Positions 1 to 64,000 of a stretch of DNA of 64,000 nucleotides are shown one piece after another; position 1 is the first letter of the stretch; the number at the start of each line of letters is the position of its first letter. Source of the DNA: Ectocarpus siliculosus. Lineage: Eukaryota; Sar; Phaeophyceae; Ectocarpales; Ectocarpaceae. The stretch lies in assembly GCA_000310025.1 (NCBI GenBank), contig FN649736.1, positions 3,287,331 to 3,351,330 of the forward strand, given 5' to 3'. The translations under genes were made by a program, and so were the position numbers. The notes beneath the pieces were generated by a model. The model did not search any database. It had not been told where the DNA came from and was given only the letters and a program-made list of their open reading frames with translations.

Positions 1-577
1 CTTGTTTGCTGGCAGTACCAAACCGACCAGCACTACAACGACCAAGAAAGAGTGCGAGGTTATAGGTTGCAAGTTTAGCAACGTGCGCTTTGTGCATTCT
101 TTTTCTTTCCCATGGTCTGTTGTAAGTGGGTTGCAAAGAGAAAAACGCCTCGCCGAACGCCAATATGGAGCCCCCTACTCTCGGTGAGCGGATAATCCGG
201 AGTGTGGGGGCTATGACCTGCCACCGGAGGCTGGCTATTTCCTTTGGTGCGATGTGGCGAGGACTGCCAAGCGTGACCGAGCGAACTCAGGCAAGCTAGG
301 GGGTGGGGAGAGTGGGCGAGCCTTCGTGGACTCATTTTCCCATCCTCCTACAGATTCATCAACCATTCGCAGCCGCCATGGGCCCTTGGGAAGAACAGTG
401 ATTGATCTATTATCACATACCTACCCCCCAGATCCTACTCTTTATGTACGTGTGTCTGTGCTTCCTGCATCTCCATATCCTGACATCCACAAACAGCTCA
501 CCTCGATTTTATAGAAATAGCTTTCTTCGTAAAATGCAAGACACCGTCATCATAACGGTAACCCTGTCACACATCCC

Positions 578-2392
578 TTTACGTACGTGCTCTGACAGCA
601 CCTCCTTGAACCCCCTCCACTCCTCCATCCGGACAAGGGAAGACCGACAGTCCCTCTTGCGCAAGGCACAAAAGACAGCGGCAAAAACAACAACGTTGGG
701 GGGGGGAGGGGGAGGGGGACACGCGAATGGAAACGCCAAGTCGTTGGATCGAGGCATACGAACGAGTACAGCAGAGACACGAAATCAACTTACACACGAC
801 TAGGAAAACACAACACCACATCCTTGCGATTCCTTTTCGCACCCCTTCTCTTACCTCTCTCGCGCACCTTTATCTCATTTCGGGTGGGTGGTGTGACACC
901 GACCACCAACACGGAGATGATCGTAACTATGTCGTGCGTGGCCCCCTTCGTCCTGCCATCACCCCCTTACTCCAAACAATCCAATGACCTCGAAAACAAA
1001 TCAGCACGTCAGGGACGAAGAGAACGCATGGTTCGAGCGAGAGGCCGCCGGCAACGAGCAGGCTGTGCGGTGCATGCGCTCGCCCATGCCGGTGGGCGTG
1101 ACTGACCTAGGACTGTCGCAGCTCGAGTAGGCCGCTACATATCGATGGGAGGTTGTTGTATCCGACCCCGCGGATACAGCGAACCCCCATCAATGGCGCG
1201 CTGCTCCAGCTGCGACGATCTGAGGCCGGTCACGCCCACCGGCACGGGCGAGCGCATGCACCGCAGCGCCTGCTCGTTGGCGGGGGCCTCTCTCTCTCGA
1301 ACCAGGCCGTCTCTTCGTCCGCGACGTGCTGATGTTTAGGCAATATGGTTGGATTGATTGGAGTATGTGCTGTTTCTTTTGTGGTTTGAAGGAATTGATG
1401 CCAAGAAATGAAGACGCACGGGGTGATTGGGGGAGTCGGCGGGGTGTTGGTGCAAGGGTGAATGAACAAGCAACAAGGTGATGCCATGCGGGATTCGGGC
1501 GGTTAATTAAGCTACGCGGCATGACATCGAGTGAATAAACCACCGCATCCAGCAACACGCACAGCACCAGCAGCACCAGCAGGAGCAGCACCAGCAGTGA
1601 CAGAACGCTTGGTTATCGACTAGAGCATTAGAAGCCCAAGAAAGCATTTAAGGACATCTCGCTGATTTGCGCGCGTAGCTCATATTCGTGGACAATTCAC
1701 CTCTATTCTATCGTTACGATATTCGTCAATGAAAAAACACCACCTTCACATATGTGCTCTGGCAGCGCCTCCTTGAGCCCCCGCCACTCCTCCACCCGGT
1801 CAAGGAAAGACTGACAGTCCTGCGTAAGGCATAAACAGCAACGACAACAACAACATCGGGGGGGGGGGGCAAGGGAGACACGCGAATGGAAACACCACGT
1901 CGTTGGATCGAGGCAAACTGCAAATGCGAACGAGTACATCGGAGACACAAACGCCATATGCATACAAGGACAGAAAAATACATTTGGTGATTCACCGTTT
2001 GTGGATGTTTGGACAATGCCCGGCGCTGCAGCAGTAGATAGAGTTTCCAACTCACCCCCCGGCCCGCGTTGTGTTATGCAGGAGGTACCGTCAGTCTTTC
2101 CCCCGAGAACATGGAGAAACGAAGAGGGCGCAAGGAGGCTCTCCTGGAACGCGCTGCCTTAATGGGCTCCATTGGACTCAATCGAATCCATTGAGCTAAT
2201 GCGCTCGGGCAGAGCCTCCTTACGCCCCCTCCATTACTCCATTTTCAACAAAGAAAAAGACTGACCGCCCCTCTAACGCAACAACGACAACAACAACGGG
2301 GGCGGGGGCGGGGGCGGGGGCGGGGGGCGTGCGAATGGAAACTCCACGTGGTTGAACCAAGGCAAGCGAACGAGTGCACCGGAGACAAAAAA
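578..2392 (+). repeat. three-copy dispersed repeat with G-run core
   Basis: Three diverged copies in the same orientation lie at about 578-780, 1748-1952 and 2198-2392. Each begins with a shared GTGCTCTGGCAG-like block and a CTCCACTCCTCC-like block, then a CAACAACAAC stretch, then a long G run (interrupted by A in copy 1, near pure in copy 2, GGGGGC units in copy 3). Each ends with a shared tail containing GCGAATGGAAAC and ACGAGTAC. The G runs could form quadruplex structures. No coding capacity is conserved, so this is probably an old non-coding repeat family. Confidence 0.7.
1000..1340. repeat. inverted duplication H1 (exon-like arms)
   Basis: The left arm (about 1000-1125, +) and right arm (about 1340-1203, -) match at roughly four of five positions over about 125 bp, around a loop of about 75 bp. 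Shared blocks include GAGCAGG, GCGGTGCATGCGCTCGCCC and CCGGTGGGCGTGAC. Both arms can be read as coding-like sequence with RCMRSP and PVGVT motifs. The left arm has a stop after SQLE, and a 2-nt length difference shifts the frame of the right arm. Neither is an intact exon. Confidence 0.75.
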
Positions 2393-2661
2393 AAACCGAC
2401 AGAAAATAACACTATTGCTCGGACACTCGCCAAGAGTTACAGCAGAATATAGAGCTTCCCCCTCCGAGCTTCCCCTGACCTTGACGGTATGGGACGGGAC
2501 CGACACTACTGATAGCCTACCGGCGGGGAACAAACAATACGCCTCCTGTATTGCCCCTCCAACAGTTATATTAGATGAAGGCGGCAAGCCCGTCCCGGCT
2601 GCATTGTCGTTTCGCGGAAAAAATCAGCGAAGAAGCGAAACATGCGCTCGTGTCGTGTATG

Positions 2662-3030
2662 TTCCTCACGACACGTGCAGCATGGATTCTTCCAAGACAA
2701 GGCGGTATAACTCTGTCTCCGCGCTCTCCCTCCGCCTCTCGTTCCTGTTGACTCCTTTGCCCTGCTTTGCGGTGATCAGCTGCTCGAGCTCTTTGTCAGC
2801 CTGCCAAACGAGCCACCCGGCGAGTCGAACAAAACAAAAAACTTCGCTATTTTTTTATTTCTTTCTTTCTCGCTGGTGAGCTCGTTGCGCGATGACAGAG
2901 AGCTAGAGTGGCTCGTCACAGACACGCAAATCAAAGGGGTCGAAAATGGGTTGCCAGGAGCGAGAGGCGGAGGGAGAGCGCGGAGGGAGAGTTCTACCGT
3001 CTTCTCGTGGAAGAATCCACGCATGCGATC
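2662..3030. repeat. inverted duplication H2 (exon-like arms)
   Basis: The minus strand of 2798-2662 and the plus strand of 2893-3028 are diverged copies of one another around a loop of about 95 bp. The best block is GCGAGAGGCGGAGGGAGAGC followed by a matching GAAGAATCCA block. Both arms translate to an arginine/glutamate-rich helix-like segment (ERRRESAE, then YRL and EES). There is no start, and no splice-compatible neighbour was found. Confidence 0.7.
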
Positions 3031-4254
3031 AGGAAAAGAGATCGTCCCCTCGAGAAAAGTATAGAAGGCGAGAGAATACGAAAAAACGAGAGAGCGGGCG
3101 ATAACGAGAAACGCGAACACGTGCGGGAGAGGACGCCCCCCGGGAAGAGAAACAATGCAGATGATCGCCAAACGTTGGAAGCAAGCAACGCGCCTCGAGA
3201 GACATGCAGTAGAGTATATATCATGCGTCTAGACGATAATCGAGGAACACAACATAGACCAGTAGAAGAGAGAGGGCGACGACCAAAACGGCTCGTAAAG
3301 GCAGCGCGAGCATGACGACTCGGGGTTGCTCCGTTGCGTGTTCTGAGCATCACAGCATAAAGGCAATCGCTACACTGCCTCCGAAGGCTGCTTGCTGCTA
3401 TTGCTACTGCTACCGCTGTTATTCTTGCTGCTACTCTTGCTGCCGATCCAGAACAATGTCAACAAAAATAATAATATTCACCTCGCATGTGATCTGTTTC
3501 AAGATCTTCTCCTGCACTGCTGCGACCTTCTCCCGCATCCCAAGAGGTGGTCGCGACCGTCCTCCTCGCCACCCCCGCCGTTGCCGCTCTTGCCGGCCGT
3601 CTGTCGGGCCTGGCCATCCGCCGCGCTGCCGTTGGTGCCCCGACCTCACTTTCCCAGGCCATGTGGCTGGAGGCGGAGATCCCGCAGCAAGCGTTACATG
3701 TCTTGGGGCAGAAACACACACATATTTATTGTTGTTTCTGAGTTTTCACGTCATGCCAAGGACTCGGCTGGCGGGATACTGTGAAGACAGAACATGCACG
3801 TGGTACTGACGTTATTCGGCTACGGTTCAGAAGAACCAGTTTGCCGCATGTGTCACACGCAAAGTAGGCAGGCAAGCAGGCAGGCATGCATGCATGCAGG
3901 CAGGCAGGTGCAGGGGGGTCTGACTGACAATAAGGCGAGAGGGGTGTTTGTGTGCCAGAACGCAACCCACAACAAACAATGCGCAGCACACAACACGACT
4001 CATGTATACAAAGCTAACGAATGCGTCCAGGTGGGTTTTCCTCGGATCGGTGCGGACTCAAAGGTGTACTGGCAACAACGCCCACAGCACCAAGATCAAA
4101 GTCTAAAAAAACGTTTCTTTCATGTCACTTGGGTGGCCGTCGCTTCTTGCTGGAGAGCTTCTCTCGCTCTCCCTGGCAACCCTACCGGGGGGAATACGAG
4201 TGCGACCGTCAGGTCTGGGCCGCGCCAGAAGCTCACCATCACCACCTCCCGCAA

Positions 4255-4540
4255 CCCCGCGCGCAGAAAGCAGACTGGGCAGCCCGCGTGGGCGATGAAG
4301 CCCACTGAGCGCCCGCAGCCGTTCTTGAAGGCGGCGGAACGACCAACACCCATGTTGAAGGAACTCCAGAAGGGTAAAAAACCTTCGGCGGCCGCCGCCG
4401 CCGCCGCCACCGGTTTTACCCTCGGGGGTGCCTTCGATGTGGGTCTTCGTTGTGCCGCCGCCTTCAATAGCGGCTGCCGGCGCTCGGTGGGCTTCTTCGC
4501 CCACGTGGACTGCCCCGTCTGCTTGTTGCGCGCCGGGTGC
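4255..4540. repeat. inverted duplication H3 (exon-like arms, GCC centre)
   Basis: The left arm (4255-4380, +) and right arm (4540-4405, -) converge on a GCC-repeat centre near 4390-4410. They share the blocks GCAGACTGGGCAG / GCAGACGGGGCAG and TTGAAGGCGGCGG. Read toward the centre, both arms give a basic peptide with KQTGQ, KPTER and LKAA. This faintly recalls a histone H3 N-terminal tail, but the similarity is too weak to name. Confidence 0.65.
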
Positions 4541-5696
4541 TACAGTAGTAGTGGTTGCAAGCCGCTGCTTGTGGGGGGCGGTGGCGGACCCCAGACCCAG
4601 TGGTCGCGCCCGTCGCCCCACCAGACTTGATACGAAAAGAGGGGAGGGGCGCCTAGAAGCGGTTGTTTCAGTGAGGGTGCGTTGGAATTTCTGTTGAAGT
4701 TGTGCTTGAAGTTGCCGTATGCATACTTATGCGACCCGACGATGGTAAGAGGGTACGAGCGCAGAGCATCTTAGCGCCTATTTTATGCACATCGCTGTTT
4801 TGTCTGTGAACTGTAGTACTCTCAATTCCTTTCACTGATCAACTCATCTCCTGATCAGATTGCTTGTGAACAGGCAGATTGCTTGCGGTCAGGGCCAACA
4901 CTACCTTCCATCGAAGCCACTCTCGCCGCTGCTGCTGCTGCTTCTTCTGCTGCTGCTGCTGCAACAGCAGTCCTGACCCATCTCCATGGCAGAAGAAGCT
5001 CATTATGACAGTAGGCACGGGACCTCCGTTTCATCGCCGGAAAGCCCGATTTTCATGTCCCTGCTGCTGCCGCCACCGACGCCGCCGCCGTGCACTTTCC
5101 CTCGCTGGCCTTGAGTCCCATTTCCCCGCCACACAGCCCTGGTGGTGTTCTTTTCGGCAGGGGGGTAGGTGGACTAGGGAACTAGAAGATGTACCAGACT
5201 ATCCACAAGCCGCAAGAACATATGCGGGGATACATACATACGAGAACGCACGCCCTACAGTACAGAGAGATCGAGCGGCGGTGCCTGTAGCATTTCTGTT
5301 CTTTCTCTCTCAAGGAGGGGGATTAACCGACGCATTACAGCAGCTAAACACGAGCTCCTGTGTAAGGATATGTACCCCATGCATGTTAGCCCGACATCGA
5401 TCTGACGTACACCCTCATTCACCGCACCCCCACGATGCTTCATCTTGCGCTGCGTTCAATTGCAATTTGGGCCGGGTGCCGCCCCCAGCGATACAGGGTA
5501 CCCTTGACGACCGCCGCTGCGGCGCGATCCCCAGCGCCGGTCTGTTGCTCGTGTTAGTGATGGCATATCTCACCGATCACAAATATCTCGAACGGGTACA
5601 TAAGTCTCTCTGTATAGTCTATGTGTGGATATTCTCTAATAAACAGGGGCAGAGACCAGCGCCGGGGACTACGGCGCAGCTGCGGCCGGCAACGGC

Positions 5697-6410
5697 TATC
5701 GCCGAGGACAACTACAGTCACACTCGGCGCCAATGCCACCAATCGAGTCGCACGGGCCGAGGGCAAGGTCAAGCAAGCACCGCCGTGTGGCGACACGATT
5801 CTTACATACGTATCTCAAGGGATTTGGCCGAGATATGCAATTAACGCGAGCTCCTCGTACACACGATACCGTCCGTGCATGACAACCTCTCAACAATGTG
5901 GCCTACAACCCTGACTCACCGCCGTGTCGCCACGGTGTGCTTGGCGCTGCCCTTCCCGACCCGGACGGTTCGATCGGCGGCATTGGCGTCCAGTGCCGTC
6001 CTCGGCGATAGATGTGCTGGCCGTCGCTGCGTGGTGATCCTTGGCGGCGAAGGGCTTGAGCTTGTGTTTGTGAGCGAGCGCTCTCACCTGGCACCGGGCT
6101 GAACACGATACATATCTTGTTGACAGACGGTGATTCCTTATGGCGAAGGTCGTAAGCTCGTGTCTGTGAGGGCTCCCGCCCGACGCCCCGGGGCGCAATC
6201 TCTTCTGTCTTCACAAGAGATCGTACCCAGCGGTGTCGGGTGAGAGCCCTCGCAGACACGAGCGCGCAAGACCTTCGCCGCCAGGGGTTACCGTTCGTCC
6301 GGAAGAGATCGATCGCATACAGCCGTGTCGGGTGAGAGCGTGAGAGCCCTCCCAAACACGAGCTCAAGCAAGACGTTCGCCGCCAGGGATCACCATGCAG
6401 CGGCGTTGAC
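5697..6410. repeat. inverted duplication H4 plus related direct copies
   Basis: The plus strand at 5697-5803 and the minus strand at 6012-5922 are diverged copies sharing CTATCGCCGAGGAC, CCAATGCC and GTGGCGACAC. Next to them, a second motif (CACGAGCTCAAG ... TTCGCCGCCA.GGATCACC) occurs on the minus strand near 6110-6010 and 6190-6128, and on the plus strand near 6255-6295 and 6358-6405. The block is therefore a small mosaic of several copies in both orientations. No intact coding frame links them. Confidence 0.65.
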
Positions 6411-7837
6411 AGATACACCGTACTGGGTACTTGCGATATGTGTCCTGTTTGAACCGGAAACTTTGCTGTGCTTTGACGGTCCTCGGTAGATCCTCTGCTG
6501 GTTGCGTTCTTGTGGGGGGGGTGGGGGGGAGACAGGCGGACAAAATGAAAAGAAACGCGGCTGATCTCTGATTGGACGGCTGATAATCTGCCGGAAAAAA
6601 AGGAAATTGGCGTTCTCTTCAGACACACCTCCTTCCAAATTGACAGTCCCGCCAGCCGAGAGCACTGCTTTGTAAGACAAGAGTGTGGTAGGTCGAGACG
6701 TCGAGACGTGAGACAGGGGAAGGGGGGTAAGAGGTCGAGGAAGGAGGCCTTCAACCCGGTCCCCGAGCTTGATTCAACACCAGGAGGATTCTCAGTTCTC
6801 TTACCGAAGGAAGAAGAGCTGGTAGGTTCTGCTTAGCCCGGCGGCCCCGCTGCATAGCTTCGAGGCGGCGGCAATGAACAGTGAAAATGAGTTAGCGAAG
6901 GAAAGTAAAACCAGTCAAGGCACAGGCAACAAGGCCAGGATCGTACCGGTGAAGATATGGAGTGGGGGGCTCTGTTTTTTGCGATCCGCGCACCTTTTTG
7001 GCTGCCCAAACAGAGCATGCACGGCACCTCTTCTTATATTGGCCAGGCATGTGCCGCCTACTTTTTTGCCAAAGGTTGTCGTTTTTGATTTGATAACGAA
7101 ATGACTGCTTCATGTACGATCAACGTTCGTTCTTTTGTGATTTTTGGATTCTTGGAGGGAAAATCCGAATGAGCATCCAACATGGAAACTTGTAGTGCAT
7201 TCATTCAATTGTTTTCGCCGCAAGTGTTATAGCAGCAGAGGCATCCCCTATCCTGAGATAATCGAACGACAGCTCTTCGTTTTTGGATCAACCGCAAAAA
7301 AACTATAGTATTAGTAGAGCTTCAGAGCAGCCTGAGGTGCAATACCACGTCGGGTACATCATAGTGAGAGAGCAAAAAAGAACTACCGTGAGAAAGTGGA
7401 ATGACCCTCAGACTTCTTGATCCCCAAAGGTGACGTTGGCCGGAGTAAAAGCCCTGCCCGAACTGAAAATCTGTTGTAGCTACAGCCGCGAAAGAGCGAC
7501 GTTCCACCACATTCTCTTTCCAGTTTCGCCATCCACACGCTCGTTCGCCCATCTTGACGAGCCAGCTGTTATCCGTTGATATCAATGGCGCATCTGTCCA
7601 TACCGCGTGGCGTACATATTGGTCTCTACACCAGTTGCTGCAGATTACAGGAGCGTCCAACCGTCTGACGTCCGAGGCATTCAGAAAACAAGTTGCCAAT
7701 TCTCGCTCCCCCACGGCGTCACCTTACGCCGCCCATCCCCGCCTACAGGTATCGCTATCTCAACGGGGCACCATCTGCCACCTACCCCCGCCGACACGTA
7801 AGCGCGCTCATGGTGAGACAAGAGGAGCTTCGCCCTA

Positions 7838-10800
7838 CTACAAAGCTGCCCTTGGGGAAGGAGGTGTTGTCGATGGCGGTTGCTGCCCCGCCTTGCCCTT
7901 TCCGTGTCCCGCTCGGCGCAAAGACCAGGCGAGCCCGTGCGCGTCCTTGGATGCGGGGACCTCGCCCTTCGAGAGGTACTGCCGGTTGTTCGACTCGATC
8001 TCCGAAAGATCGTACCTGGCGGGAAGTGATCAAGTTTACAAATTAAAAACGAGATTTTCGCACGAGGCGTTCTTGGGATGAGCGATGCTCGCTGTAACTC
8101 AGCGATCGACACGACAGATCATGGCGGTCGAGAGTACTCCCTAACGTCCGTTGAGGACAATTCCCGGTTTTCGCACGCATGTCTTGATTGTGGTGGAAGG
8201 CAACCCGGGTTCCGAATCCAGCCACCGACAAAATAATGGTAAAGCCAAGCTTGGAAAATCACCAATTGTGGTGGAAAACTCAATCCACATAGCTATTGGG
8301 CGTTGTTTAAAAATTGCCTCGGAGCCAAGCATACGCTGGATGCTTTGTGAGCCAAAGCTGGGACGAAGAGCCACAAGCACACCTCCATCGGCCGCGGGAG
8401 TCTCCAACTCGTGAGGGCAAACAAAAACGCGCGTGTTTCTGCCCCGTCTGTCAGTGCCGTGTGCGCCTCTCTGTCTGTCTGTCTGTCCGTCTTATTGCCT
8501 GTCTCGTCTATCTGTCTGCCTGTCTTGCTGTCTCTATGTCTCTCTGTCCGCCTGTCTCCTCTTCACCACATTTCGCCCTCTCTCGGCTAGCTCTCTCTCT
8601 CTCTCTAGTATACTCACACATAGTTAACCATGACGCCGAAGCTGTTCTTGACGCCTCGCGAGGAGAGATCCCCCATCCAATTCAGCCGCTCTACCCGCGC
8701 TCCGTTGGAAACCTGTCTCAAAAAGACACCATCGAGCACAGGCCATCATTTTATAAAAATGTGGAGCCCAAGAAAATGATGACATGCTGAGAACAAGAGG
8801 AACAGTTTCAAATGCCAACACACCGAAGGATGCTAAATTTTATCAACGTTCTATCGACAAAAAAAAGTTCATTGTCTCGCCGTCCTGCCATGTCACGGAA
8901 CATGTTCCAAGTGGGGGTGGTTGTCGCTGTTGTTTCTTTGCCGCACTGTCTTCGGGAAACCCCATTGTGACCTCTCGCTCCACTGCCCACAAGCCTCATA
9001 TGGGTACCGCGGGTCAAGCGACATGGGCATGTACAGCAAACACAGTATGATTCAAGGCAACGCCATACGGTCGTGGGTAGTGGGCGAGTCGTCCGTTACG
9101 TTATGCGTTTGGGGGAAGCATTTCCATAACTGTATTTTAAACTAGGTTGAATGAAACACATCCGCCGCCCTATGGCGGAAAGTATTGCCTCAAGTGCGGA
9201 TAGATGATATAACGAACGACCACCCGACAGCGACGACAAGCTTCCGAGTCTCCTCACGTGAAAGTTCCCCACGGGGTCGGGGATCTTCCCGCGGACGGTC
9301 TCCCTCACGAGGTACCTCGCCGCGAGCCTCGTCAACGCCGATTCGGCCGCCGCCCCGGGTACGCCGTCGTTCGAAAGGAGCACCGCCAGGGCTTCGGCCT
9401 CTCGCCGCGCGTCGGCTTCCAGGGCAGTGAGGGCTGCCGCAGCACCCCCTTTGTCGTTGCTGACGTCGTCTTGGGGGCGGCCGTCGTTGTCGTTAGCTGT
9501 GACGTCGGCCAGTATCGCCACGGCTTCTTCTGCAGTGAGGAGGATCTCTGATAGAAACGATGGAATCCAGCGCGGCGCAAAGCACGTGAACCGAAACGGC
9601 ACACGGGAGTCTGTTGAGGGACGGTAGCACAAGACCGCGAGAGAGGGTGGTTTCAAGCCCAGAAAGGATATGCGGTCATGGGATTATATTTTCTCAAAAA
9701 TGCGCTCATCGAAACTGTTTTCTTTCTTCGGGGTTTCATGGCAGTGTCTGGTGGTTTCCGGGGCCCTTCAACAGAAGATACTCGGAGGTATCCGGCAACA
9801 GCCACGAAATGGGACGGCTTCACTACACTGCCGCAAGTGTAGAGTTTGCGTCGGTATCCAGACGCGACCATGACGTCCCTAAACCCACGATTGGAGTGCC
9901 TTTCCACGTATCAATAATTTTACACTTCGAAGCTTATTGGAAAGTCCTTTACAGATTCCCAAACTGGACGAAGAACATCTCGCCGCTATGTATGCCTTGA
10001 GTTTGGTTTCATGCAATTAGGCCTGTGTGCCTATCTGTCAGCGAATCTCGGTATGGCGGAGGCAAAACCTCAGTGAGACGAGGTGACCAGCAAAATGCCG
10101 CCGGCTAGCAGAAGGGAGGCGTACTTCGCATCGATGGTAACTACCAAACCAAGCACACCCGCAGCCGCTGGATGATTAGTGCGGCGTTGTGATGTTCACG
10201 CAGGCGAGGGGAGGGAGGAGAAGCGGTTCGGTGGTTTCGTACGTTACGCCACCGTTGACCATACATCCTCGCCGATACGTGCCGGGGGCACCGTCCATGA
10301 TCCTAATTGATCCACCAACAACAACCAGGTGGACTCTTCTCTGAACATGGTCTGCCAATTATTGCACAGGACGTGGGGAACGAGGGGGGGCGCTACACCC
10401 TAATGCTTTCTGAAGGGAACAGGACGCAAAACCAAACAGGGTGCAACAAGCAAAAAAACTCAACAGACAGAACAGATACCTCCGGAGAGCTCGCTGTGGT
10501 CGACGCCCAGGGCAACTCGGTGCTTTGCCTTCTTGCCCAGCCAACTCCGGAACGACGGAATGGGACTCAGGGTCGCGAAGGTTTCCAGCTGTGGACGCGC
10601 CGCATCAAAGCGAACAGAGCGTGTCGGCCACGGCGACGGGCAACACAAGACAGAGGAAGGGTGCAGTCTGTGAGAGCACAAAATCAACACTGGGAGCAGT
10701 GGTGGTTGCGCCTTTGCCGTATAATACGCCAACTTTCGGCAGAAGCAAAGCTCACGGGTCGTGCGGAAGACTGCAAGAGAGGAAGGAAACAAGACAAGTT

Positions 10801-13800
10801 GCGACGGACAAAAACAGCGGATATCTCGGTACCATGGCACAAATAATATTTAGTACCGTGGCGTGAGGTGGAATGGGTTGGCGTTGGGTAAGCTCCAGCG
10901 AGAAGTTGCTTGTAACAGGCGCAACACGGTACGGGCGAGGGTAGAGCGATGTCCCTGTTGCTGCTACTGGTAATATTGATGTTACTCTCTTCTTGTTGGT
11001 GATGATAGTGCTGTTGATTTGGATGCTTCACAACTTTCGCTGTTGGTAAATAGTAATATCTCGTAATACTTACACGACGGCATTGCATGAATGTGAATGG
11101 TACCTGGGGCAGCTCGGCCCTCAACTGTGCCACCACCCTCTTGATGAGAAAGTTCCCCAGCTGCACTCCCTGAAGGCCCTTCTGCGTTGCCGAGATCGAG
11201 TAGAACACCGCGCTTCGGGCCTGGCACGCCCATGCACGGACAAGACACAGCGACGAGCGGCAACAGACAGCCGAATCTTGTTTTTCCTACCTTCCGACAC
11301 ACAGAAGGACACCGCCTGTGGGCACACACAAACCGTTAACAGTGTTTGTACTCATCTCTGAAGCTATGGCGCCCATATTTTCCCGTTAGGTTTGTTCGAC
11401 GCTCGTTTTCGGTACATGACACTGAAACATCAAGGGCGTCAACACGTCAACACCGAAGGAGCCAACGCCCCCCCCAGCCTCGCTACTTCACCGGTACGTA
11501 CGTGAGCACAGCGGACCTCAAAAGCAAAACCCGACAGTCCTGCAATCCCCAACCAATCACAACCCGCCGCGAGGCAGAAAAACGACAAAGCTCTCTCTCT
11601 CTCTTCGCCCTTACCTCGTCCTCCTCGCACCCGCTCCCCTCCTCTTCCTCGCCGCAGCCACCGCGGTTTACGATGTCGTCCATGCTCCCGGCCACCTCGG
11701 GAAGCAGGGCCACGTGCACGAACACCAGCGGCTCGTCGGGCAGGCAGGGGTGGAAGAACGCGAAGCAGCGTCGCCCTTCCCCTAGGCGAGCCTTGAGCTC
11801 CGAAAGGGACCCCACCGGGTGAACGGCCTCGTAGCTGTTACGTACGACGGAAAATATTGCGGGTCAACGAGTTGCTAAAAAAAAGGGAAAACGACACAAC
11901 AGGGTATACCCTGGTCGAAAAGCGACACACCTGGGTACACAGTCATTAACAGCAGTAAATGCATTCATATGATTGGTCAGCGCCCAATTTCACCCCGGTA
12001 CGTCCGAAAAGGAGCAGGGTATACCCTGCTGTGTCTACTTTTCTCACCAACTGTACCCTGTTTTCGGAAGTGTACCCTGACCTGACGGGAAATAAGACCC
12101 ATTCATCAATCATTTCCCCCGCAGGAATCTTCCCAACTCCTTTTCCTCTCCAACCATGGGGTACCAAACGGCGAATCTTCCCACCCAATAACAACCATGG
12201 CAACGCGGCAGGAATCAGTTTCCGCCCCTGCCAAACAACACCAACCATTATTAACTCTTCCGCTCTAAATCAACAATGGCCGGGCACTACCCCAGCACAG
12301 CAGTTGTTCCGTTTGGAAACATGCACACGCGCACAATACCCCGTGCACCACTGCTTGCTGCAGTCTATATGCGACATGCACGGGTCACGCTACGAAAGCG
12401 AGACCGATCCAGCATGGTTGACATGCACATATATATATTTATGCATGTATGTCCACAGCACTACACGGGTAACGTTGGGCGCCGCCACTCCCTCCTGCCT
12501 GTGCCGTGTGTGCGTGGGTGTGTTGTCTGTTGTGTCTCAATTGCGATGTGTTTCTTGCTTGAACTACTACTACTGCTGTAACAGCAGCGGTCGCGCTTAC
12601 CAGCCGACGAAGCCGACCAACCAATCAATGTATGTAGTAACAAGACGTCAGGCTTCAGCGGGATGAGCCGATGAAATACACCGCGAGCACAGGGAGGGTG
12701 ATTGAGTTGGACGACACAGTCCTGCTGCCAGAGTTGTTAGCACTCGCTCCTCCTTCCATGATTGATGTCAAGGGCGTGTCTGTGTGTGGTGTTGCTGCCT
12801 CTCTCCTCCGCCCGCTCAGCGCAGCGCCACACATCATGGGCACATACATGCATATATATGCATGTCAACCATGCTGGATTGGTCTCGCTTTCGTAGCGTG
12901 ACCCGTGCATGTCGCATATAGATAGACTGCAGCAAGCAGTGGTGCACGGGGTATTGTACACGTACGTGTGTGCATGTTTCCAAACGGAACAACTGCTGTG
13001 CTGGGGTAGTGCCCGGCCATTGTTGATTTAGAGCGGAAGAGTTGATGGTTGGTGCTGTTTGGCAGGGGCGGAAACTGATTCCTGCCGCGTTGCCATGGTT
13101 GTGGTTGGGTGGGAAGATTCGCCGTTTGGTACCCCATGGCTGGAGAGGAAAAGGAGTTGGGAAGATTCCTGCGGGGGAAATAATTGATGAATGGGTCTTA
13201 TTTCCCGTCAGGTCAGGGTACACTTCCGAAAACAGGGTACAGTTGGTGAGAAAAGTAGACACAGCAGGGTATACCCTGCGCCTTTTCGGACGTACCGGGG
13301 TGAAATTGGGCGCTGACCAATCATATGAATGCATTTACTGCTGTTAATGACTGTGTACCCAGGTGTGTCGCTTTTCGACCAGGGTATACCCTGTTGTGTC
13401 GTTTTCCCTAAAAAAAACAAGCAAGCAGGAGAGACTTATTGTCGCAACGCGAGAGGCGCTAGAAACGCGAGATAAAATCTAGAGGACAGGAAACGTGCGT
13501 GCATGTGCGATCCGGGGCATCGTGGTACACTCCGTCTTTGTGCCGGGAGGGGAGAATTGATAGTTGCTGCTTTGTGTGAGTAGGGGGGCTAAGAAATATA
13601 CATACAGTGGATCCTCGCTTCCGGCGGCGTACGAAGAGCATACAGTGCCAAAAAACGTTAACAGCAGTGGGCCCTCGCTCCCGGAAGCATACGAAGAGCC
13701 TCGACCACACCTTACCGGGCAATCTTCTCCAGGAGGGCCCCGCCAGAGTCTTCGAAAGTTATCCTCCGTAGCTCCAAGAACCCGACGCTGAACCACGCCT

Positions 13801-16800
13801 GCAGCAGGGATCGGATGGACCCGTCCAGTGCCGAAAGTAGGGGGTCCGGCCCCGCCGCTTTTCCCTCCCCCGCCCCCGGCCGCCGTCGCTCCCTCCGCAT
13901 GACTTCCAGCAGATCCTTCGTTCGCACGCAACAAGGGTGCAAGGGAGGGAGCAAAAAGCCGGAAAAACAAGTCATTTTTTCGGTTCGGCACGTGGGATGC
14001 AAGAGGTAGATATCACGGCCCGTGGCTCCGAGATGATGCCTTACCATGCAAAGAGAGGACAGGGCGGGAAAGGGGCGCAATGATCAAGCAAGGGAAGGGA
14101 GGAAACGGGGGCGTGCAGAGCTTGATGTGGCCACAAGGAAACCATAGGAATGGTCTTGTGCAGATAGAATGCGAGGTCAGAACCAAGACCACGAGAGAAA
14201 AGAACAAAAATTATTTGCTACGTTTCCCTCTCGTTCGTTTCAACCATTGGTTCCAGCAACAAATGCATGTGTGTCACAGATGGGAGAAGTGTTATAAAGG
14301 GCCTTATCATGACCAATTCCCGTGGCCGATGGTCGAACGACTAAAGGTAGGCAATAAGCATAGGCCGCCGCCACCTGTTTCTCACTGCCGCCAACAGCCT
14401 GCAACAAATCAGATGGCAGAGAGGAGATAGACGATGAACAGCTATTTATCGCGGCGTGTCTGCTCCCAAGCCAGTCCTATTGCCACCAACAGCCTGCAAC
14501 AAATCAGATGGCAGAGAGGAGATAGACGATTAACAGCTATTTATCTCGGCGTGTCTGCTCCCAAGTCAGCCCTAGGTCAAAAACAAATTGTTGCTTTCAA
14601 CCACGTGGCAGTGATTGCCCGCTACTTCCTTGCCAATGTTCCACCGACCAAGGCATACCACAAATGTGCTCGCCCGCACTCCCTACGTTCGGTAGATGGA
14701 TGAACCCTCCGTCAATGTCATTTCATTCGAGTATGTTGAAACAACGGTCAAACCCTCACAACACCCAAGGTACTGTTTACTAAAGTGCATCGAGTCTGTC
14801 AATAAGCCTGCAGTGCGTTGGGCTTTCGAGATATAGTTTAATCTGGTTGATTTCGGCGTCGTGTTCAACAATAACCTCGGTATATCAATACGTTCGGTGA
14901 TCCCCTAGGTTCGTAGGCTACGCTGTGTAGGTTTTTCACGGCCTGGGTACTACTCTCCGTTCCGGAGGCATGTTCCTGGCCATATGCAAAGTACCAGGTT
15001 ACCCGCCGCCCTTGCGCTTTCACAACAAATTTTCAACTACACTCATCAGAAAAATAGTATTTGTCCGTAAGATTGGAGTCGAATACATTTCGTATGTAGC
15101 CGGCGCCGCTGCTGCTATTGCTATCGCCGATGCACGCCGCTGTCCCACCCCCCCACTCGTTGTTCAGAGTGCGGGGTTTGATGGGCGTGCTTTCTCTAGG
15201 GTGCAATGCACAAAAACAATGCACCGAATGCGCGGAGAACAACAAGCGACGCGTTTGTGGCGTAGGAGAGTTGTGACGCGTGTTCTTGGTCCCCCAAAAA
15301 AAAAGTACGCCGCACAACTCCTTCATCATAAACGCGTCGTTCGTTGTTGTCCACACATGGGGTGCTGTCTCTCTTCCATGATACCGTTGAGGAAGCACGG
15401 CCAGCAAACCCATCGTACAAACAACGAAGGGGACGTCGGAAAGCGACACACACCGGCGATGGGATTGCGTTTACCTTTCGGAAGCGTGGTGCAGCGTTTT
15501 GTGTACACGCCGCTTACAGGATAACCGGCTCTGTTTCAGTCGTAGGCTCTGCCGCTGCCCGCCGCTGCTGGATACGCGGCGAGTGCACATAAAACGTTGT
15601 AACACGCTTTTTTTACGGTAGGCACAATCCCCACCGCTGAACGCGCTTCCTATCACGAGGCCATTTACCACGACGTATTCGCTTTCGTGTGCAGGTCATC
15701 ATTTACCGCACGGTGTTTCCACAAGCAGTGCGCTATTTCGTGCGCGACCACGCACGTTGCCTAAAAAACTACATACAACGGGACTGTTGTAGGTTCCCGC
15801 ATCATGAGCGTCTGCTGCACGTAAAAGCCATTCCATATTGCACGATAACAGAGAAAACCCGAAAGCCGCAAAAACGACCTCGTTCTGGTAGTTGCTATTT
15901 AGCTATCCACGTGCGATACCTGTCTCAGGTCGACGACGAACCGTACACCGTCGTCGGACTCCGCCACCACGTTCTTGAGCAACGCCTCGTACGCCGGAGA
16001 CAGCTCCTCTCGCAGCCGCTCGTACGCTCTCACGTGCCGCCCCCGCTCCAGCCGCCCGGACGACTCCGTCGAGTCACCGCCAACCCCTGGTTGCTGTGGC
16101 CGCCCGCTACTGCCCTCTTCATCTGCGCCACGGGTAGAATCACACACACACGTTGTGGGAGGAAGAAGACTTCAAAGGGGGGGATCCATGTAGGGAACAG
16201 GCGTCTGTCGTCAAAGTAAAATAAAAAGGGGCGAGCTAGTGGAAGGGAACAGGCGCCTGTCCTGAAAAAATCGAGAACATCCCACATAGACCGGACGCTA
16301 TTTATCCGGCTCGTCTTCTCGCTGTCCTTCTTCCAGCGCATGTCCGGACGACCGCCACACACACCACCGTTTTTTCCGTCGAGAACACCATCGGCGCTTA
16401 CAGGACGGCGCGAAACCCACCGCTTACCTACTCCGTCGGCCGCCCCGGCACCGGCGGCCAACGCCGGAGGCTCCGCGGGGGGTTCCGCAGGTGACGAAAC
16501 CGAAGCAGCGTACCGGTCCACGGCCGCCTCCACGCTTTCGCGACTTGGCGTGAAGTCCCTGAGCAAGTTGTGCGTTTCGGGGTACGGGTGTCGAGGGAGG
16601 GACGGGGTTGCCGGAACAAAACCCTTCGTTTGTGTAAAGCTTCCTCTTGTGGTTCAAGACAGTCGACAATTAAATATTTTCTCTTTCCATAACACGCGGT
16701 GCGATGTCAGTCATGCCCCAGTGCTTGCAGGCAAGGTGGGCCGGTCTATCTCCTCTCACCTGGCCATGCTCAGCAAGAGGTCCTCTTTGCCGGCTTGGTC

Positions 16801-17938
16801 CAGCTGCGAGTATCGCCCGCAGAACACCTTAACCACCTACAAGCACACCAACAGAGTAAGCGCATCACACACCAGTGGTGAGAAAAAACGTCCGAATTAT
16901 GTAGCAAGTTGTGTCGGACAGCAGTTGGAGTGGGGAAAGCGTTCAAATGCACCTGGTCGTCCACGTATAGGTCAATGCAATTGTTGGGAGGCTCGTCATC
17001 ACGCTACTCTTCGGAAGCATTCCCAGCTTTTGGCGAAGATGATCCGGCGGCCAACTTGTCCCTACGCTTTCGAGTTTTGTCTGGAACATCCGGCCGAATT
17101 CCTGGGGTTGATCTCGGGGAGATGGTACATGCGGTTGTCCTAGGTGTCGGGTAGATGGCCCTTGCAACCTTTGTCGATGGGCTACCCGGATCAAGGCATT
17201 AATTACCCTGCAACACCGGAAAAGACTACTCCACCCAAGTTGGGTATGGCCATTAGAGGGTGGTGCAAAAGTGGTGGTGCTCGCGCTGCCTACTTACAGC
17301 TTTGGTTGCGGCCTCTAAAACTGCATGGGCCAGGGGCGGACAAACATGCACCTTCTTTGTCACCCACCTCTACATGCAGCTCCGTTCACGACAACAGAAG
17401 ACGAAGCAACCTGGAACCAGCGCTAAGTCGCGCCCACCGCCTCTGCATTTGAGCCCACAAATCTGCACACACGGAGACTGTACATCAACAGGCCTGACCC
17501 TGCCCGATGGTAAAACTCTATTGTAGCGTAGCTCTACTGCTGTAGGCGGATCTTTCCGCATGTACGAGCCGCACCGCGTGATGCGCTCTTTCGCATAAAA
17601 GCACACGTCTTCACGCGGAACACACACGAAGGCCAACAGAACAAGCGGCGCACACCACGTGCGTAGCATCGCCCGTGCCTCACCTCCTTCGGCACGTTGT
17701 CCTGCTTCCTGCCCCTCCCTCCTCTGCTCACGATCCTCCGCATTAGCTCAACGAGGTCCTCCGGCGAATCCGCATATTTGCGATATAGGTCCCAGGTCCC
17801 CGACGAGGACAGTCGTTTGCGAGAACCATGCATCACTGATAACGATGCTGCTGCTGCTGCGTTGAATGGTGCTTGGTTGCTGCTTCCGCCGGCTAATCGT
17901 TGCAGGAGATGGTAGCTGCCGGTGGTACAGGACCTCAT
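7838..17938 (-). CDS. MLYCD: malonyl-CoA decarboxylase (MCD), 11 exons
   Basis: Converts malonyl-CoA to acetyl-CoA and CO2. Exons, in transcript order: 17938-17684, 16827-16760, 16558-16428, 16122-15920, 13915-13716, 11834-11615, 11220-11104, 10588-10480, 9547-9258, 8712-8618, 8015-7838. All phases agree, giving 621 residues. The N-terminal helical MCD_N part spans about 50-290 ([28 protein letters not shown]). The GNAT-fold catalytic part follows ([59 protein letters not shown]). The catalytic Ser in LSPIPSF (about 406) and His in NFH (531) are present. The first about 45 residues are Ser/Ala/Arg-rich without acids, so a mitochondrial presequence is likely. There is no C-terminal SKL. Two acceptors are AAG (exons 2 and 5). 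Intron 5 holds a foldback element ending 50 bp from the exon 6 acceptor. The gene is divergent from CENP-S. Confidence 0.92.
11884..13409. mobile_element. non-autonomous foldback DNA transposon (long TIRs)
   Basis: Two inverted arms of about 569 bp (11884-12452 and 12841-13409) are nearly identical and flank about 390 bp of unrelated sequence without a transposase. The termini read AGGGAAAACGACACAAC and its complement. Both sides are flanked by eight A residues, which is compatible with an 8-bp target duplication as in hAT elements, although poly(A) is weak evidence. The perfect 14-bp palindrome CAGGGTATACCCTG occurs twice in each arm (11900 and 12015; 13265 and 13380), and looks like a subterminal transposase site. 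Open frames in the arms are mirror translations of the same repeat. The element sits inside MCD intron 5. Confidence 0.85.
13605..13698 (+). repeat. 60-bp period direct repeat in MCD intron 5
   Basis: Two 34-bp units (13605-13638 and 13665-13698) share CAGTGG, CCTCGCT, CCGG and ACGAAGAG. They lie just inside the intron, next to the donor of MCD exon 5. Confidence 0.6.
14387..14576 (+). repeat. two-copy tandem repeat, 95-bp unit
   Basis: The units at 14387-14481 and 14482-14576 differ at only a few bases. They share CAACAGCCTGCAACAAATCA and GGCAGAGAGGAGATAGACGA. The repeat lies in MCD intron 4 and looks like a recent tandem duplication. Confidence 0.9.
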
Positions 17939-18404
17939 GTTGCACGGGCGGTTGTACTATGTAATGTACAGCAATGACGTCTCGTGTGCGCGGGCCGATA
18001 GTGATCTCTTCACAGCCGCAGTGCTGATCGGCCAGGGATCGGATAGGAGCAGAAACCGGTTGCTTTTGACGAGAAAAATCCGCAGTCTGTATTGAGGTGT
18101 GCAGCTGTTTGCATGCTACGGGTAAGCGCGCTCCTCGCTGCTGCCTGTGCAAGTGTGTGTGTTGTGCACAGATCCCGGTGTCGTTGTGGTGCGGTGCAAT
18201 AGCTGCGCTGCCGCGACGGCATACCATACATGAATCTCCTTCGCGTGCCCCCCCCCAGACTGTCTCTCTCTGTCTGGCCATTCCCGCGGGCCCTGCGTTG
18301 CCCTACCCATCGTCGCTGAGCCTCTGCGCTGCTCTCTGCTCTCCCCCATTCCCTTGGCTTTGCCAGTGTTCGAAAGCACCTCCCTACCGCACGGGCCGTG
18401 CGTG
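17939..18404. promoter_or_regulatory. divergent intergenic spacer, MCD / CENP-S
   Basis: The start codons of MCD (-) and CENP-S (+) are 466 bp apart, so both promoters and 5' UTRs must lie here. The half nearest CENP-S is pyrimidine-rich (CTGTCTCTCTCTGTC near 18260), which fits a transcription start region. No TATA box or named factor site could be defended. Confidence 0.4.
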
Positions 18405-20660
18405 ATGGATGGTGCGGTTTCAGACGACGAGTTCAGCCTGGAGCCTCGGGCGGACCAGGAGGGCGGAGACAGAGACAGCAACAGCCACGAGGACGAGCTC
18501 GCGCTTCGGGCGGCGCTGCACTACAGCGTGGGCGAGGTCTGCAGTGGCGAGAACGGGAAGATCGCGATGACAGGCAGCGCGGTATCTACCTTGGCGGAGG
18601 TATGGCCCGCGTAGATGCGGACGATTGACTCCTGTTTTCAAAATTTCAAAAATATATATGAATGATGGAATAAACCACCCCCCACCCGCGCACACATGGT
18701 ATTTCCTCTCCGGTAAAGGGGGCTTCTCTCGCACAAACGACATCACACAAAAACGCGGACAATTTCTGCTACTCAAGGCTGGAAAATGTCTGGATGGTCC
18801 CATATCTCTGGTCGTGCTTTCACGCACTATGCATATTCTTGTAATCATGATTTTTTTACCTATTCCTGCGGTAAGCTCCTTTTGACCTTACCTTGGTGCC
18901 GACCGCTGCCTGAAGAGTCACAACGTCTTTCATGAATAGCAAAGGGGATCGGCCACGTGTTGCGGAACAACACGGCAACACTATTCGTAGCAATAGCCGT
19001 CGCGATCGAGCGTCGCACACATCCTTGTTGCGGTATTTGGAGGTAGACATGTGATCGTGCTTGACCATGTTTATTTGGCGATATCAGGTTCTATGACGTA
19101 ACGTCATGAAAGATTCGGGTGTGCCTTTCTGTTCAGTGTTCGCTTGGGATCTGTGTGCGTCGGCTTGAGCTGCGTTGGAAGACAACGGGAAAACATTAAT
19201 CAAGAGGAGAGAACGAACGATTGGACATCTGTGGTCGGACAAGAGAGGTCACACAGCCCAAAGGCTTAAAGGATGGGGTCAAATCTCATTACAACCCCGC
19301 ACTCGGTCCATCAAAGGGTATTTTTTGGGTGTCTCTTCTGCGGATGGCGATGCATTTGGTTATCCTCTTTCTCTTCTCGCACCCTTTTGCGATGCATACT
19401 CATCTCATTTAGAAAAGCAAACATCGGAGGGATCTTCAACAGCGAAGATTTCTATGCAATCAAAAGGAATGTTGGACACGGTCTCAACCGCCACATTCTC
19501 CGTGTACGCTTAGCTACTGCTGTTGCCGTGATTGCGCGGCGCGTTTAACCGTGCCATGCACCTTTAGCTTTCTTGATTTGACCCCTGTCGATCTACAACT
19601 CCTCTGGTATGTGCAAATCGCATACCCCAACAGCATACGACGACGACAACGACAACAGCAACACCACCAACAGTAACAGCAGAACAATAAAAACATCTGA
19701 ACACCACCACCACCACCATCACCATCACCATCACCACCACCACCAACAACAACAACAACAACATATCGCCCGTTGAGCAGGTGGTGTTCAAGTTCTCCGA
19801 GTCCCTGGCGCTGGACCTGCGCGTGTTCGCCAAGCACGGCAAGAGAGCCGTCGTCGGCGTCGATGACGTCAAGTGCGCCGCAAGGAAGGACCCGAAGCTC
19901 GTGCGTTTGACTTGAGGCGATAGCGCAGCGCCGTGCGTATGCGGAGTACTACTGTCTGTCTGTAGGGATAATTTGTTGTTGCTATAAAGTATTTTTTGGA
20001 AGGGTACACCAGTATACCGACTTTCTGTCAAGCGCCCCGCGAGATGACCCAGGGTTTCATGTTGGTACGTTTCTCGTTGGCGATAGTGGCGTAAGTCTAG
20101 TTGTGAACTGCTTTACCACCACCGCAAAAGATGGTGGGGTGATTGTAGCGACCCTGTATATGCGACCGCGCAAACCTGTTGTCGAGTGCCGCGAGGCGGG
20201 CTTGTTGTATGGGGCCGGGTTGTTACTGCGCGCCAGGATCGTTCTTCCTGGAAAAGATCAAAGCCTGCACCATGACCGTAGATTTGTTGCAGCCGGGAAA
20301 GCTCTGCACCTTTGTGTTGCCGCGCAGGCTTGACGCAAGCATGTCACACGGATGACGATTTGGCTCTACTGCTTTGTTTCTTCCGCCACGAACGACGATA
20401 GAAAAACTGCTTCATTTCGTAGTTGTTTCCTGACGTGCTCCTGTTGGTTCTCGTCGAGTGCAAAAAATTACTCGTCGCCCTCTTTTTGACGAGTGCTTTA
20501 CACATTTTTCGTCCTCCTGCCGACCGCACAGCGAGACCTTCCCCCGCGACTCACTTGGCTCGATCACACCTCCTGTCGGCGACAAAGTTGGTGGGGCAGA
20601 CGAGGGCTCGCTTCCTCTGACAGGCATACACGCTCTCCCTCTTTCTCTCTCTCTCTCTCT

Positions 20661-20698
<38 letters not shown>

Positions 20699-22589
20699 CC
20701 CCCCCCCCACCCCCCTCTCTCTCTCCGGACGCTGGTGTGCTCTCTGTGGTCGATGATTGTCTATTTCTGCACTCCTTTTGTTTCGAATCAAGGTGGGAAA
20801 ACTCGTGGGCTTTGAGTCGGCGATGAACCTCAACGCCGGCAAGAAGAAGGCCGCCGCCTCCCGGAAGAAGAAGGACAAGGGTCAACAGCAACACCAACAC
20901 CAACAGAGGGGGGCTGGCGGCGCGACTCTGGCCGAAGACGAGGGGGAGGAGGAGGGGGAGAGAAGAACAGCACCCAAGGTGACAGATGCCTTGGGGGAAC
21001 GCTTTTATCTGGGCGTTTTTTTTGTTTCCGCAACCCGTTGCCACTTTGTGATGTTGAGTATAGCATTTTGTGCTTCAGGAGCGCCGATAGACTTGGTTTT
21101 GAAACGACAGGTGCAGACAGAAGCGAACTTATCCCGGTGCAAAGCCAGCAACATGCTATACACTCACGGCGTGTCGACTCATGCTTGCAAAAGCTGTTCG
21201 AAAGGTCTGCCTCTCAACAACTTGCAACAACCTGCAACTGCTCAAACGATCCATCCCGCGGCTGTCGTTTCGATCTTGGTAGCCTGTTTCGTCCGCATCC
21301 ACTCTCAGTGCCGCCAAAAATATCCTATCCCGCACCGGATCCTTAGATACAGAAATGAGTTCCTTGGTCACAGAAACCAAGAGCAACGAGCAAGACGCCT
21401 CCACCATGTAGCTGACGCGGGTACCACCCCCACCCCCACCACCACATTTACGTATACTGCCGCCGGTGACAAACAACCGTTAAATTGCACGAAATTCGTT
21501 AGAAAACCGAAGACGACGTTCAGTTCGTTGATCAAATGAAACAAACAGTGTAGTACGTTCCACCACCACCTTTTTGTCCCCCGACGCTTTCGCGAAACCG
21601 CAAATATTACCTCTCTCTCGGGAGAATACTCACCGTTGTTCCACCCACGACATGAAACCCACGAAAGAGGGTTGGTGTGTTGGTTGTCGCCGTAAACAAG
21701 CACTGGTGACGGCTGGAGTGCGTTCACCACATGGGTGTGAGTTGCCCTGCATACAGGGGCTCGTGCCCCGTTTTGTGTCATCGCCAGATGTAATACCGTA
21801 ACGCCTTTGCCGTTGAAGGTTTCTTGTATGGGTAAGAGCGGAGCCCCGGGAAACCGGCATGTCTGGTGCAACACAACACGTACTTCCTTCCAGGTATAAT
21901 GTAGGAATCTACGGTTTTGTTGCAACCGTATTTTGAGTTTCCGAATCGTACCGCCCCCCCCCCCCCCCCCCTCCCCTCTCACGCGCTTTCGTTTTCACAT
22001 GGGGCTCGGGAAAAAACAAAACATCAACAACAGCAGTCCCCGCCTACAAGCACCGCCCAATCATCGGCGATGCCACTCGCAAGACAACTCGCAACGGGGA
22101 CAGCAGCAGCAAAGAACAACCAAAGGGGGGGGAGGTGGCGGCGGCAGTGGCAGCGGGAAAGCGGGCAGCGACAACTTCGTAGATCTGCTACTAGACGACG
22201 ATGAAAGCGAAAAACAAGGGGGGGGAAAAAAACAACTCCCGGGCACCGGGGAACCCCTTAAGGGGACCTCCGCCGCGGCCGCGGCATCTTGGAAAGGTCC
22301 GAAGGGCCCCGGTCCGGGGGGGGGGGGGGNNNNNNNNNNNNNNNNNNNNNNNNNNNNNNNNNNNNNNNNNNNNNNNNNNNNNNNNNNNNNNNNNNNNNNN
22401 NNNNNNNNNNNNNNNNNNNNNNNNNNNNNAGGGGGGGGGCCAGGGGGGGCGTCAGGGGCCCGGGGGGGCCCTTTGGGGGGTCTGTGGGGGGGGGGGGGGC
22501 TTTTTGAAAAGGTTCGGAGGGCCCCGGTTGGGGGGGGGGGGGGGGCGTCTTACAGCGACGAAGACTCTGACGACGACCTGCTATTGTGA
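18405..22589 (+). CDS. CENPS: CENP-S / MHF1 histone-fold protein (last exon contains assembly gap)
   Basis: CENP-S pairs with CENP-X (MHF2). The pair works at the inner kinetochore and with FANCM at stalled forks. Exons: 18405-18599, 19781-19900, 20793-20978 (all phase 0), then a last exon from about 22037 to the TGA at 22587-22589. Residues 50-60 (LRAALHYSVGEVC) match histone-fold helix 1, VVFKFSESLALDLRVFAKHGKR matches the long helix 2, and VGVDDVKCAARK matches helix 3. A Lys-rich tail follows (KKKAAASRKKKDKG), as in the family. The last exon is acidic (DNFVDLLLDDDESE before the gap, SDEDSDDDLLL after it). In phase 0 the last exon runs out of frame near a G8 run at about 22125, so a base-count error there or a missed intron is likely. 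The gap and its G-rich, near-duplicate flanks make the C-terminal part unreliable. Confidence 0.85.
20638..20700 (+). repeat. CT microsatellite
   Basis: A nearly pure (CT)n tract with a few CCC interruptions. It lies about 95 bp upstream of the CENP-S exon 3 acceptor at 20792, inside intron 2. Confidence 0.95.
22330..22429. other. assembly gap of 100 N
   Basis: Exactly 100 N, the usual placeholder for a gap of unknown size. Both flanks are long G runs, and similar blocks occur on both sides (AAGGTCCGAAGGGCCCCGGT before the gap, AAGGTTCGGAGGGCCCCGGT after it). This suggests a collapsed or low-quality G-rich stretch. It lies in the last exon of the CENP-S gene. Confidence 0.98.
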
Positions 22590-24601
22590 CCCGCTATCCT
22601 GGGCTGAGGAGGAGGGGGGGGGTACTCATAGCCGTGCATGCCATAGTCGTTAGGCCATTGACCTGGGGGGTTACAGTATGTACACGTAGGTTCCCTAATG
22701 ATTGGTGTTCCCTTTGTGGTGAAGGGACCGGGAGCGGGGGCCGGCTGGCCAGTGATTGCGACGGCGAGATTTCGACGAACCGTCTGCGACCGTGTCTGGT
22801 GACAGTTGCTCGTGCTGATGGTTGGGGTTGTTTCATGGCTTGGTCTTTGCCTTGAACGGGTGGATATAAAGGGAGGGGGGAAGCGCAGACGATAATTCCG
22901 CCTCTCCCCTCCCCCCACCTCACTACCATTGACCTACTGGAATCTTGGTTTGCGGTGTACTTCTGCTTGGTGCTGTTGCGTTTATCGGATAGAAACATCA
23001 CAGAGGTTTGTAAATGCCCCACACCAGCTTCGCGATCGTACTCCTTTTTGAGGAGGATTTAACCGGGGGTAGGAACTGACGACGGGAAAAAAGAATAAAT
23101 TTGTATATAGTGGAACACTCGCGACATGCATTGAAGAATGTCAAGGACTTCAGAACATGGATGCGAGTCCTGTTGAGGTCTTTCACGTAGACGCCAAGTC
23201 GTTGTACATGGGGGTCCAACAGGGGGGAACTTTTTCTTTTTTCCTTGCCTGCTTGCACCATTCCAGCACCATCATTTTCGCATTCGATTATGTACTACTT
23301 CAAACTGAATTTTTTCTACAGCTTCTTCGCGAACGCAATAACCGGTCTAGGCAAAAACAAAGTTCATGGCCAGACATCGGTGGATGCATCGCAGCTGGCG
23401 GCTTGCTTCCCACTCCACATCAGCTGATTCCAATTTCCATCTCGCTCCCGTCGCATCTACGTCTTCGCTATGTTTCCTAGGACGTCTCACAACAGAAAAC
23501 TGCAAAAACCCTGAACGGCCATCACAAGTTCTGTCCGTGCGCGAATGCAAAAGGTAAAGAGCACAACGAACCACCAGGAGCAACAAACCAAAACACTAAA
23601 TACCACGCAGCCTCTTCGCGACCTGCATGTTCACCTCCAAGTCTAAACGCTACGAAGCATAACGAGGTGGCACCGCTTCGAACTTCACGCCATGGAACCC
23701 ACAGGAACAAGACGGACCACGCTCCGGAGCGCCCCCGCGCGCGGCATTTTCACAACCAAGCGCAGCAGACAGAAAAAATCCGATCAACGCCTTTCAACTT
23801 CGGTAGGGGCGCAGGCAAAAACGGCGTTTTCGACATCCTACACCAACAACCACCGAGCAAACATTTTTCTCATTCTCTCCCCCCAACCCCGGCGCACGGA
23901 AATGTCCAGCACTCTGTAGGTGCATTGATGCTACTGCTTCTCCATTTGTCTCCAAAAATGAATAATTTTCTAGGCAAACAGAATTTGTCGCCCGTCACAA
24001 CTCACATTCACTACGCAGCCCGCTCTGCCTAGGCTACCCGGTGAACTAGAGGAACCATGCAGTTCTAAACAACAGAACGCCAGGTATGGCATCTGGGATG
24101 AAGGGTTTACACAACAAACGTATTGACGTGCCAGAGAAGCATGGACAACACAGCAAGGATCGCCCAGCGCCCAGCCAACGCAGCGGCTTGCTCTCGCGCA
24201 AACCCGATTTTGCCGATACCCGACTCTTCATGTGCTGCTGCGGCTGCTGCTGCGTACTCTAAAATATACGAATATTCCTATCTAAAGACATCAATACAAC
24301 ACTCACAACGTTAAACCAGTGTTATCTCTCGATTGGTCTCTCCCAACCCAGCTCAATTTCAGTTCGTTTCCAAGTTCGCAGCTTTCTCGTTCTTCCCACA
24401 CAGACGAAGACCCCATGTCTCTCAACGAAAACAGACACAGCGCGCGAGCTACGACCCACACTCCTGCTCCAAAATGTCCTCGTGCCAGCTCCTACCAACC
24501 TGATGGGGTTAAATTACAGCAGGGTGTGTCCACATCCGAAAATCTCGTAGCCGTTGAGGCAATCAATCCTCCTCCGGTTCAACACTGCTATAGAACCCTC
24601 T
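22590..24601. other. intergenic region between convergent genes
   Basis: Lies between the 3' ends of CENP-S (+) and the Ala/Pro/Lys-rich protein gene (-). I found no motif-bearing or splice-consistent coding sequence. A minus-strand frame at 22998-23261 reads smoothly but matches nothing I know. It should hold the 3' UTRs of both neighbours. Confidence 0.5.
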
Positions 24602-27600
24602 TCAGGCCTTCGCCTTCTTTCCCCTCTTCTTCTTTTGCTGCTTCCTGCTCTTCTTCTGCGGGGTTGTTGGCGCCGCAGCCTCGGGCGCCGCGGGGGCGGC
24701 GGGTGCTGCTGCTGCTGCAGGCTTGCTCTCGCTTACGGGGGCCGCCGCCGCCGCCGCCACAGGCGCGGCTTCCTTCTTTACGGGGGCCGGGGCCGCTGCC
24801 GCCGCAGGGGCCGGTTTCTTCTCAACGGGAGCCGCCGCCGCGGCAGCTACGGGAGCCGGCTCCGTCTTAGCAGGAGCCGGCGGCGCAGGGGCCGTTTTTT
24901 TCTCAACGGGGGCCGCCGCCGCCGCCGCCACGGGAGCCGGTTCCTTCTTAGCAGGAGCCGGCGGCGCAGGGGCCGGTTTCTTCTCAACGGGAGCCGGCTT
25001 AGCGGGAGCGGGTGCGGCCGCCACGGGCTCCGGTGCTTTCTTCTCGGGCTGAATCGGGTACACACGTCATACGAACGAACAACGGACAGTGGAGGGGGGG
25101 GCGGGGGGGGGCATGATGAGTCGTGGTTGAAGTCACGTGTTGTGAGACCTTCTTATCAAAATCACTAATGTACGTACCACGACAAGAATCGCTTTCACTA
25201 CAACATGGAACGCCGGGCGGACATGGCGAGGAACGCCGCGGACCATAATGGGTGGTGCGAATTTTTCATCACCAGGTCTCGCCGGTATTCTGGGCTTGCT
25301 TTTCCAGAGCAGTTTGATTTTTTTAGAAAGTATGCATACCTAACAGAAAGACCGGAAGTTTTGTTTGAAGTGGGACAAAAAGCTTGTACGGCCGCCCCTA
25401 GCATTGCGCTCTCTCACGGAGTCATGTAAAACGAGTGCGGTCGCTCTCACCATTCTCTCTAGCCTTTCCAATACGGTTCCCGTTCTAATACGGTTCCCGT
25501 CCACCGCCGTTCGCGGTTCCTCATATACCACTCATCCCTCCCTTCTCTGTGCGTCTCTTTTCCCACGCATGGAGCTTTCCCGCCACTCTTTCGAACACGC
25601 CAAGAATGTTTCCTCTCGAACTTTATTACTCTAGCCCGTGTTCCCAATACCCCATCAATACTCCTCGGAAAATTAAAGCTAATCATTTATCCGCGAGGAG
25701 CAATGGGCTCTTGCTCTTCGTACATTTCGCGGAGCTCCCTTGCCCTCTCTTGCTTTGTTTCCTTGTGGTGTTCTTGGAATATTGTTGTGTAATCGCGACT
25801 TGTTGGGCTTCCTGTTGAGTCTTCGACTGTCATTACTCCTACCTCATCTCTTGTAAGCTTGTCGCCGCGGAGTTTTCAAGATAGTAGGCAAGAGTATGGA
25901 AAAGAAAGTGCTGCACAGACGGAGGTCAAACTGTTGTGCGATCTGTTGTCGAATGATACAATCCCCCTTGCCACGATTCCATCGACTGGTGCTAGCAGAC
26001 GGAAAGCGCAGCATGTTCAACACATATCGTTCCTGTTGTTTCAGAATCGTGTGGTTACCACCAAGAAAGGGAGAGCACCACCGCCCGGCGAGAAAACGGG
26101 TTCGGTTTTCTGGGCAATATCAACGCGAATTCGTCTTGTTGAGAAACTGTGAACCATCCAAGAGGCAAGGCCGTCAAGTGTAAGGAGGAGGGCATGGTAA
26201 ATCTTAACACCAAACTTTGTTGGTACGACGGATGCGAGAAATCTGATCAGGCACGAGTCAACGGCAAGGAGCCGGGCATGGTAGACGTGAACGCCAAGCT
26301 TTGAGAGTTCGACGGTTGCGAGAAAGCTGATTCTGAAACGTCGTACTCACAATTCTTGGCATTCAGATTCACCAAGCCCTCCTCCTTTCTGATTAAATCA
26401 GCTTTCTCGCATCCGTCGTACCCACAAAGCTTGGTGTTCAGATTACGCCATGCTCTCCTCCTTACACTTGACTGCCTTCGACTGCTGTAGACGCATACGT
26501 TAGGTCGCGACGGTAATATCGAAAAAAGGCATGACTGCCAAGTGCAAGGAGGACGGTATGGTCAACCTGAACACCAAGCTTTGTGAGTAGCACACGGCGG
26601 ATGAGAGAAATCATCTTTCTCGCATCCGTCGTCCTCACCAAGCTTGGTGTTCAGACTGGCCATACCATATCCGCCTCCTTGTGCTTGACGTCTCTTGCCT
26701 TTTCGATATTACCATCGCGACCTATGCATCTACAGCGGTCGTCAAGCTGTAGAAGTTGAGAGAGGATTTCCGCAAGAAAGGGGCCTCGACTAGGAGGTCA
26801 CCTCTATTAGAGTTTTGTGTATTCTTTGCCCCCTCCCCACGAAAAAGCTTAAGGCTACTATTCGCACAGGCCGTTCGTCTCGCGTAGCGCGAACCAACTC
26901 TGTTGGGACATATAAACCAAACCTGCAAGATGGGGGCGCAGAGCGTACAGCAGTAGTATCCCATCAACGGCGGGCGAAAGTGTACCAGGAAAACGGTGTG
27001 TGCCGCAGAAGTGGCCTACCACTTTGCTGTAGGTACGAAGTAGAGAGAGGGTAGAGAGAGGGAGAAACCCTTTTGAGTGCCCGCAGTTTTCCTTTTGGTC
27101 AACACTGGCGCCGCCCATGTTATGTAAAAATACTTCCAAGTACTTCGTAATAGTTGTAATGACAGCAGTTGCTGTCTCCCACTATAGAAAGGGTTCTGAC
27201 TTCACCCGACATCTCCCAAACACCACGGACATTCATATCTTGTAGACAAAGCAATCCCCCACCTAAGTGGCATAATCGAAAGCAGGTTACATCCACGCAT
27301 ACTGAAGTAACACTTCTCAACGGGCTATTTGTCGAAGGCTTGCTTGATCGCTCGAGAGCCACATAATATCTGCCAAAACGACACGCGCCCTTGGGGGTTA
27401 GCTCTCCATGATTTTGTAAATGGTAAGCGACGTCGCCACAAATCGACGTTCTGATCTCAATGAGGACGCTCTGTATCCTACTGCGGCACCACAGACTTGG
27501 AAAACCGTCCCGAACAGAGGTACCGTGTACCACACGGCAGATCGATCACGATGGAGGCCCAACCCACACTCTAACCGCGCTTCTGCGGTTCCATGCGTTG

Positions 27601-28909
27601 CATCTTGCCAATATTCTCCCTTGTCCCCTAACCTAGATATAGTCTAGACAATCCAGATATGTTCACCGCCTTGGTTCTCCCGCAGAAGAGAAATGTATCC
27701 ACGGACATGCATGCTTCGCCCTTCACCCGTCAATACAGCACACGGAACCCACTGTTTTTTAGCTACCTGTCGGTAAAAGCTTCTCACTTGAGCCGTACGT
27801 GGGTGGTTGAAGGTAAACACGAACACGGGATACTGAATGAGGCCGCCGCCTGCTGGTGCCATACACCCACCAACGAGTGCGTCCACTATATTGAGCGAGC
27901 ACTAACGTCGATTCGGGTAAGGACAGCGTTAAACAGAACTCTCACGGCGGGCAATTTGTGTGGAGTGTACGCTTCACGGCAGCTACTGCTGTGCCATGCA
28001 GAGCTTTCATTCATACAGCAGTAGTAGACTCCAGCAATGGGAAACTGGTCTTCGACTCCTGTAGAGCCCGCCCTTCCTTCGAAATTCAACGAAAATCCGC
28101 CTAAATAGCGCAAATCAGAGGGAGGGCCATCGTTTCCCGTCTCGCCTCTTGAAAGTAAAAGCACCACGCCATTATTGTGTGCTGCTGCTGTGAATACACA
28201 CCGGCTGCTGGATATATTGCCGGGGAGATTTGTATGCATACGACAGAAGGAGGAAGGAGAGAAGGAGACAGCTTTCATCGAACGTCAGCGAAAAAAAGTC
28301 TTGGGAAAAATGAAAAATGGCGTAAACGTAAATCGCGGTCCGCAGCGGGGAAAATGCGCAGCAGCACAAGCAGGTCGAAAACGCGGACACAAGCAGGCCG
28401 AACACGCGGAGGTCATCAGCCCCCTAATGGCCTAAAGAGAGGTCGAACACGAGGAGTTCTTCCCCTCCCATACCTACCGGCATTACAGCGTAGCGCGTAC
28501 CACACGGCAGCAAGTGCAAACCAAAGGCACGATCCGTTGAAGTTCCATATTTTCAAAACATGTCGTACACATCTACAGCAGCAGTACCCACCTTCTTCGC
28601 AACCGGAGGAGCCGCCGCCGCAGCAGGAGCAGCCGCCGCCCCCTCCTCAATCTCTTCCCCTCTCATTATGGCGATCTTCCTCAAGAGTTCGTCCACGCCG
28701 CCGGACTCCAAGAGGGCTGCCCGGGCATCCTCGCGCTGCTGGAGAGCTTCTGCCGTCGGGTTCGCTCTTATCCTTGATTCCGGACGGGCGACGTTCCCCC
28801 CCCGCCCCCCGAGCGATGTCGCCGCGGGCACAATAACGAAGGCATTGTGGCCCCAGGGAAGGAGGGCCGCGGCGGCGAGGGAGAAAAGCGGAGTCATGGT
28901 TGTCTTCAT
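24602..28909 (-). CDS. probable plastid-targeted Ala/Pro/Lys-rich repeat protein
   Basis: The function is not recognised. Exon 1 (28909-28592) starts MKTTMTPLF, then a hydrophobic stretch and GHNAFVIVP. This looks like a heterokont bipartite plastid presequence, with Phe just after the expected signal-peptide cleavage. It continues into a charged helical part (EALQQREDARAALLESG, DELLRKIAIMRGEE) and an Ala-rich stretch ending PPVAKK. There the strong donor AAG|GTGGGT fits, in phase 0, an acceptor at 25049. Exon 2 (25048-24602) starts PEKKAPEPV and carries four or five imperfect PAPVEKKPAP-type repeats, then a very basic end (KKSRKQQKKKRGKKAKA). That gives 254 residues. The 3.5 kb intron is long and could hide further exons. 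The alternative is that exon 1 reads through to a TGA shortly after (VGTAAVDVYDMF) as a separate short protein. Composition on both sides of the junction supports the splice. Confidence 0.55.
26160..26480. repeat. hairpin H5 built from decayed EsV-1-7 repeats
   Basis: The left arm (26160-26335, +) and right arm (26480-26341, -) are diverged inverted copies that nearly abut. Read in coding sense, the left arm gives VKCKEEGMVNLNTKLC, YDGCEK and, in a second unit, GKEPGMVDVNAKL, interrupted by a stop. The right arm gives DGCEKADLI, KEEGLVNLNAKNCEYD after a frameshift. GMV(N/D)(L/V)..K.C...GC.K is the core of the Cys/His EsV-1-7 repeat first seen in Ectocarpus virus EsV-1 and abundant in Ectocarpus (for example in IMMEDIATE UPRIGHT). 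Both arms carry frame breaks. The hairpin lies inside an intron. Confidence 0.75.
26481..26745. repeat. hairpin H6, second EsV-1-7-derived inverted copy
   Basis: The arms at about 26481-26612 (+) and 26745-26620 (-) fold back almost without a loop. They share CTGTAGA.GCATA, GTCGCGA.GGTAATATCGAAAA, CTGAACACCAAGCTT and GATG.GAGAAA. The plus arm reads AKCKEDGMVNLNTKLCE then a stop. The minus arm has a VKHKEADM start and later frame breaks. It adjoins H5 and derives from the same repeat family, but includes a different flanking block, so the two hairpins are not simple copies of each other. Confidence 0.75.
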
Positions 28910-29303
28910 GGCTTCAACGAAGTGCGAGCATGCGTGTGGCTCGATATATGGAAGGATCGCCTCAAGATAAAAAAAAATCGTAGATCGGATGCGGGGAAAA
29001 AAAAAACGTAGATCGCACGCGGGGTATTGGGTTTTCGTAGAACGCACAGAGATTGATGGATTGATGGATCGATGGTTTCATGTTTGAATTCTCCCGCTGT
29101 TTTGCGCGCCGGAGGATGCGTTGGTCAACCAGCAACGACGAGAGAGCAAGAGAGGAAGCGGGAGAAAAGGGAGGCCTGGAGATAGACAGATTTAGTGAGC
29201 GACTACCGAGCGCAGATGAGTATCAGCGACGGCGCATGAGAGACGAGAGCGAGTGCGAGACTCTCGTGTCAACCGAGGTGAGACACACCCCGACAGCAGG
29301 ATC
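28910..29303. promoter_or_regulatory. divergent intergenic spacer, plastid protein / MYCBPAP-PGK
   Basis: 394 bp separate the two start codons. The spacer includes two similar A-rich blocks near 28967-29020 (each an A run followed by CGTAGATCG) and a short GATTGATGGATT-type repeat near 29050. No recognisable promoter element could be assigned. Confidence 0.35.
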
Positions 29304-32300
29304 ATGTCGTCGGTATCTCCGGTATCGAGCGTAGCTCCCGGCAGTAGCATCGCTCCCAGCGTGGGGAGCATCGAGCCCGCACCGACACGGAAGAAGCGGA
29401 CGATCGCTGTAGTTCGCAAGCGTGGGGACCGCCGCCTACCCGGCTCTAGCGAAGAGGAAAATGGTGGCGTGCCACCAACGTCGCCGAAGAAAAAGACGCT
29501 GTTGGTTGCGCGCCGACCTCGAGCGAGCGAGGGACGGCTGTTTGAGCACGAGGCAGCGCCGCATCGCCATGCAGCCGCACCCGGTACCATGCCCGGAGAC
29601 CGGGTGGTCGGGGGAGGGGCGTATGGTCACGGCGGCGGTCAGTTTCCTTCGTCGATGGTGGTAGGGAAGCTGCAGTGGCGCCCGGACGGACGCGTGCTCG
29701 ACAAGAGCGTGCTCGGCACAGCCGAGGCCTTCGAAGAGGTGAGTATATCAACACGGGTGTATCCACGGGCTGTAAGTAAAGACTTGACGCCAAACACCTT
29801 GTGAGAAGTGCATTGAGTGACAACTGGGGTTCTACTTTCCAAACAACAACCTTGACAGTTTTGCGAGTGCCGTGATCATTCATCTACATGTAGGCCGTGG
29901 TTTCGCGAGTTGCAGGCATGCATATCACGTGTGTGATTTTCAGGCGAGAAATTGTTACAGGTCTTTCTGCACTACCCATAGGCACAATCCATAGACTCTT
30001 GGAGGCTCTACCAACACCGTGCTATCCTACTGGTGTTGTTGCCCATTCGCGCAGATGGACGCCCAGCTGGGGTGGGTAGATCGCCCAGGAGGGGCAGAGG
30101 AGGACTCCTTGCACCCGCTGCAGGGAACGGATTCGTCCGTGGGCTCGTCGCCTAGCCTGAGGAGCAAGCAAAGTTTTCGGAGCCTGAGAAGCAAGCCAAG
30201 TTGTCGGAGCCTGAAGAACAGAGATCGTCAGCCCACCGGAGATCGCGGCGGGAACGGCCGAGGAAGGTTCGGTGAACATCCCCCCCCCAAAAAAAACATT
30301 TCCAAATGATCGTGTTGCCACCGGCGTATCTCTGCTGCGTTTAGCCATATAGGTGTCGCTGGAGCAAGCGTTCGTAGGGACTCAAACAGAGCAACAACAA
30401 GAACACATCGCTTGAAATACTATCTTGAAGGCGTCGGCAAAATCGCTATTTTGAAATAAGGACGATATATTGAGGGAACTATGCAACGTATTTATACAGC
30501 AAGGGTAGACGAGTCACAGGATCACCAACGAGTCGAGAGAAACCACAAGCAAATCTCTCGTGGTGTAAGTTTGATTGCACCGATCACCCCTCAATTCTTT
30601 TTGGTCTCGTAGGGCCCGAGTGCCTTAGTAGTCGGCCCTCCTTCTCGTGCGCTCGGCTCTACTACCAACAACAACACCGACCGCCCCACTATGTCTTTTG
30701 TCTAACTCCATCCTTCGTTGGCCTGTAAACAGAGCCGCCACCAGCATTACTGCGCTCAATGTACAATCCGCCTATGTAGCTGAATAATGGAACCTCTGTC
30801 TGTTTATCTACATGCTGCCACCTAAATAACAATAATCCGGAGTTTCTTGTCGTTTGTGCCCCGACTCTCGCCCCCCCGGCAGCCGCCCGGGGACATCTCC
30901 GGACGGTCAGTCGGCCCTGCAGGGAGAGATGGAGAGTTACATGCGCCGCATCTCGGAGGCGGAGGACACCGCGATAAGAAACAGGGCGGCAAGCGCGCGC
31001 AAGGTGAGTTGCGGTAGGCGTTGCTGTTGCTGCACCTTCGTAGGATGAAACCACACCGACCCTTCTGAACTGGTTGGCTCGTGGGTACGCCGAGCTAGTT
31101 CGTTCCATCAAGGCACCTTGGTCCGTTGCGCGGATAACCAACAGAATTTTCTGCACGGCCGATGCAATACATCCGAGATGGCAAAAGTGTGTATTTCTTT
31201 CCCAGTATATTCGTTTCTGTGCCCCCGTGAAGCCCCCTCCCGGATAGAATTAGTCCCTAAGATTCTTAGAACTTGTGGGTGTTTGATGAGTCGTCCTGCG
31301 GTGGGGGTTGGGGTCACGCTGGAGGTTACAGATCTCCTTGGTTTGATGGAACGCATCGAGGCCTAGTTTATTGTTTTACCATCGCCGACAGCGTCGGCTT
31401 GGGCTTGATTGGGCCTTCGTCATGGGTTTTGGCTCTTGGGTTGAGGGCGTCTGCCGTTCTTCATGTGCAAATTCGCTGTCGTTCGGGCAGGAAGCTAAGC
31501 TGATGGATCATGTCGGCCTGACGGAGAAGCTGACTATGCAACGCGAGGGAAACTCGATGCGGCAGTGGAAGCGCAGGCAGCGCGATTGGGACCGCGTGAG
31601 CCGGCACATGGCTGCCAAAACGGGGAAGGCAAGCAGCGGCAGAGCTAAACAGTAGTCGCTAGATATCTATTTGCCAAAACATTTGACCCTTTCGGACACC
31701 CCCAGTTCGGGCTCGACCATAGATCTACGCCCATGTCATACGAGAACACAACGTCGCCCCTGCAAGGACGCACGGATAAATCGTTTCTGTCAACTTTGGG
31801 CTGGTGGGGAGAGTGAGGGGTTGGCACCGATAGTTTAGGAAGAAGTACATACACTTTGTTCGGCATGTTCTTTTCACGAGGTGTATCTTGCGACGGCGAC
31901 TAGAAATAACTCCTGCGCGGTGTGCTTGTTAACTGCCAGGCGCCGGAAGACTTGGTGATGTCGACGGCGGACGAGTATCGCGAGAGAAGCGAGGAGTACC
32001 AGCTCATACACTCCGCCATCCCGACTTACGAAAAGTTCAGCAGCGACGGGTGAGAGAGGAAACAGCATGGAACACTAGTCGCGGTAGGCCACAGACCAAA
32101 CGCCGGTTCGAGCCAGACTTGGACCGCGACGAAGACCATTGAGCGTTGGCATGTTTCCTATTTGGCGGTCGTTGCTGAGGGGCAAGGGGAAGGGTTGATA
32201 GGGCCAACGGCTTCGACAACAGCGGTGCTGCCGTGAACATCGGCGGCAACGAGACGGTGATGAACTTGGCGCCGCCGAAGACATCGAAGAGCGGCAGTTC

Positions 32301-33212
32301 CAAGGAGAACTCGACAACGGCAACAGTGGCCTTCACGCGTTAACGTCCCTCACGCGTGAACGCGCTGTTCTCATTGCCTTGGTCTCCGTAGAGCTGTTGC
32401 TCCTCGTTGCCTTCGGCGGCGCCAAGTTCATCACCGTCTCGGCATTTCCGATAGTGTCGACCCAAGGGGCTCTTTGTCAGGAGAGAACTCCAGTGACGAC
32501 CCACACGCCACTTGTGGAGACTAAGCCAAACTCGAAGCGTTGGTGCCGATTCCACGCTTCAAACGTCGTTTTTTTGTTAAACTTCTGCCGACAACATAAT
32601 TGGAAGACGGCTGCACTGCGGCCCTCTTTTTACCATTCGCTTGGCCTGCAACAGCCTGGCTCTCGTGCTTTGTTCGTGGGGATATGTTTTCAGCGATGTA
32701 GGATGGCCCTGTTGAGTCACGGATCAAACAAGGACGAACACACGCACTAGGAAACCTCAACCAAGCCTCGTGGACCTACTGTCCCCTCCCCCTCATAGAA
32801 TAAACCAGATCCGCAGAGATCAGTACGGCAGTTGTCGGGCACTCGTGAGCTTCTTAGGTCTCTAAACTACTCCTGGAGAGACTGTTCCAACCCCAGCATT
32901 GTCTTACCACACACACCCTCCTTTCTACCCACGAAGGTACTGGATGATGTCGCTGAGGGGGTTCGGGGAGCGCAGCTGCAACGTCGGCAACATCTTCAGC
33001 GGGCTCACGTGCAGCATCAACGACCAGATGGCACCACCTCGCGCCGTCCGGAAGCCCACGGGCCGCCCCGCGGACGCGACGCGCAAGCGAACCTGGCGCA
33101 ATAGCGAGGCCCTCGCCGCCCGGAAGAGGGAGCTCGCGCCTGTCCTCAGGAGCCTGCGTCCACAGCAGTTCCAGCCCGATGAGACCGGCGGTGAGGCCGA
33201 GAGGCGGGGAGG

Positions 33213-33296
<84 letters not shown>

Positions 33297-36200
33297 GACC
33301 GAGGGATGGGGAGAACGCGAAGAAGGAGGGGGGGGATGAGAAGAGAAAGGAAACATTGGGGTCGGAGATTAGGAGGGAGGTTGAGCAAGCGAGAGGGAGA
33401 GAAAAACCGACAGAGGGGTGGGGAAAACGTGGGGAGGGAGGGGGAGGATGAGAAGATAGAAAGAGATAGATATTGGGGAGATCGTTCTTGTTGAAACCAT
33501 CGGAATGTCAGCTTGCTTGGACGTCTCCCAGTCTCGGGGCTGCCTGCCTGCCCCCAAGCCTTCCTGTTAAAGTGTCTACTGTATTGTGTACGGATGGTCC
33601 TGACTGCCTATTTGGGTTTTGGTACAGGGTTGGTCGTGCAAGGGGAGGATCTGTTGGAATGGGCCGCACAGTCCAGCCGGCAGTACTTCCAGCTGCGCCA
33701 CCTACAGGAGTCAGAGGTGTGTGTTTGTATGGTGTGTGTGTTTTTTCAAGTAGCATCGACCGCGCCATCAGTAGTCGATGGAAATAGGTCAGTCTCAGCT
33801 GGATAGTAAAACGCTAGAACACCATCTCAATCCGCGGACTTCCCTGACAGGAGGGGGTTCGGGGAACTGTCTCCGTGTTTCTTTTATTGCCATCGATCTC
33901 GTTAACAGGTTGACCAACGAAACGACGTCAGCCTTCGACGAATTGCAACACAAAGAACGCGTCCTAGTCTGTCCTGATTTGGTGTTCGATGTGCTGGCAG
34001 CCGTTCTTGATATATAGATCCCTCCGCTTGGGAACCCCTCATCGGCCTTGAAGGCAGAAGCCGTCCACAGGCCCTTTTAAGACCGTTCCCACCGCCGGCG
34101 CTTCCTGAGCTCTGACGGAGACTTTCCGCCCGCTTGTCGATTTTTTCCTTAAAAACCTCTGTCATCTTGCCGTCGCACGTTCCGGGCGGCGATAGGCCGT
34201 GATTACTGGGCTGAACTCGCTTGAGGCGGAATGCCACAGCACCGAGGCGGTGGAACACCTGCTGCTGCCGCTGGGAGGGACGAACGGCGACCGCGCCGAC
34301 GCGGGTTCGGTCTCGAGGTCTTCCCCTCGACCGGGGCCGGCGATGGAGGCGAGTGAGACAGTGTTCCGGGTTACGTTGTCTCTGCAAATCTTTGGTCCCC
34401 CGATCCTCTGCATCCTCGACGATTTCCCGCGGTGATCAACAGTGCGCTAGTCACTCTTCTGCCATCCTCGCCTACGCGTATCCCTCTTGTCCTTTCTAGG
34501 GATACCCTCTCGCCTCACGTGCATGGTGGTTTGTTGCTTTCGCCCCGTCCCGCCCCCGCCAACCGCTGTCGCGTCCGTTGGCCGCCGCCCCCCATGTTGT
34601 GCAGTCGTTCAATGGCGTACATTTTTCTTCTTTGTTCTGACTCACGGTTGTTTGTTTTTGCAGGTGATCTCCCCGTCTACGCTACTGATCGAGTCCAGCG
34701 CGGGGGCGACAGCCCTGAAGCAGGCCACGGTTACCGTTCGAAACACGGGCTCCACCGCGCTCTTCTTCTCTTGGTCGAGGGTTCCCAGGGGAGAGACCAT
34801 CGTTAGCACCAACGGATCCCCCGTTGGTGGCGGTGGAGAGGGTGTTCCAAGAGGATCGGACGCCGAGGCGGCGGGAGGAGGAGTGGAGACTGAGCAGAAT
34901 CGGGGGGTGACTTCGACCGCTAACGATAAGGCCGCTGCCGCCGCAGCAGCCAGGCATGCCGCGCTGCAGAACCCGGACGGTCGATTCTTCTGCTCCCAGG
35001 TACGTTCATGCGTGGGTAGGTGCAGTAACACCTTGTCTGCAAGCAAGTGTTTTTTTTTCTCTGGTGGAGTGCTGGTCGAAAAGATCTTGAGGTATCTCTT
35101 TCACCTTCCCGCAACCACGGTGATTTTGTGCCAAAAACCAATGGTTGGCACTTGTGTCGGCTAGGCGTCTGCCTTAGACGTGGGGGTGCTTTGATATCTG
35201 AGAAGCAACGCTCAAATCACCAGCTTTTTCAGTTGAATTTGAATATTTCGTTTTCGGTACGGGCGCTCTCGGGCCAAATCGAGTGCGACGGCCAACTCCC
35301 GGCGGTTGTGCGTCCGTAACAATGACATCCTGCATTACCAAGTAGCGTCCACAATATTTTTCCACTCCCATTACAGTTCCGCCACTATCATCGCTTTCAC
35401 ACAACGAATAGCCAGCATTCCTTGAACTCGGGGTGATCACAGAGCAGGATAATTGCGGGTGTGTGCGGTTTTCGAAGACAACTTTCCTGCAACTTTGATA
35501 GAAGCAAAATGAAGATTGGATGGCGGTGAGAACTTTTTGCTGTTGGCAATGTTGCTATTTAGCTGAGGATATTTGTTGTGAATCGCAGGCATGCTGTGAA
35601 AAACTCATTTCCTTTTCGGCAGACCCAAACCCCTCCTGATGTGAAATAAACGGCCGATCCTGCGTCGCCACCAACATCTCCGTCTCTCCCTTCACTCGAC
35701 GGACGTTGGACTTTCTTCCGATGGCCCGCATGTCTTACTCATGCTTTCTCACGGAAATCCCGTCGCCCTGCTCTTGTCGATATCCTCCTTTTTCCTTTCC
35801 GCATCCATCCACCCCTCACCCCACCAGTTCCCACCAACCCTCTGCTTCCGTCCCCGCCTTTCCCTCCCCCCACTGTTTCCAGTGCTCAGCGCACAAAATC
35901 TATCAGAATAAGCCCCCCACAGACGGCGGATAGGCTTACCGCTGCTACTTCCAACGCGTTAGAAGCGCAATACAACAGACAGGGAAACCACCAGCATTCC
36001 GGGTGTCTGTCCGAGTTCATTAAGGATTGCTTACAACCTTTCGGTACCCCCCCGGCCCCACGCCCCCCGCCCGCTCCACCGCTCCCCGACCTCACATCAC
36101 AGGCAACCGGAACATTACTGCCGGGCGAGACGGCGACGACCTCTTTTTCGTTCAAAAGCGCCGACCCAGGCATATTCAGCGACTGTTGGCGCCTTGAGAC

Positions 36201-39200
36201 TGCCCCGCCGGCTGCCTTTGTCTTGTCCGCACCGCCCCTACCGTTGCCGCCGCCGTTAACTACGGCGGCCGATTCCAAGAACGTCCTTCCGAACGACGAT
36301 CGAAATCTTGTTAGCCAAGCTCAACGGGCCGTCGAAAGCTCCGTCGTGGTTAACTCGGCAAAAACGAGTGACGGCGGCGATGCTGTTGCCGTTCGAGGTC
36401 GGAGTAACCAAGACGAAGGGAGGTACGGCGGTGGCGGTGGCGGTGACACGGCGACGGCTTCCAGGGTAACCGGAGGCTCGGTGGCGTCAACCGGCGGGGG
36501 GATTGAGGTGGGCTTGAGGGGGGTGGCCCTTGCGCCTGATACGCGGGGGCACGTGAGGAAGAAGCTGTCCCAGGGGGTGATGAGGGGCATTCTCGCGGCA
36601 AAGGTGGAGGAAATCGTGAGGGAGGTGGTCCGCGGTGTTCGCACTCCTGTCCGCGAAGAAGAGGTACGCATAGAGGCAGGCGCTTCCTTGCTTTGCTATG
36701 TTCGCACAAGCCATGTTCTGCTTCACCTTCACGACTCCTCTGTATTCCTGCCACGAGAAAACAAAAACATTAATCGACAGATCCGCAGGATCATAGCTCG
36801 TTCGCGGTATTTTTTTCTTTGTCTTCTTGTCGCCATAATTGTCTCCCCCCATTTCTCTCTCTTCTAGATACGCCGGCGACAACGGGAGGAGTTCCTCTCG
36901 ATCAACGCGGAGCAAGGCCTGTACTTCACTCCCCGAGTTTACGACGGTTTCATGCTGCTCCTGCAACGAGCCAAGGCAATCGCACTCGCGGCAGAGAGGG
37001 GGGACTACAACCCGGACATCAACAGTGGCGACGATACGCCTGGAACGCCTCACGGGGAGGTGGTTCCCGAGGAAGGCGATGACGGTGCAATACAAGGCCT
37101 CGACGACGCTATTCTAGCAGGCGCAACGACAACACCAACCGCCGAGGGCAGCAACGATCACGGTCCCGAGAAGAAGGGGGGGCAGGATGGCAACAGCGGC
37201 GGCGGAGGAAACGAAGACGGGGAGCGTTCGGAATGCTCGACACGCCCGGCAAGCGCTCTGTCATCGAGCGAAGGCGGCGACGACGATGGCAGCGGTAGCA
37301 ACGACGGGCAAGACAACGAGGACGACGACGAAGGGGGAAAGGGTGAAGCGAAGGACCCGAGCCACGGGAGCAACGCCGGCGACGTCACGGTCGAGCCGAC
37401 GGGGGTAGAAGGCCAAGGAAAATCGGCAATGGCGGGAGCAGAGGAAGGAGAGCGGGGAGTAGAGCAAGAGGTGGGAAGGGACGAAGATGGCACGACGAAA
37501 GCATTCGCTGAGAAGGACGGCGGTAGTGGTGGTGGTAGTGGCGGTGGAGAAGACCAAGCGAGTGCGGAAAGCCTTCTTCGCGGTATGCTCGAGAGGCTGG
37601 ACTGCGGAGAGTGGGACGGTGACGTGAATACCGTCCTAGACGCCATCGACGGCCTGACCAGATGGATTCCGGTTCCGCCGCCGCCGCCGCCGCCGCCGCC
37701 GTCCGCTGGAATGGACGAAAATGATGGAGTGCCTGCCACTCCCGGAGCAGAAGACTTGGCGGACCCGGATGCAGATGGCACTCGGCGAGGCGATAGAGAT
37801 GACGAAAGAATGAGTGCGGCTTCTGAGGACGGAGATGATGCAGATGATGACGACGACGAAGAAGAGGAAGAAGAGGAGGAAGAAGAGGAAGATGAAGAAG
37901 AAGAGGACGAGGAGGGAGACGAGGACGATGTCGGCGACGATGAGGAGGAGGGGCCGCAGCACCCCGTGTTCGCGGAGCAAAGGGCCCTGACAGCGCAGTG
38001 GCGCCGCCTCGTGCTGGATGCACAGCTCGAGCCAGAGACGGACGAGTGCCTCGAGCTCATGCGCGAGACGGTCGGGAACATGGTCGCGGGTATCCCCGGC
38101 GCGATGGAACGGGCTCGCCGAGACTCCGCGCTGGTGGCGGGGGGGAAATCAGCGGCAGGTGGAAAATCAGCAGCAGTAGCAGCAACAGCAGCAGATTTGA
38201 AAACGCCGCGAGGAGGCGTTCTGGGATTCGACGAGGTGAGTTAACATTCGCTTCGTTAAACCAAGGAGGGTTATAGAGGGTACCCAAAAGGGTACTGTTT
38301 CATCGAGGGGTCTGTGATCATTTGTTGTCGGTGACGTCATGGTGTAGACCGGCGTCACAACGCGCGTGGCCAAGCACAATGACCTGCCGTCGTATATTTC
38401 GGAACTTTTGCTCTGGGGGTCGGATACCCTTGTTGTACCTGGCGTCGGCACGTTGAGGTAGAAGAAAAAGTTGTCATGTCAAAAATAAAATAACGGGGGA
38501 TAGGGTTAGGGATAATGTACAAGACGTGAATTTCAATAAACCCTTTAGCGGCTCATGGTTTCGCCAGAACATTACAACCCTTCGCTGTCAACAGTCGTCT
38601 GTAGCGTTTTTATCGCCTACTCCCCCTACTCGGAGAGCATACACACCGACCCTCGTTCTTGATTCACCTGTTACAACTCTAGGACTCGATCGCGAACTGG
38701 GCCGCGGCGTGCCCGGGCGACGTATCCACACGTGAAACCGACGCCAGAGAGGGCGGACCGCAGGCGCGCGCGGCAGCAGCGGCGAAGGCCGGCAACCCCA
38801 AGGCCAGTTTCCTGGCCCTAGCGTACGGCGAGGTGTCTTCCCGAGTCGCCGCCGCCGCCGAGAGCTTCGAGACCAGTTTGTCCGAAGGCGAAGGTGCGCG
38901 CAGGGAGGTCGTGGCTGCTGCCCGCCGAGCCGCTGTGCTAGAGGGGCCCGACGGTCTTCTGAGCGGGAGAGATGCGGCCGCCCGCAGCGGCGATGGTACC
39001 GGCGGCAGCCGCGGCGGTGCCAGCAGGGGAGACAGCCGTGGTCCGAGATCACCATCACCATCACCACCACCGCCACCGCTCTCTCGGCTGGGCGCTCTCA
39101 AGTGGGAAGATGTAGAGGGTAGACGTATTCTCTTGCACGTTGATCTCTCGAAGGGGGTGACGCCGGAAGATGGCACTTACGGGGGTAGCCTCGGCGGGGG

Positions 39201-42200
39201 GGGTGGCGATGGTATAGGTCACGATGGTACGGACGGCGGCACTGGTCAACAGGAGTTTCCGAAACAGGTGCGGTTGGTGGCAGAACAGGTGCGGGAAGTG
39301 CTGTCGGCAAAGCCCGCTGCTGTGGCAATTGTGTCCGAGATGGCTCCGCCTGCTCTCGCCACTGCCGTCGCCCCCGCGACCGCCACCCTCAACATCAATA
39401 ACTCAGAGGATGTCGACAAGCAGAAAAATTCTTCCCAGAGCCAACCATTGGCGGGACCAGAAACGCAACAACAAGAACAACAACCGTCAGCACAGCACCC
39501 TCCCGCCGGTGATCCAACAGCCGCTCAAACGTTGTCGTCGAGTCCCGAGTCTGGCTCCCTCCGTGCCTCCGCCGCCGCGGTGTCGAGTCTTCTCGGCATG
39601 GAAGTCGACTTCTATGACACCGTGCCGGAGCTAGCAGCGGCGCTGGAGCGGTGTGCAGCAGCAGGAGGAAGAGGAGGAGGAGGTTTACCAGGCGCCGGTG
39701 GCGGGGATGATGTCGGGGCCGGGTCGGACGGCTTGCCGCCGTTCGGGATGGTGCCGCTGATGATGGCCGAGAGGCTGAGCTTACCGGGAGTTGTACCGGC
39801 CCCGCCGGTGGATGAACCCGAGCTCAGCGACGGCGAGGAGGAGCGGCTCCCGGACTTCTCGTGGGAAGGCGAAGGTAGGATTAAGAGCGCGATTACGGGA
39901 GGGAGCCCGGGACGGCTTCTCTTCAGCCCTTGTTTGAGGTGCCCCGTGGTGTGTGTTTTTTCTCTGGTTGTAGAGGAGGGTGGGGGTTCCTATACCATCG
40001 CTTTTAGTGTAGGTCTGGGCCGGGGCGGGGGTGTTCTACGTATCTGCGGGAAAGACAGAGGGGGTTGAGAGATGGGTTGATACGCGCGTATTCATTTTTT
40101 CCGTCTATGTGCCTCGGAATTCGTTTTTGAGAGTTCTCGCTTCGTTCGTTGACAAGCGAAGAATGGTGTTGCTGAGGTCACCCAACTCTCTCTCTCTATC
40201 TATCTATCTATCTCTCTCTCGCCCAACCCAAAAACACGAATATTGACACGGGCACATACGCACCTGCGCCTGGGGTTTGCAAAGTCCAACGCACACCGAA
40301 AGGGACTGCAAGAAACTTGAAGCCAAAAACCGGAAATCCATTTTTGAAAATACGAAATCCCGTCACAACACTGAAACACGAACCAACTCAGAGGCTGAAG
40401 CGGCCGCCGAACACGCCAAGGAGATCGAAGCAGCGCGTCTGAAGGTACAGGGTCCCGGGGAAGGAGACCTCGGTGAGCTCCTAGCCGGCGTGGTGGATGT
40501 GGCGGTGATGGACGCGCCGAGAGCGTTGTACGAGCCGCGCCGGAAGCTGCCTTGGGGTCCGGTGCCTACGACCGGTCTCACCGTTGCTGGGTCAGGTAAG
40601 AGGACCACGGACGGTGGTGCAGGAACCGCTTAATCCTGTTTTTTTTTTTTTGCGTTTTTGCGAGAATCTGGACGATTAAAAAATTATTTTGGCCGCCCTG
40701 CCCCGGCAGCAAGGCAGACGTAGAATCTTACCGCTCACGTTCGGTTGACTGATTCGGCAGTTTGCGAACAATTTACATATTTTGGACAACAGCCTAACTT
40801 ATGCCACGAGAACAGCCGATTAGCTACGCATTGGCTGAACCAAACAAGAACTCCCCCTCCCCAATGCACGCTCTGACAAACAACACCCGAATGTGGACGT
40901 GTCCCTGTCTTCCTTCCCTTCGCACAACAAAACCGACCCGTCATTATCTGTTCCTCCTCGTCGTCCTCTACCTCCTTGGACAAAAATGCAGGTGTTCACG
41001 GAGATATAACCGCCATGGCGTACCTTACCGAGGCCTCGGACAGGCCTCTTCTGGCAGTAGTCGGCGGAGGTAGCCTCGAACCGCGGCTGAAGCTCATCGA
41101 CGGCCTCCTGGACCTGGTCGACACTCTCGCAATAGGAGGCGGGTTAGCCGCCACCTTCGTCGCGGCTTCGTCGACTGAGGCAGCAACGGCAAGTGGGTGG
41201 AAGGAGGAGGGTGCGGTAGATGCCAGCGGCAGCAGCGGCAACAATACCCAAAGGTTCGTACCCCGTAGGCCGCATCGGTAATTTAGCACCGGGACTCTTT
41301 TCTCGTGAGAACACCTGTAACGCCGTCTACCGCCATACGTTTGGTACCCCTGTCGGCGGCACCGCCCCCTTGCCGCCGAACTCGACGAAGCGTCTATTCC
41401 CTGCCGCAGGTCTTGGTTCTGAGTAAGAGTGGGGCAGGATGGAGTAAGTTTTGTACCACGGTTTGTGCAGCCGAGACGAAGTGCGATAGCCCCGGCGCCC
41501 GCAAGGGCCGATGTGGAGTATGCGGGGTACAGCGTGGGGGGAGAATGGAGTAAACATCTTCTCTGGCGAGACAAAGGGGGATAGGGGATGTAAGAAATCT
41601 CCTTGTGGGCTTCGAAAATCCGCGCGGTTTGGGTTCCTTTTTGTTGGGAGGGGGGTTCTCTTGCGAGAGGTGTATATGACCGCACTACGACTATGAGATA
41701 GCACTACCGCCTCATCTTGCACAGCGCTTTCTCGCCGAATACTTCGGAAGTGAGGAGCAGATTCAGGAGCCGTGTTTCGGCGTGACGCATGACCAGTCCA
41801 AGCACCACCCGCTTGAACAAGCACTGCTTCTCTGACGAATTTTCTTGCGGCAGCACCGCGGAAGCGCAAGAAGCAGAGGCAGCAGCGGATGCAAGAAAAC
41901 GGCCAAAGGCCAGGAAGAATAGATGGACTGGCAAGGGCACGGCGGGGAAGCCTCGCGATCCCCTCGATGTGGTAGAGGCGGCGAGGAGACTCTTGGTCAA
42001 GGCCCGAAAACGAGGGGTAGAGGTAGGACGAAGCTAAAAACAATCGTTGTGGTTGTTTCATTCACTTCAAGTCGAAAACACCTTCCTTACCCACCACCCC
42101 TGCCACCCAGTTGAACAAGGACGGGGTGCGCACGATAGCGTAGGTATCGTTACGATCTCTGGTGTTGTGCGTTGCGCGGTTGCATACGGTGGAGCGAATC

Positions 42201-45200
42201 ATCCTGGAGAATCGTGAACGACGTCAAGTGACTATGTTTAGCAGTGACTATTTTGTCATTTGAGTTTTCTTTTACAACTACATTGCGTTGTGGCATTTGA
42301 CGTGTGTACCAGGTTATTCTTCCGTCGGATTTCGTGGTTGGTGACATCGAGGTAGATGAAAACGGGCCCCTGCCGGGACAATTCCTTTCTGGAGACGCAG
42401 GCCCGGACAACGACGACGAAGACAACGACAACAACGACAACGGCAACGATAGTACCGCTGGCAGCGTTGCACCAGGCGGCGAAGGTGCGGGTGCCGACGG
42501 GGTTACGGACGTGGCGGCCCTGGACGTGGAGCCGGAAGACGCGGCCATGGGATTCGAGTACGAGGGCGAGGTAAACACGAAGAAGCCGATCGTACGCATG
42601 CATCACCTGCGACCGCTTGTGAACATTGAGTCAAAGAGATCGACTCAATACCAATCGTGCCCCCTTCAATCGATGAAGACATGGAACGAAAGGGGTGTGC
42701 TTTCATTGAACAGCCGGAACCAAAACTTGGAGTATGCAGTCGCAACGAAAACTGAACAATACACGGGAGGAGACATAGAATAGGCAGAGCGCTTGTTTAC
42801 TTTCGTTTGGAGCTCTCGGAATGTGTGAGCGCGCCGCGATGTTGTGGTTAGGATCCATTCGTTAGGTGCTGCAGGTGGTGTATTCTTGCTTGTACGGTTT
42901 GCTGGTCGGCCCAACGATTCCACCTACCGTAAAAGTGTTAAGTTGTGTAAATACCCGGTTCAATGGTTGTCCAGCCGTGGTAATTGATGAGTACATAGGG
43001 AGTGCTATTTACCACCCTAGAGTTGTCGACCCACGCTAACCAACAGCACCTTTCTCTCCTCGCTCTCCCGCGTCTTTTTGCTTCTGCCCTGACGTACTCA
43101 CCACAGAATCAGACGCTCCGCCTGACAGTCTTGAAATGAACACGTTCTGTGTAGTCCAACAACGTGCGAGGCAGATGTCAAAACATGTCCCCCGCCCCTG
43201 CTAGGACATGAAATATATGGAATGTCAGTAGTATTGACATGAGGCGGACATCCAGGTAACACCCCTTACCCCTCCTTTTTCGCCCACTCCCCGCACCCCT
43301 CTCCCAACTACGGCCTCGCCTTTGCACTTGGACTCGACGTGACACGGCCGGTGCTCTACGACAGACCATGGATGTTTCACTCGAAGACGGCATTCCCAAG
43401 GGTTTCCACCCCATGGATGTCGGGCCCCAGACAACCGCTGCTTTCCGGGTATGTGTGCATGTTTATCATGAGACCGTGTGTATGCTCATGTGTGCATGCT
43501 CACTCCACAACGTTTGTTTTTCGTTCCGCTAGGGTAAACGATGACCGGCTGCTACTGTAATGTGTAGATGTTCTTCGTCTGAGGGAGGGTCTCGAATTTA
43601 TGTCTGCCTCCACTCTCGCTGACATGTAAGCAGTGGACACGACAGGTTCGCTGTGTTGGTCTCTCCTTCTGAGTGCATTCGTCGTGGGACAATTGGACCG
43701 ATGTGTTCATCTACTCGGCACTTCTCTTTCGTCAAGTTGCCATCGCCTCTGCCCTCTCCGAACGCTGCATATCGACCCCCGGAGGAACCTCTTCCTCGAC
43801 CACGGGCGGACAAGCCGAATCAACAATCCTGATGCCCTCCTTTCAGTCAAGGCTGCCTAAAACCCGAGCAGCCGGTCGCTCTCCCTCTCCAACGTTGTAC
43901 CCACCAGCCAGCTCGCGCGGTAGTGTGAAGGTCTAGCCCTAGATACTTCGCAGCCAAGATGAAAGCACAACTAGACGCAGGAGCAACTCGAACCAGCAAA
44001 GTGTGCGGTGGTGGAGCAAAAGGAAAGACGTTTTACACGAGGCCAGCCGTACACTCCACCTCATCCGACAAGACTCTCAATATCCCCGACCCGCCTCAAA
44101 ACAGTCGAACTCCCAAAAATGCTTCGCCCTGACAACGTACTTTTTTGTGCAACCTGCAGGACGCCGTCGGCCGCGCGCGAGCGGTGCTCTGGCATGGCAT
44201 GCTCGGTGTGGCGGAGTGCTCGGCCTTCCAGTTCGGGACGAGGGACGTGTTGGAGGCCGCAATATCTGCCCACGACAACGACGAGATGCGGGAGGCGGGG
44301 ACGTCACCGGTCGTGATCTTGTGCGGGAGGTAAGACGCAATGACGAGCGCTGTAAGGAACGAGGGACGGGAGGGCGAAAAGGGGGGCGGTGGAGAGAGAG
44401 GTTCCCCATGTCAACCAACAACACTTAGGCATCGGGCTACGGAACGAGCAATCCTAATAAAACTGTAATCGGATGGAGTCCGGGTTGGAATCTCACAGTC
44501 TCATGGAAGATCGGCCCAAATTGTGTCGGTACGTATTCTCGAGACCGTAAGGGTCTGGGACATACCGTTCATTTTGCGACGTTCGACGCATCTGTACCCA
44601 TTTCTGTCTGTCTGTCTCTCTGCCAGTCTGTCTCTCTCTCTCTCCCCCTCGCCGACACCCTCTCCCCATCCCTAATCACCCCACCCCCAACCCCAACCCG
44701 CGCGCCTCATCAACGATCTCGAACCATTTTCTTTGTTCTTATACCCCGCGAACAGGTCTCTCGGAGAATGGGCCGGCCGCTTCGCTGAGGGGGACGAGGG
44801 CGACGGCGACGATGTTCCTCCCCTGGGGTCGGGGTCGGGCGTGTCTCACGTAAGGATATCTCCTGCATCGCCATTTTGAGTTTCACGGGGCGGAGAGAGC
44901 CTTTCGTCAACTTGTTCCAAAGTGGAAATGTTGATGGCAACCTACGGTCGTACCTTGAAACACTTGGGCTCCCCATTCCATTCCTTGCCCTTGAGCATGT
45001 TGAGGCGGTTCCTTTTCTGCCCTACGTTGCGTGAGTGCGCTGGTTTTTAGAACGGTAGCAATCAATAACTCCGGGCGAGGGCAAAAGGGTGTCGTCCCGA
45101 TCTTCATGCCGCTGCGACAGTGGCACTCATCATCAGAGGTTTGTACAGGGCATGGACCAAGCCACACTTCCCGCAACCAATCTGTTGTTGTCGTTGCTGG

Positions 45201-46431
45201 TGCTGGTGCTGGTGCTGGTGCTGGTGTTGTTGTTGTTGTTGTTGTTGTCGTTTCGACGGCACCACCACCGTATTCGCATCGCGGTGTTTGATTGGTTGCT
45301 GTTCCTGTTATTTGCGGCTCCGCACAGCGGTTTCGCTCTCTGCGACCTTCCACCGCCGTCATACAATCCCCATCCACAACACCACCCCGTGTGACGATGA
45401 CGGCAGATATGCACAGATCCCGTGTTGTGTTCGAGGGTGCTGGAGGGAAGGATAGTTCCAGGGCTGTCGCAGCTGAGCGAAAGGGACCCGCCCCCGGGAG
45501 ACGCAAACCTCGGCAACGTAAGAAGGCCGCCGATGAATACTCCGAAGTGTTGACGAAAATTCGTGCCCTCAGACCAGTAGTAGTATGGCGACCTCTGTTT
45601 GTAAACAATCGAAATGGAGGAGGTCCGCCCCATGCGGCACTTACTTCGCTTCTATTTTGCGCAGTTGGCCGAGGAAACAGCCTGAGTGGTGGTGGGGATT
45701 TTCCCGATTATAATCTCCCCCGAGGCTCTCACCCTGTGGTTGCGTGGAGAGGGAAGGATTATTTGATGTCGCCCAGGTTTTTTGCACCGGAGTTTGCCCC
45801 CGTCAATATTACACGCTGCTGTAGCGTGGGAGCAAGCTACATTGGTCTACTGTGCTGTCTTTTCGCGATGAGAAAAAAACGTCGCATTTTTCTATCGTTC
45901 ACCGTTTGGAACAATAACCAACAGTTCAACCTGTGTATGGCGACGGTGGCAATAATGTAGAGCTCCGTCGCGGGCCATTCGACACGCTGCTACCCGCCCC
46001 AGCGCCCGGTCCATTCGTTTGGAGCAGAAATGATACCCTCGTGATAGTGCAACCAGACATCTCAACCTCAACCGCCCCTTCCTGGCCGTGCTCCTATATG
46101 CTTCCTTGCCACCACCTCGTACCTATAGTCGTCGGTCCGAAAACGAACATATGTAGCATGCTCTCGGTATCTGCGCGCCGCCGCCGGATTCCGCTCGTTC
46201 CCTCTCGCATCCCGTTCTCGCCAAGCACGAAAAGGTTGCTGCCATCAACTTGTTCTACCTCGCGGCTTCTCAGTCGCGGGAGTATTCAAAGTCTCGCTAA
46301 TCCCCCTGTTCCGCCAACTGCGTGTTCGGTTGCCATCATCGCAGGTGTTGAGGAGAGGACCGTTCGGGGAAGAAGATGAGGACGACGACGACGAGGATGG
46401 GAGTACCGATGCGGGCTCCTCCAGTTCTTGA
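29304..46431 (+). CDS. MYCBPAP-like protein fused to a degenerate PGK-like domain, 21 exons
   Basis: Exons: 29304-29738, 30055-30266, 30883-31003, 31491-31628, 31940-32049, 32937-33190, 33628-33716, 34196-34369 (least certain), 34664-34999, 36103-36663, 36868-38235, 38683-39874, 40392-40595, 40992-41253, 41854-42022, 42313-42570, 43365-43448, 44160-44329, 44756-44849, 45407-45517, 46345-46431. All phases agree, giving about 2,142 residues. The N-terminal about 215 residues are low complexity. Residues about 216-870 match MYCBPAP ([40 protein letters not shown], an ASH-like [36 protein letters not shown]). MYCBPAP belongs to the central apparatus of motile cilia, which fits flagellate spores. 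A Pro/acidic linker follows. Residues about 1405-2114 follow PGK in order but have lost its catalytic residues. Exon 4 ends in a GC donor, and the exon 6 acceptor is AAG. Confidence 0.88.
32225..32460. repeat. inverted duplication H7 inside an intron
   Basis: The left arm (32225-32338, +) and right arm (32460-32348, -) meet with a loop of about 10 bp. They share GAGACGGTGATGAACTTGGC, then GCCGCCGAAG, and TTCACGCGT. Both arms encode [10 protein letters not shown]. This sits in intron 5 of the MYCBPAP-PGK gene. An acceptor-like TAG precedes the left arm, but no donor in it has the phase needed for the next exon, whereas exon 5 joins exon 6 directly in phase, so I treat it as intronic. Confidence 0.75.
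33213..33293 (+). repeat. GA microsatellite
   Basis: About 80 bp of nearly pure (GA)n, just after the donor of MYCBPAP-PGK exon 6. Arg/Glu dipeptide frames across it are artefacts. Confidence 0.97.
37676..37945 (+). other. Pro run and acidic tract within exon 11 of MYCBPAP-PGK
   Basis: An in-frame (CCG)n run encodes about ten prolines near 37676-37705. A GAA/GAG/GAT tract at about 37835-37945 encodes some 35 consecutive acidic residues with few breaks. These belong to the long linker between the MYCBPAP-like and PGK-like parts. Confidence 0.85.
39097..45517 (+). other. PGK-like domain of the fusion protein, catalytic residues lost
   Basis: This region follows the order of phosphoglycerate kinase, split over exons 12-20. 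[12 protein letters not shown] corresponds to the PGK first strand (normally followed by F-N-V-P, here LSKG). [22 protein letters not shown] and [12 protein letters not shown] correspond to the GGAK and IGGGMA..F region. [18 protein letters not shown] then VILPSDFVV match the helix-strand before the VDF motif, [15 protein letters not shown] matches the D-I-G-P-x-T loop, [10 protein letters not shown] matches V-W-N-G-P-x-G-V, and [14 protein letters not shown] matches the C-terminal L-E-G-x-x-L-P-G. Missing are the FNVP Asn, the HLGRP block, both Lys of GGAKxxDK, the WNGP Asn and Pro, and the STGGGA loop (here CTDPVL). It is therefore expected to be a non-catalytic scaffold. Several acidic or Gly-rich insertions enlarge it. 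Confidence 0.85.
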
Positions 46432-47878
46432 ATTTGTCAAGTCTTTGGTCATGAGCTCTGCTCGGGTTTGATTTTTACTCACCCATCTTTGGGGAGCTGT
46501 CTGTAAGTGGTGCACACATCGGCATCGAAATATTTAGGTTCGTCGAGTCGGTTTTTTTCGAGATACCAGGGGCGATATCGGCGTAGTAGGTCCCAACCTC
46601 TACGTACAGTCCCGTAAATCTGAGACTTTTGCATCCCGGGCTAGTCCCAGGAATGCTGCTTTACTTCTGACCGCCATTTCTTCCTAAATATGACATGGAG
46701 CCAACCCCTAGCCAGAAGCTGTACAATAAACATGCGTTTGAGTACTACGAGGAGATGTGTTCGTTGGGGGGGGGGGGGGGGCGGAAGGGTTCGTTGTTCA
46801 GCGTGCGAACTATTCGAGGCGGAAGGAAATATCAAACTACATGAATACTGCTGTTCAGGTTGATATTTGTTTGAGCTTTTCACGCCCCCAATGGGCTCTG
46901 TTTGTTCATTTCCTGTTTGCCCGATTTGTACGTACATGTCGCCGGCGACGTCCTGACTGATTGCGTTTCAGACTCTGTTACGATGAAGAAGCAAGTGCCA
47001 TTTTCTTCTCTGGTTTGTTACTGAATTTTCTACAGATCTCGCGGTTGTTTTTTATTCCTCTGAATCCTTTCTATTTTCTCGGTGTTCGTGGTGTATACGT
47101 ATCCTATTGGGGTAGTCGGAATCGTATGGATGGTAGAAGGCATTCTGAGGAGAGAACCGCAATGGTGAAGGCAATTAGAACAACATAACGACAGCAGCAG
47201 CAACCACAACGCCCCCCCACCTGTTTGTTGTTTGTTTTCCATGTCCATCATCATCAGCAGTCAGATGCTTTTTGCGCGGAGCCTCATCTCACAACTAACG
47301 ATTGATTCTCGCGTGTGTACACATCAGACCTGCGATGTGTTACACTTTGTTTTCCTGCCCCCTGGCGTGAAGTGATGATCAGTTGGGCAACAAACTTGAG
47401 CTGCCCTATATGCCGCTACACGTACCGGTTGATCAACCAACCCAACGAGACCGACCGAGTGTTTTTTTTCGAGGATGGATCCAACTTGGAGGATCTTCTG
47501 TGTCTCGATATGATGGGGTAGTTACTCACAGAACGCAGGTAGGCGAATAAATGCGCTCACCTCTGCAAAATATTGGCGGACTGACCATATCGCATACAAG
47601 AAGGGGACATCAATATTACAACGGTACACAGAGGGGAGGGACGTCAGTCATGTCTGCAACGCGACTTGTGAAACTTGAAACCATAAAAAAAAAAAAACTG
47701 AAAGCGGTGTGTCGATGCGTTTCCGTCGGTCTCTCTTTTTTTTTTTGAGAAAGATCATGCTGCATGTGCGCGCGTGCCCCCCTGCAAAACGCTGCCCTGC
47801 ACACCTGCACCCACTCGCTCACTTCACCTTCATCCTCTCTCTACACATCTCTTCTCTACACCACCAACCTCAAAGATC
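46432..47878. other. intergenic region, LHCF promoter side
   Basis: No gene was found. A plus frame at 47315-47521 contains CPICRYTYR but has only two Cys and no RING continuation. The last 60 bases before the LHCF start are CT-rich (CTCTCTCTACACATCTC), consistent with a transcription start and 5' UTR of a highly expressed gene. There is a G run at 46766-46782 and T/A runs near 47685-47745. Confidence 0.5.
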
Positions 47879-50373
47879 ATGCCTTCCATGAAGTCCGCTG
47901 TTGTGGCTGGTGCCTTCGCCGCCGGCGCCCAGGCCTTCGTGGCCCCGAGGTAAGAGCCCTCGCCCTTGAGGATGGTTGACACGCGACACGCGACCAACTA
48001 CAGAGAAAATCGTGGTTGAATGATGAGTGCGTGTTGGAATGCGTGGGAGGATGATGGATTGTTCAACGATGATGGGATGGATGACGGCGAGCCATGTGCC
48101 GATCGATGAAGGAACAGGTTGGTTGTGCTACGCGCGCGGCTGGCTGTGCCACCGTCACTGGCTTGCGTTTGTCTTCTGCACGTCCCCTCCGTAGTTTGAA
48201 CAGCGATCTTGGCGCCAAGTGGCTCCTCTCTCCAGACCAAAGCGGGAACAAAATTAAATGCGCCGCGTTTGTCTCGGCTTGCCCCAGGGCTCCCTGCCTG
48301 CTCGCGGCATTGCATCGCTCAGCTATTTAGCGAAGCACAAGTTGGAACCGGCGCGTGAGCGTATCGACTGCTACCCTGGTCACGTGCATATGAGCGCTTC
48401 ATTACGTGTGCCGGGCTGGCAACTGCTGTTGTCCACCACCTCTTGACAATGGTCTGTAGCCTTCTAGAAGTAATGTATGCGCATGTATGTACAGCAGCAG
48501 ACAACAACGTGTGGTAGACTTGAAAGTTGCATGCGCATGTTGTGATCTATGCTACAACGATGTACCCTGTTCCAGCGGCAAACCCAACTGCCACCAATCC
48601 CTCACTCTCAGCTTCGCGTTACCTGACACATCACCACGGGCATGCAGAGCCTGCTATTGCTATTTACCGCTGAGCGCAATGTTGTTGACACCAAGCTAGC
48701 TCCTGCTAGAACTGAGAGGGTACGCTGTCATCGCCAAGTTTGTTGCTTGGTGTTGTTGCTTGGGGAACCTTGCTCTTGGGTGTAGATGGCCAACCTGCGT
48801 ACCTTGTGTTAGAGGGAGGGAGCGCGACAGCCTCTTTCTTTGTGTACACACGCATAGATGGGTAGATAGGTGAACTCTAAAGCGCCATGAAACGTCTCGG
48901 AAAACATAGACATACCCCGACAGAGAACGTAGGGCGAGGCAGGGTTACGCTGATCCGTGTGTGGTGCTGCCTCAACATACATCTGAGACTCTTTCACGCT
49001 TTCATGCACATTTTTTCTTGTCCTTTCTCGAACCGCTGATGTTCAATCAGCAGAGTGTGGGGGGTTCTTGGCTCTCTTTGTGGCTATGGACGGTCGTGTT
49101 TGGTATTACTACATGAGCATCAAAGTTATAGATGCCCGTGGTGCGTAGATTCACATTTCCTTCGTATCTTCTTCTCTGTTGCACCATGAGGAAAAAAACC
49201 GGTTGCACACTTGTAGTTTCAAATGTGATGACGTGTCCCTTCCGTTGGATTGGCGAAATTTTTGGAGCTGGCTCTCTGTTCTCTTGTTCTTTGGAAGCCC
49301 TCACGTGTGTGCACCTGACCTGTGTGCATGTCCAGTATCAAATCAACACAACCGGCCGTACGTGCCACAAGCTTTTCCCCAACAAGCTGTACTTGATGCA
49401 CAGACATGAATTCTACAAATACATACCAGTACTTTGTGTGAGTTCTGTACACCCAGTCGAACAAAACAAGTCTGAGCGCGTTTTTTTTTGCGTAGTGCCG
49501 CTCGTGGCCCGAGATAATGTTTTTTCACAACCGAAGCAGGGGTTCCCAGCAGTCGCAACCAACTCGTCATCCCTGTCCGGCCAGGACCACGAATTACGTG
49601 CCACATCGGGATTTTTTCGTGACTTCCGACTGTTTTTTTTTTTTCTCTGCGCTCTGTTCGTTTTTTTTTTTGTGTCACCGCAGTATGAAGTCGGTCAGTA
49701 CACGCCTTTTTTGAGCAAAATAGTTCCTGTAACTGACCGGTTGCTTACACCCCCCTCCCCCCCTGGCCTCTACCCCAGCGCCTTCAACGGTGCCGCCCTC
49801 ACCACCGCGGCCAAGTCGTCCTCGGCCATGAAGATGTCCTTCGAGTCCGAGATCGGCGCGCAGCCCCCCCTCGGATTCTGGGACCCGCTCGGCCTCCTCG
49901 AGGACGCGGACCAGGAGCGGTTCGAGCGCCTCCGCTACGTGGAGGTGAAGCACGGCCGCATTGCTATGCTCGCCATCGCCGGCCACCTGACCCAGCAGAA
50001 CACCCGCCTCCCCGGCATGCTCTCCAACTCGGCCAACCTGTCCTTCGCCGACATGCCCAACGGTGTGGCCGCCCTCTCCAAGATCCCCCCGGCGGGCCTC
50101 GCCCAGATCTTCGCGTTCATCGGCTTCCTCGAGCTGGCCGTGATGAAGAACGTGGAGGGCTCCTTCCCCGGTGACTTCACCCTCGGCGGCAACCCCTTCG
50201 GGTCCTCGTGGGACGCCATGTCCGAGGAGACCCAGGCCTCCAAGCGCGCGATCGAGCTCAACAACGGCCGCGCCGCGCAGATGGGCATCCTCGCCCTCAT
50301 GGTGCACGAGGAGCTCAACAACAAGCCGTACGTCATCAACGACCTCCTCGGCGCGGGCTACACCTTCAACTAA
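47879..50373 (+). CDS. LHCF: fucoxanthin chlorophyll a/c-binding protein (LHCF type)
   Basis: A light-harvesting antenna protein of the plastid thylakoid that binds chlorophyll a/c and fucoxanthin. Exon 1 (47879-47949) encodes MPSMKSAVVAGAFAAG and AQAFVAP, a signal peptide plus the ASAFAP-like motif typical of heterokont plastid targeting. Exon 2 (49779-50373) joins after a 1.83 kb intron with the codon AG|C, giving 221 residues. Helix 1 carries the chlorophyll-binding E..HGR (YVEVKHGRIAML; Glu79, His82, Arg84). Helix 3 carries E..NGR (IELNNGRAAQMG; Glu183, Asn186, Arg188). Helix 2 lies in IFAFIGFLELAVM. LGFWDPLGL before helix 1 is the usual N-terminal signature. The length and single intron after the presequence fit the family. 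Codon use is strongly C/G-ending, as in a highly expressed gene. Confidence 0.95.
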
Positions 50374-52762
50374 GCTACGATGGACACGTTTTTCGGACTT
50401 TTCACTGCCGCGACCACCCCTTGTGCAGCTTGTTGGGGTTGTTGTTAATTTCTGTCCCAGTTTGTTAAGGGAGTGCGGTTAGCGGCATTTTGTTTTAGTC
50501 CACTTTTTTTTTAGAGACTGACTTCCGCGTTTTGGTCGAAACAATTAAAAGGCGGGAGGAGTTCTTCTGTCCTCTTGTCGTTTTTCACATGCTTCGCTGG
50601 CGGCACGCCCGCGCTGCGTGTTTTTTAAGATGACGCGCAACAATGTATTGTGTGTTTTTTCGGCCCCACTGCTGTGTTACGCCGTTATTTTTTGTCGGCT
50701 GGGTGGGTTCTGGGGCGCGTGGTTGGCGAAATTGAGTGAGGGCGTCCCTATTCGCGACCCCGCTCTCCTGTGTAGGTTTGTAGCGGTGTGCCTTCGTGCC
50801 CGACTGCAAGCTTGCCTTGCGTAAAAGCGCTTATACGGCCTGACGTGGATTTTTTTATGCTTTGTTTCTGTGTGCGACGAAGCAGAGAATGGTTGTCGGC
50901 GGTACGGGGATAGGGAAGAAGCAAGCGCAGAAACCTCACGTGTTGCACGTACCGTTGGTAGCACACGTCGTAGAGAGGATAATCCACGTTTTTACGATGA
51001 TTCTGGAAATTTCTTGCCTTCTTGCTTTGGGTGAAACCCCACGCAAGAATCTTGACGGACGCCTTCGGGCACGCAGACGGCGGAAAGACCCATTGATATA
51101 TGGCGGCGTCGCTGTCAATTTTGATGCCAGGTCCTGTTATTTTTCTCTTGGAGGACAGCGAACAACCTGCCATCAAGAAGATGACGTTTTTGTTTCCGCT
51201 CTTCGCGCACGCACGCGTCGTTGCTGTCGCTGGTCGTGCCACAAATGGTCCTTGACGACGAATGAATTCGTTGACCAAAGCAAGACACAAACAATCTTGT
51301 GCCGACAAAATGGCGCCCCTTGCTTTTTCTTGTGGTTCCCTACTTCAGCCCTCTATACACACCCGAAACAGGGTTCATGTAGATGCACCAAGCACATGTC
51401 GGTCGTACATTCTCACTTGATTTGAGTCCGAATTCATTAGTTTTTAGAGTGCGCCGTCACAGGGGGAATATCCCTGGAGGATGCCGAGATTTTGAACCCG
51501 GGTTCTCCACCGAAATCAACTTCTATCTGTGTTGGTCCCTTGCTAACGTGAAAAAAAAGATGGAAACAAACGTCCATGTTGAACGTTGATATCTCCACAC
51601 ACCACCGCTCGCTGTGGTTTTAGACTAGTTGTGTTTGGGTGAACGAATGGACTACTTGTGCGTCGTCTAGACAAGAGACGAGCTGGACCCAATACAAATA
51701 GAAGCGTGAACCATATGGGGGAAATCACATCGCTTCTTATCATTTCCTCTTATTATTATTGATCCTGCAGATCCTAGTTTTTGTGTCACGACCTGGTGCC
51801 AGGCCCCAAGAATGGTCACATTGTCATCATTTCATTGTTGTTTGTTTTGTTGTTGTAAACCGTTCCGATCTCTCTCTAACCAGTACCTTCATATGTATGT
51901 CCGTACTGATCCAACACTTTGACGCGGTCGATTCCCGTGGTCACAAACAAACTGGCCCCGAGGGGTCCGCAAGTCAATAGAAATCAACGACAGATGTTCT
52001 GGAGTCCTCCGCTCCCTCTGCGCGCTATGCGAGGTAACAACTGAGACTAGGAGTCCGCATCACGGGCCAGAGAGAAAGAGGTACACCCCCTTGGTTCAGT
52101 CTTGCTGCTTCACACGCAAGCAGAGACAAGGCCATCTGACACAGAAAAAGAGAGAAAAAAGAGCGACAAAGAGAAAGAAGAGAAAAAGAGAACAAAATTA
52201 AAGGAAACAGGAACGGAGACAGGAAGACGCAGGAAGACAGCGCGCGCCCCTCGGGCGGGGTGATGACATGTCCCCGCAGAGACAGACGCCGGTGAGCAAG
52301 AGCATTTTTTTTTTTTTTGCGGAGGAATTATCGGGAAGTCCGTGATCCCTCAGGAACACCGAAAAAGATACGATCTTCTCTCTCATCCAATAACCCTGCC
52401 TGCACAACCACACCCCAGCTCGGCCATGCCCACCGCACCCACAAGCAATGATCCCGATAAACGACCCTTGGTTGGTCGAGGCGTCAGCGCCGACACAGGA
52501 TCTCTCGGTGTAAGCTGGATGGGTACGTCGTGCTTGTGCCGGGAAGATGCTGAACGCGAGCTCGCCGCTTTAAGAGCTATACCAATGATACGTCGACAAG
52601 GCGAGAGAGTCATGCCTTGTAGTTTGTCTTGGTGGAAAAGTTGAAAGTCACCATATACTGGTCCTTTGAGATTTTTGTTGGCCTCGTCGCTCTCTGTGCG
52701 TCGAATCACTCACAGCAATACATACATGCAGCATCATGACGTTCTCTCTCTGTCTCTCTCTG

Positions 52763-52824
<62 letters not shown>

Positions 52825-53059
52825 CAGCTATCTACGCTACTTCTACAACCGAAGTCTGCCGTGGTTGTCAGGAGTTGACCTTCTACTCCAGAGTAATAAT
52901 ATCTAGGCACATGTATCTAGGCGTCTTGCCTGGATACGTGCCCGACCGATACGTCGGTCACAGCCACGCACCCCTTCTGGTGTGCATACATCCATACATC
53001 CATACTCGTGGTGGCTGATTCCCTTTTTGTTCCGTCCCTCTCGCTGTTGTTCAGTCATC
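50374..53059. other. intergenic region with CT microsatellite
   Basis: It begins with the T-rich 3' UTR of LHCF. Frames at 50748-51425 on either strand have no family motif. There is an A/G-rich stretch at 52140-52230 and a pyrimidine tract near 52370-52420 followed by ATGCCCACC at 52427. This could be an untranslated or alternative first exon of the next gene, but I could not link it. Confidence 0.45.
52741..52823 (+). repeat. CT microsatellite
   Basis: About 80 bp of (CT)n with TG and TT interruptions, in the LHCF to coiled-coil gene spacer, about 240 bp upstream of the predicted start at 53060. Confidence 0.95.
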
Positions 53060-56000
53060 ATGCCAAAGCCAATAAGGATGAAGGCAACAACGACACCACC
53101 CTCACAAGGTCGCGCAGCTAGCACCCGCCGATCTCGTCGACGACCACTCGTCTTGCCCGCCTTCATACCTGCAACAACAGCACGGACACCATCACCAGCG
53201 CGTGCCAATCTTCACGGCTGGCGGCGGGGGCTCACCACCGATCAGACGATCGAGGCACTTCAGGCAAGAGAGCACTCGCCCGGAGGTTAGATTTTTACGG
53301 CAGCAGTACGTCGTCGGGCGGAGCTGTCGAACAACATATTGCCTCGTTGGTCTGTACTTGTAGTCATTGTCGTTCGCGTCGTCGTCGTTGTCCTTGTAGT
53401 CGGTGTCATGTCAAAAACGTTGAAGTTAATATGATATTCTTACCTACTACTCTAAACGCAGGTCCGTGAACCCAACATGCAACAAAAGAAAAGAAATCCA
53501 ATCCACACATCCATTCAACACCCAGAGAAGTACCAAAACTCGCGACGAAACGACACTTACAAAAAAGCAGAAAAATGAACGGCAAAGTGACCGCGATACA
53601 TCAGAGAGCCCATTGCTCAATCACTCGGAAGCTCAAAGCAGCCTACATACCGCCCACCAATAGGAGTACTGCTGCTGAGACGTGTCGCCGTCAAGTTGAT
53701 GCAATCGCTTTCACAGTAGACTGTTACTCCCTCGAACCAAGTACAGCGGTAATAATACACTCGGTGTCTTGATGCATCACCGTTCTTGGTATGCCTTAAT
53801 TTCAAACGTGTATTGGCAGGAAGAATCCAGAGCTCTTCATCAAGCGCTTTTTCCCAACGGCGGCGGAAGTACAAAACAGCCTGACTACAGGCGCGCAGAG
53901 TGCTCGATGGACAACCTGGACGGCCTGGAGAGCGCCCTGTGGGAAGCCCACGGTCGCGAGGCTCGGGCGGCGGTGCTCTTAGAGACACGGAATCTGCGGG
54001 TACGTACAATAACCCATGCGGGTGGTGCCAACACGTGTTTCGCGTTAAGGCCCTGCTTGTAGCTGTCCCATGCCTCGTTTTCCCGGTGCAAGACTATGCA
54101 AAAAATACAGCAGGTTCGAGAGCTGAAGCATGAAATTGATGCATGAATTGTTTTCCGACGTGGTGACCTCGAGAAGTCGAGCAGGGGCTGGCTGTCGGGC
54201 ACGCATTTTCTTCTTCCATCCACACGAAGATCCCATGGGAAGTTCATCGTTGTTCTATTCTGCCGCACGGTTCCTTCTATTTCCCTTCCCCTCATTGCTG
54301 CCTACCAAACAACACACTCCCTCCTCGCGCCTCCAGCGAACTCACGCGAGTGAGCGAGCGGCCCTCGAGGCCGACCTACAGCGGAGGAGGGAACGACTGG
54401 AGGAGGCCTGCAGCAGGCAAGTCCGCACACTTCTGCAGGCGCACAATGAGCAGCTGACACAGGTGGACCCGACAGCCTTTGCCACCGCAGTTGGAGACGG
54501 CGGCGGAAGTCGCGAAGACAAAGTGAAACATGATGAGCCGCCGCCTATGACAACGACAGATTCTGTAGAAATACGACCATTGGCAGGGGCGGCGGCACCT
54601 GAGGCGGGTACACGGTCGTCAGAGACCATCGGTATTCCTGCTGCTACCCTTCCGACCGTTGCCGAGTGTCTGCAAGAAGCAGGGCGACAAGAAGAAGCAC
54701 AGACGAAAGACGGTCAGAAGGAGCAAAGGTTCGGACACGAAAGTTTGCCAAGAACTCGTCATGAGAAGTTGCAACTGCCATTCGCCGGGATGGGATCGGC
54801 GGCACCGGTGGTGGCGACAGCGGTGACAGGGGCGGTGGTGGTGGATCGTACACGAAGCAACAGGGAACTGGTTGGGCTCAGAAGCGACCTGGGTAGGCAC
54901 CTTGCAGCGGTGGCGCACGTCGTCGACCGAGGCCGGTACTTGAAGGAAGCCACCAGGGTCATGCGCGAGATAGAGGAACTGGAGGCTCGGGACAAGGTGG
55001 AGGTCGGGGTGTGTGTTCGGTTTCGTGTTGTCTGAAAATAATGGAGCTGCTGTGATCGATGAGTAAGGTCCCGCTTCCGAGTATTGTGTGGAGCTCAAGA
55101 ATACCGACAGCCCGCCAACCGACCTACCGGTTTGTTTACGAGACGCCCGATATATCTACGGGCTAAGGCTCGATCCGTGTTTGGCGCCGCGCTGGAAACT
55201 CGTAGGCCAGTCGCCCACAAATGAAGTACACGCGGAACTGTTTAAAGCTTCTCGTCCGTCCTTCTCAACTTCTGACGAGCCGCAGAGAAACTAAATGAGC
55301 AATGGTTCATGAAACACGTGCAGCAGGGACCTATTCGATTTAACGGCATCTATAGGCTTGATGGTTGCGCATCGGTGCCACTGGTTTCGAAAAGTGACTA
55401 CATGGCCTCTGCTATGGCGATCGAACGCAACATGCTCCACAGACCAACGCTCGTGGAGGATTCGGAACAATCAGCCTGGAGAAGGCCACCCTCCTGCAGA
55501 AGCAAGCGCAAGCGAAGGAGGTTCAAGCAGACAAACATAATCGGCTGCGGCGGGCTCTCGAGAGCTTGGGAGCCGAGGAGCTTCGCCTCCTGTCCGCCCG
55601 ACAGAAGGGCTCCCTCGGCCGTCTCGCCGCCCGCAGCCGAGAGGGAACACGCCGCCGGCAGATGGAACTCCGCGGTAAGCTGGCGGTGGTCAAGCGCTCC
55701 ATCGCGCGCGAGTGGAGAGAACACAACAGAAGCCAGTGCCGCCGCAGTGGTGGCCTGTTGTCTAGTGATGATGTGGATGAGGGCGCCAGTCGGACAAGGA
55801 GGGCCGCAACAAGCCGTGGAGGCGGCGGCGGCGGCGGCGGTAGCATGGCGTCTTCAGCGGGTCAACAGCAAGATCCTGTACACGGGAAGAAGCGCGGTGG
55901 CGGGGACACGGGAACAGACGTGTCCGATGTCGGCGAGAGAGAGGCCGAGGTAGATATGATAGAGGAAGGGGAAGGAGACGCAGGTATCGAAACGGGAGGC

Positions 56001-56897
56001 GGCACCGAGAGGGGGGCGGAAGAGGCGGGGGCAGGAACTGGAAAGGCTGAAGGACCAAGCGGAGGAATATCGGCCACAGGCGTTAGCCTCGTACTCTCGG
56101 GGAACCACGGGCCGGATCACGTGGAGTGCACCACTGGTAGGCTACCCCTCGATACTGTTGCTGCAGCTGTGGTCCAAGGCAAGTCTGAAAATGGAACCGG
56201 AACAGCCCCCGATCTCGAATCCGGCACAAACAAGGCACAAGCTAAAGGTCCGACAGCGGTGCCGGCGACACAGTCAAATCAGCCTCCAGCACCCACCGCG
56301 GGGTTCACCAGTAGGGCTAGCAAGGACCGCGGAGAACGGCGGCTGCGAAGAAGACGAAAGCGGGTCGCCGCCCGTGCTGCAGCGGCGTATCTTGTGTCTG
56401 CCGCGGACACTTCTTTGCCCAAAGACACTGCTGACGATGCCCTTACTGCTGGTGGTGGGACTTTCGGCGTCCTGAGCGAGGAGGAAGCACAGGCTCTTGC
56501 GGCGCTTGGAAGGGGGGCTCCGAGCGATGCCCGTCTGCTGCTTTTGGCATCCTCGCCGTCCCCAGCGCGGGACGGTCGGCAGCAGCGTCAACTTGAGCCG
56601 TCATCACGGGCCTACCAAGGCTTAGTGTTGCACGGGGAGAGCGAGCAAACGGCCGAAGTACAACGTGATGGCTTCGAGATCGGTGACTATCATGGCAACG
56701 GAGACGTTGGTGATGATTACGTTCTCGGCATTGGGGGCGTGAGCGGCGGCGGCACCACCACCAGTAATAGCACCAAGCGCGGGGGATATTTGGAAGAGGT
56801 GTTGGACAGCGCCATGGACAAGCTCGCCAGGGAGATCCAAGCCGAGGAGGACTTGTCGCGTCGGCGACTGGGGATGACCCCAGTGCCATCATGGTGA
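53060..56897 (+). CDS. coiled-coil protein of unknown function, 4 exons
   Basis: Not recognised. Exons: 53060-53263, 53820-53999, 54337-54996, 55443-56897. All junctions are phase 0, giving 832 residues. The first intron uses a GC donor (CAG|GCAAGA); the others are GT-AG. The N-terminal about 60 residues are basic and Thr/Ser/Arg-rich. Residues about 62-190 are predicted helical (TIEALQEESRALHQ, LDGLESALWEAHGREARA, ERAALEADLQRRRERLEEAC). Further helical segments lie near 310-345 (LKEATRVMREIEELEARDK) and 355-420 (LEKATLLQKQAQAKEVQA, LRRALESLGAEELRLL). After that come long Gly/Ser/acidic low-complexity stretches, a basic cluster (RRLRRRRKRVAARAAAA) and a final helix (YLEEVLDSAMDKLAREIQAE). The architecture suits a structural or cytoskeleton-associated protein. 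It converges with the glycosyltransferase gene. Confidence 0.7.
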
Positions 56898-58494
56898 CCA
56901 ACTGTTTTGCCAGACAACGGCGTGTTCATGGTCGACTCACTCCTTAATGCTAAAAAAGTACCAAAAGTGTACGACAATGGTCGGATTTACTGTAGCTAGC
57001 CCTGGTTGGTGGGCGACGTCATCCACCAACCACCCTACATGACTACTTCGTATATCTCAGCGTCCACACCTCGCCAAAGAATCCGCTGTCATGTGAGCGC
57101 CAATTTCGGGCCTGATTTTCTTCCGCAGCGCGGGTCTGCACAGCTGAAGTGGCACATACACAAGCACCTCGTCGCGCACGCCATGAGACGTGACAAGAAA
57201 AAAAAATCGATGTCAGATAACAGCAGCGTGGAACATGACCGCGACTGCACTTGACACAGACACACATACTAGCTCATGTCGCTGGTATTTTCTTTTTTTT
57301 CTCCCATCATTGGACTCTGTCGTCTGCCCCTCTGGCCCCCATCCTCCACTTCTACTAGCTAGACGACCCAACCGGGGTCACATAGGAGGGGGGGGTTGGA
57401 CCCCCTCCTGCGGTTTCTGCCTGAGATATTTTAATTGCGAGAAGGGTGCAGCAATCCCTTCCCTCGCGACTTATGAAATCGATGTAGTTTACTAACTTGT
57501 ACCCGAAGGCCCTGGTCTACAAAGGAAAGTGGCCACCCCCCTGCGTGACCCTGGATGGTGCGTCGTAAATGACCCCAATGGTGAAAAGCAATAACATGTT
57601 TACGCTAGGGTAGGCGGGATGCCAGCACATTCTTACAACAAACATGAAGCGATATAAATTACAGTAGCCATGCCAGGATACCCGTGGTTTGCCCTTACCA
57701 TCACCTGTCGTTTGTGGTGATGCGTGACTTTTGCATACATGACCCCACCCCCCTACCCCGCGCATAATCGGAAAAAGAAGACGAGACGAAGCAACCTTGA
57801 ACGAGCCGTCGAAAGAGTCAGCGCCCAAGAGACGACAATAACCTAACACCGCAAAAAAGAAAAAGCAAGCAAATTTTGCGTAGAGAAACTACGCACAGGA
57901 ACGTGAATTGAGTACATGATACCGCACATATATGCACATTGAGTTCAAATCCCGGAGGCAAAACTGTGGATACAGAAAGAGGCCTTCCATGCATCTGGAA
58001 TACCTAAACCCTTCTTACACGAAAATGTCGGTCTCACTTCATCCATCAACCTAACGTACGTACTAGAAACCTCCGACCCGGTGTCACGCACAAGAATGGG
58101 GAGATTTCCCGAGATTCCACAGGTCACGCCGCGGCCATTCTCGACGAAACTACGCGCGCAGTGGCGGAGATTCCCTGCTACGTTAACGGACAACAGAAAC
58201 CAACACGAGCAACAACACCAACAACAACAACAAAAGAAGACTCGCGCGCATCGCTGTCCCACGCAAGCAACAAGACGTGTACAACACCCCCGCCGAGAAA
58301 AATTGCGGGCTATGTCGGCCCACTACGTTTTTCAGGCATGGAGCAGTCTTGAAACGCAACAACGATAAACGATGCCAACTCCGTTGGTGTACAACCAAGC
58401 TTGTGGTGAGAATTGCAAGAAGATATCCTCGTAGTTAATAAAAGAAAAAAAAAGTTCTGAGTACCATGATCGTGGAAATGGCGGTGGTGTGGCA
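56898..58494. other. spacer between convergent genes
   Basis: Holds the 3' ends of the coiled-coil gene (+) and the glycosyltransferase gene (-). The A-rich stretch near 58435-58460 lies just past the minus-strand stop, on its 3' UTR side. No other coding sequence was found. Confidence 0.5.
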
Positions 58495-61400
58495 TCACCC
58501 TCCCTGGTCGTCGCAGCGAATCCACGGCTCGAGGTTCGTCTTCAAGGCTACCCGCAGGTGCTCGCGGGCGCTCGGGTCCGAAACGATATCCCTGAACAGG
58601 CGTGCAACGCAAAAAAGGATAGTAGGCACACAAAAGTGCCACCAAGAACTCAAGCACGACTACAGTAGCACGCAGACGACCAGGCGATAAAAAAATGTAC
58701 AACCAATCGCGCACACAACACAGAGCATGAAAGAAAGGGTAGAGACGGCAAGCGAAACTAGATGAGAGATGTGGACCGCGGGCGGATAAAGCACCGGTGT
58801 TGACTTGACTCGGGACTCAAATCGCCGGCACCTCAAAAGGCCAAAAAGCGAACGAACATAAGGGGGGGGCTTTGACATGATTGTTTTTTTGTTGTTGTGA
58901 CCCAGTCATGAACGGTCATGATCTCGGGTCATGTCATGACTGAGTCATGGCCGAGTCATGACCCGATCATGATCACGACCATGAGCTAACCCAATAATGT
59001 TACCCACCGGAACGTAGTATAGCGATGAACACAGACAGCCTTCTTGAACCCGTGCTCACCTGCACCCCTGGCGAAAGTCATCGAACCGGTCCCAGTCCAC
59101 GTGTGATCTCCCTAGAAGGCTGTATCAGAAAGGGGGGAAAGGAGGACAAGGGCGGGGGGGCGTCAACTGACAACCATGGTCAGCAAGACACAACCGACAT
59201 CAGGCCAAGACACGTCAAGACAAACCAAGAAGCAGAGAGAGGGGAGGGGAAGACGGAGAGAAACACAACAACCATAAAAATGGGGTGTATTCAGATAGAA
59301 AGGGCCAGGAAAGCAAAACGAAGAGACCTGTAACAAGAAAACGAGCAAAAGCGGCCGTTCAACATACGTATCCATATGCATGCAAAATAATACAAACGTG
59401 GTAGAAATGGGACCTCTCGCTAGAAGGCAAGAGGGGGCAGAACATAACAAAAAAACACAAATACCGACGGCATTCTACGAACTGCTATAGCTCACTGGTG
59501 GAATGGAGTTGACAGAAACAGGCGCAGAGGAACAGGCAGCCCGCCAATCTCCGCCGTGTTCTGTGAGAAGGTGCTGCAGTAGGAACCCACAAGAAGCTGT
59601 ACGACATAGAGAACCGTTTGACGCAGTTGGTACGACAGCACACGCGCGTCGATTAGTCTTGGTCATATATTTAAAGTATTGCCGTTGCGACTAAACATAT
59701 CATTTTTCTCTTATTTTCTGAGCAACATGTGCTGATTCGGCTCAGGAATACGAAGTCAAAATCGCGAAAGATCTGGCCAACGACTGGAGGCTGGGGTCGC
59801 GAAAATCGGATGTGAGGTCCAGTCACACGCCGCAGTCACACTCCACCACCCATCACTCCAGAGTGCAATGGAGGCAGGCACACAAGGGACACAGCGCAAT
59901 CTGACGGATATTGGACTATCTTGACGGCTCTGCATCAGGCGTCGGGACAGGAGGAACGTGATGGCGAGTCATACGGACATGCACGGGTGCCATGGCAAGA
60001 TGTAAAGCGTGGCTATTGGACAGTTTCTCTCCCCCGCTCTCTCTCGCATCTCCTTCTCCTTATCTCTCCCTCTTCCTGTTTCTCGCTCTCTCCATAGCGT
60101 CGCACGAGGGAATGGGGCGCTCACGGCCGACAGTAAGACGCATAATTCTCTTTGTCCTCCCCCAGCGGACAAGATAGAAACGGCCTACAGCATGTATCTT
60201 GCTCTTTCATGCTTTAGTGGTGCGCGCTGCTTCGCTTCTTATAGCACTGTTTCAAGACACCACCGCCGTTGCTGCCTGGTGTCATGTTGCTCCTTACCGG
60301 GGCCTCAGATAGCAGGGCAAGGTCAATAAGCGGCCCGGCGTTGTTGGAACCCTTGCCCCCTTTGTTGCCGCTGTGGGAGCGGTGGAACTCGTCCCCCTCT
60401 ACGAACGCCACCTTTCCGCCTTGAGCCACCGTGTGTTCTCCCTGAGAACGGAGGAAGGAAGAAACAAGGAAACGCAAATAAAAGGTACGAAAACAAAGGG
60501 CAATATGTGGCAGCCAGGACAACAAGACGCATTCCTCGTCGTGCCAATGTCTGGATTTTTCCTTGCGGGTATTTTCCTCGACAACCTGAGGTAATCTACC
60601 AAGAACGGTTCGGGAACGCTCATGCGAACGTTCTGGTGGATCTTTGAAATGGGATGCGTGTCCACGGAAGGCACGCGCCCCAACTTGTGTTCTCTTACGT
60701 AATTATTCTAGCTTGCGAGAGTACTCTTGGCTCCGCTTGGAATCTAGAGAGATCTTCGGCGGTGGATGGTAAAGCCGCCCTCATTTCCGGGCCTCTCGAC
60801 TCGATAGAAGTTGGGGTATGAATACTCATTGGCATTGAATGGTATCCAGAGTCACCAACCATGTGTTCCCCCTGGAAAGAGAGGAGAGGGCGAACACAAA
60901 CGAGAAAAAAAGAGCTACAAACTTGCCACCAATTCTTAACATACAGAAAAACTCATCTCGAGGCAACACGAGGCCGTAAACCAGGCAAGTGATGAATGCA
61001 GCTCTCCCCTCTGCTTTAAATAAGTCTCCATGACTCGAAGTGTGTGGCATCAGACCCACGGGGGGAGCGAGAGGAGCTGCAGGGCAAGAGGAGCTGCAGG
61101 CAAAAGGTGTCCACTTGCGCAGACGCAGTCACCCCCCCCCGCCCCCGGACACCAGGCACGTCTTGTTGTTGGGACGAACACAGCCGCGGCGGTCTTGCGA
61201 CAACGATACACGAGAACGGCGTCTGGAAAACGACTCCACGACAAAAAAAAAAAGTCATCACCTCTTTGAGGAGGTCGATGACCTCGGAGCTATCTGTTCC
61301 TAGGAGCCAGACCAAGTCCCCTCGTTCCTTGAACGTCCTGAAGATGTCGAAGTCGGGCCCTTCGTTCGTGCAACACGCAGCAGCGTTGCCAGGAACGCAG

Positions 61401-63306
61401 GGGCGTGAGGTGAACCACTTAATCATTGGTCCCGGAACAACGCTGATCAAACATTGCCGGTCATGCTGCGAGTAAATTACCGGTGCAATCGCTTGACACA
61501 GATTGATGCCTTCTGCGGTACTCCACATGTTAATATTTTCAAGTGGCCGGTGCCTGCTATTTCCGTTTAGAATCGACAGTCCCAAATAGCACATGTCGGC
61601 ATCCTACAGATGTTCATTTTAATATTTCAAGTGGCCGGTGCCAGCTTATGTTCGTTTGGAATTGATAGTCCCAAATAGCACATGTCGGCATCCCGCAGAT
61701 GGTCGATGAGTGCCCCGGGGGACTTTATTCGCCGGGGCTGACGAAATTTCTTTGATCCCTCCACAAACCGCCCACGCAAGAACAACAACAACTGCTAAGA
61801 TCCATTGCACCCTCAAGCAATATTTCCCCCCACACACCGCCTACAAAAATAGTCCAACCGACGGACGGTCCTACCGGGTGTTGGTGCGTACATCGCGGCG
61901 ACCATCGCCAGCCCCTCTTCGAGCCCCGTCGCGCAAGCGGTGAAGTTCTCTAAGTCCTGTTTCGCATTTTTGTTCGCGTTACTTGTTAAACTTGTGTGTT
62001 TCATTGCAATGTACACACGTGGGGCCTTGAAATGCCGATCCCAAAGGTTCACGTGTGTGTATTGATCGCGAGTTGTGATCTGCGGGGGATAGGAGCGTGG
62101 ATTTCTCGGATGAGCGACACGTACGTCGTATCTTGTGGGCTTTCCTATACTCCTTGCCAGAGTAGTGGAAGGAGAGACCAGTCCGGAAAGGGTTGCCCTA
62201 GATTCTACACAAAGTACATTTCCGCCATGCATGCCGACGAAAAAGAGAACGTGTATATAAACAAAAACCAATGAACCCCCCAAACGAAAACGTGACCGTT
62301 CTCACCTCTACGAAGGCCCACTCTAATAGAAAGTCAGTTTTCGTACAAAAGACAACGAAAGAATGCCACAAGCTCAAGCAAAGTGATGCGAAACAGCGCC
62401 CGCGAAAGAGCAACACTTGAAACGGCTGGAAAAAGGATACAAAAGTGATTCTCTCACCGTGGGGAGGGTCTTGTACCACTCCGCGTGGTAGCTAGGGTTG
62501 TCCCCGGTCCGAAGGTGCAAGGAAATGCTCGCGGTCTTGCCGCCCTGTGCGCGTCCACGAAGTGTTTCAAGGATGCATCGCACGTTCAAGAGTGTTTCAC
62601 GTAGGCATTTACAACGTGGTAACTTACACCACGCAGACGACCACATTCATTTCTTCACCGTTACTGTTTCGATTCCCCCCGGCGGGTTGTCTCTCGCTGC
62701 AACACGCTCGCGGCCAATATACGTATGTTTGCCTGTTACGCGTCAAGTTTAGTCAACGTGCGCTCAGGCTTGTTTCGCACACAGGGTAAGTTTCTAGCCC
62801 ATTTCGTGACCGTGACTCCCAGTTTCTTGTCCCATTTCGTGACCACGGTTCCCACTTTCTACCAACCATATGGCCTTGCCTTCTGAAAAACAAGATCCGG
62901 AATCATACACGTGAAGTTTTCCTCTGCTGTGCATAGAACAATACATCCTTGCAAGACGGGTTGGGTGGCGTTGGTGTTCGGCAGTATAATTCAAGTGCAA
63001 TGTTGTACCCGAAAAAGGGCTCCAAGCACAAGTGGGAACGAAAACCGGGGGGGAACCGCCTTCGCCAACGTTCGAACCCCCTACACCATAGTCGACAGAA
63101 GCACTTCGAGGCCAACAGCTATTAGACCCTTGACTAAAAAAAATCTACCAAGCTCCCAGGCCAAAGTGCCGATGAAAGGGAGTGTGAAGGAGAATGCGAC
63201 AGGACCGCACAAAAGACAACAACCAGAGGTGGCTCACCAGCACCGCTGAGCGCTCCTCGCAGTAGCGCTCCTTGAAGTCCGGCCGAGGTTTGAGCAGGAA
63301 CCGTAG
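58495..63306 (-). CDS. probable fucosyltransferase-type glycosyltransferase, 5' end not found
   Basis: Exons found, in transcript order: 63306-63238, 62544-62458, 61956-61875, 61359-61262, 60441-60298, 59595 to about 59533, 59111-59060, 58590-58495. All join in phase except 59533/59111, where an exon or a different donor is missing. The order of motifs fits GT-B fucosyltransferases: SISLHLRTGD (like the V-x-V-H-x-R-R-T-D of GT23), then LVWLLGTDSSEVIDLLKE (a strand-turn-helix with T-D-S), then AGPLIDLALLSEA and LLVGSYCSTFSQNTAEIGG (the L-D-x-x-L-L-S-x-A-D...S-T-F-S acceptor-side motif). The C-terminus is EHLRVALKTNLEPWIRC. A role in fucosylated polysaccharide or glycoprotein synthesis is an inference. 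Upstream exons with the signal anchor were not found and may lie past 63306 or beyond the window. One acceptor (61359) is AAG. Confidence 0.6.
58901..58986. repeat. cluster of TCATG(A/T) motifs
   Basis: Seven TCATG words, mostly within the palindrome TCATGA, occur in 86 bp, separated by short GTC/CGAG spacers. The stretch is rich in dyad symmetry (GGTCATGATCTCGGGTCATG and later TCATGATCACGACC). It lies in the last intron of the glycosyltransferase gene. Confidence 0.8.
61530..61702 (+). repeat. two-copy tandem repeat, about 89-bp unit
   Basis: Both units contain AAGTGGCCGGTGCC, a GAAT.GA.AGTCCCAAATAGC block and CACATGTCGGCATCC. They lie in the intron between glycosyltransferase exons 61956-61875 and 61359-61262. 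Confidence 0.9.
62789..62853 (+). repeat. two-copy tandem repeat, 32-33 bp unit
   Basis: The units at 62789-62820 and 62821-62853 share AGTTTCT, CCCATTTCGTGACC and TCCC. They lie in a glycosyltransferase intron. Confidence 0.85.
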
Positions 63307-64000
63307 CTGCACCGATGACGCCAGCAGCGACAGAGAGAAGGAGACAGGGCGAGGGAGAAAAAAGGAAGAGAAACGTTAGGGGGCAAGGATGTAGAGAGGG
63401 GAGGAGAGATACAGCACAACAACATGAAGCGGATCATCGGGGGCTAGGAAGTGGGTGGGCGAAGTCCAAAGAGCTGTTGGGAGCCGGGGTGGTTTGCGTT
63501 CGGCATACGGTACGGAGGAGCTGGACGGGCCTTCTCGAATCAAGGCTGGTCGGCCCGAGAAATAGCTAAGCAGGTCGTTTTCGAACCAGAAGCTTGGTCC
63601 CCGCACATCGGGTGGTTGCCGGGGGACAATTCATATCGAATCGAGGTTGGGCTCTACGTCTGTACTTCACATGAGGCAGAACCAGCCATGTGTTCGGCTA
63701 CAGAACCAGCCATTCAGGCCAGCATGAAGCAAGTTCATTCACACATGCTGAGCAGGCACACCTGCGGGCAGTTTATTCGAAGCAAGCCTGTCTCAGAATA
63801 AGCGTCAGAAACGCCTCCTAAAATGTACAGCAGTTGCTCGATACAGCCCTCGAACTCAATCGCTGCGACACGTCTTGAGGTAAACACGTGCTTGTATGGC
63901 GAATATTTTCTTGCAAGATAAGGATGCTTCGGTCTGCAGAACAAAACGTTTATTCTAGCTTCACTATACTAGCAGTGCTGAAGCAAGGTTCACCAACCAT
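63307..64000. other. window edge, expected 5' part of the glycosyltransferase gene
   Basis: The next upstream exon should end in phase 0 before 63306. Minus-strand segments near 63590-63440 and 63880-63830 read smoothly but lack a clear motif, so I do not assign them. Confidence 0.35.

Follow-up and report, generated by a model that had tools for sequence, protein, structure and literature searches.

The question that this locus raises is whether the brown alga Ectocarpus siliculosus carries a ciliary MYCBPAP-family protein and a catalytically dead phosphoglycerate kinase (PGK) in one polypeptide, and what a dead enzyme might do in such a place. The gene occupies positions 29304-46431 on the + strand of the window, i.e. 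the whole 64-kb stretch of contig FN649736.1 that was analysed, and its 20 exons give a spliced protein of 2098 residues. The first-pass annotation had proposed one phase-consistent chain of exons, and this was borne out: the splice phases agree across all 20 exons, and the single stop lies at the end of the 2098-codon frame. The start and the end of the earlier 2,142-residue model likewise stand, whereas its length was remodelled to 2098 residues. Introns begin with GT in 17 of 19 cases and with GC in two (introns 4 and 8), and all 19 end with AG; acceptor scores are weak for introns 12 (-6.8), 7 (-1.6) and 15 (0.6). One could suspect a pseudogene or an assembly artefact from the low-complexity inserts and the two GC donors. 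However, this is extremely unlikely, given 2098 codons without an internal stop or frameshift, a GC3 of 0.70 in the MYCBPAP half and 0.67 in the PGK half, a GC content of 0.64 in exons versus 0.52 in introns, and a gene free of N. Namely, the sole N run in the window is at 22330-22429, outside the gene, and therefore the two halves are not joined by a scaffold gap.

The identity of the first half is clear. In the spliced protein, the Pfam-A family MYCBPAP (PF14646) is matched over three stretches at 1.6e-40 (139.9 bits against a cut-off of 24.5), and a PDB search at E up to 1 returned only two matches, FAP147 (5.2e-21) and MYCBPAP (5.8e-10), in which two ASH-like blocks are aligned. The earlier assignment of this half to MYCBPAP is thus confirmed, both by the family match and by the nearest structures. 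Exon 1 (29304..29738) contains the start codon and an N-terminus (aa 1-145) without a family match, and it is followed in the splice model by exons 2 (30055..30266; donor AAG/gttcgg) and 3 (30883..31003). MYCBPAP homology begins in exon 4 (31491..31628; GC donor) and runs through exons 5 (31940..32049), 6 (32937..33190), 7 (33628..33716) and 8 (34196..34348; GC donor), exon 9 (34664..34999) with the [21 protein letters not shown] block, and exon 10 (36103..36663) with the LLPGET..FSFKS block. The MYCBPAP-like part ends in exon 11 (36868..38235), where a long low-complexity linker starts, including an acidic run in which 37 of 50 residues (aa 1121-1170) are D or E. For the linker region (aa 764-1484), no relative was accepted among 28 PDB matches, all with E of at least 0.085; a CFAP65 match (E 5) sits on the acidic run and was taken as chance.

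The second half belongs to the PGK family. In the same spliced protein, after MYCBPAP, the PGK family (PF00162) is found at 1.4e-27 (97.1 bits against a cut-off of 27), so that both Pfam families expected by the first-pass annotation exceed their cut-offs, and the nearest solved structures are PGKs, from 2.8e-20. The NCBIfam search also returned a PGK/TIM model at 1.7e-25, far under its cut-off, and one other match to the protein, which was taken as chance. Exon 12 (38683..39874) continues the linker and then encodes a putative, degenerate N-terminal lobe at aa ~1402-1585, interrupted by inserts of low complexity, and exon 13 (40392..40595) encodes the inter-lobe region. The C-terminal lobe follows in exons 14 (40992..41253), 15 (41854..42022) and 16 (42313..42570), the last two with an insert each, and further on come the [17 protein letters not shown] block in exon 17 (43365..43448) and the [12 protein letters not shown] block in exon 18 (44160..44329; WNGPxGVFE in the enzymes). 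Exon 19 (44756..44849), where the GGGDT loop is expected, shows no recognisable loop, and exon 20 (46345..46431) provides an acidic end and the stop codon, without a PGK signal of its own.

Are all the main PGK motifs present in order, as had been claimed? The C-terminal lobe is clear, the last 419 residues scoring 91.6 bits against a PGK profile, with a best score of 5.0 bits among 600 shuffled sequences (300 for each of two regions). For the N-terminal lobe, in exon 12, an ordinary profile gives no significant score (-1.1 bits), and support comes from a chain-of-segments (ordered-motif) test only. There its score is 36.2, whereas shuffles average 15.0 (s.d. 3.2) and none of 200 attains it; the reversed sequence scores 11.2, and four further regions of the protein lie at 11.2-15.9. 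The claim fails for the last glycine-loop block: the C-terminal GGGDT/STGGGA block is unrecognisable in the ordered-motif test, with 146 of 200 shuffles scoring as high.

Whether the two halves are covalently joined depends on intron 11 (38236..38682), the phase 0 junction between them. Its donor, with a score of 11.6, ranks first among the 90 GT sites in 36868-38800, and only 0.1% of the GT dinucleotides across the window do equally well; its acceptor ranks second among the 64 AG sites in 38236-39200, with a score that 5.8% of the window's AG dinucleotides attain. That said, these 447 bases contain two AATAAA motifs, at 38484 and 38535, where about 0.1 would be expected (15 in 64 kb), a feature that was noticed post hoc, and an unspliced exon 11 runs into a stop two codons later, such that a MYCBPAP-only product is possible. 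Would this mean two neighbouring genes, namely a MYCBPAP gene polyadenylated within intron 11 and a PGK-like gene, or a decayed PGK, starting near exon 12? We consider this unlikely, since exon 11 ends at the best donor of its neighbourhood, donor and acceptor are both phase 0, exon 12 lacks a credible start, and the ciliate Tetrahymena has both domains in one protein. In particular, exon 12 has its first in-frame Met at aa 1479, by which point strand 1 of the PGK fold has passed, and upstream the frame is closed by the TAG of the acceptor itself. A separate start within the intron was rejected as well: of its five ATGs, two are followed by GT sites in phase 0, and these score between -9.5 and -0.4, versus 11.6 for the donor. 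The same two motifs, lying as they do within a strong intron, could also signal one gene with two products, in which intronic polyadenylation would yield a MYCBPAP-only form next to the full fusion and the PGK module would be optional; this is quite unlikely, as AATAAA also occurs once each in introns 5, 9 and 18 and is not special to intron 11. The covalent fusion put forward by the first-pass annotation is probable: in its favour are the splice sites, the want of any credible start for a second gene and the Tetrahymena precedent, with the two AATAAA motifs standing against it. The phase-consistent gene model predicts both domains in one polypeptide, which would be the arrangement of the Tetrahymena-type MYCBPAP-PGK.

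The PGK half of this predicted polypeptide is, judging from its residues, a pseudoenzyme, because six active-site residues are changed (Arg36, His59, Lys193, Lys197, Asn307 and Pro309) and all six are kept at each of the five other PGK loci in the genome, which retain 13 or 14 of 15 key residues. The alignments give the substitutions K193 to S1752 and K197 to R1756 (K197R), both in exon 14, as well as N307H and P309M, and neither the GGGD nor the STGGGA loop is recognisable in the ordered-motif test. Among the 43 columns that do not vary across 10 prokaryotic PGKs, the fused copy keeps 17 and has changed 7, with 19 unaligned. The earlier statement that the nucleotide- and substrate-binding residues are lost therefore holds for these six, but Glu314, in the ATP site, is retained, and so is Asp21. 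With these two, weak ligand binding is possible, and one could picture a PGK half that still binds nucleotide or phosphoglycerate and serves the beating flagellum as a metabolite sensor. However, with the six residues changed and the glycine loops unrecognisable, this is very unlikely.

The fused copy also stands apart from other PGKs. In a tree of 198 C-terminal PGK columns, in which it was compared with 15 PGKs, it has a very long branch and an identity of 26-34% to each of them, and it is placed next to a haloarchaeal PGK with a support of 0.80, an affinity that we read as long-branch attraction. A recent copy of the alga's other PGKs is ruled out, since those five share 53-85% identity among themselves over the same columns. 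A search with E. coli PGK in viral contigs returned none. As for the first half, searches of the 189 Mb genome gave no second MYCBPAP: the single PF14646 match and all six MYCBPAP-protein matches fall in this gene. The exon-wise PF14646 search saw one of its MYCBPAP exons (exon 10), so that a divergent second copy could escape. Since no second MYCBPAP was found, the gene is probably the alga's FAP147, whose product would be the C2a rachis.

The first-pass annotation did not know whether this architecture had been described. It has: Tetrahymena thermophila TTHERM_00856750 is named as MYCBPAP-PGK in a 2020 review (PMC7729029). By its description, it resembles the alga's predicted protein, with MYCBPAP-family and PGK parts in one protein and a canonical PGK gene besides; it differs in that the review, in the portion available, discusses an enzyme that may moonlight, with roles in the nucleus. 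The architecture is thus not new, and the alga is an informative second example; what is new is the occurrence in a stramenopile, the demonstration that active-site residues are lost, a gene apparently present once, and the probable link to C2a. Taken with that of Tetrahymena, the fusion may be a marker of how the central apparatus evolved within the SAR group. One may go further and propose, tentatively and with more doubt than conviction, that the pseudo-PGK is ancient and purely architectural in the C2a rachis of stramenopiles and alveolates, having been fused before brown algae and ciliates diverged, and that it is absent from, or was lost by, animals and green algae. Chlamydomonas FAP147 and mammalian MYCBPAP, the only two solved-structure matches, share the MYCBPAP domain and the ASH-like blocks with the alga's protein but differ in having no PGK part visible by sequence in their PDB chains. 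A hidden PGK part was rejected with a 10-sequence PGK profile, which retrieved neither chain from the PDB up to E 10 and found 48 sequences, 47 of them named PGK and one RepX (E 0.74).

In the Chlamydomonas central pair, the C2a projection has FAP147 as its rachis (PMC9113940, PMC13345628), and it is our belief, held with moderate confidence, that one gene encodes what is apparently the alga's only MYCBPAP/FAP147, with a dead PGK fold at its C-terminus as a non-catalytic module of the C2a rachis. By homology, we infer that the MYCBPAP half would build this rachis as FAP147 does, and the linker with its acidic run might keep the PGK fold off the C2 microtubule. The fold itself would serve structure or docking, either as a spacer or as a surface for binding partners, within C2a or facing the radial spokes, and would not be a local ATP source. 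What speaks against this reading are the two AATAAA motifs in intron 11, the two GC donors, some poor splice scores, the kept Glu314 and Asp21, and mouse sperm, where the C2a proteins are assigned a different place (PMC13345628). As to why flagella contain glycolytic enzymes and dead versions of these, a covalent pseudo-PGK on the apparently sole FAP147 gives the question a likely address, the C2a projection, and makes it testable: removal of the PGK part alone would tell a structural from a metabolic role.

A dead PGK has been linked to the axoneme before. T. brucei PGKL (Tb927.11.2380) is PGK-like and axoneme-associated, with catalytic residues lost (PMC4106842), and it is similar in this respect to the alga's protein, whose axonemal place would follow from homology. 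It differs in having its PGK part at the N-terminus, followed by cyclic-nucleotide-binding and HTH regions, and the main text of that paper makes no mention of MYCBP; in Pfam, at E up to 1, the protein from the window has neither of these extra domains. Built-in nucleotide-kinase domains are likewise described in other central-apparatus proteins, namely CPC1/SPEF2 and FAP42 of C1b, and HYDIN, but these are adenylate or guanylate kinases, not PGK, and belong to other parts of the apparatus. The HYDIN adenylate-kinase family had no matches in the genome and was likewise silent in the controls, which makes it uninformative. The HYDIN/CFAP65-like Ig family gave six matches in the genome, yet 4 of 14 prokaryote controls matched too, and its support for partners is weak.

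The plus-strand gene at 29304-46431, a probable fusion gene, has a well-supported model. To build it, the plus strand of 28500-47400 was read for open stretches, which were connected at GT/GC-AG sites so that the phase stayed continuous; the exon borders were picked by eye with frame and homology as guides. The resulting 20 exons encode 2098 residues, with one stop, at the end; the first-pass annotation had given the same span but 2142 residues, a difference of 44. Four families appear at E <= 1 when the whole spliced protein is searched against Pfam-A. MYCBPAP reaches 1.6e-40, with its best stretch in aa 274-549, and PGK reaches 1.4e-27, with aa 1682-1879 as its best stretch; Cep192_D7 (E 0.1, covering the LLPGET block) and KORA (E 0.38) fall below their own cut-offs. 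In other words, both halves originally proposed are recovered in one predicted spliced protein. Moreover, residues 1-853 match two distinct PDB sequences at E <= 1, FAP147, the MYCBPAP-family protein of Chlamydomonas (7n61, 7som; E 5.2e-21), and MYCBP-associated protein (9ijj; E 5.8e-10), which bears out the MYCBPAP half. The parts aligned with FAP147 include stretches of 12 and 27 residues, blocks which we, like the first-pass annotation, take to be ASH-like. As side observations, intron 6 holds a long AG dinucleotide run at 33218-33291 (+), and a 100-N run at 22330-22429, outside the fusion gene, is presumably a scaffold gap.

How far does the PGK fold extend? When aa 1392-2080 were compared with the PDB, all 46 distinct sequences at E <= 1 were named phosphoglycerate kinase. 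Against a profile built from 20 prokaryotic PGKs, aa 1680-2098 score 91.6 bits in three colinear stretches and aa 1260-1680 score -1.1 bits, the best of 600 shuffled sequences reaching 5.0. Because low-complexity inserts break exon 12 up, its match to the first 145 profile positions was scored as a chain of ungapped segments in fixed order. Here, aa 1390-1656 reach 36.2, a value attained by none of 200 shuffles (mean 15.0, s.d. 3.2); reversing the sequence gives 11.2, and four other regions of the protein lie between 11.2 and 15.9. The underlying N-lobe chain consists of six segments in enzyme order (82 plus 13 residue letters), two of which, the fourth and the sixth, are of low complexity and seem to match by chance. 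At the C-terminal end of the PGK part, the same test gives no support, since 146 of 200 shuffles do at least as well; the fold can therefore be followed from roughly aa 1402 to roughly aa 2017. The earlier claim that all main PGK motifs occur in order is supported for the C-terminal profile stretches and, in the segment test, for the N-lobe chain, but not for the GGGDT and STGGGA loops, which were not found in the PGK part.

Judging from its sequence, this PGK fold is inactive, as had been proposed. Of 43 columns invariant in a reference alignment of 10 prokaryotic PGKs, 17 are kept, 7 are changed (R19H, R36Q, H59E, H145Y, E170D, K193S and F313A) and 19 have no alignment, four N-lobe motif pairs having been placed by hand. 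In addition, the printed alignments give R, H and M for the nearly invariant K197, N307 and P309, with D21 and E314 among the residues kept and R146 scored as kept, though it lies within a gapped stretch. Arg36, His59, Lys197 and Glu314 presumably correspond to Arg39, His62, Lys219 and Glu345 of T. brucei, the numbering being matched by motif. The four T. brucei residues take part in substrate or ATP binding, according to PMC4106842; the other key residues compared are taken in their usual PGK roles.

An internal control comes from the same genome (189 Mb, 492 contigs), where exon-wise searching with a PGK profile gave 35 matches, which we grouped into one exon of the fusion gene and five other loci, one each on contigs C6 and C457, two on C26 and one further along C11. 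Read exon-wise, these five keep 14, 14, 14, 14 and 13 of 15 key residues, and R36, H59, K193, K197, N307 and P309 are kept in all of them. Position 343 (T) differs in all five (C, S, Q, S, S), and a low-scoring segment of one locus shows K at 342. When 311 residues of the fused PGK serve as query, six matches appear, five in the fusion gene itself and the sixth at the C6 locus, with 33% across 55 residues and E 3.1e-4. The two loci on C26, L099 and L100, lie approximately 26 kb apart and are 85% identical over shared C-terminal columns, which perhaps reflects a fairly recent local duplication.

Could the two halves belong to separate genes? The region in question is intron 11 (38236..38682), between the MYCBPAP and PGK sides. 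Under a matrix derived from the 18 remaining donors, its donor, GAG|gtgagt, is the top-scoring one among the 90 GT sites in 36868-38800, and 0.1% of all GT sites in the window do as well; for the acceptor, a single one of the 64 AG sites in 38236-39200 scores higher, but 5.8% of those in the window do as well. This acceptor itself reads as a TAG stop in frame, and exon 12 has its first Met at residue 1479, past PGK strand 1, so that a separate PGK gene would need an upstream exon. Five ATGs lie in the intron, and the phase-0 GT sites found behind two of them score -9.5 to -0.4, versus 11.6 for the intron 11 donor. Weak splice sites occur elsewhere, at the acceptors of intron 12 (-6.8) and intron 7 (-1.6). 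Counted against the fusion are two AATAAA motifs in intron 11, at 38484 and 38535 (+). The window's plus strand has 15 in all, a density at which a stretch of 447 bases should hold roughly 0.1. The two motifs make a MYCBPAP-only product possible besides the full-length fusion, but introns 5, 9 and 18 also carry one AATAAA apiece, and the excess in intron 11 was judged after the motifs had been noticed.

On the MYCBPAP side, the fusion gene appears to be a single copy. All six matches of a 358-residue MYCBPAP query lie within it, and the family profile gives one match, its exon 10. No second MYCBPAP was found in the 189 Mb; since the profile detects just one MYCBPAP exon of the fusion gene itself, a divergent second copy could escape such a search.

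The architecture is not a first, having one published precedent, in a ciliate. Of the two PGK genes of Tetrahymena, one is canonical and the other, TTHERM_00856750, is multidomain and includes a MYCBPAP-related sequence (PMC7729029). The latter unites MYCBPAP and PGK in one protein and answers the question, left open earlier, of whether the combination had been described. Trypanosomes have an axonemal protein in which a dead PGK-like part is joined to other domains (PMC4106842), and the survey of stramenopile PGK isoforms in PMC5715807 does not mention MYCBP in its main text. Among the matches listed from the open-licence literature, we found no further account of a MYCBPAP-PGK protein beyond Tetrahymena. 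The protein is worth following for its likely C2a address, its apparent single copy and the loss of active-site residues.

In PMC9113940, Chlamydomonas FAP147 is described as the rachis of the C2a arm of the central pair, organising FAP65 and FAP70 and crossing the C2 wall to reach a lumen protein. The protein studied here keeps the FAP147-like half and adds a long linker, with D or E at 37 of 50 residues in aa 1121-1170, and a terminal PGK fold. Each C2a rachis of the alga would then carry a PGK module, unless the intron 11 motifs yield shorter forms; this is the simplest reading because no second MYCBPAP was found. The same paper discusses electrostatic repulsion for the C1a and C1b arms, with negatively charged surfaces towards the radial spokes. 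If this idea is extended to C2a, as we do here, an acidic linker with a bulky inert domain would suit a role as spacer or docking site, which we infer by analogy.

As for the neighbours, a divergent open frame just upstream of the fusion gene, 28553-29077 (-), has, by eye, a signal-like start and an NAFVIVP motif; it matches no Pfam family and is possibly a small plastid-targeted protein. Two long open frames at 54127-56897 (+), rich in low-complexity sequence and coiled-coil-like by eye, also match no Pfam family. Finally, the gene at 49132-50373 (+), which supports a fucoxanthin-bearing alga and, taken with the style of the genome, suggests a brown alga, encodes a fucoxanthin chlorophyll a/c-binding protein (PF00504, 5.2e-36), its best PDB chain being FCP17 of 9ygv (4.6e-123).
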